Shown here: positions 1 through 64,000 of the stretch, one piece after another
Numbering within the stretch: the first letter of the stretch is position 1
Layout of the letters: each line of letters begins with the position of its first letter
Translations under genes and position numbers: made by a program
Source: Loxodes magnus
Taxonomy: Eukaryota; Ciliophora; Karyorelictea; Loxodida; Loxodidae
DNA: 64,000 nt
Direction: 5' to 3'
Assembly: GCA_946699065.1 (NCBI GenBank)
Contig: CAMPDV010000925.1
Span: 1-64,000 of the forward strand
The notes under the pieces: generated by a model
Databases searched by the model: none
The model's input: only the letters and a program-made list of their open reading frames with translations
Told to the model about the DNA's origin: nothing

Positions 1-1839
1 GTTATATCTATTATTAAGCTTACTTTCTATTATTTTAACTAGATTATCTGCTATTAAATCTCTGATATTCTAGTTATCTTATAGTGCTAAGTTAAATTAT
101 CAGGAATTCTAAATCTAAATATCAAGCTCTTTTTAATCTGCTCTGCTTAATAATTCGATTCACTATTTCAATCACTTGATAGAATCACTATTCTAGAAGC
201 TTAAGAATACATAAAGGAAATAAGCAGAAAGATATATACTTTCATTTTAATTTAATTTTAAAGTCTGTTACTGTACATTTCGTATATTAAACTAAATTAA
301 TATATACCTAATGTGCTTATTATATATTTGTATGCAGAATCTAACTTTTCATTCTTCATATACTACAACGCATTCTCCTTAAAAATAATTCTTTAAGATT
401 CAAGTTGCAGATGCAAAGTTTCTTAATTTATTTTAGATAAAAGCAAATATAATAGAAATAAAATTGATTTGCTTATAATTAAATATTTGTAGATAATAGC
501 TATATATGCTTATTTAAGTATTTCCCTATCTTAACTTTTAAAATAGAAGCACAGTATTTTGTTCCCTTATAAATTACTCTTAAATAATTCCTTTTCTTTA
601 AGTATCCAATTAAGTTACTAAGAATGCTTGAATTTAAAGAGTATACTGAACTACAATTTTATATTGTTTCATCCTAACACAAAATATATCAATAAATTTA
701 CTTTTTTAAGCATTCTATTAAGCGTATAAGACAAAGCTAAATAGGTATTTTTATCTCTATTAAGTTAAGCATTCCTAATTATTGCCTAATTATATTTAGT
801 ATCATTAAATATTTAACAAACACAACAGCATTTATTCTAGCTCAATAGTTCATCTTTCAATTTTTCAGTTTTTCACTTTAAAGAACTTTCATTTGTATGA
901 AAAATAATTATATTTTGAGCAACCATAAATAGCATCTAATAATTTTGCTTTATTTAAAATGAATAAAATTAGTTATGACTAATACAATAGACATATAACT
1001 ATATAGGTATAATTAGCAATTCTAGGCTAAATTTTAAAAGCATGCTAATTATAATTATTTAGTCCTCTTCTATATTTTATTACTTTGGAACTTTCCCCTT
1101 TTCATTATTATATCTCTTATATAATTTACACTGCTTCTTTGTACTTATTTACAAAGATGTATATAGCATGCTAGGATTATAATATGGTTAAAATAAACTT
1201 CTCTTTTGATATAATAGATATAATTATTTTTTATTATTAATAAATGCTTACTATGCAAGCTAAATAGATATAATATCATATAGAGTCTAAGTATATGAAA
1301 TTAGCTATTCCTTTCTAATTTAAATAATATAAGCTTTAATTGCTTATTCATTTAATTGTTTCTAGCTACTAATCTTTAATCCTAGCCTTTTTTCCTTATC
1401 TTTAGTAGGACAATATAAAAGCTAATGCTTAAGCTTATTTATCTAAATACCTGATTAACTATAAAGTGAGTTATACTTTATAAGATGCATAGCTATTTAT
1501 TTAGGCTATTTTAAGTTAAGCTAAACTTTGGTATTATTATTTCTTTTCTATAATTAAGGGTTATATTATACACCATATGTAACTATATCCTACTTAGAAC
1601 TTCCTTTATTACTACTAATCTACTCCTTTCTATATTCAATCTATGTTAAAAATACTCTCTTGATTAAAGAATCTAATTTCTAGAGATTTAAAGAGATTAT
1701 CTATTATTTCTAGCTAATAAGCATTAATTTAAGTAGGATATTAAAAGACATTATATAGCAATAAGTACAATTAGAATGATTAGATAAAGCCTAATAATTT
1801 ATTAAGCTTTATTTTATTTAAATAAATAAATAGATTTAT
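1..1839. other. AT-rich intergenic sequence
   Basis: I see no coding region, RNA gene or recognisable repeat copy here. The text is AT-rich with frequent AGCT-centred words (aagctta, tagctaa) that are also common in the other non-coding stretches of the window. Confidence 0.5.
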
Positions 1840-1883
1840 TAATAGCTTGGTAATAGCTTGGTAATAGCTTGGCAATAGCTTGG
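1840..1883. repeat. 11-bp minisatellite, 4 copies
   Basis: Four tandem copies of an 11-bp unit (taatagcttgg, last copy starting with c) lie about 90 bp downstream of the stop codon of the ankyrin gene. No function is evident. Confidence 0.85.
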
Positions 1884-1975
1884 AAATAAAGGTATTTAGA
1901 ATAATAATGGAAACTACTTAGGATGTAATAAAGCTTTTAACTTAATAAGAGTATTGTTGTGTCTTGGAATCAAGA

Positions 1976-2674
1976 TCAATTTTCATAATTATCAAGTAAA
2001 AAATCTACTATATCTTGGTGGCCTTTTTCTTGGGCTATGTCTAATGAATTTAGGCTATCTTAATTTTTCTGATAGAAGTTGACTCCTTTAAGGTGAAGGT
2101 ATTTTATTAATTCGATGCTTCCTGAAAAAACTGCAAAAATAGCGCAGTAATCTCCTAGTTTATTAGGCAATATTAAATCCATGCCTTTAGACTCTAGTCA
2201 CTTAACTGTTTCTAATTTTCCAGCTCTGCAAGCTAAATGTAACGCATTGTTTCCAAGTGAATCCGTTAAATTAACATCAGCTCCTTTTTATTCAACTATA
2301 TACTTCAAAACAGTGTCGTTAGGATCCATAGTTTCAGCTACTAAATGTATAAGCGCTTTTCCATCCAAAGACTTTTATTTAACAGGTTCATTAATACTCC
2401 TACTGTCGATTTGCAACTGAATAATGACATCTTCTATAGCTTAAAGATTTTGTTCAACAATAGCATTATAAGCACTTTTGTATAAGTTTTTATCCTTTTC
2501 TTTTTGAGAACTAGTAGGAGTTCTAGCTATATTGGACTTTTTAGTAGGACTTACATCTTTGCTATCTTTTCCCGTTTATTTTCCTGGAGATGACTTTCCT
2601 TAGCTTTAGTTTCTATATAGCTCAAGTAATAAGCTTTTACGCTTTTATCCTGGTATTTAATTCTCACTTTGCAT
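1976..2674 (-). CDS. ankyrin-repeat protein
   Basis: A 232-residue protein read with TAA/TAG as Gln. The first 95 residues are a polar, Ser/Lys/Gln-rich leader. About four ankyrin repeats follow, at roughly residues 100-132, 136-164, 169-198 and 203-232. The clearest has the core NNALHLACRAGKLETVKWLE, and the last ends DIVDFLLDN. Ankyrin repeats bind partner proteins, and no catalytic domain is present, so the role is probably as an adaptor; the partner is unknown. The chosen ATG is the one in frame with the repeats. Another ATG upstream at 2820 is in a different frame. Codon 159 is TGA (2198-2200), at a Trp/Tyr position of the repeat (VKW or VKY), so I read it as Trp. The gene ends on TGA at 1976-1978. 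The full frame holds over 233 codons without a shift. Neighbours are non-coding, so it is a stand-alone gene. Confidence 0.85.
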
Positions 2675-5080
2675 GTTTAAAAAGACTCGTAATTAGATTA
2701 TTTTAATTCAAAGAAGCTTATCAAATCCATGCTAAACAATAAATCTCTCATTTGCCTTAAAATTACTTGACCCTGGCTATATTACATTGGTATCATATAC
2801 TTTAACTATAAAGTACTCATACATAAATACTGCCTTCAATTATTTGCTTAAAGGTAGTGTAAATGAATTTGAAAAGAAAGGGTAAAATAAAAGAAATAAA
2901 CTAGTAATTAGTAAATTGACACAATTAGTCTAGTAGTCTATTAAGCAATATAGTGGATGCTAAAGAGTAAGTTTAGTTATTAATATACTAATTATTAAAA
3001 ACTATAAATGCTTAGGCTTGCTTCTGTATAATTAGATGCTATAAATTAGAGTAATATGGCTTAATAAACCTAATACTTTATTAGATTTTAATACAATAGA
3101 TAAAGTGAGGAAATACTGAGAGGATTTGAATATTAAGTATTAATAACTCTTAAATGAAGAAGCAAATTTAGTAGAAAGCTTATTATTTTTAATTTAGATA
3201 TAAGGAATCAAAGAGAAATACTTAGATAAATAGTCTTGATTGCTTTTCTTTATAGAGATATTAGCTCAAATATAAGCCCTTTAAGTCTCTTTTCTGTTTA
3301 ATAAAAGTAATAAAAATATCTGGAAATTAATTATCTCTGGTATTAGATTAAATAAGCTTAGTTATAATTGCTAAGTAATCATAAATTTTAAGTTTTGTCA
3401 TTATAACTATCTGAAAGTAAGGAGTATTTAATTATAAACTAGGATGGTAATTAATCTAAATGAGATAAAAGCTAAATATCAGAGAATAACTAATAATGAC
3501 TTAAATTTGAAAAGTATAATAGAAATATTTAATTACTAGGTACTATGCAGCTAAGAGCTACTCTTTATAATTAATTTATTATAACTGTCAATTAATAAAA
3601 GAAAACTAAAAATAAATCAATATATCAGTTACACTCACTAAGTCTATTATATTTCTAATTTACTTACCAAATTAATAATCTTATATATTAAAGAGAAATA
3701 AAGCTAAGCTTAGTACTCAAGCTAGGCTTTAGTGATTAATAGCTAAATATAAATTAATTAATAAAGCTTATTCTCTGTATAAATAACTAGGCTATTTAAA
3801 ATGCTTAAAATAATATTATAAAGGAGAAATCCTTAATTTTAAATAGGACCATGCTATTAATAATAATAACCAATTCTATTGTAGTTAATTGTTTTATCTT
3901 ATCAAGTTATATATGCTTAGTATATATAGTAACAAAGATAGTTCAATCCTTCTTCAGTTAATTAAACTAAATATCTATTTTTTGCTTTTAAGCTTAATTA
4001 ATTTAAAGTAATAGAGTTCTAATAATCTAAATATAAGGTATTAAATATATTCTAAATTATATAATTAAACTAATTTTCTTTATTTTAAGTTTAAGCTAAT
4101 TTAGTTATAAGATATTTAAAGTAGAACTAATAACTCTAAGAATACTGTTGTTAGTGTATAACTATTGAACTTTATAGTTCTATACTTTAAGAATAAGTCT
4201 TTATCTTCCTATTTATAAGCAATTATTATTATAACTTTCTATCATTCATTCTAAATAAACTAGTTAAGCTTTAATAAATCATTAATAAACATCCCAAGCC
4301 AAAAATAAATGCTAGTAATGAATAAGATTTAACTATATAAAATTATCTGATAGCTAAAGATAAAAATATAAGAAAAGGAGATATCTTACAGTAGCTTTCC
4401 TTAGCAATTTATATTGTAATCATTTTAGCTACTTTAATATATCCCTTTTTATTACTTTAAGATATATTCTCTTTAGACTATATTTATCTATTTATTTAGA
4501 AAGCAAGGCAATTAAGCTTAACTATATTTAGAGAGAACAAGATATTATGTTTGGTAATAATGAAATAAGTATCTTAAATAAAATGAAGCTATATGAATAA
4601 GCAAGCAATACATTTAGAAAATATACTTTATCATTCACTATCTATTAAGGATAAAGCATCATTAAGGAAATTATTTAAACTTAATAAACTAAGCTAAATA
4701 TAAAATGGGATTATGTACTAGTTTAATAAAAAATTAAGAAAGATACTAAATCAGCTTAGAGAAGAGTAAGCTACTTAAAATTTATTTAATAGATTAAAAT
4801 ATACCAAAATTAAAAATAGACTTCTAATAATTCATAACATGTATACCAAACTTAATACGATACCTGTCACTATAATTAACTTCAAAATCAGCATTAGACC
4901 TTAAGTCTCTTGTAATAGACTTAATAAAATTACTAAAATTATTTAGATAACTACTAGCTATTACACCAAATTCTTTAAATTAATAGCAAATTAAAATTAA
5001 CCAAATGGAAATCAATTAAAGATAAAAGCTAATTTAAAACCTCCTTCATTTGTGAGTTACTAGTAAGAAAAATATTAAGA
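2675..5080. other. AT-rich intergenic sequence
   Basis: The promoter of the ankyrin gene should lie at the left end of this stretch. I recognise no domain, RNA or repeat copy in the rest. Confidence 0.4.
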
Positions 5081-5094
5081 AGCTTAAAAATTAT

Positions 5095-6155
5095 ATTCTG
5101 CATAATAATAGAAGCAAATTACGAATAATGCTTCTATGCAAAAAAATAAAAAAGCTAAATAGGAAAATGTAACTGTCACGAAAAAGAAGAAGTAAGAGAA
5201 GAATAATGTGAATAAATAATTGTGCCTTTTGTTTTATTAAGTAGGAAAATAAATAGGAATTTGTTAGCATTCGTTCTGCTATTAATGCTTGCAAGAAAGA
5301 TTTATTGACTAATTTAATGGATATTTGAATTAAATGGAATCAATTAAGTGTGTTTATACAAGCAATATTCTGATTAATTTTATTAAAAATGCGTATGGTA
5401 CTTTTAAATTTGAACTAATAATTTGTCCTTAAAAAACTAATAAAAGTTAATAAAAAAGTATTTACTAACCTTGCTCAAAGTTGTAGTGCGAATTTTCTTG
5501 TACAAAATACAATTTAGACGAAGCTATAAACTTATAAAACTGTGGTCATAAATTTTGTGTTAGTTGCATGAAGATTTAATTAAAAATTAAAATTTAAAAT
5601 GCTTAGGCTGATTCTACTTAACTGATATATCCAAATAATGGTTTTGAAAAATCTATAAATCTGGGGTAAGTATAAATTGTGCTGCTGGAAGATTTAGATT
5701 TATTATAAATATAAGTTAGATTTTAGATAGATAGAGCAAATGCAATTAAAGGCAGAACGTTGGTGAGATGTTCAAGGCCTAGCTGCAACTAGCGAATATA
5801 TATTAGTTTGGATGTGTAAGCTGTCCTATGCGATAAATTCACATTTGATTTAGGTCCAAGGTACTTTAACTTCCACATCTTAATAAAAATAGTGTTAAAT
5901 ATGCGTAAGAGAAAGTAAATTATTAGCAAAAATTAAAAATGGGAGAAAATCTAAAAAGAGAAGAAGATCAATAAATGTTCTAAAATTTAGGTTTTAGCAA
6001 ATAATTAAAGAAAATAATTTAAAAACATGTCCTATCTGTACAACTATATCTGAAAGAGCTAAAGGTAGCAATAAATTTACTTGTAAAAGCCATATTTTGC
6101 AAAAGAGAATAGTAGTTTGGCTATATTTGTTCTTGAAGGAGGAAAGAATGTAAAC
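5095..6155 (+). pseudogene. RBR (RING-between-RING) E3 ubiquitin ligase relic
   Basis: Read with TAA/TAG as Gln, this stretch has the order of an RBR ubiquitin ligase. At about 5250-5350 there is a Cys/His cluster with CQHSFCYQCLQE. At about 5485-5600 a RING1-like block contains NCGHKFCVSCMK. At about 5745-5850 an IBR-like block contains IKGRTLVRC followed by PSC. At about 6025-6110 a RING2-like block contains KTCPICTTISE. RBR enzymes take ubiquitin onto a RING2 cysteine and pass it to substrate. Several zinc ligands are missing: the Cys-Pro-x-x-Cys after RING1 is reduced to YPNNG, and the second half of RING2 lacks its Cys pairs. RING2 also lies in a different frame from the IBR block. I therefore call it a decayed gene. 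The extra N-terminal RING-like block could be a tandem remnant. Start and end are approximate. Confidence 0.6.
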
Positions 6156-6164
6156 TTCACTTAT

Positions 6165-8284
6165 ATTCCGAATATTAATCCACTTTTTAAACTTAAATTA
6201 GAAAAAAAATAGATTTAATGTAAAATTTAAATTAATACTTTATTCCATAGAATTTTAAATTCCTTCAATGTTTTTTTATCTTCTCTTTCATCTTTTTTAA
6301 TCAATAACTTTTTATAGATACTGAAAATGACCCTTAAAATAGGAAATAAATCTAACACTTATAGTATTAAAATTTTATAATAAATTTTCTTAATATTTGG
6401 ATTTGAAGTTTTATCTTTTATTTTTATGCTTCCATTCTTAAAATTAATCTATCATATAATAAGAAAATAATTCTTAGTAATAACTTCAGAAAAAAATGGA
6501 TAGGAAAGCAGTTATAAATAACCCAGCTAAATAGTGCATCAATTTAACTAGAATATAACTAATACCTCTATGTTTTGAAATTAGCTATATTCTTAGTTAT
6601 TCAATAACTATAATTAAATAATAAATTTCTATTTCTTTAATAAAATTCTTACAATTTACCTATTATAGTGAAATATGGTAAAGAGTTTTTAAAATGTAAT
6701 ATAATTAAAATAATAATTGGTGAAATAGTAAGACTTAACACTAAATATAAAGTTTATATCTGTTTACTAAATATTTTGCATAATTTATAAATAGAATAAA
6801 ATAAATAAGCTAAATATAATACATTTCTTTATTCTTATTTCTTACTATTAAATCTGCTTACAAATTTTAATACATTCCCTAAATAATAACGAATGCTTTT
6901 ATAAAATTCTCTTATGCTCTATTTTAAGAGATATACTTAACTTAATTACTCTTTTATTTATTTATCTTTAAATTAGTTTAATGTTCCTAAACTTGCTTAT
7001 TTAATATTTTTAATTAAATTTACCTTATATCCTTTTTTAATCTTTGCTATATTTAAATGTATCCTACTTTACCGTGTTATATGGGAAATTATAAAGGTAA
7101 AATAAATAATTTAGGAACTATTTATCTATTTAGCTTTTATATTTTAGAATTTTGTTGCTTACATAAGCTAATAAGAACATCTTTATCTAAGCTTTAATTC
7201 TATTTAATTGCTTTCTTATTTATACAGTTTCTAATTACTTTATTATTATTCTGTTAAAAGAGTAAATTCTTTAGTTTGGTGCTTATGAACTTCAATAAAT
7301 ATTAAACTTGTAATAAAAATTATAAAATGTAAACAACTGAGAGATACATTACAAGAAACTAATTATAAAGAAGTATTATAACTTTAATCGCTATTTTATA
7401 AGATTAAGCTATTTATAAAAATAACTAGTTATATACAGTAGAAACTATAAAATATAGCTATTTAAATTAATAGCCTTATAACTATTCTATTTTTATTTAA
7501 TTATTATATTAAGCTTACAGGCTTAAATTAGTTGCTTAAACATTTATAATTTAGTACCTATATAAATATTTAAATAAAAACTAACTTTAAATTAATTAAA
7601 TAATAACATGCTTCATATAATCAAATATTCAATTACATTTTATTTATTAATGCAAGTTACTTTATGAAGCTAGGAAGCTTATTATAGATTAATATTATAT
7701 CTAATATAATCATTCACTGTACTTTAGCACTGCGATTAAGATATTATTATTATTTATATTTCTCAGAATTCTCATACTTATATCAAATTACTGTTTAGAT
7801 TAGATATACATATTGTTAGAATTATCAAGCGGAGAAATTAACTCGCTTAAATTAAACTTACTCACTAATAAGCTGCTATTAAACCACTTATGTAATTGAG
7901 TCAATAAAAGTTTTTAGTTTAGGTTTAAGTAAAATTAAATTCCATCCCTCTTTCGCTGCTAGGTAATGCTATAATTATTATTTTGAAATAATTAATTTAT
8001 TCTATTTTTAGATTTAAAGAAGAACCAATGCTTGCAATTTTATGAAAGCTTGACTAAAGATATTCAACTAATATTGATTTTAATTTTCTTTGCTATAAAT
8101 AGAATTAGCTATAAGATAAGTAGAAGTAAGCTAAGATATACTTTTTTAAATATCTTAAAACTTTTAATAAGAAAGAAATCATTGACGACATTGTTACTAT
8201 TTTCTATTTCATTTCAATTTATTAAAATAAAATTGAAAAAATTAGACTAAATTTATATCTTATAAGTATCATTAGTTAAAATAA
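6165..8284. other. AT-rich intergenic sequence
   Basis: No gene is supported. A hydrophobic 72-codon open frame at 8032-8250 has no family resemblance and is what random AT-rich sequence gives. Confidence 0.4.
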
Positions 8285-9185
8285 TAATAGGAGTATGACG
8301 TTCTAGGAGGATTTTCAACCTCTTTTACACTAGCCCTCCAAATTGCACCGGAGACTAAAAATAAAAGTTTAAGTGTTAATTTCTCATTTCCCGTAATAAA
8401 TGGATATATTAAAATATTCCAAATTTCTGCCATTATTGTCTTCTTTTTTCTTGCAGATTAACCCAGCTGAGTCTCAGTAAAGCATTTTCCTCTCTTTTCT
8501 TAATTTCAATTGCTTATAAAGTTTCATTTAAACTTGTTTTTATCTTTACTTTTTTCAATAATGTTGCTTAAAATTTATAAATTACTTACATTTTCTTCAA
8601 AGATGTTCTCTTGAATTGCAGCAGTAGCATTGCCTAATGTTTCTTCTTTGTTTTTAATTCCAAACTTTTTCTCCTCTATTACTATTATATTCAGTCCTTG
8701 TTCTTTGCAATCAGTTTAATTTTTGCTATTTTCTTTAATTTTCTATTATTTAATAATTTTTTCTGATTAACTCATTGTTCTTATCGTTGCTTCTAAGATT
8801 AATTGCTTTAGTCTTATGATATATTCCAGACTAAACTAAGTTCACTTTCTTAAGACATAGTCTAGATTCAATTTACTCTGATAATTCTAGTTTTTCCATT
8901 AGAATTTTATTATCTTCCTTTAGAATTTTAACCTCTTCCTTGAAGTTCAGTGCTATTTTGATGAGATGTTCTATGATCTTTTGGCCAGAAGAGTTGGATT
9001 CCGATACCTCCTCATGGAAAGCAGACTCTGTCTATTTCCTCAGTTTTTTTACCAGGTGGAAGTTATTGCAGTATGAATGATTTCAAAAGTCTGTTCGCTT
9101 CCTTACACTACATTTAGTTATCAGTCCCCCACTTCTTAGGAGCTGCAAAGAAACCTTTCCTGATATCTGACATCTTTTTTATATT
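8285..9185 (-). mobile_element. ORF1-only retroposon (half-LINE type)
   Basis: A minus-strand element of about 0.9 kb. Its reading frame starts at an ATG at 9173 with a short basic leader (MSDIRKGFFAAPKKWG). It passes into a strongly heptad-patterned coiled coil centred near 8880-8960 (KIIEHLIKIALNFKEEVKIL), after at least one frame change. No zinc knuckle is clear, and no endonuclease or reverse transcriptase follows. The 3' end (8290-8350) has GC-richer blocks resembling the 3' end of the copy at 57484-58347: both carry a motif close to GAAAATCC next to a GAGG block. It is directly followed on the right by the hairpin-tailed element at 9211. I infer a non-autonomous retroposon carrying only a LINE ORF1-like gene. 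The copy is decayed. Confidence 0.6.
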
Positions 9186-9210
9186 AGTTTTTATAAAAAA
9201 ATAAGTAATA

Positions 9211-9560
9211 TAAATAAATAAATTTGATTATAGAGCGCGTAGCACTCTCATTGGTACGCAGCTCTTTAAAAAAAAATGTTTCATACTGACAAGAATGTTT
9301 GTTACTGATAAAATTATCAGATACTGGTAGACCTTGTTCAATACTGGTATAATTATTCAGTACTGATAAAAATGTTCAATACTGATATAATTTTAGAATA
9401 CTCGTAATCTTTAATACTTGCTGGAGGTCCAAAGACATGGCAGGATTGTGTCTCATTGCATCACCAAAGCAGAGGACGACATAAAGTCGATTATGGGTAC
9501 TTAACTTCCCCAACCTCTGATGAAGATGACCTTGTTGTTCACCTTCGAACAACTATGGCA
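9211..9560 (-). mobile_element. short retroposon with LINE hairpin tail (copy 1)
   Basis: The plus-strand start is an (AAAT)n run followed by the hairpin tail agagcgcgtagcactc...gcagctctt, so the element lies on the minus strand with its 3' end at 9211. The body at 9425-9555 resembles the body of the element at 44603-44975, with matching blocks around GTACCC.TAATCG and CTATGCTTTGG. The same tail ends the full LINE at 11281. I infer a 5'-short or non-autonomous copy mobilised by the LINE. Confidence 0.65.
9278..9416. repeat. minisatellite of 18-20 bp, about 7 copies
   Basis: About seven imperfect tandem units share the core atactgrta with a variable 9-10-bp filler. They sit inside the short retroposon between its hairpin tail and its body. 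The related element at 44603 lacks this expansion. Confidence 0.7.
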
Positions 9561-11280
9561 GTTTTAAAAATTATATAATAAAAATAAATCTTTATCAAGT
9601 TGAAAATATTTATTTACAATCTAATTACGATAATATATTATTTTATAATTTCACCTATAAAATATTTTAATTCATTAAAGTTTATGATAACGATAATGCA
9701 CTCAATATTATTCTTAAGCTGATGTTTTAATTAGAAGAAATATAATTACGGCAATATAAACGTCTGCTCAATTTGTTTGCCTTAGAAAAGCTACAGAAAT
9801 ATTTTTGTTTAGCCAAGTTTTATTAAAAAGAAAAATCCAAATTATAAAATAAAAAAATAGAATAAATAATTATTAGATTCAAATAAGAGTATAAATTAGC
9901 ATAGCAAGTATTTCTTTAATGCTATAAGTTTTAAAATTTTAATAATTAGGATGAAAGCTATAAAAATATTATAAATTATATAAAATATAATAGAAAAATA
10001 AAAAAAGCAAATATATCATTGTAAGATAACCTATTTAACAAGAAAAATATTCTAAAGTTTAAATTATCTTAAGTGAAAGTGTAAAAGCTAGAATAAGGAA
10101 TAAATAGTATTAACAATAAATGCTTTGTACGCTGAGTTCCTAAAAATGATAATTATATAATATCTATTGTAAAAAAGGAGAATGAAAATCAGTTTAAATT
10201 ATATCTAAAACTAGTAACTTTTATTGGTTCGTTATTTTAAGTGGTTGAATAACAGATTTTTTAATGAGTAAGTTCAATTTAAACGGGTTCAATTCCCACT
10301 CAGTAGCAATAAATGTATTGTACACTGAGTCCCTAAAAAGGATAATTATATAATAATAATATTTAAATTTCACTATTTCGACCTAAATTTAATAATTTTC
10401 AAAAGGAATCATAAATATAATTTTTCAAGCCAAGTTTTATAAATTAGAATTGAAAAGTTTAATGTTTTTGCATTTCTAAAGCTAGTTATTTTTCCCTCTG
10501 GTATTTTGTAAATACTTATTGAAAGCCCTAAAATAACTTTAATATGGATTTATTTTATTAGAAATTTTTATTTTTATACAATGCTTTTGTTTAAGATAAG
10601 TAAAACGTTTATGAATTGCATAAATTTTATTTAGTTGTAAAGATGACAACAACATAGAATAATGTTAAGAAAAGGATTTTATTTAAAGTCTAAATAAAGA
10701 AAAATTTACCTTAAGATAGTAAATTTTATAAAATAAACGAAGATATTACTTAAAAATTAAGAAACTGGGAACCAATTAATGAAAAAAAGCATTATCTTAT
10801 TTATAAAGGTATTTTAATTATAATCCTTTTATAGAATGAATGCCATATAACTAATATTTTATTAATACTTAGAAGTATCAAAATTATCTAAACTTAATAC
10901 TGCAAAAACCTTTAAATTAAAAAAAAATTAAAATTTTCAGATAAAGATTCCTTAAAACTTAAGATTGAAGTGAATTGGAATAAAGATCGTATAAATTGAA
11001 TAGTCATAATCTTCTTATAATTATAATGTATCAAAGGAATAGTAAATAAGCGATTATTAAAATAATAAAACTTAAAGATAAAAAGCTTTTTGTTTAAAAT
11101 AGACTTAATAATTTATTTTTTTAATCAAGAATTTTTTAAAATATTTCTTAAATAAATTTTCAGTTATTTAACTCTTAGTCAAATATTAAACAAAAACATA
11201 AACTCCAAATATAAATTTTGTTAGATAGCATAAAAGAAATTGTTTTAAGCAAAATGTTTATATCAAATCAATTATATAAA
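9561..11280. other. AT-rich sequence with a 50-bp direct repeat and a tRNA-like fragment
   Basis: Two copies of about 50 bp (near 10105-10155 and 10302-10352) share the text 'aacaataaatg.tttgtac.ctgagt.cctaaaaa.gataattatataat'. Between them, at about 10265-10300, 'gggttcaattccc' resembles a tRNA T-arm and B box. I cannot fold a whole tRNA around it. The rest is featureless. Confidence 0.4.
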
Positions 11281-11345
11281 TAATAAATAAATTCGATTAT
11301 AGAGCGCGTAGCAACTCGTTGGTGCGCAGCTCTTTAATAAATATT

Positions 11346-14300
11346 TCAATACATGTCTATTTCTTCAAGTAAGCCTTCAGGTAATAAAAATTCTTCTCTT
11401 ATTAGTTCCATATCTTCATCATTTTCTTCTTCAACATCTCTTGTTCTTCTGTCTTCTATCTATCTACGTTTTATTGATTCTTTGTTACAAGCGTCCATTA
11501 TTTTTTTTACATACTTTGCTAATTTTCGTTTCTAATTATTTTCTTCTTAATCAAGCTTTTATAAACTCATAAAAATTATCCTTTTCCTGCTCTATAATCT
11601 TTTCCTATTTCTTTTTTCATTCAATTTTCTTTTCTAAGTATCTTTTTTTTCTTTTTTCTAATATGTTTTTGATATAATCTTTTATTATCAAGTCAGTTTT
11701 AGCTCTTTTTTACTCTTCTTAGGTTCTAATGAATTTTTCGAATTTTGTCGTACCTCATATTATTTCAAATAGTTCCATTACTTGTCTTTCTACCCCTATT
11801 GTTCTTAACTTTCTAATACATATTTATCTACTTTCTTTGCATTCTGAGCATTTTTCTATGATATGCCTTTCGTTTTCTCTTGCATCATTACAGAAAGGGC
11901 ATTTGCTTGTCGCAACTAGGTGTCTTTCTTTTAAACAATTCTGGCTCCCATTAAATCTCATTCTTATTCTAAATATGTAGCCTATTTCTTCTTTTCTATT
12001 TTTATTGTATCTCAGGTAGTTGGGTGGTCCTACTACATATTCATCAAATCATGTTTTTCTATACTGTAGAGTTTTTATCATTTACTCTATTCTTTCTCTA
12101 TCTTCTACGTATACTCTATGTTCTAAAATTGCACGATTAATGTTTTTCTTCCCTTTTTGATTATTATTACCATCATCTATAAATATATTTTTGTCTTCAA
12201 TTTTTAATTCTAATTTTATTGTCGTGCAGTATTGTTCAAAAATAAAGTTCTCTTTTTTACTTAGGTCGAACATTAATCCATCTACTGTTTTTCCTTAGTT
12301 ACCTATTAGTCTGCCTCTTAATCTCAGCGTTTTCTGCCATAGGTAATGTTTAAATTTCATAAACTGTAACTCGTATTCTAGCATCTCATTTTACACTTAG
12401 AAAGGGGCATCTATGATTGCTCGTAAAGATCTTCTCTATATTATTTCTAATTGTTCCATCACTTATTTTCCTACAAATTATTCACAATATGGGATAACTT
12501 CTGTCCCATAGCTGAATACTGAGCTTACGAACGTTTTTATCATTATTCCTGCATTATATGGTGTTAATCCCTTATTCATTGTTATTTTACCCAGTATTCA
12601 TGTTTACATCTTTTATGCTGCTTCTAGTCTGTTCTCCATGTGTTTTTCAAAGCTGATGGTCTCTTCTATTATATGCCCTAGGTACTAAAAGGACGTTACT
12701 CTTTCGATTCTTAAATTTCCCACCTCAATAGTATTGCCTATATTTTCTCAGTTTCTATTTTCTACTGCTTTTCATATCATTCATTTTGTTTTATCTGCAA
12801 TTTCCAGTTTTTATTTTTCTGTCCATGAGGTTAAATTTTTGATTACTTCCTCTAATTATTCTCATTCACTTATTAAGGCTAGGTCATCTGCATATGCAAA
12901 ACATCCTTCATATATTTCTTGTGTTCATCCCTCTTCGTTTTTAAAGTCTATCGTAATTCCTAGCTTTTAATCTTCCAAGCTATGGAGAAGTCTTGCTATT
13001 ATTAAGTTAAATAATCTTGGTGACGTTATGCTTCCCTGTTTTAGTCCTTTATTTGTCGCGAATGATTTTGCTATTTATTCGTTGATTTTAAGTTTAATTT
13101 CTTCTTCACAGTAGAAGTTTGCTAGGAGTTTAATTATCTATTCCGGTACTTTTAGATCTTTTAGGATTTATCATATATCTTTTCTTTGCACCGAGTCGTA
13201 CGCTTTCTTAATATCAACAAATATTACGAAAACATCTTTTTTGTTCCGTATTGATCATTCCTATACTGTTCTTAGGTTGAAAATTTATAGTGAACATGAT
13301 TTTCCTTTTTTAAAGCCATATTAATATTCGCTTTCATCATTATGCAGATATCCTTATAGTTGCTAGAAAATTCATGCATCTACTATTTTTAAAGCATGAT
13401 TCAGTAAAGAGATTGGTCTATAATTCATCGGGTTCATCTGTCCTCCTTTTTTGTATATTAATACTATGTATTATTATTTCATCTCTTAAGGTATTACTCC
13501 CTCTTAAATCATCTTAACTGTCATTTTACATGTTACTTCTGTTATTTTTTCCCTGCCTGTTAATATTGTACCTACTTGTATTTCATCAGGTCCTGCTGTT
13601 TTTCATTTCGCCAATTAGTTGATGATTTCTCAAATTTCATATTCGTTTATCACTATTTATCTCTTGTTTAAGAATTTAATTGGTAACGTATTATCGGCAT
13701 CTTCATATAGTTTCTACCATTCATCCCTGAAAGTATTAACATCTTCTTTTAATAAGGATACTCATTAATTATTTTTTCTATTAAGTAAGTTTTTTAGTTT
13801 CTTCCACATATCTGTTAGACTTCCTTTATTTACATTGTCCATAAATAGGTTTAGTTAGTTTCTTTTATCTTTTTTTCTTGATTAAATGTATTCTTATCTT
13901 ACTCTTTGGTATTCTCTTTGATTCTCATTTTATTGATTTTCATTTATTTGTTCACTGTTCTTTACCCTTTATTTTAATTGTTGCTGCATTTTCTAAAGAT
14001 TTTATTACACTATTTTGTTGTTTCTGAATATTTATATATCTTAGAGTTTTATGTTTTAAATTTTCCACATACTATTTAAACTCCTTCTTATATCTTTTTC
14101 TTTCATCATTTATAAGTCTATGTGCCGTTTAGGTTATCAATTTCTTCTTCTTAGAGATTTTCTTGTATAAATCTTTCAAATTTTTCTTATATCTCTTTTT
14201 TCTTTAATAGTAGGTAGTTTATTTTTGCTATCTTTTATGGCTTTCTTACTTCTTTACCCATCTTTACCTATATAATACCAGGCCTATGGTCACCTATTAC

Positions 14301-15870
14301 GTATGAGTAATAAAAATCACTCTTTAACACCTTTTCTCTCATACTCTCTTCGATTAAAAAGTAATCTATTTTATACTCATTGTTTTAGTGAATAAAGGTA
14401 CCTATTTCAGTTGGGTCTAGGCATATTAAATTATTCTGTTCCATAAACTGTGTCATTCTCTTTCCTGCTGAGTTTGTTTTCTTTGGCAGTCATTTTTCTA
14501 TGTGCGCATTTCAGTCTCCTATTATCATTATATTAAGTCCTTTTTCTATTGCTTATAGTTTAAATTCATTCACTAAATTATAGAAAGGCTCATACTGTTC
14601 GTTGTTATTTGCAACAGGAGCGTAGACATTTATTACTGCTAATTATTTCATTATTTCTATTGCCATTACTCTCGCTCCTCCAAAGAGCGTCATTTGGTTT
14701 ACTTCATTCTATATCTCTCTGATCTCCTTACATATGTCGTTTCTAATATAGAATGCTACTCCTTTTCCTTTTTTTGATCCCACATTTATTAAGTTTTTAT
14801 ATCCTGCTATATTACACATATCTTTTTAGTCTTCAATCTAAATTTCTTATATTGCCATTATGTGGATACTTTTTTGAGTCATGAATTTGGCTAGTGCCTC
14901 TTTTGCTCTTCTTACTCCCCTAACATTTGCTGTCCCTATTTTTATGACTTATTCTTAATCTTTTTTTACACTCATTCCCTCTACTTCCTCTTCACCTTAT
15001 TCTTCTTTTTATTCATCTTCCTTCTCCACCTTTTCTTCTTCTTATCTATCATTCTATGCTTCCATATTATTTTTTTTATTAGTTCTTTCCCCTTTTTTGT
15101 CTTTTTCATCTTATTATCTACCTTTTCCTTCTTCTTATCTATTCTAATCTTCTTCTTTTTCCTTTTCCTATTAGTTGAAGTCGGATAATTGTTCATTTTT
15201 GTTTATCGGTTTCTTAGCATAGTACATTCTCATTGAAGTTCGCTTCAATTTACTTCTTTCTTCTCACTTTTATCTTGCATCTTATTCTTTTTCTTCTTGA
15301 GTTTGCTCTATTTCTTTTTGCTTTTTTCCTTTATTTACATTTTACCTGACATACTCCATTATACTATTTTGTTTATTTCTTATTTCTTTTGTTAGGGTTT
15401 AGCGTTTTTACCATCACCTATCCTATCCTTTTCTCTAATTTGCTTTATGGTATATTTTATTATTTAGTTGATTGTTTTTTATTTAATTTAATTATTTGAA
15501 CATTTCTCTATCCCTCTGTCTTACATATGTCCAATTCCATTTTGATGAAAAATAATTTTTATTTATTCTTTTAGCATAAAAAACTTTTTATTATTTAATT
15601 GTTTAGTTGTTTTAATTATTTTTCTATTCTCCTAATTTTATTTACTTCTCTTCTTCCCTTGATTCCTCTATAATCATTTATTCTTCTTCTCCAATTATCC
15701 TCTTATTTGCTTGATTTGCTTCAAAATCTGGTTTGTTTATTGTTAAAATAACTTCTCCTTCAAGTATCTCTAATTCTCTTGTATGTAACTTTTTCCTTTT
15801 TGCTGCTTCTACCCTTCTGCATTGCTGGTCTGTGTGCCCTTTCACTTTACATAGGCAGTAGATAAAATTT
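11346..15870 (-). pseudogene. LINE ORF2: CCHC knuckle, APE endonuclease, reverse transcriptase
   Basis: From the 5' side (15870) it starts with the CCHC knuckle CLCKVKGHTDQQC, which runs in one frame through a long Lys/Glu/Gln-rich linker into the endonuclease at about 14975-14280. Visible endonuclease motifs are TANVRG, AIQEIQ, NVYAP, GDWNAH (its Trp is TGA) and GDHRPG. The linker at about 14150-13800 changes frame more than once. The reverse transcriptase (about 13780-12880) shows MNYRPISLLN, VFVIFVDIKKAYDSV, GLKQGSITSPRLFN and FAYADDLALIS. A C-terminal CPFC...H...C region lies near 11880. The ORF closes on TGA at 11346-11348 after an acidic tail. It nicks target DNA and copies the element RNA. 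Whether the knuckle belongs to ORF1 or ORF2 depends on a one-base shift at about 15870. Confidence 0.85.
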
Positions 15871-16669
15871 TACTGGGTGTTATATTCTCATTTTGTTTCC
15901 ATTCAAATCTATTACTCCTGGTATCCTCTTTGCTTCGTCTACATCCTTTAAATCTAGGTAGACTACACTGCTCCCTGTTAGTATTGTTGTGTTTGGATAT
16001 GTATGCTATATCTCTCCTCTTGATTTTCCATATTATCTTATTATTTCCATTACTTCCTTCATATTTGAGTATTCGTTAATTGTGAAGTAAATTGGGTAGT
16101 TATGAATGTCAAAATATTCCAATTAGTTTCTAGCTTAGATAGGACTTCTAACTCCTTTGAACGTTCATTCCCTGAATTAAGTGAAATGTTAGTATCTTTC
16201 TTCATTGTTAAATACCAAGTATACAATTCCGTTTTATTTCACTATGAACTTCGCCACTGCTTGTCCGTAATCCTTCCATATTTGATTTCTAAACACTTGT
16301 ATAACTTCTTAGTCTTTGGCCTTTTTCTCTACTAAATCAGTGTTTTCCAAGTAATGGTTAAAGTAAATTGCGGCCGCCATTTCTGATAAATCATCATAGG
16401 CATTTTAGTAGACGCTTTGAATTTATTCTTCAGGGACGTTGGCTGAAATGAGTTGTACATTATTTTGTTAAATTATTACTTAGGTTGTTTACTTTTTTTA
16501 CCACATTCCTTTCTTATTTTGTACTCCTCCTTTTAGTACAGTTCGGCCAATCATGGGTATATTACTATTTTTTTTCTATTATTCGTTCTATTATTTCATA
16601 TTCGTTCGGTCCGTTAGTTTGGTCCTGCGTAGTCTGAGGTCTTGCATTATTAGTCTGGCTTCCATGCAT
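15871..16669 (-). pseudogene. LINE ORF1 (gag-like RNA-binding protein)
   Basis: It starts MHGSQTNNARPQTTQDQTNG at 16669 and contains an alpha/beta region of about 200 residues: EMAAAIYFNHYLENTDLVEK, then a stretch with QVFRNQIWKDYGQAVAKFIV, then GSSVVYLDLKDVDEAKRIPG and VIDLNGNKMRI. The layout of an RNA-binding fold followed at once by a CCHC knuckle matches gag-like ORF1 proteins of plant and protist LINEs. It would coat the element RNA. One frame change lies in an eight-A run near 16568-16575, and another sits just before the knuckle. The rest is uninterrupted, with TGA used as Trp. Confidence 0.75.
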
Positions 16670-16990
16670 AATAAAGAAGGTTGGAATAATTAAAGCAAAG
16701 ACGTGGTAAAAAAAAGTGCTTCAGGTTTTCTCTCCTCTGAGGAGGTGGTATAAAAACCCTTCTTGAAGCTAACCATTTTTTAATATATATAATAATTTAT
16801 CTTAGATTAAATTATACAATTAGCTATTTAATTACCTTTAAACGAAATTTGCTTAAATATCTGATCTAAATCTTAAAATAAGCTAAATGGAACAAATTTA
16901 AAAAGCTTTTAATGAAAAAACTTTATAGATATATTGATTTAAAATGATTAACAGCCTGATATCTCTAAAGATTAGAAGAATCAGTCTTAG

Positions 16991-17003
16991 AAGCGCGGTA
17001 AAT
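16991..17003. repeat. 13-bp target-site duplication, left
   Basis: The text aagcgcggtaaat recurs exactly at 17852-17864. The two copies bracket the ORF1-only element, as expected for target-primed insertion. Confidence 0.8.
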
Positions 17004-17851
17004 GATAATAATAATATACTTAATGTTAATAAAATTGTTTACCGATCACAGGACTTGAAACCTGGTCGCAGCTTCCACTATTTTTTTGCGTGGTTGGGTT
17101 CCACGGTCTTTTTTATTGAGAAGACAACTATCATGAACAAATTCAGGGCTTAAATTCTAAAATATTTTTCTTTTATAGATCCCTTCCTTTGTTACATAAA
17201 ATCTTGATAAAATTCTTAATGTTTTTTATTCTTTAATTTTTTGTTTAGTTTAAAAACTTTTGCATCTTCTTAGAATATGTCATTATGATCTACAGTATCA
17301 GCATTTTTTTCTTTCAATTTTATTTTGAGTTCTTAAATTCAAAATTTTTTCAATGTTTTTAATTCTTTTGTTCATTTAGGTTGTTTCTTTACTATTTTCT
17401 TATTCTTTCATTTTTTCTTAGGATTGAGAGATTATTAATTTATTTTGAGGATCTTCAATCTACATTGATACAACTGATGATGGAGGCAGTTAAGATTAGG
17501 ACCAAATTTATTATCTTGTGATTTATTTATTATTTATTAATATTGTCTTGAGTTAATCTATTTCAAGGTTGAGTTGTTCGTAGTTAGTAAGAATTTCTCG
17601 AATTTAATTAGTCAGATTTCAGATCGTTTCTTCTTATTTGACTATAACTTTATTTAATTTTTCAACTTGTTCTTTTTCTATTCAAGAAGTTTCTGGGTCA
17701 ACCATGCGCTTTCCCTAGGAAGGAGATGAAGAGCTTGATTATTCTAAGGCCTAATTTTTTTATTTTTAAATTAGATAGGCTTTTCTTCTAGCCTTCTTAA
17801 TTTCGACCTTGCTAAGATGCTGTCCGATATTAAACTCCATTTTATTTGCTT
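17004..17851 (-). mobile_element. ORF1-only retroposon with target-site duplications
   Basis: A complete-looking 848-bp minus-strand element between perfect 13-bp direct repeats. Its 5' end is AAGCAAATAAA directly before the ATG at 17840. The encoded protein has a basic N-terminus (MEFNIGQHLSKVEIKKARRK), a Gln-rich coiled coil (about 17500-17660) and a CCHC knuckle near 17256-17300 (CWYCRSQWHILRRC, both Trp written TGA). About 250 bp of 3' UTR follow, with a GC-rich stem (CCGTGGAACCCAACCACG) and an AT-only tail ending in repeated ATT. No endonuclease or reverse transcriptase is present. It is the best-delimited member of its group and interrupts only the left arm, so it inserted after the arms parted, or was never copied. 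Confidence 0.8.
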
Positions 17852-17864
17852 AAGCGCGGTAAAT
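17852..17864. repeat. 13-bp target-site duplication, right
   Basis: This is an exact copy of 16991-17003. Confidence 0.8.
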
Positions 17865-18455
17865 AAATATCTTATTCTATTGCTTATTTATAAATTTAAG
17901 CTTTATTATTTAAAATTGATTATCAAATTAATTTTGGTTAATTATTTAAAGTAGTAAAATTATTTTTAAATAACTAGAATAAATATTATAAACAAATTTA
18001 AAATTAAATAAAAATAATTAAAACTTTAAATATTATTTAAATAGTTTGATACAAATATAAAGGATTCTAATTTTTAAAACCTAAATTTTTGAAATTTTTA
18101 ACTATTATTTAAAGTGATCTTTTAAATACATCTTTAAATTAATTAATTTTAATTTTTCCTTAAGTAAATATAAACTTATTTTCAATGCAAAAAATTTTAA
18201 TTTTTGCTATTTTAATAAATTAAATTAAATAGTGATTCTAGCTAAAAGTAATAAAAATTTTAAATTTAAAGATCATTTATGCAAGTTTTGAATTTACAGT
18301 GGAAAATAGTTTTTGTTGCTTCTAAAATAGAAAATGCTAGTAGAATATTATCAAATTAGAATAATCATGTTGTTATTATTTCTTTAAAAAAAACTTATAT
18401 TTATATGTTTAAGCTTTAAATTATTAACTATTTATAAATTTAAGTTTTTTAAAGT

Positions 18456-20317
18456 CAGTATGCATAAATAAACATTTCTTCTTTCCAATTTCCTAAAGTT
18501 GAATCGAAGTTGTATATCTTTTATCCGTCATAAACCAGGAAATATACTTCTTTTTATTTGTTAAAATTTTCATAATTAAGTGAGCTTTAATTGCTAGGTC
18601 CTCCAATATATTTTTCACCAATTTCAGTGAAAGGTTAATTTTCGCTTTCATTGGTAAATAAATATGTTTTATCTAAAAAGGGTCCAAAAAAATAAATTTT
18701 GCTGCTAAATTCTATGATATTAATTGCAGATCCATTTGGAAGGGTATTTTGATAAAAAATTCAAGTTTATAGAGCTTAATTAAAGATCTATATAAATGGA
18801 ACAGCAATGCAATTTTATTAAACTCCCCCTAGCACATATATTAATCCATCTTTTATAAAGCATCCAAAGTTTTTAACTGGTTAGGGAATTTCTTCAATTT
18901 ATTTAAAAGATTCTGTTCTAAGATCGAAATATTCACACTTTTATTAGTCCTAATTTTCATCAATATTTCCAGAAATAAGATATAAAGCTTATTATTATTA
19001 ATCTAGTGCCATTCCATGACTATTCCTAGGAAATATCATTTAATATGTAAACTCCACTTGAAGATTTTTTTGATTTATTTTTTAAAAGTTTCTCTATATA
19101 TATTCCTAGCTTTTACCACCTGAAACAAAGATTTCTTTTTCAAAGTGAAATATGCTACTATAATTATCTAGTTAGATTTAAGAAGAGAATATTGGTTCTT
19201 ACGTAAAGTTAGTTCCTTTTTAAACAATAATTGTATTAATATCCTTTAAAAAATAACTACCAAACTAAGATAACTAACTTAGAAAATCTGCTTAACTTGT
19301 ATAACTACTTAAAGTTTCACTATTCAGTTATAAGTTTGAATAAAATCTTTCATAAATTGGAATTTCTGGTTTATAATAGCTTTTTAATGAAATAATCTCC
19401 TGCGTAAAATCTTAGATAGAGCATCTCATTTCGGGTTCGTAAACGAAGCATTTTAGTAATAGTTACTCTAGTCTTTCTCTGCTATTAATCACATCGTTAA
19501 ATTAGGGTATTTACTTTTTATCTTTTACATGATATTTTATATAAGATTCTTTTATATTAGCCCATGGAACGCTTTCGTTAAAAATTTCCAAAGCAAGACA
19601 CGCTAAAGCTCAAATATCTGACTATTTATAAAAGAGGTAATCAAAACATTCAGGTGCAAATCAGTTAATTGAACCTCTTCCCTTCGAACTAAAATATTTT
19701 ACAGCATCAGTAGTCAGTCCCAAATCAGCTACCACTGGATCATATGATTCGTCTAAAAGTATATTAAGTGATTTAATATCTCGATGTATTAACTCTGCTT
19801 CATGTATAGCGACAATTCCTTTGCTAATTTAACTTAATAACTTCAATTTCCTTCAAAACTTAACTTCTTCTACGGCTTCTTCTTAAAACAGCTGCTTTTT
19901 CTAAATGATTTAATATAAACTCCCTTTTTAATACAACTTTGTAATTGAACTCAAAGAAAAGTCATTTACTTCATTTCTAATTGCTATTCCCTCAAGGCTT
20001 AATACTCTTTTATGATTAACTTTTAGAAGGCTATCTACTTCCTAATAAAAGTCATTTATTATCTATTACTTTTAATTGTATTTTTGCTTTATTATTTTAA
20101 GAGCATATTTATTTCGCTAAATCTCAATTTCATAGACATCGGCGAATCCTCCATCTCCAAGTTTTTTAAGATTATTCATTACTTGATTATTAGGTATCAG
20201 ATCTATTAAATCGAATATTAAAATATTCTTAGATGTCTAATTTCTTTTATTCTTTACCAGTTCTACAATATCTTCAATAGTATAATTCTTCTTATTAGTT
20301 GTGAACTATTTTTCCAT
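18456..20317 (-). CDS. protein kinase-kelch protein, left-arm copy (3' frameshift)
   Basis: This is the inverted duplicate of the gene at 55152-57014 and is nearly identical to it. It carries the same kinase domain, the same kelch-like half and the same four in-frame TGA codons at Trp positions. It is 1862 bp to the homologous TGA, one base shorter than its twin. The missing base is near 18480, where one copy reads GGAAAGAGAAATG and the other GGAAAGAAGAAATG. Only the last eight or so residues are affected, but the frame then runs past the normal TGA. Missense differences exist too, for example Glu to Val just after the DLG motif. Both halves of the protein could still fold, so it may be active with an altered tail, or be the start of a pseudogene. 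Confidence 0.85.
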
Positions 20318-20524
20318 ATTTTATAAACCTGACTAATGATTTCTTTATTTAAATAAGATTTTTGTTTGATTGAAGAATTAAAGAACTTATAATAATTTCC
20401 TTTATAGTTATCCTTTCTTTCAAATTAAGTACATTATATTATGCTAATAAGCCAGTCTCTTTAGTATTCAAATATTTAAACCTTATAAACCTAATTATTC
20501 TATTTGTAGTCACTTTTTATTTTT

Positions 20525-20960
20525 ATTATATATATAAAATGGATGTTTGCCGTGCCAGATTAATTAGTAGGTAATCTGGTCCAGTGTATACTGCATTGCG
20601 AGTAATCTCGCACTAGATGCCACCACAAGGAAGAGAGGTTAAGCTCCGTTGAGACATACCTAACTTACCCCGAATGTTCTCTCTAGCAGTATGAAAGTTT
20701 GACTGACGCACCCGAATGACTTTATAACTAATTCTTATTTGGATCTTATTCAAGAAGACTGAAGCATTTGACTCAAGATTTAAGAATAATTTTGAATAAG
20801 AAGATTCCCCATTTGGAGAATCTGACATGATTCATTGGACTTCTAGAATTTTAACAAGAAACATGAGAACATTTTTCTTAATATTAAATATTAATATTGA
20901 AAGAGCTGCGCGCCAATGAGGTGCTACGCGCCTTATAATAATTTTGATTTATTTATCTAA
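20525..20960 (+). mobile_element. hairpin-tailed short retroposon (copy in left arm)
   Basis: It begins with TATATATAAAATGGATG and ends with the LINE-type tail (agagctgcgcgcc...gctacgcgcc, then TTTATTTAT). The body is GC-richer than its surroundings and has two short perfect hairpins: CCAGATTA/TAATCTGG at 20563-20587 and TGCGAG/CTCGCA at about 20596-20611. The same body occurs at 42918-43370, about 75-80% similar with indels. The right-arm twin is 54509-54945. A reading frame with TGA as Trp runs from the ATG, but the other copy does not keep it, so an RNA-type (SINE-like) element is more likely than a coding one. The frame that opens on the other strand is an artefact. Confidence 0.75.
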
Positions 20961-22309
20961 TTTTATATGACATATGACTTATTAATCTAATCTCTAGTTT
21001 GATAAGAGCATTTCTATTTAAAGCAAAAATTTCTAAATAATGTATCTAAAAAATGAAATTATGATTGTTATTTTACTAATAAAGAGAATGACTTTAGTAT
21101 TAAAGAACTAATTTATCTATATACTTACTCTTTTTATAAGAATTTTCATCTATCAATTTTATTTTACTAATTTATCTTTAAAAGTTAAAAGTCAATAGAT
21201 ATTTATATTTCCAAAAATTAGCCTTTACATCTTTGTATCTAGAGAAAGTTTCCTTTTGAATTAAAGGTCGGAATAGATTTTTATTAGCATAATTTTATAG
21301 TTAAGCCTGCTATATCTAAAAATATTTATAAAATTGCATTGTTTACTTTTACAACATTTTTCCTATATATTATGCCTGATTAAGTTAGTCTATTTAAAAT
21401 AGGTTTTTTATTATGTTTTTTAATTTTTTAACAAATTAGAATCTCACCAGTATCTTTTATAATGACGCTGCTTTTGAAATATATAATAGCGCATTTTTCT
21501 TCTTATACTTTATTACTATTCATTTATTTCTACATCTATAGGTACAATTACTATCATCCATTTATTTATATAATTTCTTATTATTGTGCTTATTTTTCTA
21601 AAAGTTCTTTATTTAATATTGGAACTAAAAAAACTAAAATTGAAAATTAGAGGGATTTAATTAATATTTCTTCAATTTTATTTATATATCATTTATAGCT
21701 ATATGTTATTTATTGCATTATCTTTTGATGAAAGTTAAAGACTTAGTTCTTTCCCTATTTTTTCTTATATATTATCTAATTTTTCAATCTTTAATTTTTG
21801 TTGCTTTCATTTTTAATGCAGATCTGATATTCTTTAATGGAATGATTATAAAAAGATTGCTAAGATCATTTTCCTTTATTTTATAGAGGTAATTATTTAA
21901 TTAAATTAGATTAGTATTCTTAATTTTTTACTATTCATTAAGAGAGATCTTTTATTTCTTAGGTGCTATTTTATTCTAAAGATTTATATTTAGAATTTAA
22001 AAGTTAGCAGATCACTAGTCTATATAAATAGACTTTCTTTATATTTTAATTAAACTTTTAAATAGAAAATTAAAATAGCTATATAGTACTTAGGTATTAT
22101 TAACTATATAATATTCATTTATTTTTTATTATTCTAATAAGATTCATTTAACTACATTTTATTTCATTCTCCTTACTACTCAATTTTTAAGTTAATTATT
22201 TATAATTCTATATCCCAAAAAGATAGCAGAAGATTAAATTATTATTATTATTTAAAATTGTTTAACAGCAGTACATCACTGCCATTTCAAATAAGTTTTT
22301 AAATAAAAG

Positions 22310-23085
22310 TCTTTTTGATTGCTAAGGTCTTTGTCATTTCTTCTCTTCAGTTCATATATTCTTTAATTTTTTTAATCTTATATATATTTCCTTCGTCAAA
22401 TGACTCCATTCTTGTTGCAGTATAGCTGCTCTCTCTTCTTTATTCTTATTATTTTGCTTAATTCTAGCAGTTCTTATACAAGTTTCATTTGCTTTTATAA
22501 AAGTAACATCATTTTCTAATTCTTAAATCACGATTCATAACCTTCTGTAGTCCCGTGATTTGATGTCTATGTTGCGGTTTACTAAGTTATGTTAACTTAA
22601 GATATTCCTATGACTCTATATTATTTTTTCAATCTACTTGCTTTTTTTAATATTCTATATTTAGGAGTTTGACTTGCTGAACTATTCTCGCTGATATGTC
22701 CATAAGATATCAAGCTCCTTCTTTTGGTTAGACATTCTAAGGTCTAGTATATCTTGAAGTCCATGCTAGATCTATTCTATCAGCTTTTTGTTCTCCTTAC
22801 GGAGCTTCTTAACCTCTTCCTAGAGTTTAGTACTACTTTAAGGAGCTATTCCATACTCATCGAACTAAAGGATTTAATTCTGCAACTTTCTGGTATAGGG
22901 CGGACTTCTCTTACTTCCTCGATTTCTTCTCCAAATTTGGTGACAATTTGGCATGAGTCATATCTAGCAGTTTTTTCTACTCCTCATAGTTCTGCTTCAT
23001 TCAGGCTCCTATTTCCTGGTAGCGGGAAAGAATCCCTTTCTGAAGTACGATATTCTTTTTATTCAGAAGTAAAGTAATTTAAGAT
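22310..23085 (-). mobile_element. ORF1-only retroposon (left-arm copy)
   Basis: This is the inverted twin of 52384-53160. Read on the minus strand it encodes a coiled coil (KKFHKENKKLIEQIQHGL) and then a degenerate zinc knuckle in which one Cys is Tyr and the His is Asn. The plus-strand frame that opens with MKSMLDLFYQ is the antisense shadow of this ORF. Confidence 0.65.
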
Positions 23086-23375
23086 TAAAGTTTTTATTGA
23101 ATAAATAAGCTTTTAAAAGTAATGTTTTTATTATATATGGAAATAAATATTTCTAAAATAATTTAATAATGCATGTAGATTTTTCTATTATCATTAAATA
23201 AATTAAAATTATTGCTATTTATTTTAAGTTTCTGAAATTCTCAAATTAGCTTTACTATTACTAAATTATACTAAACAAATTCTTAACTTCTTAAATAATA
23301 CCAGTATAAATAAGATACAGTATCAACTATTTTTCAAATGCAGTGAGTTATAAAAAGATGTTTGGATAATTTGTT

Positions 23376-24610
23376 GTAATAATACAATTTTCTTGTCTTG
23401 AAAGTTTTAGGTAAACTTAAGTATAATAATTAAAATAGAATATTAATTTACTAAGTTAATTCAATATTAAGAGATAATTAACTATCCTAGAAACTTTTAC
23501 CTATATCAAATATTTATTAATTTCTTTCCTTATTTCTATCATATTTATTATAGCCAAATATTAATAATTTTATCCATAATTTGCTATTTCATAATTATTA
23601 TATTTTATTTAGCTTAAACTATATATCTTTATCAGTTAAATTAGGATTATATTAAGCTAAATTATTATAATTTTGTAAATTTTAATTTCAAAAGGCAGCA
23701 AATTTAGCAGTTATTTTTAAATATAGTTATTATTTAAATTAATATATTTAATTATTAAACTATTAAATAACCATATTTAGTAGTAAAGTAGTTTAAGATT
23801 TATCTATTTATAAATTTATTTAACTACCTGCTTATATTTTACTATATGAGCTTATTAGTTAAGTCTTCTTACTTATTTTACTTTTAATAATCTAACCTAC
23901 ATTTTTAAAGCTTCTTATTTTGCTTATTAGTTAGTCTCTTTATAATTCCTAAAATTCTGCAAAACTTATAAAATTTAATCTTACAAATAAAAAGCTTAAT
24001 ATTGCTTTACAAAGGTATAGTTTCTGAAAATATTATCAAACCTTTAATTATTTTTTTAGTTCTTCTTCATCAATATTATTATATTTGTTGAAAGTATTAC
24101 TTCCCAACTAATAACAAATTAAATAAATCCTTCTTTATTCGTATATATATAATTTCATTTTCTCGGATTTAGAAGTTTCCTTGCTTATTTAAACAATTTT
24201 AAGAGGTCAATTAATTACTTCTCTGTTTTTAGCCTATTTTTACTTATATTATCAGTAATTACGCTTAGGCCTATAAAACTTTTTTATCTTATGCGAGCTA
24301 TATTACTTCCTAATTTGGTTTTTCCTTCTATATAATTACATTCTATAAAGCTATTTATGGTTAATTGTCAGCATTGAAGCAATTTATTATGATTGAAGGA
24401 AGTGTTTTTAATTAGTAGCTTCTTATATATTTAGTATTAAACGAAGTTAATATTTAGATTACTAGTAAATAATAGCTATAAAAGAGTAATTAATTAATAC
24501 TTAAATTTTTGCTTGATACAGGAGAATGATAATAATGTAATTTAAATTAAAAGCTAACTCTATTTAACTTTAGCCTATTAATAGCTTTTAGTTATAAATA
24601 TAGAAAAATT
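23376..24610. other. AT-rich sequence inside the duplication spacer
   Basis: It starts exactly where homology to the right arm stops. No gene or repeat copy was recognised. Confidence 0.4.
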
Positions 24611-24614
24611 AAAA

Positions 24615-25420
24615 AAAAAAGTGGAGAGTTGGAACAAAGGTTTTCTTATCGAAAAGATTACTCGTAATACTTCTGATCAATCTTTCTAAAATTAACAAAC
24701 ACCAACTAAGATTTAAAAGAAAAAATATTGCTAAATATCAGAAGAAAAATAATTACCTGCAAAAAATCCTAAAAAGAGGCATACATTTAATCAACTAATT
24801 AATTTAGACAAGGAATAACTCGTGGAAATTATTTTCGACTACACTGATAAAGTCGAGAATCTCGAGCATTATGTTATCAGTTTATAACAAGATTTATAAA
24901 ATCATGTGGACGATGAGAAGCCACACTGAGTTTGTTACAAAATAGGATATTAATAACAGATATCAAGAAATAGAATGCGATATTGTTAGACTAGATGAAT
25001 AAATTGGAATAGACTTTTAAAAATATGAAAATGCCTTTTAGCAAGTTAAAGAAATTAAGCAAAGGTTAGAGAAATTAGAGAGCTAATAGCCATAAAAAAA
25101 TCAAGATTCAACGATAATAGAAGAACAACCCATGACTTAAGAAAAATACTTCAAAAAAAAGTGCTACATATGCGGCAGTCAATATCATCTTTGAAGAAGA
25201 TGCTAGGGAAATAAGGAAATTAGAAAAAATATTTGAAATGAATTGTCCATGTCTTATCCTTCCTCGGATGGTTAATTATGACGTAAGAAAATAACTCCAA
25301 AGACCGTTCGGAAAGCTCGGAAGTGAACTTGGGTGGAGACACCGGGGAGTCCGAGACCATGTAAAAGGTAATACAGGGGGTTATGAATCTTTTAAGGGAA
25401 TACTTCATTAACCTTAAAAT
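24615..25420 (+). mobile_element. ORF1-only retroposon with intact CCHC knuckle
   Basis: A plus-strand coding stretch. The N-terminus is VESWNKGFLIEKITRNTSD, followed by a basic region and a coiled coil (LVEIIFDYTDKVENLEHYVI) at 24820-24910. After one frame change there is a second coil (EIKQRLEKLES) and the knuckle CYICGSQYHLWRRC at 25161-25205, whose Trp is TGA. Beyond a TGA at about 25231 a short GC-rich block continues in the same frame (MSYPSSDGQLWRKKITPKTV) up to about 25390. No endonuclease or reverse transcriptase is present. This copy has the clearest knuckle spacing (CX2CX4HX4C) of the group. Confidence 0.7.
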
Positions 25421-27129
25421 TTTTAATTTAATTTAAATATAGAAAAATATCAAAATAATTGCATTAGTATTTGAAATAACAGCTAGTTATAAAAATTGAA
25501 ATAAATGTAAAATTATTAGTGTAAGATAAAGCACTGTAAATATTACTATTACTAACTATATATAATTATCTATTACTAATATAAACTAATATCATATAAT
25601 TTTAAAACTTTTATTAAATCAGTAAAATAGTTAAACTATTATCACTATATCTTTATTTACGAAAAAAAGACTTAGAATGAGATTATTAAAAGAAGATGTA
25701 TAAATCTTAATAAGCTTTTCTTTTTCTTACAGAAGTTAATTAAATCCTGCTAAGGATGCTTCTATATGGTTTTTAGTATTATTAGAAATAAATTAAAATG
25801 TTTATTCTAATCGTAAAACTCTTTATTATTGATTTATTTCTTTAAAATTAAAAAATATCTAAGTTACTTCATTAATAATCAATATATAACAAAAAATAAC
25901 TAAATATAAGAATCTTACTTATTATTGCTTTATTCAAAATTTACAATTTTTATATACTCTTTGTTTACTAGAATTTTAAGCAATATCTTATAGTATTTAC
26001 CAGGAATAATATAACTTAAAGATAAAAAAAGGAATAATTGACGATAAGTAATAAGAAAATGTATTAAAATAGTAGATTATTATTGAAATGAACAATAGCA
26101 TATAGACTTTAATTAATTATAATTAGAATAATTAAAATCTTTAAGATATTTAAAAATTATAAAAAAGTAAATTATTAATTATAATTATAAAATAAATTAA
26201 AAAATTAAATAAAATTAATAATTTTCTAGCTGATCCACCTTTGTTATAACTAAGTTGCTTCATACTAAAAACTTATAAAAATATTAAAGTTTATGATATA
26301 AAGAAACTAAATTAGATCAGTAAATAAACAAGATTTATCCAAATATAAATGTTTAATTAAATAAGATATAAAAATAATCTTAGAAAATCAATAGAAAAAA
26401 TATAAAAAGAATAAAATTTAAAAGGGATTGAAAATGAAGAAGAAGTTTAAAAATAATTTTGATTTATAAGTTATTTCCTCAACTATCTTTAATCATTTTT
26501 TTAAAGCTTGAAAAATATTTTGGAAAACATATTTAATTAAAGATTTCAGTCACTAATTCTTAGAGGAGATTTGATTTATAGATATACGTAGAAAGAAAAT
26601 AAATTCTTATGCAAAAAATAAAAAAAAATAAAAAAAAATATATAAATGCGAATTTTGCTCCAAAAATTAAAGCCCTTAAAATTAAATCATAAAATACTTT
26701 ATTCCAAATAATAAAATTTTAAAATAAAACTCAAGTAATACAAATAAATTTTTATTAGCTATCAGAATATAATTACATTTTTATAGAATAATAGAATTAT
26801 AGATTAATAGAAATAGATAAAACAATGTAGAAAAAGATGAAACTTAATTAAAAAGAATAAAATAAATAAGAAATCGCAATAATTTACAATCAAAAGAAAT
26901 TAATTAAAAAATTTATAAATTAATGAAGAAAATAATACTTCAAAAACTCTAAAAATGTAGAAAAATAAAAGTAAGTCAAATTTTTTATTTAATCAAATAA
27001 ATTCTAATTGAAAAATTAGCAACAATTTTTCTAATAGAAGATAAGAAAAACGGAACATAATTTTATGAATGAATTAATTAATTAATTTACGTGATTTCAG
27101 CTTTATTTGGTTAATTATAAATCAAAAGA

Positions 27130-27790
27130 TTTTTGTTAAATAAAAGAGATTTCATATTTACTTGGATCTTGTTTATCAAATGTTCTAAGGATGTTTAATC
27201 TATTTTTTCTGAGAGTTTCGTATAGATTGATTTTCATTCATTTCTTATTAAATTCGTTAAATGCAAACTATATATTTGGAGATTCTTTGTTTAACTGGAG
27301 TATTTTTTTCTTGTAGAATTTACCTTCTTGATTCCAATAAATCCTGAAAATGTTTTACCATTAGTTTTATTCTTATTTTTATTATATTTATTAGAATTGC
27401 AAGTAGCTTCTAACTTTGTGCTCTGGTCGCTTGCATTATCAGCATCTCATTATTTTTCAATTGGAAATATAATTTATTTTAGACTGTTGCTCTACATTCA
27501 TCGGTTCATTCATCTACATTTTTGCAGAAATATTGCTTTCAGTTAACTCTGCGAATTGGTTAAATTTTGTTTCTAATTATTCTAACCTGATAATTCCAAA
27601 CTATTTATTTTCAATCTGGAGAAATGTTAACTAATAGCAATTTAAGTAGAGAGCGATGGAATTCTTCCCATCGTGAAATGGAAAAATCTGGAAAAAAAAT
27701 TATCAACTCAAATTATTCAAAAGAGAGAAGTAAAGGAAAAGGAACAACGCGAGGAACGAACATGTAGGAAAAGAGATATTATACATGTAT
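27130..27790 (-). mobile_element. decayed ORF1-type retroposon
   Basis: The minus strand carries a CCHC-like motif at about 27430-27480 (RCWQCKRPEHKVRSY, last Cys replaced by Tyr) within a Gln/Lys-rich stretch. A Leu/Gln/Asn-rich possible coil lies upstream, and a GC-richer block at 27640-27790 may be the 5' part. Frames are broken. It is assigned to the ORF1-only group by the knuckle alone. Confidence 0.4.
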
Positions 27791-27825
27791 AACTTCAATT
27801 AAACCGGAAGGTGAACATTTATTTT

Positions 27826-27847
27826 AATGATTAATGATTAATGATTT
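27826..27847. repeat. 7-bp tandem repeat, 3 copies
   Basis: Three copies of ttaatga lie at the GC-rich end of the decayed retroposon. This may be its simple-sequence edge or target-site slippage. Confidence 0.6.
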
Positions 27848-28560
27848 ATTTTCAATTTTTTCTTATGAATTAATCATCAGGTGTTCAATTTTTCTTTCGA
27901 GGTACTTGTGCAGTTCTTAAAAGTTTAAAATTTTCTAATTACATAACTTGGAGCTCTTAAATGTATTTTTGATTAGTCGTAACTTGACTAAGATGAATCC
28001 TTTCGAGAAGAGATTTTTTAAAAGTAATTTTGCATTTTATTTATATATATAATAATAAAATATTTGGAATTATGTTCTCAATTAAAATAATAGGATAGAT
28101 AATATTAATGTAAAATATAAATTTTAGCTTTTCTTTAAATAAATTATTAAATTATAAGCCTTAGTTAAAAAGTATTTAAAATGCTATCTTTTAAGAATAA
28201 CAAAATTAGATATTTTTACTTAAATAGATTCAATTTTTAGAAACTATAATTTGAATATCTCAGTTGCTAAAGTTTCCGAAAATAGTATCTTAGTTTTCTG
28301 ATATGTAATGATTTTAATTAAATAATTTTTCTAATAAAGTATAGATTTTTATGATATTTAAATAATATTTTTGCTATTTAAATAGCTTTGTATTTTAATA
28401 ATATAAAGTAGATAAAAGAAGAGTTCTAAGAACAACACAAAGAAGAAATAAGTAGTAAGTAGTTATAATAACATATTGTATAAATAATTAGCATTTTTAT
28501 CTATTTAATTGTTTAGTTTTTTAATATAAATTTCCTATTTTACTTTAAATCTTTTACTAT

Positions 28561-31500
28561 AACCAATTTTTATTATAAAGTAATAGTTTATCATAAAATA
28601 CCCTAATACTTACTTTTAAATCATTTTTCAAGGCTAATTTAAATATTAATTCCAATCAGTAAATTTATAGGATTAATTGAAAGGCATTAAATAATAAAAT
28701 AACTTTTTCTATTATTATAAATAAAAAATTATCAACATACAGATTAGCAAAAAAGAGTGATAAGATAGCTAAAAGTGTTTAATTTAGTAAAATATTAAAT
28801 CTAACTATTAATTATGCTTATAATATACCTTTATTACACCTTAAAAACTTAAAATTAATCAAATAACTGCATAATAATCAGAAATATTATTAGAATATTC
28901 TGCTTTACTTATAGATCTATTCTATATATCTGTTTAATAAATTAAACGTTAAATCACAGAATTATATACATTTTTATAGGTTAAATAATTAGAAGTTTTA
29001 TATATTGATATTAAGTAATAGAGAACTATGTTACTATAAAATAAATTTTAATAGACTATATATAAAAGTCTAGGTAGAAGTATAAAAGATAACACTAAAT
29101 TTTTGAAAATGAGTTATAAAAAAATATTAAAAGATTAATTTAAATTAATAAAGATTCTACATATATATTTAAAATTATTAAAAAACACTTAATAATATCA
29201 AGTTAAGTTTATTTTATTATCATTTCTATATAATATATTAGATTATAGATCTTTATATCATACATATTTTTAAATTAATCTAAAGTTTATTAATTTACCA
29301 TTTGTTCATTTATAAAATCTATACTGCTACTAATTATTTAAAAATTGTAATCCGAGACATTGCAAATTAAAAATAATAAAACCAATAATTTTAATTGAAA
29401 AACCTTTGAAAAATGAAAAAATATAATAATTTTAATAAATTTTGATATTGTTAATGATTAACTAAAATAAACATTTAATAACCATACTATTTGGAAAATA
29501 ATTTATCTATCAGTTCCTTTAAATGCATCAGATTTTTCAGTTCTTAAAAATTTAGTTCAAAAAAGTTAAATTTGGACTTGGTTGTAATCAAAATATCAAA
29601 TATAAAATCTTTAAAATATAAATAAAATAAAAATTATTAAATAGGAAAGAGACTTTGCGTTATTCGGCAATATAGCACAAAGATGTAATTTTCTACAATA
29701 GCTTTGAGATTATTTTATACCTGGAACAGATTTAGGAATTTAAAAAAGATCGAAATTTTTTTAGAACTTGATTTAGAAATGATAATTAAAAAATTCTAAT
29801 TATAAAAAAATTCTTAGATGAGTTTAAAATTCATATATTCTTGATAACTTTAGGAATTTCTTTATTAAAAAAGAAGAAGATTTATAAATACCCTTTGCTT
29901 AACTTAAAGTCGACAGTATTAAATATCATTTATTGCTATGAAATACAATAGATAATTGTAAACATTTATTTTAACATAGAAATTCAAGTATTACAAATTA
30001 TTTATTATTGAAAGATAAAATGAGTGAATAGGGATTTTTAATTTTTTTAATTTTAAAACTATATTAAAAAGAGGATTCCATAATAAAAACAATTTCTCGT
30101 AACATTGCTTCAGAAAATGCTATGATTTACTTTCTAATTTCTATTTAAGGTTTTTATTGAAGATATAACCTAAGCTTGTAAAGCAATCCTTCTTAAATTT
30201 TTTTATTTAGAAACATCATTAAAGGATAACTCATAGGTTTGAGTTACTCTCAATTAGTTTTTCTTTTGGCATCAAATGTGATCATACTGAATTTAAGAAA
30301 TTTCATCCAGATATTTATTTAAAAGTTCTAAAGGAATAAATGTGTATAAAGTGTTTCCTATAATTTTACCATTTTATAAACATTTCTATTCTAAAAATTG
30401 TACTAGAATCATTAGAACTATCATATGAATTAAGTGATACACTCTAATAATTTGATAAGAAGGAAATTTAAAGAATAAGAATATTAACCTTTAAATGAAT
30501 TATCCTTAATCTTTAAAAAGAACTTACTGATTTTTATTTATTTTGTGATAGAATAAAATGAGTTGTTTTCGTTAAGGGCTATGATAAAGCTTAACATAAA
30601 ATAAATATTAGGCAAAATATTATCAGGGTAAAACTATTTAATATTAAGTATAATGCTTGCTTTATAATTAATTTTTATCATTTTTTAAAAATTTTATATA
30701 GAAATAGATTAAAATTACAGATTAAACTTAAGTCGACATTATTTAATCTGATTTAAATAGTTTATAAGTTCATGAATATTTTAACAAATTTAATACTTAG
30801 ATAAATATTTTAGTAAATAGAAGCATTTTAAGTTTTTTTAATTTACCGCTCTTTAGTACGACTTTTATAGGCTTTTCATAAATATTTAAATTTAATGATT
30901 AAAGTCTAATTATCTGAATGATAACTAATATATTCTACTAAATTTAAACCTTAGCGATTTCTTTTTTTTAATAATTTAAATAGAAAATCAAATATTTTCA
31001 ATCTGCTAACTATAAAAACTAATTATTAGTTATAATAAAGAGTCTTTATGCTTAGAAATTTCTAAATCTATAACATTTTTTATAAATACCATTAAATTTT
31101 TTTTTGTTATTTCTATTTCTATTTTTTATCTATCTATTCAAATTTAATTCTGAACATTTTGATGTAGTCTTCGAAGCTTTAATATGTGTTTGCTAGCTTA
31201 CCTGCAGAACATAATAATCGTAAATATTCAATAATTTAAATAAATGTACTAAGATTAGATAATCTTAATGATCTTTAAAATATAATGTTTTTAATTATAA
31301 ATAAGCTTATTTTTAGGAAATGTAGTTCTTTATTTAGCAATTACTTTAACTATAACCTAATTCTTTTTTAGCTAGTGTTTAGTATTGAAAATATCCTAAA
31401 TGAGGAAATATAAACTCATTACTATTTAGGAAATTAGATTTATGTAGAATATAGTGATAATAATTTATTTTATTTGCTTTCATTATATTTAACTATAATT

Positions 31501-31883
31501 TAAACAGCTTTCTTTATTTCTAAATTTTAATATTTAAGTACTTAATTTATAAATAGTTTCTCTCTTTTCTTAGTCTATAAATAGTTCACTAATTTAATAA
31601 ATTTTATATATGTTTTTAGCATTTTAGATAAAGATATTTATATTAAAGCTAGCTTGCTTTTACATAATAATATAGTATTTAATATCATAATATACAATTT
31701 AATTATAACTATAAAAGTAGAACTGAATAATGGTTCTTTAGATTAATAAATTGCATAGAATATTTAATTTTAGATCTACTTTCTTTATGATTAGGAAATG
31801 ATTAATTCCTAAAATTAAAATATAAATAAATTATAATTAAATGGATTTATATTATTTAAGTTACTTATAAACTGTTTATTCAA
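28561..31883. other. AT-rich sequence without recognisable genes
   Basis: Over 3 kb of AT-rich text. I find no domain, tRNA or repeat copy that I can support. Confidence 0.4.
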
Positions 31884-31957
31884 GGTCGCATAGCTCAGCT
31901 GGTTAGAGCGCTGTGCTAATAACGCAGAGGTCGTGAGTTCGAGACTCACTGTGACCA
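31884..31957 (+). tRNA. tRNA-Ile(AAT)
   Basis: A 74-nt gene without intron or encoded CCA. The acceptor stem GGTCGCA pairs with TGTGACC with one G:T pair, and the D stem is GCTC/GAGC. The anticodon stem CTGTG/CGCAG has loop CTAATAA (anticodon AAT). The T arm is GTGAG-TTCGAGA-CTCAC. The A box (TAGCTCAGCTGG) and B box (GTTCGAGAC) are intact, and a TTTT terminator follows directly. It decodes AUU/AUC/AUA-type isoleucine codons after A34 is edited to inosine. Confidence 0.98.
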
Positions 31958-32334
31958 TTTTAATTTAAATTATTATACTGTAAATAACTTAGAAAGATTA
32001 ACTACATCAGAAATTATAGTTCTTTATGTTCTAAATTATAACTAGCTATCATAAAGGGATTCTTTAATAACTTACATTAATAAATCCTTAATCATTTGCT
32101 CCGTTTTTACTAAATTTATTACTAATTTTAAGTTGGAATTCACTTGTTTAGCTATAGACTTTTAACAATATGTAAATATACATGGAGAATAATAATATAT
32201 TAGTAAAATAGTTTTAATTAGCTATTATAAGTTTAGTAAAGTATCCTAATAAAGCTTAATGAAGAATTCCTAGTTATAAAATAAAAGCTTAGTAAATTTA
32301 AATTTTATTTATAGTATAATACTTTAAATTAAAA

Positions 32335-32408
32335 TGGTCACAGTGAGTCTCGAACTCACGACCTCTGCGTTATTAGCACAGCGCTCTAACCAGCTGAGCT
32401 ATGCGACC
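32335..32408 (-). tRNA. tRNA-Ile(AAT), inverted second copy
   Basis: This gene is identical over its length to the tRNA at 31884 but lies on the other strand, so the two converge tail to tail 377 bp apart. The first 30 bp after each 3' end are also nearly the same (ATTTTAATTTAAA, then TATTATACT), so the duplication included the 3' flank. Both copies have intact A and B boxes and T-run terminators. Confidence 0.98.
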
Positions 32409-35400
32409 TTTAATTTATAGATTTCAAATGTTTATAAACTTTAATATCTTCTAACCTGTCATTTAAGAAGAATAACTCATTTAATTCTATAAATTTATAA
32501 CTAAGAATTGCAAATAGACTACTAAATATAACTATGCGTATAAGAAAAGGCTTTAGCAAAATAAATAAAGCTAAATGCTAAATTCCTATTAATTTACTTA
32601 AAATTTAATTTAAGTTTTATAGTTATTTAATATCAAATAAAAAAGTCTTCATTTATCTAACATCTGATTATTAGATAAATTATTATAAAATCTAATTAAA
32701 AACTTCCTTAAAGTTATTCTATTTAAGGAAACTCAAATTTTATTAAAACAAACTAGCAAATAAACTATATTGTTTTACCTATTTTTAACTATAAACTTAT
32801 TTTAACAAACTTAAGTTTTTATAAATTTCTTGTAGTAGCTTATATAATTAATATTATATAAAGTAAGATATTTATTAGTAAAATAATTGAAAATTTTAGG
32901 TTTTATCTATTATTTTTTTTCAAAATAAAGCAGTTTTATTACTTTAGGGTTTTATATATTCTTAGATAATAGAGTGAGAAATAAGATTATAAGTAATTAT
33001 CTTTTATATTTTAACTTTAATACTATATTTATAAAGTTTTAAGCTCTTTTGCTTATAAAACCTACATTTAACAAAATCTTTTTTAATAATTTATCTTAAA
33101 GTATTTAGCAACTGAATTTTAATGATCAGTTATAAAATTAAAATATTTTAATACTATTGATAAGCTATAACTATTAATTCTAAAGCTAATTGAAATGTAC
33201 TTTTTCAGATATTCTAATAAAGCAATATTTGATAAATATAAAATGTTTGCATCTAAATTAAAAATATTGTTCATCTTATTTGAATAAATTAGCTAAAAAT
33301 CTATTATTTATAATAATTTAATAGACTAATAATTATAACATTTATCTATTTTTATACTTATATAATTTAAGAAATAGAAGTTAAAGGAAAATATCTCTTT
33401 TACTTAATTCAAATTTGTTTGTCTTAGAAAAATTTTATTATAACTTTGATCACACAAAGATTTTTTAAATTCTACAAGAAGTTATAAGATTAATTAAAAA
33501 AATGATTCAGAAAAAGAAAAAAGTAGATTAGATACAAAATTAATTACTTTTCAAACAGAGTTAAAAATAGAACTCAAAATTAAAAAAAAATATTTAAAAA
33601 ATTGAAAAATACTATGAAATAAGCAATGAATAAATAAAAGATCTTAACATAAAAAATTTTGTTTAAGAAATCTAAAAAAATACAAAAACATTTTCAAAGA
33701 ATAATAAAGAGAATATAAGATATGAAAAAAGCCAAAATAATTTATAAACAATATAAAAAGGGGACTAAATTTTAAAAAATTACATATATAACAGTAAACA
33801 AAGAATTAGTAAAAGAATAAAAATTAATTTATAGACAAAGAACGCAATTAATATTTTTTAGAGCTGATCACTCAGAAAGACACATTGATTAAGAGTAAAT
33901 ATTATGTATTTGTAAGCAATAAGAAAAATTTTAATGTGGTCTTTGATTGCTAATATTACAGATAAATTATATAAGAAAATAGTCTTCAGATTCAAGAAAT
34001 ATTATAAAATCTAAGCACAAATATAAATCTGAAAAGAAGGAAAGAACAAATATTAAATAAAAAATGAAATTAATTAAAAATAGAAAAAAATTTGCAAGAA
34101 ATGCTAGAATATAATCAGCTATTAATAAATTAGTAAACAAAAAAGAATAAATAAATAATAGAAGATATTGATCTTAAGATAAAAAACATGGTCTAGCATA
34201 AACAAAAATATTAGCATATAATTTGATTTTAAGAATAATTGAGCGAAAACTAAATCCATTAGTAATATGAGAATAATGAAGATTTAAATGATTATTTTTA
34301 ATATTAACAAAGATTAAAGAAGAAGAGAAACAAAGCAATAAAATCAAATAAAATCAAATAAAAACAATAATGAAGGCAAAGAGTTTCTGAAGGCGAGTGA
34401 TATCATAAAAAAATATTTTATTAAGCTGAAAGGCAAACATTATATAATTTAATTTAATTTTGATTATATATTTTTGGATGTTTTAATCATATTATTTTCT
34501 GCACTTGGCTATAATTTTAAAGCTAATATCACTTATTATTTAGTTTTGAGATTATTTTTATTTGTAAACAAAGAAAAATCTATTTATATTTATAAAAAAA
34601 CTTTTTTTATTCTATATATTTAATAATTTTGCCTTAAGTTGATTATAATCACTTCAAATCTTAATTTTTAAACAAACTCAATGTCATATTTATCTAAACC
34701 TAAAAAAATTAAATTTAAGAAGCTAATTATTTGTCTATAGTTATTTTCTCTTTGTTCTCAGATACATTATTTTGCATGGTTGTATAATAATTTATTCAAG
34801 CAATCTATGTAAATAATAAGGCTAAGTTTTAAATTAATTTTATAATTTTATCATAAAATGTCAAAAAATACTAAAAATCTAAAAAGATTATCTTATTTAT
34901 TTAATAGAAGATTTATAAAAATTTAGCATAATCATATAAAAATAAAAAATTTGCATCTATATGAGTCAAATAAAATAATAATAAGGATAATATTAATAAT
35001 AGATATAAATTTACATCTTTTTAATTATATTAAAATATTTAGTAAATTTTATGCTTTTTAAAATGATTTAAAATCTAAGAAAAAAAAATTATTTCTAGAT
35101 AATATACCACAAAATTAAACTTAGTATAAGTAAAAAGATAAAAATAATAGCAATATTAACTTACTTTTCAATTTGTTAGGTAAATTTTATTTATGTGTTC
35201 TCTATGAACTATTTTAAATAATCTCTTAAAAATAAAAATTTTAAAATTGAATTAAAACTTTAATTGATGTAAATTTAGATTAACAATAGAGCTGAGAAAA
35301 TATTATTTTTATGAACCAAAATATATTCGAAAAAACTTAATTTATATAATTATCAGTTATAAAGATTTAATTATTTATCCTTTCATAATTCAGAATTTAA

Positions 35401-36820
35401 GTAATCAATAAAATTTAAGTTAAACTGACTAAAAAATAAGGAGAAGTTATTAAAATCTACCTAAAGTATTTGAATAGCAGATATAAACTTTAGTTAATTA
35501 GAAGTTTCTATTTTTAAATATATTAAAATTTTTATTAAGAATTAAAGAATTGTAGTATATTTTTTATAATTATGCAAATAAAAATCTGAATTTTAATGAT
35601 ATATTCAAAAAATAAAATCAATTTTATTTCTTTTTCAATCTTAATGAGCTCATGTAATATTTTTATCTATTCCAGATTAAGAAATTATTATTAAGGTTTA
35701 GTTTATATTCCTTACCTTTGATAGCGAATTTAAATAGATTTCTGTTAAATCTAGTTTTTATAAACTAATGTGCATAAAGGAATAAAAAATTTTAGTTTTT
35801 TCTATGAGCCTTTATCACATTTTTCTTAAAATTAATTATAATAAGGAGTTGAGTCTTAAACTTTAAAATTTAAATATATTAAATTCCACAGTCTATAATA
35901 GTAATTATCTCATATCTCGTTTCCTTTGTTAAAGCCATTACTACACTTAATATTTCTCAAATCTTAACTTGTAAGTTAGTTTCGTAATGTTCTTTTTGCC
36001 TTTTGTATTTACCAATTAACTGAAATCTATTTTTCTTCCTTAATTTTGTATTAAAGTTCCTGTAATTCTCTTAAAATAATTGACTTTAATCTATTTTTTG
36101 TGATTCAAAGCAGAAAAGCTAATCAAATAGAGGTATTAGGTTAGGCATAATCTTATTTTAAGAGATCTTAGTTTTATTTTTCCCTTAGCATAGAGGCTGC
36201 TATCAAAAATTTATCTATTTATCCATCTAAAAGCTAATTCACTTTTTCTTTACCTCCTTTCCAAAATTTTTATTTATCAATTACTCAACTTCCTAATCTA
36301 AGTGTTGTTATGTCTAAAACCCATAAATAACATTTTAATCATACAATTTTTCTCATTCAAAATAAAATATAATAGTGGATTTTAATCTTACCTTTCTTAA
36401 AATTCTGCAAAGCCAAGTGAAATATGATTTCAAAAATAAAAATAGAAATTAACTAGAGGTTTAAAATTGATGCTTTTAGTCATTTTCAAATAAGGATATA
36501 AATCGTACTACTTAAAATAAAATGAAAAGCATCGATAATCAGTTAAAGTTCCGCTACCAAATAAATTTCTGCTTATTATTGTTTAATATTATTGGCTTTA
36601 AAAAAGATGCATATAATTTATTTAAAAATAATAAGATTATAATTAAAGTATTAAATATTAGATTATTATTATTATTTAAAAAATTTAATAGATATAGAAA
36701 GTTAAGCTTTAAAATATTATTAACAAACTAATACAAAATAAATTACAAATGTTAAACCTTTACTAAATTAAGCTATCAATGCTGATTTACAATATTTATA
36801 ATTTCTATTTATAATAATAG
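32409..36820. other. AT-rich sequence with weak coding relics
   Basis: Most of this is featureless. At 33850-34030 a frame reads DHSERHIDQEQILCICKQQE, then a Cys-Gly-Leu-Trp run and a basic tail, which hints at an old zinc-binding domain. At about 35930-36120 the minus strand reads KGKKNITKLTYKLRF. Neither can be assigned. Parts of 34860-35300 loosely resemble 41340-41760 and may be the third copy of the long direct repeat. Confidence 0.3.
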
Positions 36821-36829
36821 CTATTTTAG

Positions 36830-37200
36830 TATTTCACATATCAGAGGTTTTTTCTTAAGGAATTTCTATTTTTAAAGACCATAATTTTAATATCATAATT
36901 ACCAGATTATTTCGAAATTTTCCTAAAATGAAACTTCATATTCTAATGTGTGATAAAATCCACAAAATTAAACTATTTTTCTAATAAAATACTCATTTTT
37001 ATAGTATTTAGACATAGTTTTGTTATTTAAATAACTTTCTATTTTAATAATTATAAGTAGATAAAGGAGAATTCTAAGAACAAAATTAAAGAGAAATAAT
37101 TAGGAAGTAATTATAATAAAATATTGTATAAATAATTAGCATTTCTATTGCTTAGTTTATTAATATAAATTTCTTATTTTATTTTCAATCTTTTACAATC
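36830..37200. repeat. long direct repeat, partial copy (block B)
   Basis: It aligns with 28190-28560 over about 350 bp in the same orientation. The conserved core 'gtataaataattagcatttctatt' is followed by 'taatataaatttc.tattttattt'. It is one of three copies of this block. Confidence 0.6.
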
Positions 37201-39193
37201 TTAGTCTATATAGGAATAAATTCGATCTCTTTGTCAAAGTTCTAATAAACTTTTTCGTTTTGTCCTAAATCTTTTTATTAAGCTTTCTTGTTTTTATAAT
37301 CTTTAAAAATAGTAAGATATATTTTAAAATAAATCCAAAGCATTATTAGTTTAGGGTCCTATCTTAACTAGAATGATTAATATATTTAATTCAAAAGTTA
37401 ATAAATTATTTGGATGATGATTAATAACTTTTCCAGTTCATTTTATTTCCACCAATTATTTGCAATTATATTAGAGATTTATTCTTGACCCTTTATAGCC
37501 TATGCATGCTTTATTAACCTCTAATGTTTTTAAAACAATATAATTATATTTTAATGGATTCTTTTTTACTAAAAAATTTTTTGGTATTAAAAACTCAACT
37601 AAATAAGTATAATTTTCTAGACTCTTTCAACTGATTTTAGCGAAAATCTAAGTCAGTTTATGTAAATCTTTTACATAATATATGTTATGATTATTTAAAG
37701 CCATTCTTTAAAGATCATCATAGAATTTCTTGCTTCTTCATTCCCCTTTAAATATCTAATAATAGATATTTGTTTTATAAGCTTTATAATCTTACAATTA
37801 TATTTTCTGCTTCTATTATCCATCTTTGGGTATCTAAATATTTTCCGCGAAATATAGAAGGAGGTTTTTTCTATTAAAAATGTTTTAAAATTTAAAAATT
37901 TAGATTTTTATCAAAGCAATTAATTTTTTAATTTCTTCAGTTATTTCTAAAAAGCTAATTTATTAGTTGCAAGCTTCAATGTAATAAATTTTGTTTTAAA
38001 GTTAAAAAAATTTATCGTCTTTAATGTTTAAAATTTATTCATCTTTGAGCTATTCAGTATATTTTTTTATTTTTACCATATTTTAAAGGAAATTATTTTT
38101 TTATAGTTTATTTCAAAATTAAAATAGATACTATGACTTTAATCATTTGGTTATATTTAATATTCTGTAAAAGTTCTTAAAATATATAAAGAAATCTTTA
38201 ATTTTATGATTTTCAACTACTTCAATAGTTTTTTAAAACCCTTTAAAGTATTTTATATTTTCTTTCTTTTTTCTGTTTTATTAGAGGCTTTTCTTGATTT
38301 ATGATGTTAAAATCATTATCTTTCAACTTCATTTCTTAATGTTAGCTACAAACATTATAATTTTTCCTTATCTTAAAGTTTTTTATTTTTATTATTGAAT
38401 TTTATTATATCCTAAAGCTATTTTGCTTAATTAAAGGTGATTATTTTTTACCTTATACTCTTATAAAAATAAAAATAATGCTTGCTAATATGCTTATTTA
38501 GGTTTTCATAAAACTGATACTGCTTGACTAAAAGAAAATTTTAGATAGTTTGATTTAGAAATGATTGATATTTAATAAGTAAGTATAATTTGTAAATGGT
38601 AATAGAATATTAATTTTAAGGAGTGTCATTTATATGAATTAAGTTTTTGCAATAATGTAATTTAGTAATAATAGTTATAAGAAATTATTGAATTACTAAA
38701 TTATGCAAATATTCCTTTTTATTTTAATATTTAGAGATAATTAACTATCTAAAAATAATTGTTTCTTTATATTATTTATTAATTTGTTTCCTCTATCTTT
38801 AGCATATTAAATAAAACCATATACTAATTTATCAAAATACTATTTAGTTAAACTTTATATCTCAGACAGTTAAATACCAGTATTTTAACCAATTATTTTT
38901 AATTTTATATATTTTTACTATAATTAAAATTATATCAAAAGTTTAAAAGAGTAATTAGCTAATGCTGATAGCATCTTTTAATGTAACAAACTAAAAATAA
39001 TGCAAATCAATTAAAAGATAGTTAGTTTAACCTTAATGTACTATAACTCATTACTTTAGTTATTAGTTTACAGAAATGTAAGCTAATTATAAATATTAGA
39101 CAAATAGAAGTAAGCTAGAAAAATTTAAATTATACGAAATCAAGTAGAAAATACTAATTATTGCAAATTAATTAATATATAAATTTATTTAAC
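37201..39193. other. AT-rich sequence without recognisable genes
   Basis: Nothing can be supported here. A Lys-rich minus-strand frame near 37200-37280 has no family resemblance. Confidence 0.4.
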
Positions 39194-39376
39194 CTTTAAA
39201 TGGTTTATGGCTATTTCAATTTCTAATCGTTTAAGTCTATTCAAGCCACAGACAGGAGGGTTTTGCTGGTACTCCAACCAAATAGATAAATCATATTCGA
39301 AGTCAGGCGGATTTTCTTCTTCATAAAATGATTTCTCATCAGTGCTATTTTTCAGCTTCTGGTAGCTTTCTAAGGA
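39194..39376 (-). other. isolated exon-like coding block, 61 codons
   Basis: A compact block of clearly higher GC than its flanks. Read on the minus strand it gives 61 uninterrupted codons, including ENPPDFEYDLSIWLEYQQNP and VCGLNRLKRLEIEIAINHLK. It is preceded by TTTTAATTACAG, a good 3' splice site, and followed by AAG|GTTAAAT, a plausible donor. All its Gln codons are CAG/CAA and its Trp is TGG, unlike the TAA/TAG-rich genes around. I recognise no family. It could be an exon of a gene whose other exons I cannot see, a relic exon carried by a duplication, or a decayed retroposon fragment. Confidence 0.45.
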
Positions 39377-40039
39377 CTGTAATTAAAATATTATAAAAAT
39401 AATAAAATATCTACTATTAAATAAATTGATAGAAAATAATTGGTAAGGAAATAGTATGATTTAAAATCTTAATATAAATAAAAGTATAATTATTTTGCAA
39501 GATTAATAAAAAATAATTAATTATTAATAAAATTGGTTAATTAATTAATAAATATCACTACTCTTTATTAAAGTTAAAAAATTAGAATTAGATTACTGAA
39601 TGAAATGGTCTAATACTTAATAATTTTAACATTTTTTATATAAGATAATTAAAACATGCTAAGACATTATAAAAACATGACTATTAGCACTAGTAGAACA
39701 TAAAAGTAACTCTTAGTTTAATTTTTCCTATCATACATTTTTTATTTTTTATTTATGATTTATTTTTTAAATAAAGTAAAAAATCTAAATTACTTAAATA
39801 ATCATTAATATCTAATAAAAATAATTATATATAATAATCTTTATTATTCTTACTTTTCAGAAATTTGTCAATTCTTTTTGAAAATTATTGAATAAAAAAC
39901 TTTTTTTGTTATTAAAAAAAATTAAAAAAGTTAACTTTAATATTTTTATTTTCAGCTCTTCAATAAATTCTTTATACATAATTGATGAAGTTTAAAATTA
40001 ATTTATACTCTTTAGTTTACTTGAGCTTGAAACTTGTTA

Positions 40040-42300
40040 CTATTTAGTATCTTTAATGTTTTAGCAGGAACAATTTAACTTAAAATCAAAAAGGAATAAT
40101 TTAACGATAAGTAATAAGAAAATGTATAAAAATAGTTAAATGTTCCTGAAATAAGCAATAACATCTAGATTTTAAATGATAGTAATTTGAATACTTACTT
40201 TAAGATATTTAAAATTAATAAAGATTAAACTAGCAATACAAATAGTAAATTAAGTTAAAGAAATTGAAAACGAGAATAAATTTTATCTAATTATAAAATT
40301 TTGATTTAAATAGATTGAAAATAAAATTATTCGAAAAAGCAATAGAAAAATATAAAACAATAATTAAATTAAAAAATAATAAAAAACTGTAAAAATAATT
40401 AAAAGTATTTTTAAATTTAAAATTAATTACTTAAAAGAGAGAATAGCTTTTATTAACTCAAAATAAAATTTGGAAAATCATATTTAAATAAGTAATTCAG
40501 TTACTAATATTTAGAGGAGATTTGATTAATAGACATATATAACAAGTAATTAAATTCTTCTGCAAAAAGTGAGAAACAAAAAAGCATATAGATGAATGAG
40601 AATTTTACTTTGAAGAATTAAAGGCTTAAAATTAAATCCTTATTTAATAGATTAACGTGATTCCTCCTTTAATAGGATCATCACGATATAAGCTAAATCT
40701 ATCTGTATAATTGTCAATAAAAATTTCCTTGTTGATTCCAAATTTAAAATCATTCTCTTCCTATTCTTTTCCTTTAACTCAATCTTTAAATTGGTCTGAA
40801 AATAAGTCTTTCTTCCTTATACTTCCTTTAGTTCCTTTTAATTTTCTTCGTTATTATATTATTCGCTTTCTTTCTTTTTCGATTCATTTAATTCCATTCC
40901 CTAATACAACTTTTTTGTTTAAATTTGGACTCCTCAAGTGCAATAAATAGTATAAACTATATGGAAATAATATAACCTTAATACTATATTAAAGAAATTT
41001 TATTATTTATAAGATTTGATAGAACATAATTAACATTTTTAAACAAATTAGCTTGTTTAAAATACAATATAATAGAAATAGACAAAATAGTTAAAGAAAT
41101 CTTAAGTTTCATTAAAATAGAATAAAAACATTAATTATTTAAAATATCATACAATCAAAAAATATATTGAAAATATTTAGTAATTAGTAATTTAAAATAT
41201 TTAAAAGATTTTAATAATGCTGAAAAAAGAAAGTTAATAAAGATTGAAATTAATAAAAATGTAAAATATTTAACTTTTAATTAAACTTTATTTTCAATTT
41301 ACCAAATAAATTCTTATTAGGAAAATTATTTATAATTTTACTGATAGGAAATTGGGAAAAACTGCACATAATCCTTTTATAATTAAAATTTGCAATTTAT
41401 ATGTGTCAATTAAAATTAAGTAAAATAAGATTATTGTTCACATAAAAATGCTAATTATATTAAAAAAATAACCTTTTTTTTAATTTGTTAAAAAATTAAA
41501 AAGATTTTAAATCTAAGAAAATAGCAAAATTTATCTCAAATAATATATAAAATCTATTTTAATATAATTAAAAAAATATAAATTTTTTTCAATTAATAAG
41601 GTAAAATTTGATTTAATTATCAAAACTTCAGCTATTTCATAAGACTTAAGTTTATCTGATTAAAAAAAGAGAAAAAATATTAAAATATCTTTAAATTATA
41701 TAATAGTATAATAAAACCTTAATTATATAAAAAAGCTAGTTTTTAATTATATGCAACAACTTTATTGAGAATGAAAACGTATTTTTATAAATTTATAATA
41801 TAAACATAGAGTTAAAGAAATTTAAATATTTTTCTATAAATTAAAAAAATTTATTTCTCTATCAATTTAATAAATAACAAGCGTCTACTTTTCTATAAAG
41901 GAATAAATTTTTAAATTAAAGTAATAAATTATTAGCTAATTATTATTTAAGAAAGTTAATAAATACAGAAAATTAAGATTTAAATAATTTTGATAAATTA
42001 TTACAATCTAAAAAGTAAACTTCTTAAAATTAAAAAAATTAAATACAATACTAATTAACTTTATTTAATATAAAAGCTAGATAGATACCTTCGTAAAATT
42101 ATAAAAATAAGAGGTTTTTTAATTAAAAGTCTTCATACTTTAAAATTTAAATGTCCCAAATACAGATTATTTATAAACTTTTCGTATACTTTGTTCTGAA
42201 TTAAATAATAATGGTAACAAATAATTTCAGCAAATTATATTTCTTTAACTATTAGAATAAAATTTATTTAACAAGTTTAATTAAATTCAAGTAATTTAAT
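40040..42300. repeat. degenerate long direct repeat, copy 2
   Basis: This is the partner of 25950-28560, with blocks A (40050-40640) and B (42110-42300) in the same order and similar spacing. It differs by the extra GC-richer block at 40640-40960. Confidence 0.5.
40640..40960 (-). other. coding-like block of unknown family
   Basis: The minus strand reads without interruption as a basic segment (VVLGNGIKWIEKERKRIIQQ) and then GSIRKKDLFSDQFKDWVKGK and FGINKEIFIDNYTDRFSLYR. TGA stands for Trp twice. The block is absent from the corresponding place in repeat copy 1 (about 26700). It has gene-like composition but no domain that I can name. It may be a retroposon ORF fragment or an exon. Confidence 0.35.
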
Positions 42301-42917
42301 CAAACTTAAAATTTATCTATAAAAATATTAAAATAAGATCTCTTAAAAAATGCATAAAAATAAATAAGGATGCAGCTCTAAAAGGAAAATGTTAGATACT
42401 CATATTTAAAAATTAAAAAATTCTAATTAATTATATTAATTAATTATTTGACTTTTTAAATTTTCACTAAAAAAATTTACATGTCTCGTATTAAGTTATA
42501 TTGAAATAAAATTTAATCCATTTAAATAAAATATTTTAAACGATTTCTAAAAAATTACTTAGTTAAATAATCTTAAAAGTAGAAAAAGAATGTAATGTAA
42601 AAAAAATAAAAAATAAAGTAAAAACTTTAAATTAAATTTATTTATAAGTGCCTAACAATAAAAATAAGAGTAAAAAATAACTTAAAAAAAAGCAAATTCT
42701 ACTAATATAAACATTAAATTACTAAAAGATGTTTTATATTAAAATAAAGAGAAAAATAATTAGAAAATCTTTAAATTTTTATTTTTAAATCTTCTTGAAA
42801 TTAGTATTTTTTTATTGTAAAATGCTTAATTAAATACAATGAATAAAAAAACAAAAAACATTGATTAAGCCTTAAAATCTTTAAACATCAATTATGAACT
42901 ATAATAAATTATTTCAT
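42301..42917. other. AT-rich sequence
   Basis: No feature was recognised. It is bounded on the right by the hairpin-tailed retroposon. Confidence 0.4.
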
Positions 42918-43370
42918 TATATATAATATAAAATGGATGTCGGCTGCGTCAGGAGAACAAGTAGGTAATCTGGTGCAGTTCATAATGCATTGCGATTAAT
43001 CTCGCACTAGTTGCCACCACGGGGAAAGGTGGATAAGCTCCGTTGAGACATGCTTAACTTGCCCCAGGGTTCTCTCTAGCAGTATAAAAGTTTTACTGAC
43101 GGACTTTCTAATTACCGACTTAATAACTAATTTTTATTTGGACCTTATTCAAGAATACTGAAGCATTTGACTCAAGGTTTAAGACTAATTTCTAATAAGA
43201 AGATTCCCCAATTAGAGAAGCTGAAGTGACTCTATGGACGAAAAGAATGAAATCAAGCTTTTGAGAACACTTTTTTTAATTATAAATATTAATGCTGAAA
43301 GAGCTGCATGCCAACGAGGTGCTTCGCGCTATAATCATATTTATTTATAAATAAATAAATAAATAAATTT
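42918..43370 (+). mobile_element. hairpin-tailed short retroposon (spacer copy)
   Basis: It has the same layout as the elements at 20525 and 54509. There is a TATATAATATAAAATGGATG start and a GC-rich body with the TGCGATTAATCTCGCA hairpin and the block CTCCGTTGAGACATGCTTAAC. It ends in the tail gagctgcatgcc...gcttcgcgct and (AAAT)5. It is about 75-80% similar to the other two. Single-base indels against them break any common reading frame, which favours an RNA-type element. Confidence 0.75.
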
Positions 43371-44602
43371 TATAAATATCGATAAAAGTCTGGCAAAGAT
43401 ATAATAATAAGATAAAAAATTATAAAATTGAGTTAAAAACAAAATTATTAATGATTTTTTAAGTTTAAAAAAATGAAATATTTAAATTGTTTATATAAAT
43501 TTAAGAAATCATGAAAAAATAGCTACAAAAATCTCAAGTTTAATTGATTTTACATAAAATTTAAGATTATGGATAAAAACATATTATAAGACAAACTATT
43601 AAAATAATTTTAAGTTTATAAAATTAAGAAATTTTAGATTCATAGCTCTCTAATGTTGCTAATAGCTAAATTAAGATTAAAAAGGAATATTAGCACAGTC
43701 AAACAAAAAAGAATTTATGAATTAAGTTTAGTTGATAATATCCTCAAAAAATAAAAGCAAGCAGAACTAAATTGGAGAGGGTTTAATCTATGGATATCAG
43801 CGAACCGAAAAAAAAGAAATTTTTAATTAATATACCATATAGAAGACAATTTATCGTTCATAGTCCTTTAAATTTATTTTATTTTCCTAAACTTATATCC
43901 TCAGCTTGAATAAAGTTAAAAATTTAATTTAAGATGATGATATGAAAAAATATATGACAAAATTGAGGAAAAATTAATTCAGTTTTTCCTGCGATTTGAA
44001 AAGTTTTATCATCTCAACTTTACAAAAAATTTGATTATTAATATTTTTTTAAATGAAAAAAATGAATGCATATATTTTTAATTATTAAAAAATAATAGAA
44101 TATATAGAAAAAAATGTAAAATAAATATAAAAGACTAAGTAAAGTGGAAAATTATTATTTTTAAAATGAAATAAATATAAACTAAATCAAAAGAAAATAT
44201 CTTTTTAAAAGCATTTTAAAATAAAAATTTACTTAATTATGAAAAATAAGATTTACTATAAAAAATTTTCTTAAAATATGTATGAGATAAATAAAAATAT
44301 ATAAAACAAACAAACTTTCAATTTTCATACTTTTATAATTATGATAGGTTTTGAATTTTCTTTAAAAGTATGATTTAAATATCTTTTTATGTTTTTATAA
44401 TATTTAAAAAAAAATAAAAAACTTATTTGTCTTCTAAGATGTATTAAATTTCTTCTAAAATATAAGAAAAAATATATGAAATAAACATTTATGTAAGTAA
44501 AATTGAATAAAAAATTAGTTAATAAAATTAATATTATGGAATTAAATAAATCAATAAATTTCTATTATGGAAAGAATATTTAAAATAATGCCAAAAATTT
44601 AA
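43371..44602. other. AT-rich sequence
   Basis: Nothing firm is present. A 37-codon frame at 43791 (MDISEPKKKKFLINIPYRRQ) stands out by its GC-richer start but has no known relatives that I can name. Confidence 0.35.
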
Positions 44603-44975
44603 TAAATAATAAATAAATAAATAAATTCGATTATAGAGCGTAGCACTCTCGTTGGTGCGCAGCTCTTTAAATTAATTTTATTTAATGTCGAAAAAATATT
44701 TTATTGGTCTCTCTATCTTGTTTTCTCTTACTGCAGTACGTCCCTATAATTTTTCCTTCCAAAGCATAGGATGCAATATGCGATTACGGGTACATTTCCC
44801 TGACCTATGATGAAGAAAGTTTCTTCCTGGTATTCAGAGTAATCCAGCTTGTCGCATCTTCCTTCTCTTGTTATTGGTTTCTCTTCTTCCGATTTATCCT
44901 CCGTCCGCGCTCACTTTTTTGTTGCCTTGCTGGGTCTCCAAGCATCATCCGAAGGAGAGGGCTTTCCATCCTATT
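44603..44975 (-). mobile_element. short coding retroposon with LINE hairpin tail (copy 2)
   Basis: A minus-strand element. Its tail at 44603-44670 has (AAAT)n plus the hairpin agagcgtagcactc...gcgcagctctt. The body encodes about 95 uninterrupted residues read from GATGGAAAG at 44974, including KLDYSEYQEETFFIIGQGNV and PVIAYCILCFGRKNYRDVLQ; a CxxC pair sits in the second. One TGA falls at a Trp-like site. The copy at 9211 is homologous but decayed. It may be the 3' end of a longer LINE protein or a self-contained small ORF. The abrupt GC shift at 44975 marks its edge. Confidence 0.65.
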
Positions 44976-46253
44976 TAAATTAAATTATAATAAAAACAAA
45001 ATTTTAATCTTTAAAAGAAAATATTGAGAAATTAATGAAAAAGGTAGGGATATAAACAAAAAATTAAAAAAAAGTAAAAATCAATGTAGTCTTTATGTTA
45101 ATTAAGATAATAGACAAAAGAAGATAAAAAGTTAATTTGCTAATTAAATGGGCAATAAAAGAGAATAAAGTAAAACATTACAAATATGAGAAATTTAAAT
45201 TAAAAAAATATAAAAATAAAAATACATAAACATTTTTTAGTTTAAAATTTCTTAAAGATCCTTAAAATAAAATAATATAATTATAAAAATTTAATTAAAT
45301 TGAAAAATATTAAGATTTAAGCAAATAAAAATTTATTATAATAAAAATAAAAAAGCAAAAAAATGTTTGCTTAATAGTTATAAAAGCTAGACAATATGAT
45401 TTGAAAACTTATGAAATAAAAAAATAGGAATATAAATATTAAAATAAATATAATTAATTTATTAAAATAAATAAAAAGTAAATAAAAAATAAAAATTAAT
45501 CTTAAATTATAAAAATGTTTTTAACAAATCAAGAACTATAAAAAAAATATTTTTAATATTAAAATCATAAAACTTTCTAATTTATTTAAAAAAATCAAAT
45601 TATAAAAAATAAAGAAAAAATATAATTAAAATTGATTATAATTTTGTAAAAATATTGCACTTAATGAATAAATCTATTAATTAGAAAAATAAAAAAGAAA
45701 TTTATTAAAATTTATAATTTGAGTAAAAAAAGAATTATAAAATATAGAAAATTAAAGACTTTTATAAAGAATTTAAAAAATCTATAAGAAAAAAATAAGA
45801 AATAAATTGAAGAATTAAACTATAAGATGTAAAATTTATTAAACACTTTGAAAAAATATTGAATTTCTTACATTATGAGCAAATTAAAAATTTAAACAAA
45901 ATAAGAAGAGTAAATATATATAATTAAATTTAAAAATATATAAGAAGTAATTTCATTTAAAAAATTTATAGTTTCTAATTTATATACAGTAAATAGTTAT
46001 AAATTTTTTATTTATTTTATTTAAAATTTTATAAGTAAATGTTTTAATTTAAATTTTCTTCTTAACTAATTTTTATTAAATTTCGAATATTAGAATTTAT
46101 GCATTTAATTTCTTTAATAAATAATATATTATTTTTACTAAGTTTTACTTTTAAATTTTAATAAAATTAATTTTAGTAAGTTATTAATGCTAAATTATTA
46201 ATGTTATTCTAATTAATTAATATTAATTTTAAGAAAATATATAGAGTATTAAA
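44976..46253. other. very AT-rich low-complexity sequence
   Basis: Mostly A-runs and AAT/AAA words. It lies downstream of the GT13 gene, so its 3' UTR and polyadenylation region should be at the right end. Confidence 0.5.
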
Positions 46254-48320
46254 TTAAATAGTGTTATTTGTTATTTTCATTAAGAAATCCCAGGATAATA
46301 TCTATATTCTTAAATCATTTATATCTTTATAGTCTAGCATGTTTATTGTAGGCTCAGCTTCTTAATAATTCACTGTAAAATCAATTAGTTTGTAGTTTTA
46401 AGTTAATTTTTCTTGGTTTAAATGAAATCCATCTAAAGGAATTGGATGTATATTTTCTTTATCTCTCCAACTAACATGCTTACCGCGAGGGATCTAAGGA
46501 ATTACAAAAGTTTTTCTCAAATTTTTACCAAAATATTAAAGCATCCTTATTGGTCAATCACATATAGAGAATATAGACTACAAATCTGATCACATATAAT
46601 TAGGAATTATAAAATTTCAAGTTCACATCACTTTATAAAAGTTGACTTGAAATAGAGTACTTAAATCACTAAAATTGTAAGGATAGCTAGTAATCATTGC
46701 AGCACATACTCTTTTTCCATATTTCTAATTATGGAGAAATTTTTTATTTATTCATTTACTATATTAAAAGAAATCAACTGATAAAGGTACATCTTCTTCC
46801 AAGTAAACTACTGACTTCGCTTTTAAGAGTCCCAATGAAATATTGAACAAAAAATACGCATTTGAAACGCATTTGTACATTTTGATTTATTATATATCTT
46901 AAAATACTGATGGAATTTCAGGTTCAGGATGTAAAATGTGAATAATATTCAAATTACGCTTGTTTTTAAAGTGCTAAATTACTTTTTTAACGTTTTCAAC
47001 TTTTTCGTCTTAAGAAATAATTATAATAGTCTGATTAATTCCATCAGCTTTCTCTAAAGATGTCAAAACTTCTTTTAAGACTTCATATCTTCTAAAAACA
47101 GGCATTATTATTGGATATAAATCTTCTACATTAAGTTTAAGACGTTTAATAAAAGCTTCGTATTATTCTTGAACAGATTGATAAATATCAGGAAAATATT
47201 ATTAGGGATTTAACATATCACAATCCTTCTCTTTGTACTAAAATAAAGGAGTAAAATTAAGTTCATTAAATTATCCAAAGTGATATTGATTAATTCGAAA
47301 AATATTAGAAGCCTGAACATATTTAGGCTTCTTTCTCTTTTATCCATAGTTATTGTAATATTCTTCTTTAACACTCATTTAATCAAAAAATCCAATTACA
47401 CTACTCTTAAATGTACCACCTGGAGTATTTTAAAACTAATCTAAAGTTTAATATTCATTTTGAATATAAAAATGCTTAAACTCAAAAAAATTATAGTTTC
47501 TAACTATTTCTAGGCAACTTTACTTAACACTTTATTTTTCAATAACTTAAGCTCCAATTCTAAAACTTCTTCCTGTCTACATTAATCGGTAATAAGATTA
47601 GCCAAATACTGAAATTACTTTTTCATTTATTCTAAGCTAAACTTTAGGCTTCAAAGCATTTTCTTATTTTTCAAAGAAAGAAGTTCCGAAAGCTGTTAAT
47701 AAGATTTAAATATTATATCACATATTTTGTTTTATTTCTACGTTACTAATATTAAAAGTTTAACATCCTTTATCAGATCCTGTCTCAAGAATGATTACAA
47801 ACTTATTTTATTCATTTTAATTTTAAGCTAAATACAAGAAATAGCCTCAGTAATCACTTCAAGCGCCACATCCTAATACTTTATTCCCAAGTATCGAGTA
47901 ACGCTTCTATTAATGTTACTAAAAATTTGCAGATTCCTATTAATTTAAATCAATAAATGGTTCTTATTTTTCCATCTAATTTAAATCAAATTTTATCCAT
48001 AAAGAAATAGTAAGTTCTGGAAAATCAAAAGAACTAATAGGACCATGAACTAAAAATTACTTATCTGGCTGCAAGCTTATTAACAAGCCCTATTCAGTTT
48101 GATCTTATAAATTCAATTCTTAAGTCTCTATTTTTATTATTTGCTCAAATCCTTCATTTTAATTTTAACTATCATTTTTTAAATCTGTTATACTCGTCTC
48201 AGTTATGCTAGCATTCTTTTCTATAGTTGTATTGTCTAAAAGTGAGAAGAAAAAAAGAAGAATAAAAAAGCCTAGCAATAAAAAGATTGAAAGAATATAA
48301 AATTTCTTAATTTTATCCAT
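46254..48320 (-). CDS. GT13-family glycosyltransferase (MGAT1/POMGNT1-like)
   Basis: A type II membrane protein of about 688 residues. It has a short cytosolic MDKIKKF, a membrane anchor at about 8-28 and a stem. A lectin-like (LamG/ConA-type) region at about 85-250 contains FPELTISLWIKFDL. The catalytic domain starts near 400 with PIIMPVFRRYEVLKEVLTSL, has an acidic metal/nucleotide-sugar motif YLEEDVP (EED at 508-510), and a CDWPIRM...FVIPQIPRGKHVSW stretch matching the DW and IIPDVSRxxHFG region of the family. The family moves GlcNAc from UDP-GlcNAc onto mannose in the Golgi. Eight in-frame TGA codons read as Trp, including the conserved Trp at 589 (46554-46556); three other Trp are TGG. 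No in-frame TGA follows for several hundred bases. The end given is the first TAA after the conserved region and is uncertain; a TGA lies one frame off at 46277-46279. Confidence 0.82.
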
Positions 48321-51210
48321 TATAAAGTACAATAATTTAAATATATAACTATCATATTAAAATATACTAAGCTTACTATCATTCAAATAGTTATTTAATT
48401 ATCTTAGAAAATTCTTTATTTTGATAGTTATAATCAATTTAAAAGTTTCATTTAAGAGTAGTTTTTTTAAATACTTTACAATTTTAACCATAAAATTAAG
48501 ATTTATTCTCATATCTAAAATATATAAATATTTAGCTTCACATTATTAAAATTTATAATTTTAAATCATTTATATAAAAAATTAGCTAAGTATTATAATA
48601 GCAATTGCTTTAAAATTAATTAAATAAATAAATATTAAGAAAGATTTAACTTAACTTGACGAGAAAATAAATTGAAATTTGTGAAATTTAAATCATGAAT
48701 GATACTTATAAAATAATTAAGTTATACAAACCTTTTATTTTGCGAAATCTAACTACAAAGTTATTACAAAATGTAGGTTTGATTAATAAATTTATAATGA
48801 AAATTTAATATTTAATTAGTTTTTATCTAATAAAGAATAGTTAATTTATAAATAAATATAAAAATAAGAATCTTAATACTTATAATTTAATTTAGTCTAT
48901 TAGCTGATAAATCTGGCAAAATGATAAGTTTAGACTTAATTTATTTTTATTTCTAAAACTTAATAATTATTAGCATTAAATGCAAATATCATCTCTTCAA
49001 ATCCTTATCATTATTTAGAAATATCATATAAGATGTATTTCGCTAATCTTCTTATCAACTAATTAGTAAACATTTAGATAAAAATCTAAGATTTGAAATT
49101 TAATTATATTTATAACTTGATAAATAGAAAAAGATATATTATTAGTATTATTATATGAAATATTTAAATCTTAGAATAAATTCTATACAGAACTTAGCTA
49201 TTACTTTAAATTTCATAATATAATCTAAAATTTCTTAAATTAAATTATATTTTAATCTTTTATAAGGGAATTTATTTAAATTAATATAATAAATTGAAAT
49301 TAGTAATTTCAGTAATCATATAGTTTATTAATAATCAGATAACTAAAATATTATAATTTTAAAATCTTAATTTGTTTCTTTTTAATAGTTTAAGTTGTTA
49401 AATAGCAAATTATTACATTTTAGCTAAATTAAAATATTTAATTAAAAGTAAAAAATAAAAAAAGCATAATAAATAAGTATAATTAAAATTAATTTTCTAT
49501 ATAAAATAATGCTAAATATATTTAAAGTTATATTCTTAATATAATAAAGCTAATATATTAAAATTAAGCTATTTATATTTTATTAACTTTAAATTTAATC
49601 TCTAAAAATACATTTAATATTTAAGAATTTATTAATGAGTATATTAGAGATATAAAATATAAAAATAGTTTGAAAAAAATAAATTAGCCTAAATAAAACA
49701 GAATAGAATAAATAGTAAAATAGGTTTATAAGATTTAATTGTAAGATTTTGTATTTTTTCAAAGATTTAAAGTCAAAAGCCTAAATAAAGTTTATTTTAT
49801 ATATTTATTACATTTTAAAGCGATATAGATATAAGAAAAGAAAATTAATTTATTTTTATTTATTATATTTTATAAGAGAAAAAATCTTTAAATTAATTGT
49901 AACGAAAATTAAAAAAACTACAATAATAATAAAAAGATTAAATTTTGGTTAAAGATTTATAATAATCTTATAAATAATTATTCTTTTATGCAATAAATTA
50001 AATAGCTTTGTAAGTTAAAATAAACATATATCAAAAAAATTAAAATGTATTCTTTTTCATATTAACTTTAACTTTAACATTAAAATAAAAATAATTTAAA
50101 ATTTATAAAATTTATTAATAAAAATATATTTTATAGTTTCTTAGATTTATTTAGTCATTTATTAAATTAAATTCAGTTTAGAAACTTTTATTAATTTTTT
50201 TGGCTTCTAAATTAAAAGAATAAAAAATGAATATATAATCATTTGAATATTATAGAATAAGATGCTTGGGCAAGAGAATACAATAATTTAAACAATTAAT
50301 TTTCATATTTATTTACTTAGCTGTAGTAAAGTTTAAGATTTAGTAGGGAAATAAAATTAAAATTTTAATTTAAAGCAAAATGAAATAAATAAATAGTTTC
50401 AATATCTAATAATTAAAAATAAATTAAATTCTTTGTAGTGAAAAGTACTAGATTGGATAAATAAAAGTAAAAATAAAATTTTATTATTTATTAAAGCATT
50501 TTCTTCAACTAAGAATTTTATAAATTAATATTTTATAATTTGAATTACTTTTTACAAAATAAATGCAAATTTGAGCTTTTATCTTTATATTTATAATTTT
50601 ATATATTAAAATGATATTGATTTCTATTTAAATTAAATTATTAATTTTATATTATTTTATATATTATAAAACTAGAATTAATATTTCTTCATTTTCATAA
50701 GTTAAATAATATTTCTATTTTTATTTTGAACAATCTATTGAAATATACAATCCAATATTCATTATTTTTTACTTTTTTAACTGAAAAATTTCTATTTTAA
50801 AGAATTTAGTTTTTACATAAAAATTTATTAAAAAAAATATTATTTTTATTTTTAAGTTTATTTTTTATATTTTTCTTCATTCTCTTATAAATGAAAGGAG
50901 AAATCTCCTTCTAAAATAAATTTTTTCATTAATTAATTAAATTTATTTTTGCTTTCCACTTAACTTATAATCAAATTTATGATATTTCAAACATTAAAAA
51001 ACATTTGTAATTTGTAAAATTGTTTTACTTGCAATCTCTTTAGATTTTCTGTTTGATGAAATTAGTTTTTATTCATCTGACTTTGTTTTTAAGCATTTAA
51101 CTTCAGGGTTCTAAAACTTTTATATTCATTCTTTAAATAAACTAGAATTAATAATATCTTTAGATTTTTTATCTTTCTAAATTATGTTGACTGTTTCACA
51201 CGAATTATTG
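48321..51210. other. AT-rich intergenic sequence
   Basis: It should hold the promoter of the GT13 gene at its left end. No other feature was recognised in nearly 2.9 kb. Confidence 0.4.
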
Positions 51211-51211
51211 T

Positions 51212-52093
51212 ATATTATATATATAAAATGGCTTCTAAGAAATAACAGAACTTCGAACAAAACATTTAAACAGGAAAATTCTCTAAAAAATAAAAAAGCG
51301 AAATAATTACAATGAGTGAAAGTGAGAAATATGATTGATATGATGAACATTAACCACTTGGAAATCCAGAATTAAAAAAACTTCCAACACAAACTCAAAT
51401 AGAAATATTATCTAAGTCATTAAAAGAGTTTATGTTTAAAAATAGATACCTCACTGATAAAGTAGAAAAATTAGAAAAACTAATAATGTCTTTACTTGAG
51501 AAACAATATTAATCATCATAAGAAATAGAAAACAAACTGGAACAAAGAATTCTTTAAATTTAATAATAAATTCAGATAATGCCATTTTCGTTTTAACAGA
51601 ATTAATCCGATCCTATGGAAATAGAAAATGAAGCCTCAAATTAAAATAAACAGTAAACGTTTATTTAAAATAAGTAGTTAATTTAAATTAAATAAGTGTT
51701 ACAGGAATAATAGTTTAAAAGAAGAATAAAATGCTACATGTGCAATAAATAACACCAATGAAAATGCTGCTACTAACTAAGCGAAATTTAAAGAAAGAAT
51801 AAATAAGATATTTTTTAAAAACTATTTAGGATATATCCAACATAAAGCGGAAAAATTTATAGAAAACAATTCTTTAATTCAAATCTTAATCCTTGGATAA
51901 ATAATTAGGAACGCTAAGTGCAAGACCAAAACTATTCAGAATATTAAAGGATGGTGCACTAATGAAGTGCTACACCGCCTAACTAAGTCTAGTAGGAATT
52001 CAAGACAAACTAGCAGAGACAAGCTGATAGAATAGGTCATATGGCTGACTACTATGGCTTTAACAAAGCTTTTTAACTTTAACTTTAACTTTA
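51212..52093 (+). mobile_element. ORF1-only retroposon with (TTTAAC)n tail
   Basis: It starts with TATATTATATATATAAAATGG, which is both the promoter-like A/T box and the start codon (ATG 51229). The reading frame of about 190 codons runs without a shift. It has a basic Gln/Lys N-terminus, a coiled coil (KEFMFKNRYLTDKVEKLEKL), Gln-rich linkers and the knuckle CYMCNKQHQWKCC at 51729-51775, which has three rather than four residues between the second Cys and the His. Two TGA codons sit at Trp-like places. A GC-richer 3' UTR follows, and then three AACTTT units at 52073-52093. It ends exactly where homology to the left arm begins. No reverse transcriptase is present. It is the least damaged coding copy of the group. 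Confidence 0.75.
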
Positions 52094-52383
52094 ACAACAA
52101 ATTATCCAAACATCTTTTTATAACTCACTGCATTTGAAAAATAGTTGCTAATGTATCTTATTTATACTGGTATTATTTAAGAAGTTAAGAATTTGTTTAG
52201 TATAATTTAGTAATAGTAAAGCTAATTTGAGAATTTCAGAAACTTAAAATAAATAGCAATAATTTTAATTTATTTAATGATAATAGAAAAATCTACATGC
52301 ATTATTAAATTATTTTAGAAATATTTATTTCCATATATAATAAAAACATTACTTTTAAAAGCTTATTTATTCAATAAAAACTT

Positions 52384-53160
52384 TAATCTTAAATTACTTT
52401 ACTTCTGAATAAAAAGAATATCGTACTTCAGAAAGGGATTCTTTTTCGCTACCAGGAAATAGGAGCCTGAATGCAGCAGAACTAAGAGGAGTAGAAAAAC
52501 TGCTAAATATGACTCATGCCAAATTGTCACCAAATTTTGAGAGAAATCGAGGAAGTAAGAGAAGTCCGCCCTACACCGGAAGGTTGCAGAATTAAATCCT
52601 TTAGTTTGATGAGTATGTAATAGCTCCTTAAAGTAGTACTAAACTCTAGGAAGAGGTTAAGAAGTTCCATAAGGAGAACAAAAAGCTGATAGAATAGATC
52701 TAGCATGGACTTCAAGATATATTAGACCTTAGAATGTCTAACCAAAAGAAGGAGCTTGACACCTTATGGACATATCAGCGAGAATAGTTCAGCAAGGCAA
52801 ACTCCTAAATATAGAATATTAAAAAAAGCAAGTAGATTGAAAAAATGATATAGAGTCATAGGAATATCTTAAGTTAACATAACTTAGTAAACCTCAACAT
52901 AGACATCAAATCACGGGGATTATAGAAGGTTATGAATCGTGATTTAAGAATTAGAAAATGATGTTACTTTTATAAAAACAAATGAAACTTGTATAAGAAC
53001 TGCTAGAATTAAGCAAAATAATAAGAATAAAGAAGAGAGAGCAGCTATACTGCAACAAGAATGGAGTCTTTGACGAAGGAAATGTATATAAGATTAAAAA
53101 AATTAAAGAATATATGAACTGAAGAGAAGAAATGACAAAGACCTTAGCAATCAAAAAGAC
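52384..53160 (+). mobile_element. ORF1-only retroposon (right-arm copy)
   Basis: A coding frame runs from about 52390 with an N-terminal Ser/Arg-rich part, a coiled coil (KKFHKENKKLIEQIQHGLQD) and a helix ELDTLWTYQREQFSKANSQI. At 52960-53000 is the degenerate knuckle CYFYKNKWNLYKNC, with the second Cys and the His replaced. It is the twin of 22310-23085. No reverse transcriptase is present. The frame is open for about 200 codons despite the damaged knuckle. Confidence 0.65.
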
Positions 53161-54508
53161 TTTTATTTAAAAACTTATTTGAAATGGCAGTGATGTACTG
53201 CTGTTAAACAATTTTAAATAATAATAATAATTTAATCTTCTGCTATCTTTTTGGGATATAGAATTATAAATAATTAACTTAAAAATTGAGTAGTAAGGAG
53301 AATGAAATAAAATGTAGTTAAATGAATCTTATTAGAATAATAAAAAATAAATGAATATTATATAGTTAATAATACCTAAGTACTATATAGCTATTTTAAT
53401 TTTCTATTTAAAAGTTTAATTAAAATATAAAGAAAGTCTATTTATATAGACTAGTGATCTGCTAACTTTTAAATTCTAAATATAAATCTTTAGAATAAAA
53501 TAGCACCTAAGAAATAAAAGATCTCTCTTAATGAATAGTAAAAAATTAAGAATACTAATCTAATTTAATTAAATAATTACCTCTATAAAATAAAGGAAAA
53601 TGATCTTAGCAATCTTTTTATAATCATTCCATTAAAGAATATCAGATCTGCATTAAAAATTAAAGCAACAAAAATTAAAGATTGAAAAATTAGATAATAT
53701 ATAAGAAAAAATAGGGAAAGAACTAAGTCTTTAACTTTCATCAAAAGATAATGCAATAAATAACATATAGCTATAAATGATATATAAATAAAATTGAAGA
53801 AATATTAATTAAATCCCTCTAATTTTCAATTTTAGTTTTTTTAGTTCCAATATTAAATAAAGAACTTTTAGAAAAATAAGCACAATAATAAGAAATTATA
53901 TAAATAAATGGATGATAGTAATTGTACCTATAGATGTAGAAATAAATGAATAGTAATAAAGTATAAGAAGAAAAATGCGCTATTATATATTTCAAAAGCA
54001 GCGTCATTATAAAAGATACTGGTGAGATTCTAATTTGTTAAAAAATTAAAAAACATAATAAAAAACCTATTTTAAATAGACTAACTTAATCAGGCATAAT
54101 ATATAGGAAAAATGTTGTAAAAGTAAACAATGCAATTTTATAAATATTTTTAGATATAGCAGGCTTAACTATAAAATTATGCTAATAAAAATCTATTCCG
54201 ACCTTTAATTCAAAAGGAAACTTTCTCTAGATACAAAGATGTAAAGGCTAATTTTTGGAAATATAAATATCTATTGACTTTTAACTTTTAAAGATAAATT
54301 AGTAAAATAAAATTGATAGATGAAAATTCTTATAAAAAGAGTAAGTATATAGATAAATTAGTTCTTTAATACTAAAGTCATTCTCTTTATTAGTAAAATA
54401 ACAATCATAATTTCATTTTTTAGATACATTATTTAGAAATTTTTGCTTTAAATAGAAATGCTCTTATCAAACTAGAGATTAGATTAATAAGTCATATGTC
54501 ATATAAAA

Positions 54509-54945
54509 TTAGATAAATAAATCAAAATTATTATAAGGCGCGTAGCACCTCATTGGCGCGCAGCTCTTTCAATATTAATATTTAATATTAAGAAAAATGT
54601 TCTCATGTTTCTTGTTAAAATTCTAGAAGTCCAATGAATCATGTCAGATTCTCCAAATGGGGAATCTTCTTATTCAAAATTATTCTTAAATCTTGAGTCA
54701 AATGCTTCAGTCTTCTTGAATAAGATCCAAATAAGAATTAGTTATAAAGTCATTCGGGTGCGTCAGTCAAACTTTCATACTGCTAGAGAGAACATTCGGG
54801 GTAAGTTAGGTATGTCTCAACGGAGCTTATCCTCTCTTCCTTGTGGTGGCATCTAGTGCGAGATTACTCGCAATGCAGTATACACTGGACCAGATTACCT
54901 ACTAATTAATCTGGCACGGCAAACATCCATTTTATATATATAATA
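54509..54945 (-). mobile_element. hairpin-tailed short retroposon (copy in right arm)
   Basis: This is the inverted twin of 20525-20960, nearly identical. It has the same A/T start box, GC-rich body, two small hairpins and 3' tail hairpin. The frame from 54641 on the plus strand is antisense to the element. Confidence 0.75.
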
Positions 54946-55151
54946 AAAATAAAAAGTGACTACAAATAGAATAATTAGGTTTATAAGGTTTAAATATTTG
55001 AATACTAAAGAGACTGGCTTATTAGCATAATATAATGTACTTAATTTGAAAGAAAGGATAACTATAAAGGAAATTATTATAAGTTCTTTAATTCTTCAAT
55101 CAAACAAAAATCTTATTTAAATAAAGAAATCATTAGTCAGGTTTATAAAAT

Positions 55152-57014
55152 ATGGAAAAATAGTTCACAACTAATAAGAAGAATTATACTATTGAAGATA
55201 TTGTAGAACTGGTAAAGAATAAAAGAAATTAGACATCTAAGAATATTTTAATATTCGATTTAATAGATTTGATACCTAATAATCAAGTAATGAATAATCT
55301 TAAAAAACTTGGAGATGGAGGATTCGCCGATGTCTATGAAATTGAGATTTAGCGAAATAAATATGCTCTTAAAATAATAAAGCAAAAATACAATTAAAAG
55401 TAATAGATAATAAATGACTTTTATTAGGAAGTAGATAGCCTTCTAAAAGTTAATCATAAAAGAGTATTAAGCCTTGAGGGAATAGCAATTAGAAATGAAG
55501 TAAATGACTTTTCTTTGAGTTCAATTACAAAGTTGTATTAAAAAGGGAGTTTATATTAAATCATTTAGAAAAAGCAGCTGTTTTAAGAAGAAACCGTAGA
55601 AGAAGTTAAGTTTTGAAGGAAATTGAAGTTATTAAGTTAAATTAGCAAAGGAATTGTCGCTATACATGAAGCAGAGTTAATACATCGAGATATTAAATCA
55701 CTTAATATACTTTTAGACGAATTATATAATCCAGTGGTAGCTGATTTGGGACTGACTACTGATGCTGAAAAATATTTTAGTTCGAAGGGAAGAGGTTCAA
55801 TTAACTGATTTGCACCTGAATGTTTTGATTACCTCTTTTATAAATAGTCAGATATTTGAGCTTTAGCGTGTCTTGCTTTGGAAATTTTTAACGAAAGCGT
55901 TCCATGGGCTAATATAAAAGAATCTTATATAAAATATCATGTAAAAGATTAAAAGTAAATACCCTAATTTAACGATGTGATTAATAGCAGAGAAAGACTA
56001 GAGTAACTATTACTAAAATGCTTCGTTTACGAACACGAAATGAGATGCTCTATCTAAGATTTTACGCAGGAGATTATTTCATTAAAAAGCTATTATAAAC
56101 CAGAAATTCCAATTTATGAAAGATTTTATTCAAACTTATAACTGAATAGTGAAACTTTAAGTAGTTATACAAGTTAAGCAGATTTTCTAAGTTAGTTATC
56201 TTAGTTTGGTAGTTATTTTTTAAAGGATATTAATACAATTATTGTTTAAAAAGGAACTAACTTTACGTAAGAACCAATATTCTCTTCTTAAATCTAACTA
56301 GATAATTATAGTAGCATATTTCACTTTGAAAAAGAAATCTTTGTTTCAGGTGGTAAAAGCTAGGAATGTATATAGAGAAACTTTTAAAAAATAAATCAAA
56401 AAAATCTTCAAGTGGAGTTTACATATTAAATGATATTTCCTAGGAATAGTCATGGAATGGCACTAGATTAATAATAATAAGCTTTATATCTTATTTCTGG
56501 AAATATTGATGAAAATTAGGACTAATAAAAGTGTGAATATTTCGATCTTAGAACAGAATCTTTTAAATAAATTGAAGAAATTCCCTAACCAGTTAAAAAC
56601 TTTGGATGCTTTATAAAAGATGGATTAATATATGTGCTAGGGGGAGTTTAATAAAATCGCATTGCTGTTCTATTTATATAGATCTTTAATTAAGCTCTAT
56701 AAACTTGAATGTTTTATCAAAATACCCTTCCAAATGGATCTGCAATTAATATCATAGAATTTAACAGCAAAATTTATTTTTTTGGACCCTTTTTAGATAA
56801 AACATATTTATTTACCAATGAAAGCGAAAATTAACCTTTCACTGAAATTGGTGAAAAATATATTGGAGGACCTAGCAATTAAAGCTCACTTAATTATGAA
56901 AATTTTAACAAATAAAAAGAAGTATATTTCCTGGTTTATGACGGATAAAAGATATACAGCTTCGACTCAACTTTAGGAAATTGGAAAGAAGAAATGCTTA
57001 TTTATGCATACTGA
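55152..57014 (+). CDS. protein kinase fused to kelch-like domain
   Basis: A 620-residue protein, intact in one frame. The kinase domain spans about residues 45-300. It has a Gly loop LGDGGFADVYE (54-57), the Lys of YALKI (K74), HRDIKSLNILL (H178-D180), DLG in place of DFG (198-200), WFAPE (219-223) and SDIWALACLALEIF. It should phosphorylate Ser/Thr or Tyr; the substrate is unknown. Residues about 340-610 carry kelch-like beta repeats (SGGKS, YLISGN, GLIYVLGGV, KIYFFGPF), probably a protein-binding propeller. Four in-frame TGA codons (W155, W219, W236, W519) fall at Trp sites, two of them near-invariant in kinases; two other Trp are TGG. It ends on TGA. The start is the first ATG of the frame. 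The left-arm copy is nearly identical. Kinase-kelch fusions of this sort form expanded families in ciliates. Confidence 0.92.
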
Positions 57015-57483
57015 CTTTTTAAAACTTAAATTTATAAATAATTAATCATTTAAAGCTTAAACATATAAATATAAGTTTTTTTTTAAAGAAATAATAACAA
57101 CATGATTATTCTAATTTGATAATATTCTACTAGCATTTTCTATTTTAGAAGCAACAAAAACTATTTTCCACTGTAAATTCAAACTTGCATAAATGATCTT
57201 TAAATTTTAAATTTTTATTACTTTTAGCATTCCTTCTAATTTTAATTTAGTTTAGTTTTATTCAGTTAGCAAAAATATAAATTTAGACTCTAAAATAATT
57301 TAAATAATGATCTAAGAAAAATAATTTAAATTAATTTTTATTTTAATTTATAAGGAAGAACTTTGATGAAAATAATCGCTTTAAGTATTAGTTAAAATTT
57401 TAAAATTTAGGTTTTAAACTAAACTCTCTTAAAATAAATTAAATAGCTAATTGTATAATTTAATCTAAGATAAATAATAATAA

Positions 57484-58347
57484 TAGATAAAATTGTTTAG
57501 AGGTCTTCTTGGATTTTCACCAATTTCCCTCTTTCCAACCAGAATAGTCTGGTGAGTAAAAAGAAAAGTTTATTGTTTCATTTCTATTTTTTCTTGTCTT
57601 AAATCTTGTATTTCTCTTCTATCTCCATCTTTCATCCATCTACCTTGCTACTATTCTTTTGGCGCTTGTCTCTTTAATTTGATAAATAGATCCTCTCTCA
57701 GTAATATGAATTCTTTCTGTCGGTCTCTTAACTCTCTAATTAAATTCATTCTTGAATACATAGAAATTTCTAACTATTTGTATTAGTGTCTTTTTTTCTT
57801 GCAGTAATAGCACTTTCTACTCTTCATTGTATTCTGATAAATTTTTGGTCTTTTTTCAATTTCCATTTGACAACCTTGCTAATGTTTTAAAATTATTCTT
57901 AAATTTGATTTTGCCCCAATATCGCAGTTGGTTCCGGCTATTATGCACGTTCTGTTTATTTAATTAATTATGATTATGAGTCTAATTTCATTTACTATAT
58001 TTACTAAGAACAGTCAATTTGAATATTTCAATAGGCATCCATTTCTCTTTCTTATTTAATTAATCTATCTTCTACGTTTTCACGATTCTCTATCAATATT
58101 TGATTTTACTCTTTAAGCTTTTTAACCTCATTAAGCAAAATTTTTACTAATACTGTAAGTTATTCAATGCTATTTCGATCCTCACTAAGATTAATTTCTG
58201 GAAGATCTTAGTCAACTAGAGTTTCTTATTACTTTGGAGGTGTGGAAATTCTCTTCCTAGGTTTTGATTGTTTCTACTTTTTCTCTTCAGATTCTTATTA
58301 ATTTTTACCTTTCTAATTTTATTTGGTAAAAAAGCCAGGCTTCATTT
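57484..58347 (-). mobile_element. ORF1-only retroposon
   Basis: A minus-strand element with its ATG at 58345 (MKPGFFTKQNQKGKNQQESE). It has a Lys/Gln/Pro-rich leader, a coiled coil (VLVKILLNEVKKLKEQNQIL), then a Gln-rich stretch. After one frame change comes a knuckle CYYCKKKRHQYKQ lacking the last Cys, followed by a basic helical tail. The 3' end near 57490-57545 resembles that of the copy at 8285. No reverse transcriptase is present. It abuts the outer edge of the right duplication arm. Confidence 0.65.
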
Positions 58348-58489
58348 TTTTTAATCTAAGATAAATCGTTATTTATTTATATAGATATAAAAAATTCTAT
58401 TATGCTATCTAGAAAAGATAAATGTGGATTCTACATTTTTGTATTATATTCAGCTAATAATTTAATTAATTAAATAATTATCCATAAAA
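58348..58489. other. AT-rich spacer
   Basis: This is the 5' flank of the retroposon on its left. The element probably starts within this stretch; nothing else is visible. Confidence 0.4.
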
Positions 58490-58805
58490 ATATTTTATCT
58501 ATAATTGAAAAGATGGTGGTAGTTCATATTGACCTGCTTGACCACATTTTCTGGTTCTATGGCTAGGAATAAGTTCCTTTCCTGTCGCTGAGAAAGTCCC
58601 TGGTCAGAGTCATTTTCTGAAGGGAACGCTGTCTTTGAGATTATCCGCTCTTGGTAGGGGCTTGAAACCTGGCTGCTCATAGCGATGGAACTCCCTAGCA
58701 GCTGTGTCTGGAACATAACAGGGTATTCTCGTTATTCCATAAAAAGAGATCGTCGGGTCGTACAATCGGAAAGGAGTTTCCGGTCCAAAAACTCTTATAA
58801 TTGAA
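58490..58805. other. GC-rich 0.3-kb patch, probable small retroposon
   Basis: This patch is close to 48% G+C against about 20% in its flanks. On the minus strand it encodes a Ser/Gln-rich peptide from 58716 (MFQTQLLGSSIAMSSQVSSP) ending in the AT-rich flank. At 58768-58790 a hairpin CGGAAA-GGAG-TTTCCG is perfect. The size and composition match the short retroposons, but the LINE-type tail is absent. The orientation is unknown. Confidence 0.45.
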
Positions 58806-59640
58806 ATTAATTAATTTAAAAAAATTATCTAAAATCTTGCTTATTAATCATAGTTTTAAAGTATGTTTTGAAATAAAAATATTTTATCCTTAAGTTTTAT
58901 TATTTAAATTTTTACTAAATAACTTGCTTATTCGAATGTTTAAATAGAAAAATATATAATTATTTAATTTAATAGAGTCTTTTTTCAAATTTCTTTAATC
59001 TAAATTTTTAGAAATTATGATCTTAAAAATTTAATTTTTGCTTAAGTTTAATAAATTTTATAATAATACATTTGGTTAATTTTTATATTTCTAAGTATCT
59101 AAAAAAGAATTATTCGTTTGATATTTCCTATATAAAATGCTTCTTAAAGGTAACTTAGCTATCTTTAAAAGTTATATCATATTAATTATAAATTTTAACT
59201 ATAAAAATAAAATATCTAACTTTAAATATTCAATAGAGAAATAAAAATTTTAATAATGAAAATAGTTTATTTATCTTAAAACTATATAAATGTATTTAAA
59301 TAAAAAAGCTTTATTATATACGATAAATATTACTATCTATCATTCGTTATTTGCTTATTATTTAATTTTCTTGCTATGCTATGCTTATCTAAATTTACTA
59401 TCTAAAGATATAAATTTTATTTATCTAGATTTTATATTAAAACTTGCTTATAATGAAATTCTATGCGGCTTTCATCCATATAACTATTATAAAATTTATG
59501 TTATTAATAACTATTAACTTAAATAGGAATTTAGCAGATCTTATAAAACAATAAATCACTTAATTAGGAGTAATTATACACTAAAAAAATGACTATTAAA
59601 TAATTGTAAAGACATAATCTCCAAATATGTAGCAACAATT
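58806..59640. other. AT-rich sequence
   Basis: A hydrophobic open frame at 59290-59517 has no recognisable family. In this code, openness is uninformative. Confidence 0.4.
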
Positions 59641-60720
59641 AAAATAATGCTAATTAATTGCTAGGGTTTAAAAGCATGAAGCACCAAATCAAAAACACTG
59701 AAAGATGTTAAACACATCCTAAAACAGAATATGTCGGCGAATTAGTACCATTAAGTACATAAAATGAATATCTGGCGTAATAAATAGAATCAATGCAATT
59801 ATGAGACTAATAGCGGGTAAGAATTTTAAACAATTTGGAAAAATTTAAATAAATTATTTTAATAAATTTTAAATGAAAGCTTTTCAAATATTTTTGCATT
59901 TTGCATTTTGATTTTTTAATTTTTTATAAAATTAGAAAAGAAAGTATCTAATTTCCAAAATAAACGATTGATATTAAATTAGAAAAAATTGAAAAAATGA
60001 AAAAAGAACTTCGATGAAATATAGATATTATCTTCATTCTATAATATCGAACTAGTCAATTAAGATAGCAACTACAGTTTAAAGGCATTCAATACTTTGT
60101 AAAGAAAAAAATTGAAATTAATCTTTTTAGAATTGCAAATTGAAGATATAATAAACGTCTATTACATAATCATATAATCAATAATAGTAAAATATTTAGA
60201 TATTTTATTATAAAACTTATATGAAATTGAAAGGTATCTTAGAAGATAAATTATAAGTATATATTAAATAAGGACACAAGTTTATTATTTTTACAACGAT
60301 CCAAAGAATCATCACTACCTGTTGAAAATTCCTTTTATAAAAATAGTGGATTTAATATTTTAATTATATTGTTGATTTGAAATTTTTTAATAAATTAAGA
60401 GAATAACTTTAGTAAAAGGTTGATAATTATGATTTAAGACGACTCATACTATAAGTCTTATTTATATTCACTAAATTCCAAGCAATAAATTAGAAATTTT
60501 GAATTGATAAATAAAAATATCTAGCAAAATGTCATTAGATAGAAGATTTTTATAATTTACTTTGCAAAAAATAAATTAGAAGAACCAGAAAGAAATTGTA
60601 AAGGAAGAGAGAATACTGCGAGTAATGATTAAAATTATTGTCTAAAATGAAAGAAATCATTCTAACAATATATGATGAAAATAAATCTATTTAAATTAAC
60701 TTAAAAAAATTGGCGTATAA
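59640..60720 (+). other. possible relic of a Cys/His-domain gene
   Basis: A frame at 59680-59810 reads TERCQTHPKTEYVGELVPLS and then QNEYLAQQIESMQLWDQQ, with two TGA/TAA-type codons at Trp or Gln sites. The Cys-x2-His-Pro start resembles B-box zinc fingers, but too few ligands remain to be sure. Charged helical stretches continue to about 60700 in shifting frames. I treat it as a weak hint, not a gene. Confidence 0.2.
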
Positions 60721-61496
60721 TGAACTTAAAATTTGATAAAAGGACTTATTATAAGATCAAAATATATAATGCAAAAGTTTCTTAAAATGAAAAAAAGGAT
60801 AAATTAAAAAAAAAAATTTTAAATTAATTGAATAAATTTTATATTTAGTATCAACTAATATAAAGCTTAAAAAAAAAAGAAAGTTATCAAAAAAGGCAAA
60901 ATGAAATAATGCATAATATATCTAATAAAAGAAATCTTGCATGAAGCTTTATTTTAAAAATTTTTTAAAGATAAATATTGATAATAAAACAATTTTGTCA
61001 GAATATAAAATAATCCTAGATCTTAATAAAATATTAATTAATTTTATTAAAATATCGAAATAGAAAATATGTAAAATATTTTTTAATATAAATTGTAGAT
61101 GTAAATAAAAAAATATTAAAAACTGATACTTTAATAACAGAAAAATAAATTTTATAATTAAAAAAAAATTATTTGCAAAATTTGAAAATATTAAAAAAAA
61201 ATTAAAAAAGTATAAAAAAATATCAACAAACAATAAAAAAATATAAAAAAAATAAAAAAAATAAGTTAAAATAAGCATAAAAAATAAATATTTAAATAAA
61301 ATAAATAAAGAAATAATTTTAAAACATAAAAAAAAATAAAAAAATATTTAAATATTCTTACTGTCTATAAAAAATAAAAAGCAAAAACAACCAATCGTGT
61401 AATTTGAAATGTCCCAAGAAATTATTAAAAAACGAGTGGAGAAGTTATTTATTAAAAAAAAAAATTTGATCTAGAAAATTAAAAAAAAAATATTGT
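60721..61496. other. A-rich low-complexity sequence
   Basis: Very A-rich on the plus strand. It lies downstream of the CAP gene. The 109-residue Phe/Leu-rich frame at 60949-61278 (minus) is a translation of this low complexity. Confidence 0.5.
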
Positions 61497-62036
61497 TCAA
61501 GCATGGTTGGCAAAGAACTGACAGAAATACCATCTTTTTGTTGTCGCATCGTATACACCTGATACTCCCATATACTTGTTACTTGATAATAAATTGGCTC
61601 GATGTCCACTTGAATTTATCCACTAGTTCACTACAGTTTTTCCTGGATTAACATTATCATAATTATAAGCTACATTTTCTGCACATGATGACCAATTTGG
61701 TATTTTATAGCATCTATCAGAAAATCCATCATGTGATATAGTTCCCTTTTAAATTTAATATGTGTTATGATCTACACATAATTGATACAATAAATCATCC
61801 CATACTAAGTCTACTTTACCTTATGTTCTTCTGAAACTATTTGATTCAGCAAAGGCAGTACTAGAAGCTGAATTGATAACTATCTCTGTCTCAAGGAAAT
61901 CATTTCTTTCTAAGAAAAGTGGTGATTTCGATATAGAAACTGCTGTATCTGAAACTTGCTAACTCTATAATAAATCAATTCTGTGAGATTCTAATGTAGT
62001 TAAGCAAACTAACAATAAAGCAATAGCTACTTTCAT
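61497..62036 (-). CDS. secreted CAP-domain (SCP/PR-1-like) protein
   Basis: A 179-residue protein, one frame, ending on TGA. It starts with a signal peptide (MKVAIALLLVCLTTLES). A Ser/Gln-rich stretch of about 55 residues follows, then a short CAP domain (about 75-179). The domain has DLVWDDLLYQLCVDHN, HDGFSDRC, CAENVAYNY, the CAP signature NSSGHRANLLSSNKYMG, and a final beta strand RWYFCQFFANHA. Histidines at the usual cavity positions are present, and four Cys in the mature domain could form disulfides. CAP proteins are secreted, often bind sterols or lipids, and have no single enzymatic role. All four Trp are TGG, including one 12 codons before the stop. The domain is shorter than the family's typical 140-150 residues. 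Confidence 0.9.
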
Positions 62037-62070
62037 TTTTTATAATTTATATCTTCTACTCTTATAAACA

Positions 62071-62101
62071 TTCAGGAGTTACTCGGAGTTACATTGAGTT
62101 A
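62071..62101 (-). promoter_or_regulatory. three GAGTTA boxes at 10-bp spacing upstream of CAP gene
   Basis: The words gagtta at 62076, 62086 and 62096 (TAACTC on the coding strand) are spaced exactly one helical turn apart, 40-65 bp before the CAP start codon. They stand out in AT-only surroundings. A regulatory role is a guess; they could also be a 10-bp minisatellite. Confidence 0.35.
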
Positions 62102-62233
62102 TTTTTAATTATATAAAATAACTATATTTACTAAAATTTATTGATGATATCCTTACAACAATATTATATCAATATGAACGCTATATAATTTTAATACTTT
62201 ACAAAATCATTAATTTGATCTAGGAAATTTAAA

Positions 62234-64000
62234 AATTCTTTCTTCTTTTCTTACTTTACTTCATCACTTTTCTAAATTCTTATAACTTCTATTTATCTCT
62301 AACTTTCAGTAAGTCAAAAAAACTGAAATTCTTTCTTCTTTTCTTACTTTACTTCCTCACTTTTCTTAATTCTTATAACTTCTATTTATCTCTAAGTTTC
62401 AGTAATTCTAAAAACTGAAATTCTTTCTTCTTTTCTTACTTTACTTCCTCACTTTTCTATATCCTTATAACTTCTATTTATCTCTAAGTTTCAGTAATTC
62501 TAAAAACTGAAATTCTTTCTTCTTTTCTTGCTTTACTTCCTCACTTTTCTATATCCTTATAACTTCTATTTATCTCTAAGTCTCACTAAGTCTAAAAACT
62601 GAAATTCTTTCTTTTTTTCTTACTTTACTTCATCACTTTTCTAAATTCTTATAACTTCTATTTATCTCTAACTTTCAGTAAGTCAAAAAAACTGAAATTC
62701 TTTCTTCTTTTCTTACTTTACTTCCTCACTTTTCTTAATTCTTATAACTTCTATTTATCTCTAACTTTCAGTAATTCTAAAAACTGAAATTCTTTCTTCT
62801 TTTCTTACTTTACTTCCTCACTTCTCTAAATTCTTATAACTTCTATTTATCTCTTACTTTCACTAATTCTAAAAACTGAAATTCTTTCTTCTTTTCTTAC
62901 TTTACTTCCTCACTTTTCTAAATTCTTATAACTTCTATTTATCTCTAACTTTCAGTAATTCTAAAAACTGAAATTCTTTCTTCTTTTCTTGCTTTACTTC
63001 CTCACTTTTTTATATCCTTATAACTTCTATTTATCTCTAACTTTCACTAATTCTAAAAACTGAAATTCTTTCTTCTTTTCTTACTTTACTTCCTCACTTT
63101 TCTAAATTCTTAAAACTTCTATTTATCTCTAAGTTTCAGTAATTCTAAAAACTGAAATTCTTTCTTCTTTTCTTACTTTACTTCCTCACTTTTCTTAATT
63201 CTTATAACTTCTATTTATCTCTAAGTTTCAGTAATTCTAAAAACTGAAATTCTTTCTTCTTTTCTTACTTTACTTGCTCACATTTCTAAATTCTTAAAAC
63301 TTCTATTTATCTCTAACTTTCACTAATTCTAAAAACTGAAATTCTTTCTTCTTTTCTTACTTTACTTCCTCACTTCTCTAAATTCTTATAACTTCTATTT
63401 ATCTCTAACTTTCAATAATTCTAAAAACTGGAATTCTTTCTTCTTTTCTTACTTTACTTCCTCACTTCTCTAAATTCTTATAACTTCTATTTATCTCTTA
63501 CTTTCTTTAATTCTAAAAACTGAAATTCTTTCTTCTTTTCTTACTTTACTTCCTCACTTTTCTAAATTCATATAACTTCTATTTATCTCTAACTTTCAGT
63601 AATTCTAAAAACTGAAATTTTTTCTTCTTTTCTTACTTTACTTCCTCACTTTTCTTAATTCTTATAACTTCTATTTATCTCTAAGTTTCACTAATTCTAA
63701 AAACTGAAATTCTTTCTTCTTTTCTTGCTTTACTTCCTCACTTTTTTATATCCTTATAACTTCTATTTATCTCTAAGTTTCAATAATTCTAAAAACTGAA
63801 ATTCTTTCTTCTTTTCTTACTTTACTTCCTTACTTTTCTATATCCTTATAACTTCTATTTATCTCTAACTTTCAGTAATTCTAAAAACTGAAATTCTTTC
63901 TTCTTTTCTTGCTTTACTTCCTGACTTTTCTAAATACTTATAACTTCTATTTATCTCTAAGTTTCAGTAATTCTAAAAACTGAAATTCTTTCTTCTTTTC
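62234..64000. repeat. 92-bp satellite, about 19 copies, continuing past the window
   Basis: Tandem units have an exact 92-bp period: actgaaatt starts at 62322, 62414, 62506, 62598 and so on. Each carries a pyrimidine-rich plus strand (ttctttcttcttttcttact) and the block tataacttctatttatctcta. Copies differ by a few bases (about 5%), with recurring variants such as cagtaatt/cactaatt and tctaaattc/tatatcc. The period is not a multiple of three, so it is not coding. It begins about 200 bp upstream of the CAP gene. Confidence 0.95.

Follow-up and report, generated by a model that had tools for sequence, protein, structure and literature searches.

In Loxodes, according to the accessible text of the published description, UAA and UAG encode glutamine, and UGA is, depending on context, either tryptophan or the sole stop codon (PMC11441545). 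The same text assigns L. magnus to NCBI table 27; it also deals with distance to the poly(A) tail and provides a dedicated gene finder (PMC11441545). The dual meaning of UGA is thus already published for this group and hence already explained. The window considered here is a stretch of 64,000 nucleotides of L. magnus (contig CAMPDV010000925.1), and genome-wide searches were run on an assembly of 705,730,643 bases. In both, UGA is tryptophan within genes and stop at gene ends, and the code is real. The initial annotation, made from the letters of the window, had arrived at this reading together with UAA and UAG as glutamine (table 27), and its finding is correct in the main, being supported by the window, by the genome and by the published Loxodes code. 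Features of the window are collected in Table 1. Segmentation of the window by codon usage recovered both copies of the kinase-kelch gene and the LINE, joining LINE stretches that lie in different frames, and fragmented or missed the shorter genes. Further observations in the window are weak RING-finger matches at 4593-6053 (forward strand) and, by self-comparison, a tandem repeat of about 92 bp at 62233-64000, which reaches the end of the window.

Table 1. Features of the 64,000-nucleotide window, with the codons and alignments that bear on the reading of TGA.
Feature	Position	Strand	Remarks
Ankyrin gene	1976..2674	-	One internal TGA (2198); TGA 1976 taken as stop
LINE ORF2 pieces, two frames	11305..15200	-	Endonuclease with GD(TGA)NAH; reverse transcriptase frame
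Second kinase-kelch copy	18455..20317	-	On inverted-repeat arm; same four TGAs
MGAT2-like glycosyltransferase domain	46413..47426	-	Five TGAs: 46752, 46623, 46617, 46590, 46554
Kinase-kelch gene	55152..57014	+	Table 27: 620 codons from ATG, closing TGA 57012-57014
Internal TGA, codon 155	55614..55616	+	Opposite R (CTR1) or H (IRAK4); no Trp site there
Internal TGA, codon 219, before APE	55806..55808	+	Opposite W (CTR1), Y (IRAK4)
Internal TGA, codon 236, DxW position	55857..55859	+	Opposite Y in CTR1 and IRAK4
Internal TGA, codon 519	56706..56708	+	Opposite W of a designed kelch protein
TGA taken as stop	57012..57014	+	Preceding 101 codons without in-frame TGA, preceding 21 without TAA
CAP-domain gene	61497..62036	-	TGA 61497, few codons past the domain, taken as stop

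The frame of the kinase-kelch gene holds four internal TGAs, two TGGs (55905 and 56982) and 48 TAA or TAG codons. Pfam kinase matches span residues 49-306 and cover the TGAs at codons 155, 219 and 236; weak kelch matches lie over the one at codon 519. From position-specific base composition, 9.7 TGAs would be expected by chance in 620 codons, so that their number is uninformative and the evidence lies in their placement. The protein was therefore aligned to solved structures with every stop codon masked as X, CTR1 being the best match. The initial annotation had put all four TGAs on tryptophan sites; the alignment places three of them (codons 219, 236 and 519) at tryptophan or tryptophan/aromatic sites, but not codon 155. 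Two of the kinase sites had also been called near-invariant tryptophans. The structures have W/Y at codon 219 and Y/Y at codon 236 in CTR1/IRAK4; the column of codon 236 is tryptophan in all 21 L. magnus kinases compared. The gene is part of a 5.1 kb inverted repeat (18241-23377 vs. 52094-57228, 98.97% identical), whose other arm holds a second copy. The two copies differ at 15 codons, 13 of the changes being nonsynonymous and two synonymous, which suggests relaxed selection on the duplicated gene. None of the 15 differences touches the four TGAs, so both copies do keep them as had been claimed; at this level of identity between the arms such agreement is expected and the copies are not independent evidence.

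Twenty other L. magnus kinase domains were taken from the genome: the first 20 with one or more TGAs, all of which rank among the top 39 of 136 scored. When these 20, chosen for holding TGA, and the window gene were put into one masked alignment, the DxW column of codon 236 came out as tryptophan in 21/21, written as TGA in 11 and as TGG in 10. Leave-one-out profile inference, with all stop codons masked, was run on the kinases and on the glycosyltransferase family described below. For the kinases, it assigns TGA to W with +75.6 nats, the next residue being Y at -8.8 (30 of the 32 TGAs were usable), and the TGG control gives W at +88.7 nats. Confronted with kinase profiles, as the initial annotation had proposed, TGA thus comes out as tryptophan, near the TGG control.

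Another gene of the window with several internal TGAs gives a Pfam match to an MGAT2-like glycosyltransferase (29 bits vs. a cut-off of 27), GT13 being the label of the initial annotation. Its frame contains eight in-frame TGAs, the five of the domain listed in Table 1 and three more at 47859, 47847 and 47718. The stop-masked domain found no useful solved relative (one chance match, E 0.74), and relatives from the genome were therefore used. MGAT2-like domains form a large genome-wide family, with 119 scored matches including the window's own and many near-identical copies. Eight of these relatives, picked for spread of identity, were aligned with the window gene (n=9). Over the nine domains, the columns of the five window TGAs contain 8 TGA and 1 TGG; 8 TGA and 1 S; 5 TGA, 3 TGG and 1 H; 4 TGA and 5 TGG; and 3 TGA, 3 TGG and 3 F. 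Among the members without TGA, TGG thus occurs in 1/1, 3/4, 5/5 and 3/6 in four of the columns, and in the remaining one TGA is found in 8/9, S in 1/9 and TGG in none. The claim that eight TGAs of this gene fall on tryptophan sites is borne out for the count and for four of the five TGAs of the domain, whose columns hold TGG in relatives, but not for the fifth, whose column is without TGG. Taken together the nine domains carry 45 TGA vs. 19 TGG, and leave-one-out inference over 45/45 TGAs gives W at +78.2 nats, followed by F at +6.4, with W at +48.6 nats for the TGG control. Two caveats belong to the main reading: the tested kinases were chosen for TGA, and one glycosyltransferase column is without any TGG. 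These profiles also bear on the idea that UGA stands for selenocysteine or some other residue in these genes. Three candidate tRNA-Sec matches score above the family cut-off, and UGA may accordingly carry a third meaning in a small number of selenoproteins; in the profile inference, W leads the next residue by more than 70 nats, with Cys outside the top four, which makes such a meaning in the genes considered here exceedingly improbable.

The remaining genes of the window contribute less to the sense meaning of UGA as tryptophan. The ankyrin gene does contain the one internal TGA ascribed to it, but this codon stands opposite V of a DARPin and not opposite tryptophan, and the CAP gene writes its four internal tryptophans by TGG only. 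In the LINE, many TGAs had been assigned to tryptophan, with GDWNAH as the example. The alignments do not bear this out: the TGA of GD(TGA)NAH stands opposite F and a second endonuclease TGA opposite D (in a weak match). The reverse transcriptase frame has 18 TGA and 2 TGG in 732 codons as read; against an R2 protein, the five TGAs of the aligned stretch stand opposite I, Q, M, T and a gap, an unaligned W lying beside the one opposite T. On these alignments, the LINE would be a weak witness for UGA as tryptophan. The TGAs off tryptophan sites (kinase codon 155, ankyrin 2198, two of the four in the actin gene L107, and the LINE TGAs checked) are the contrary evidence. The initial annotation was right about the code but overstated its evidence: no tryptophan is met by codon 155, by the ankyrin TGA or by the LINE TGAs checked, and the arms arose by recent duplication.

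As to termination, the frames of the kinase, ankyrin and CAP genes close on TGA as had been stated (57012, 1976 and 61497), each at a plausible end; in the ankyrin gene another TGA follows two codons beyond. Further evidence comes from genes with conserved C-termini. All five fetched genes of what we take to be histone H3 end in RGERT-TGA, and the three actin genes with the KCF end (L107, L108 and L018) read KCF-TGA, RGERT and KCF being, on our assumption, the canonical ends. Terminal TGAs, with ends read by eye, are also found in the remaining fetched histone and actin-family genes, namely six that are presumably H2B-like and three further actin-family genes. If UGA were wholly reassigned to tryptophan and another signal used for termination, the strong tryptophan meaning would be accounted for; with TGA directly after RGERT in 5/5 H3 genes and after KCF in 3/3 actins, and the other ends agreeing, such a full reassignment has next to no probability. 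The actin gene L107 combines both meanings: a TGA stands right after KCF, and of its four internal TGAs two are opposite W and the others opposite T and G in the top solved actin.

The same actins argue against regarding the frames that hold TGA as pseudogenes or sequencing errors with TGA only a stop, as those with internal TGA stay open to the conserved end. Such decay would fit the 13 nonsynonymous vs. 2 synonymous differences between the kinase copies and the checked LINE TGAs that meet no tryptophan. However, TGA occurs at tryptophan positions in many separate genes (11/21 kinases in one column, nine glycosyltransferases), and random nonsense mutations would not select tryptophan sites, so that this explanation is very improbable. 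The best explanation is, almost certainly, that the window is under the karyorelict nuclear code, NCBI table 27.

Codon usage ahead of the stop was tallied in 20 genes; L106 and L111 are omitted from the tally and both reach a TGA. In the last 20 codons, TGA occurs in 0/400 vs. 13/4720 elsewhere (about one expected, not significant alone), TAA in 2/400 vs. 129/4720 (p 0.0027, the paralogs not being independent) and TAG in 3/400 vs. 65/4720. The rarity of TAA before the TGA stop in these histone, actin and eRF1 genes may be a sign that UAA is still recognized to some extent near the end of the mRNA. As far as the accessible text of the source goes, the published Loxodes pattern is that UGA and UAA become scarce before the stop, whereas UAG does not (PMC11441545). 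Both eRF1 genes (L013 and L014) and the actin-like genes L109 and L112 have a second in-frame TGA 3 or 4 codons past the terminal one. The glutamine meaning of UAA and UAG was read from H3: at six positions which we take to be glutamine, the five H3 genes (30 codons, counted by eye) have CAR in 11 and TAR in 19, and nothing else. For TAA and TAG, leave-one-out inference found Lys best rather than Gln; the control CAA also came out as Lys, as did CAG in the kinases, and since the controls fail as well, this scoring is uninformative on TAA and TAG. The failure probably arises from glutamine columns being mostly coded by the masked codons.

The two factors that would meet at UGA were searched for in the genome. 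Two eRF1 genes lie on contig C196 (L013 and L014). Compared with a solved eRF1, and in what we take to be human numbering, L013 keeps GTS and NIKS and shows E55 to A, T58 to R, S60 to Q, S70 to A and Y125 to F; the translation of L014 has the same letters at these five recognition positions. A literature search of limited coverage returned no paper on the S70 change in Loxodes eRF1.

A tRNA-Trp able to read UGA had been named in the initial annotation as an object for a search of the assembly, and a candidate was indeed found in the gene sequences: a tRNA-Trp(CCA) with a predicted 4-bp anticodon stem, T27 and C43 being unpaired in the ARAGORN fold. Its exact 4-bp-stem arm occurs in 72 copies, all on contig C148, of which 66 form a tandem array with a unit of about 241 bp. 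A wider tRNA-Trp CCA pattern has 125 matches in the genome (54 forward, 71 reverse) vs. 2 for the reversed control; among the matches listed, at least 48 are on C67 and at least 2 on C110, all others being on C148. The matches on C67, at least 48 at positions 482300-491367, are spaced by about 190 bp; 13 of them were read at base 27, and each has A. Among the best 40 of 131 BLAST candidates, at least three genes on C110 fold into tRNA-Trp(CCA) with a 5-bp stem, and a fourth relative of these (L047) was not called as a tRNA. For tRNA-Trp(UCA), one UCA pattern, the counterpart of the CCA pattern with 125 matches, gave 0 matches genome-wide, other tRNA bodies lying outside that pattern. The 4-bp-stem tRNA-Trp of Loxodes is already cited in the accessible parts of two papers (PMC13092985, PMC12005148). 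In the portions of the literature accessible to us, no paper was found on the copy number of the Loxodes 4-bp genes or on the coexistence of 4-bp and 5-bp genes; these are the only two points not met in print.

It is possible, although we consider it unlikely, that gene dosage upholds the ambiguous code, with the large arrays of 4-bp tRNA-Trp(CCA) genes (on C148, perhaps on C67) keeping the sense meaning of UGA and the few 5-bp genes of C110 serving UGG. The two tRNA-Trp isoforms would then divide labour between UGA and UGG, and isoform and copy number might set the balance between sense and stop. On C78, C103 and C158, tRNA-family matches recur at even intervals (about 1753, 527 and 1752 bp), which resembles a tandem arrangement; in the general tRNA search, which scored the best 63 of 42786 candidates, the eight loci taken from other contigs were all tRNA-Lys(TTT). 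These evenly spaced matches suggest that tandem arrays are common, and the tRNA-Trp array alone is therefore no proof of selection for dosage. The C110 tRNA genes (L010, L046, L048, L049 and L050) are nearly alike in their acceptor, D and T arms, whereas the anticodons are CAT (Met), CCA (Trp) and CCT (Arg); with their imperfect T stems, they look like cases of anticodon change or tRNA-derived repeats.

Under table 27, UAA and UAG would be translated as glutamine, and UGA as tryptophan except at the gene end, near the end of the mRNA, where the release factor would beat the tRNA and translation would stop. Directly seen are UGA at tryptophan sites, UGA directly after conserved C-termini, the tRNA genes and the eRF1 changes; from these we infer the competition between tRNA and eRF1 as well as the poly(A) context of the stop UGA. 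For the annotation of this genome, UGA has to be read as tryptophan in genes and the true stop found by context, otherwise kinase and glycosyltransferase genes come out fragmented.

The Condylostoma magnum code, NCBI table 28, has UGA as both tryptophan and stop, as here. According to the accessible parts of the sources, UAA and UAG are also stops in Condylostoma, unlike in L. magnus (PMC4967479), and only the 4-bp form of tRNA-Trp is reported there (PMC13092985), whereas L. magnus has 5-bp genes as well. Loxodes and Parduczia, in the text available from two papers, share the karyorelict code (table 27): both genera read UAA and UAG as glutamine and use UGA, depending on context, for tryptophan or as the sole stop (PMC11441545, PMC4967479). 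No difference from this code was found. Blastocrithidia, as far as the accessible description extends, reads UGA as tryptophan through a 4-bp-stem tRNA-Trp and an eRF1 with Ser70Gly, and L. magnus shares with it the 4-bp stem and a changed Ser70 (PMC12153298). The two differ in that Blastocrithidia, on the same description, stops at UAA, reads UAR as glutamate and has Gly at residue 70, whereas L. magnus stops at UGA, reads UAR as glutamine and has Ala at this position.
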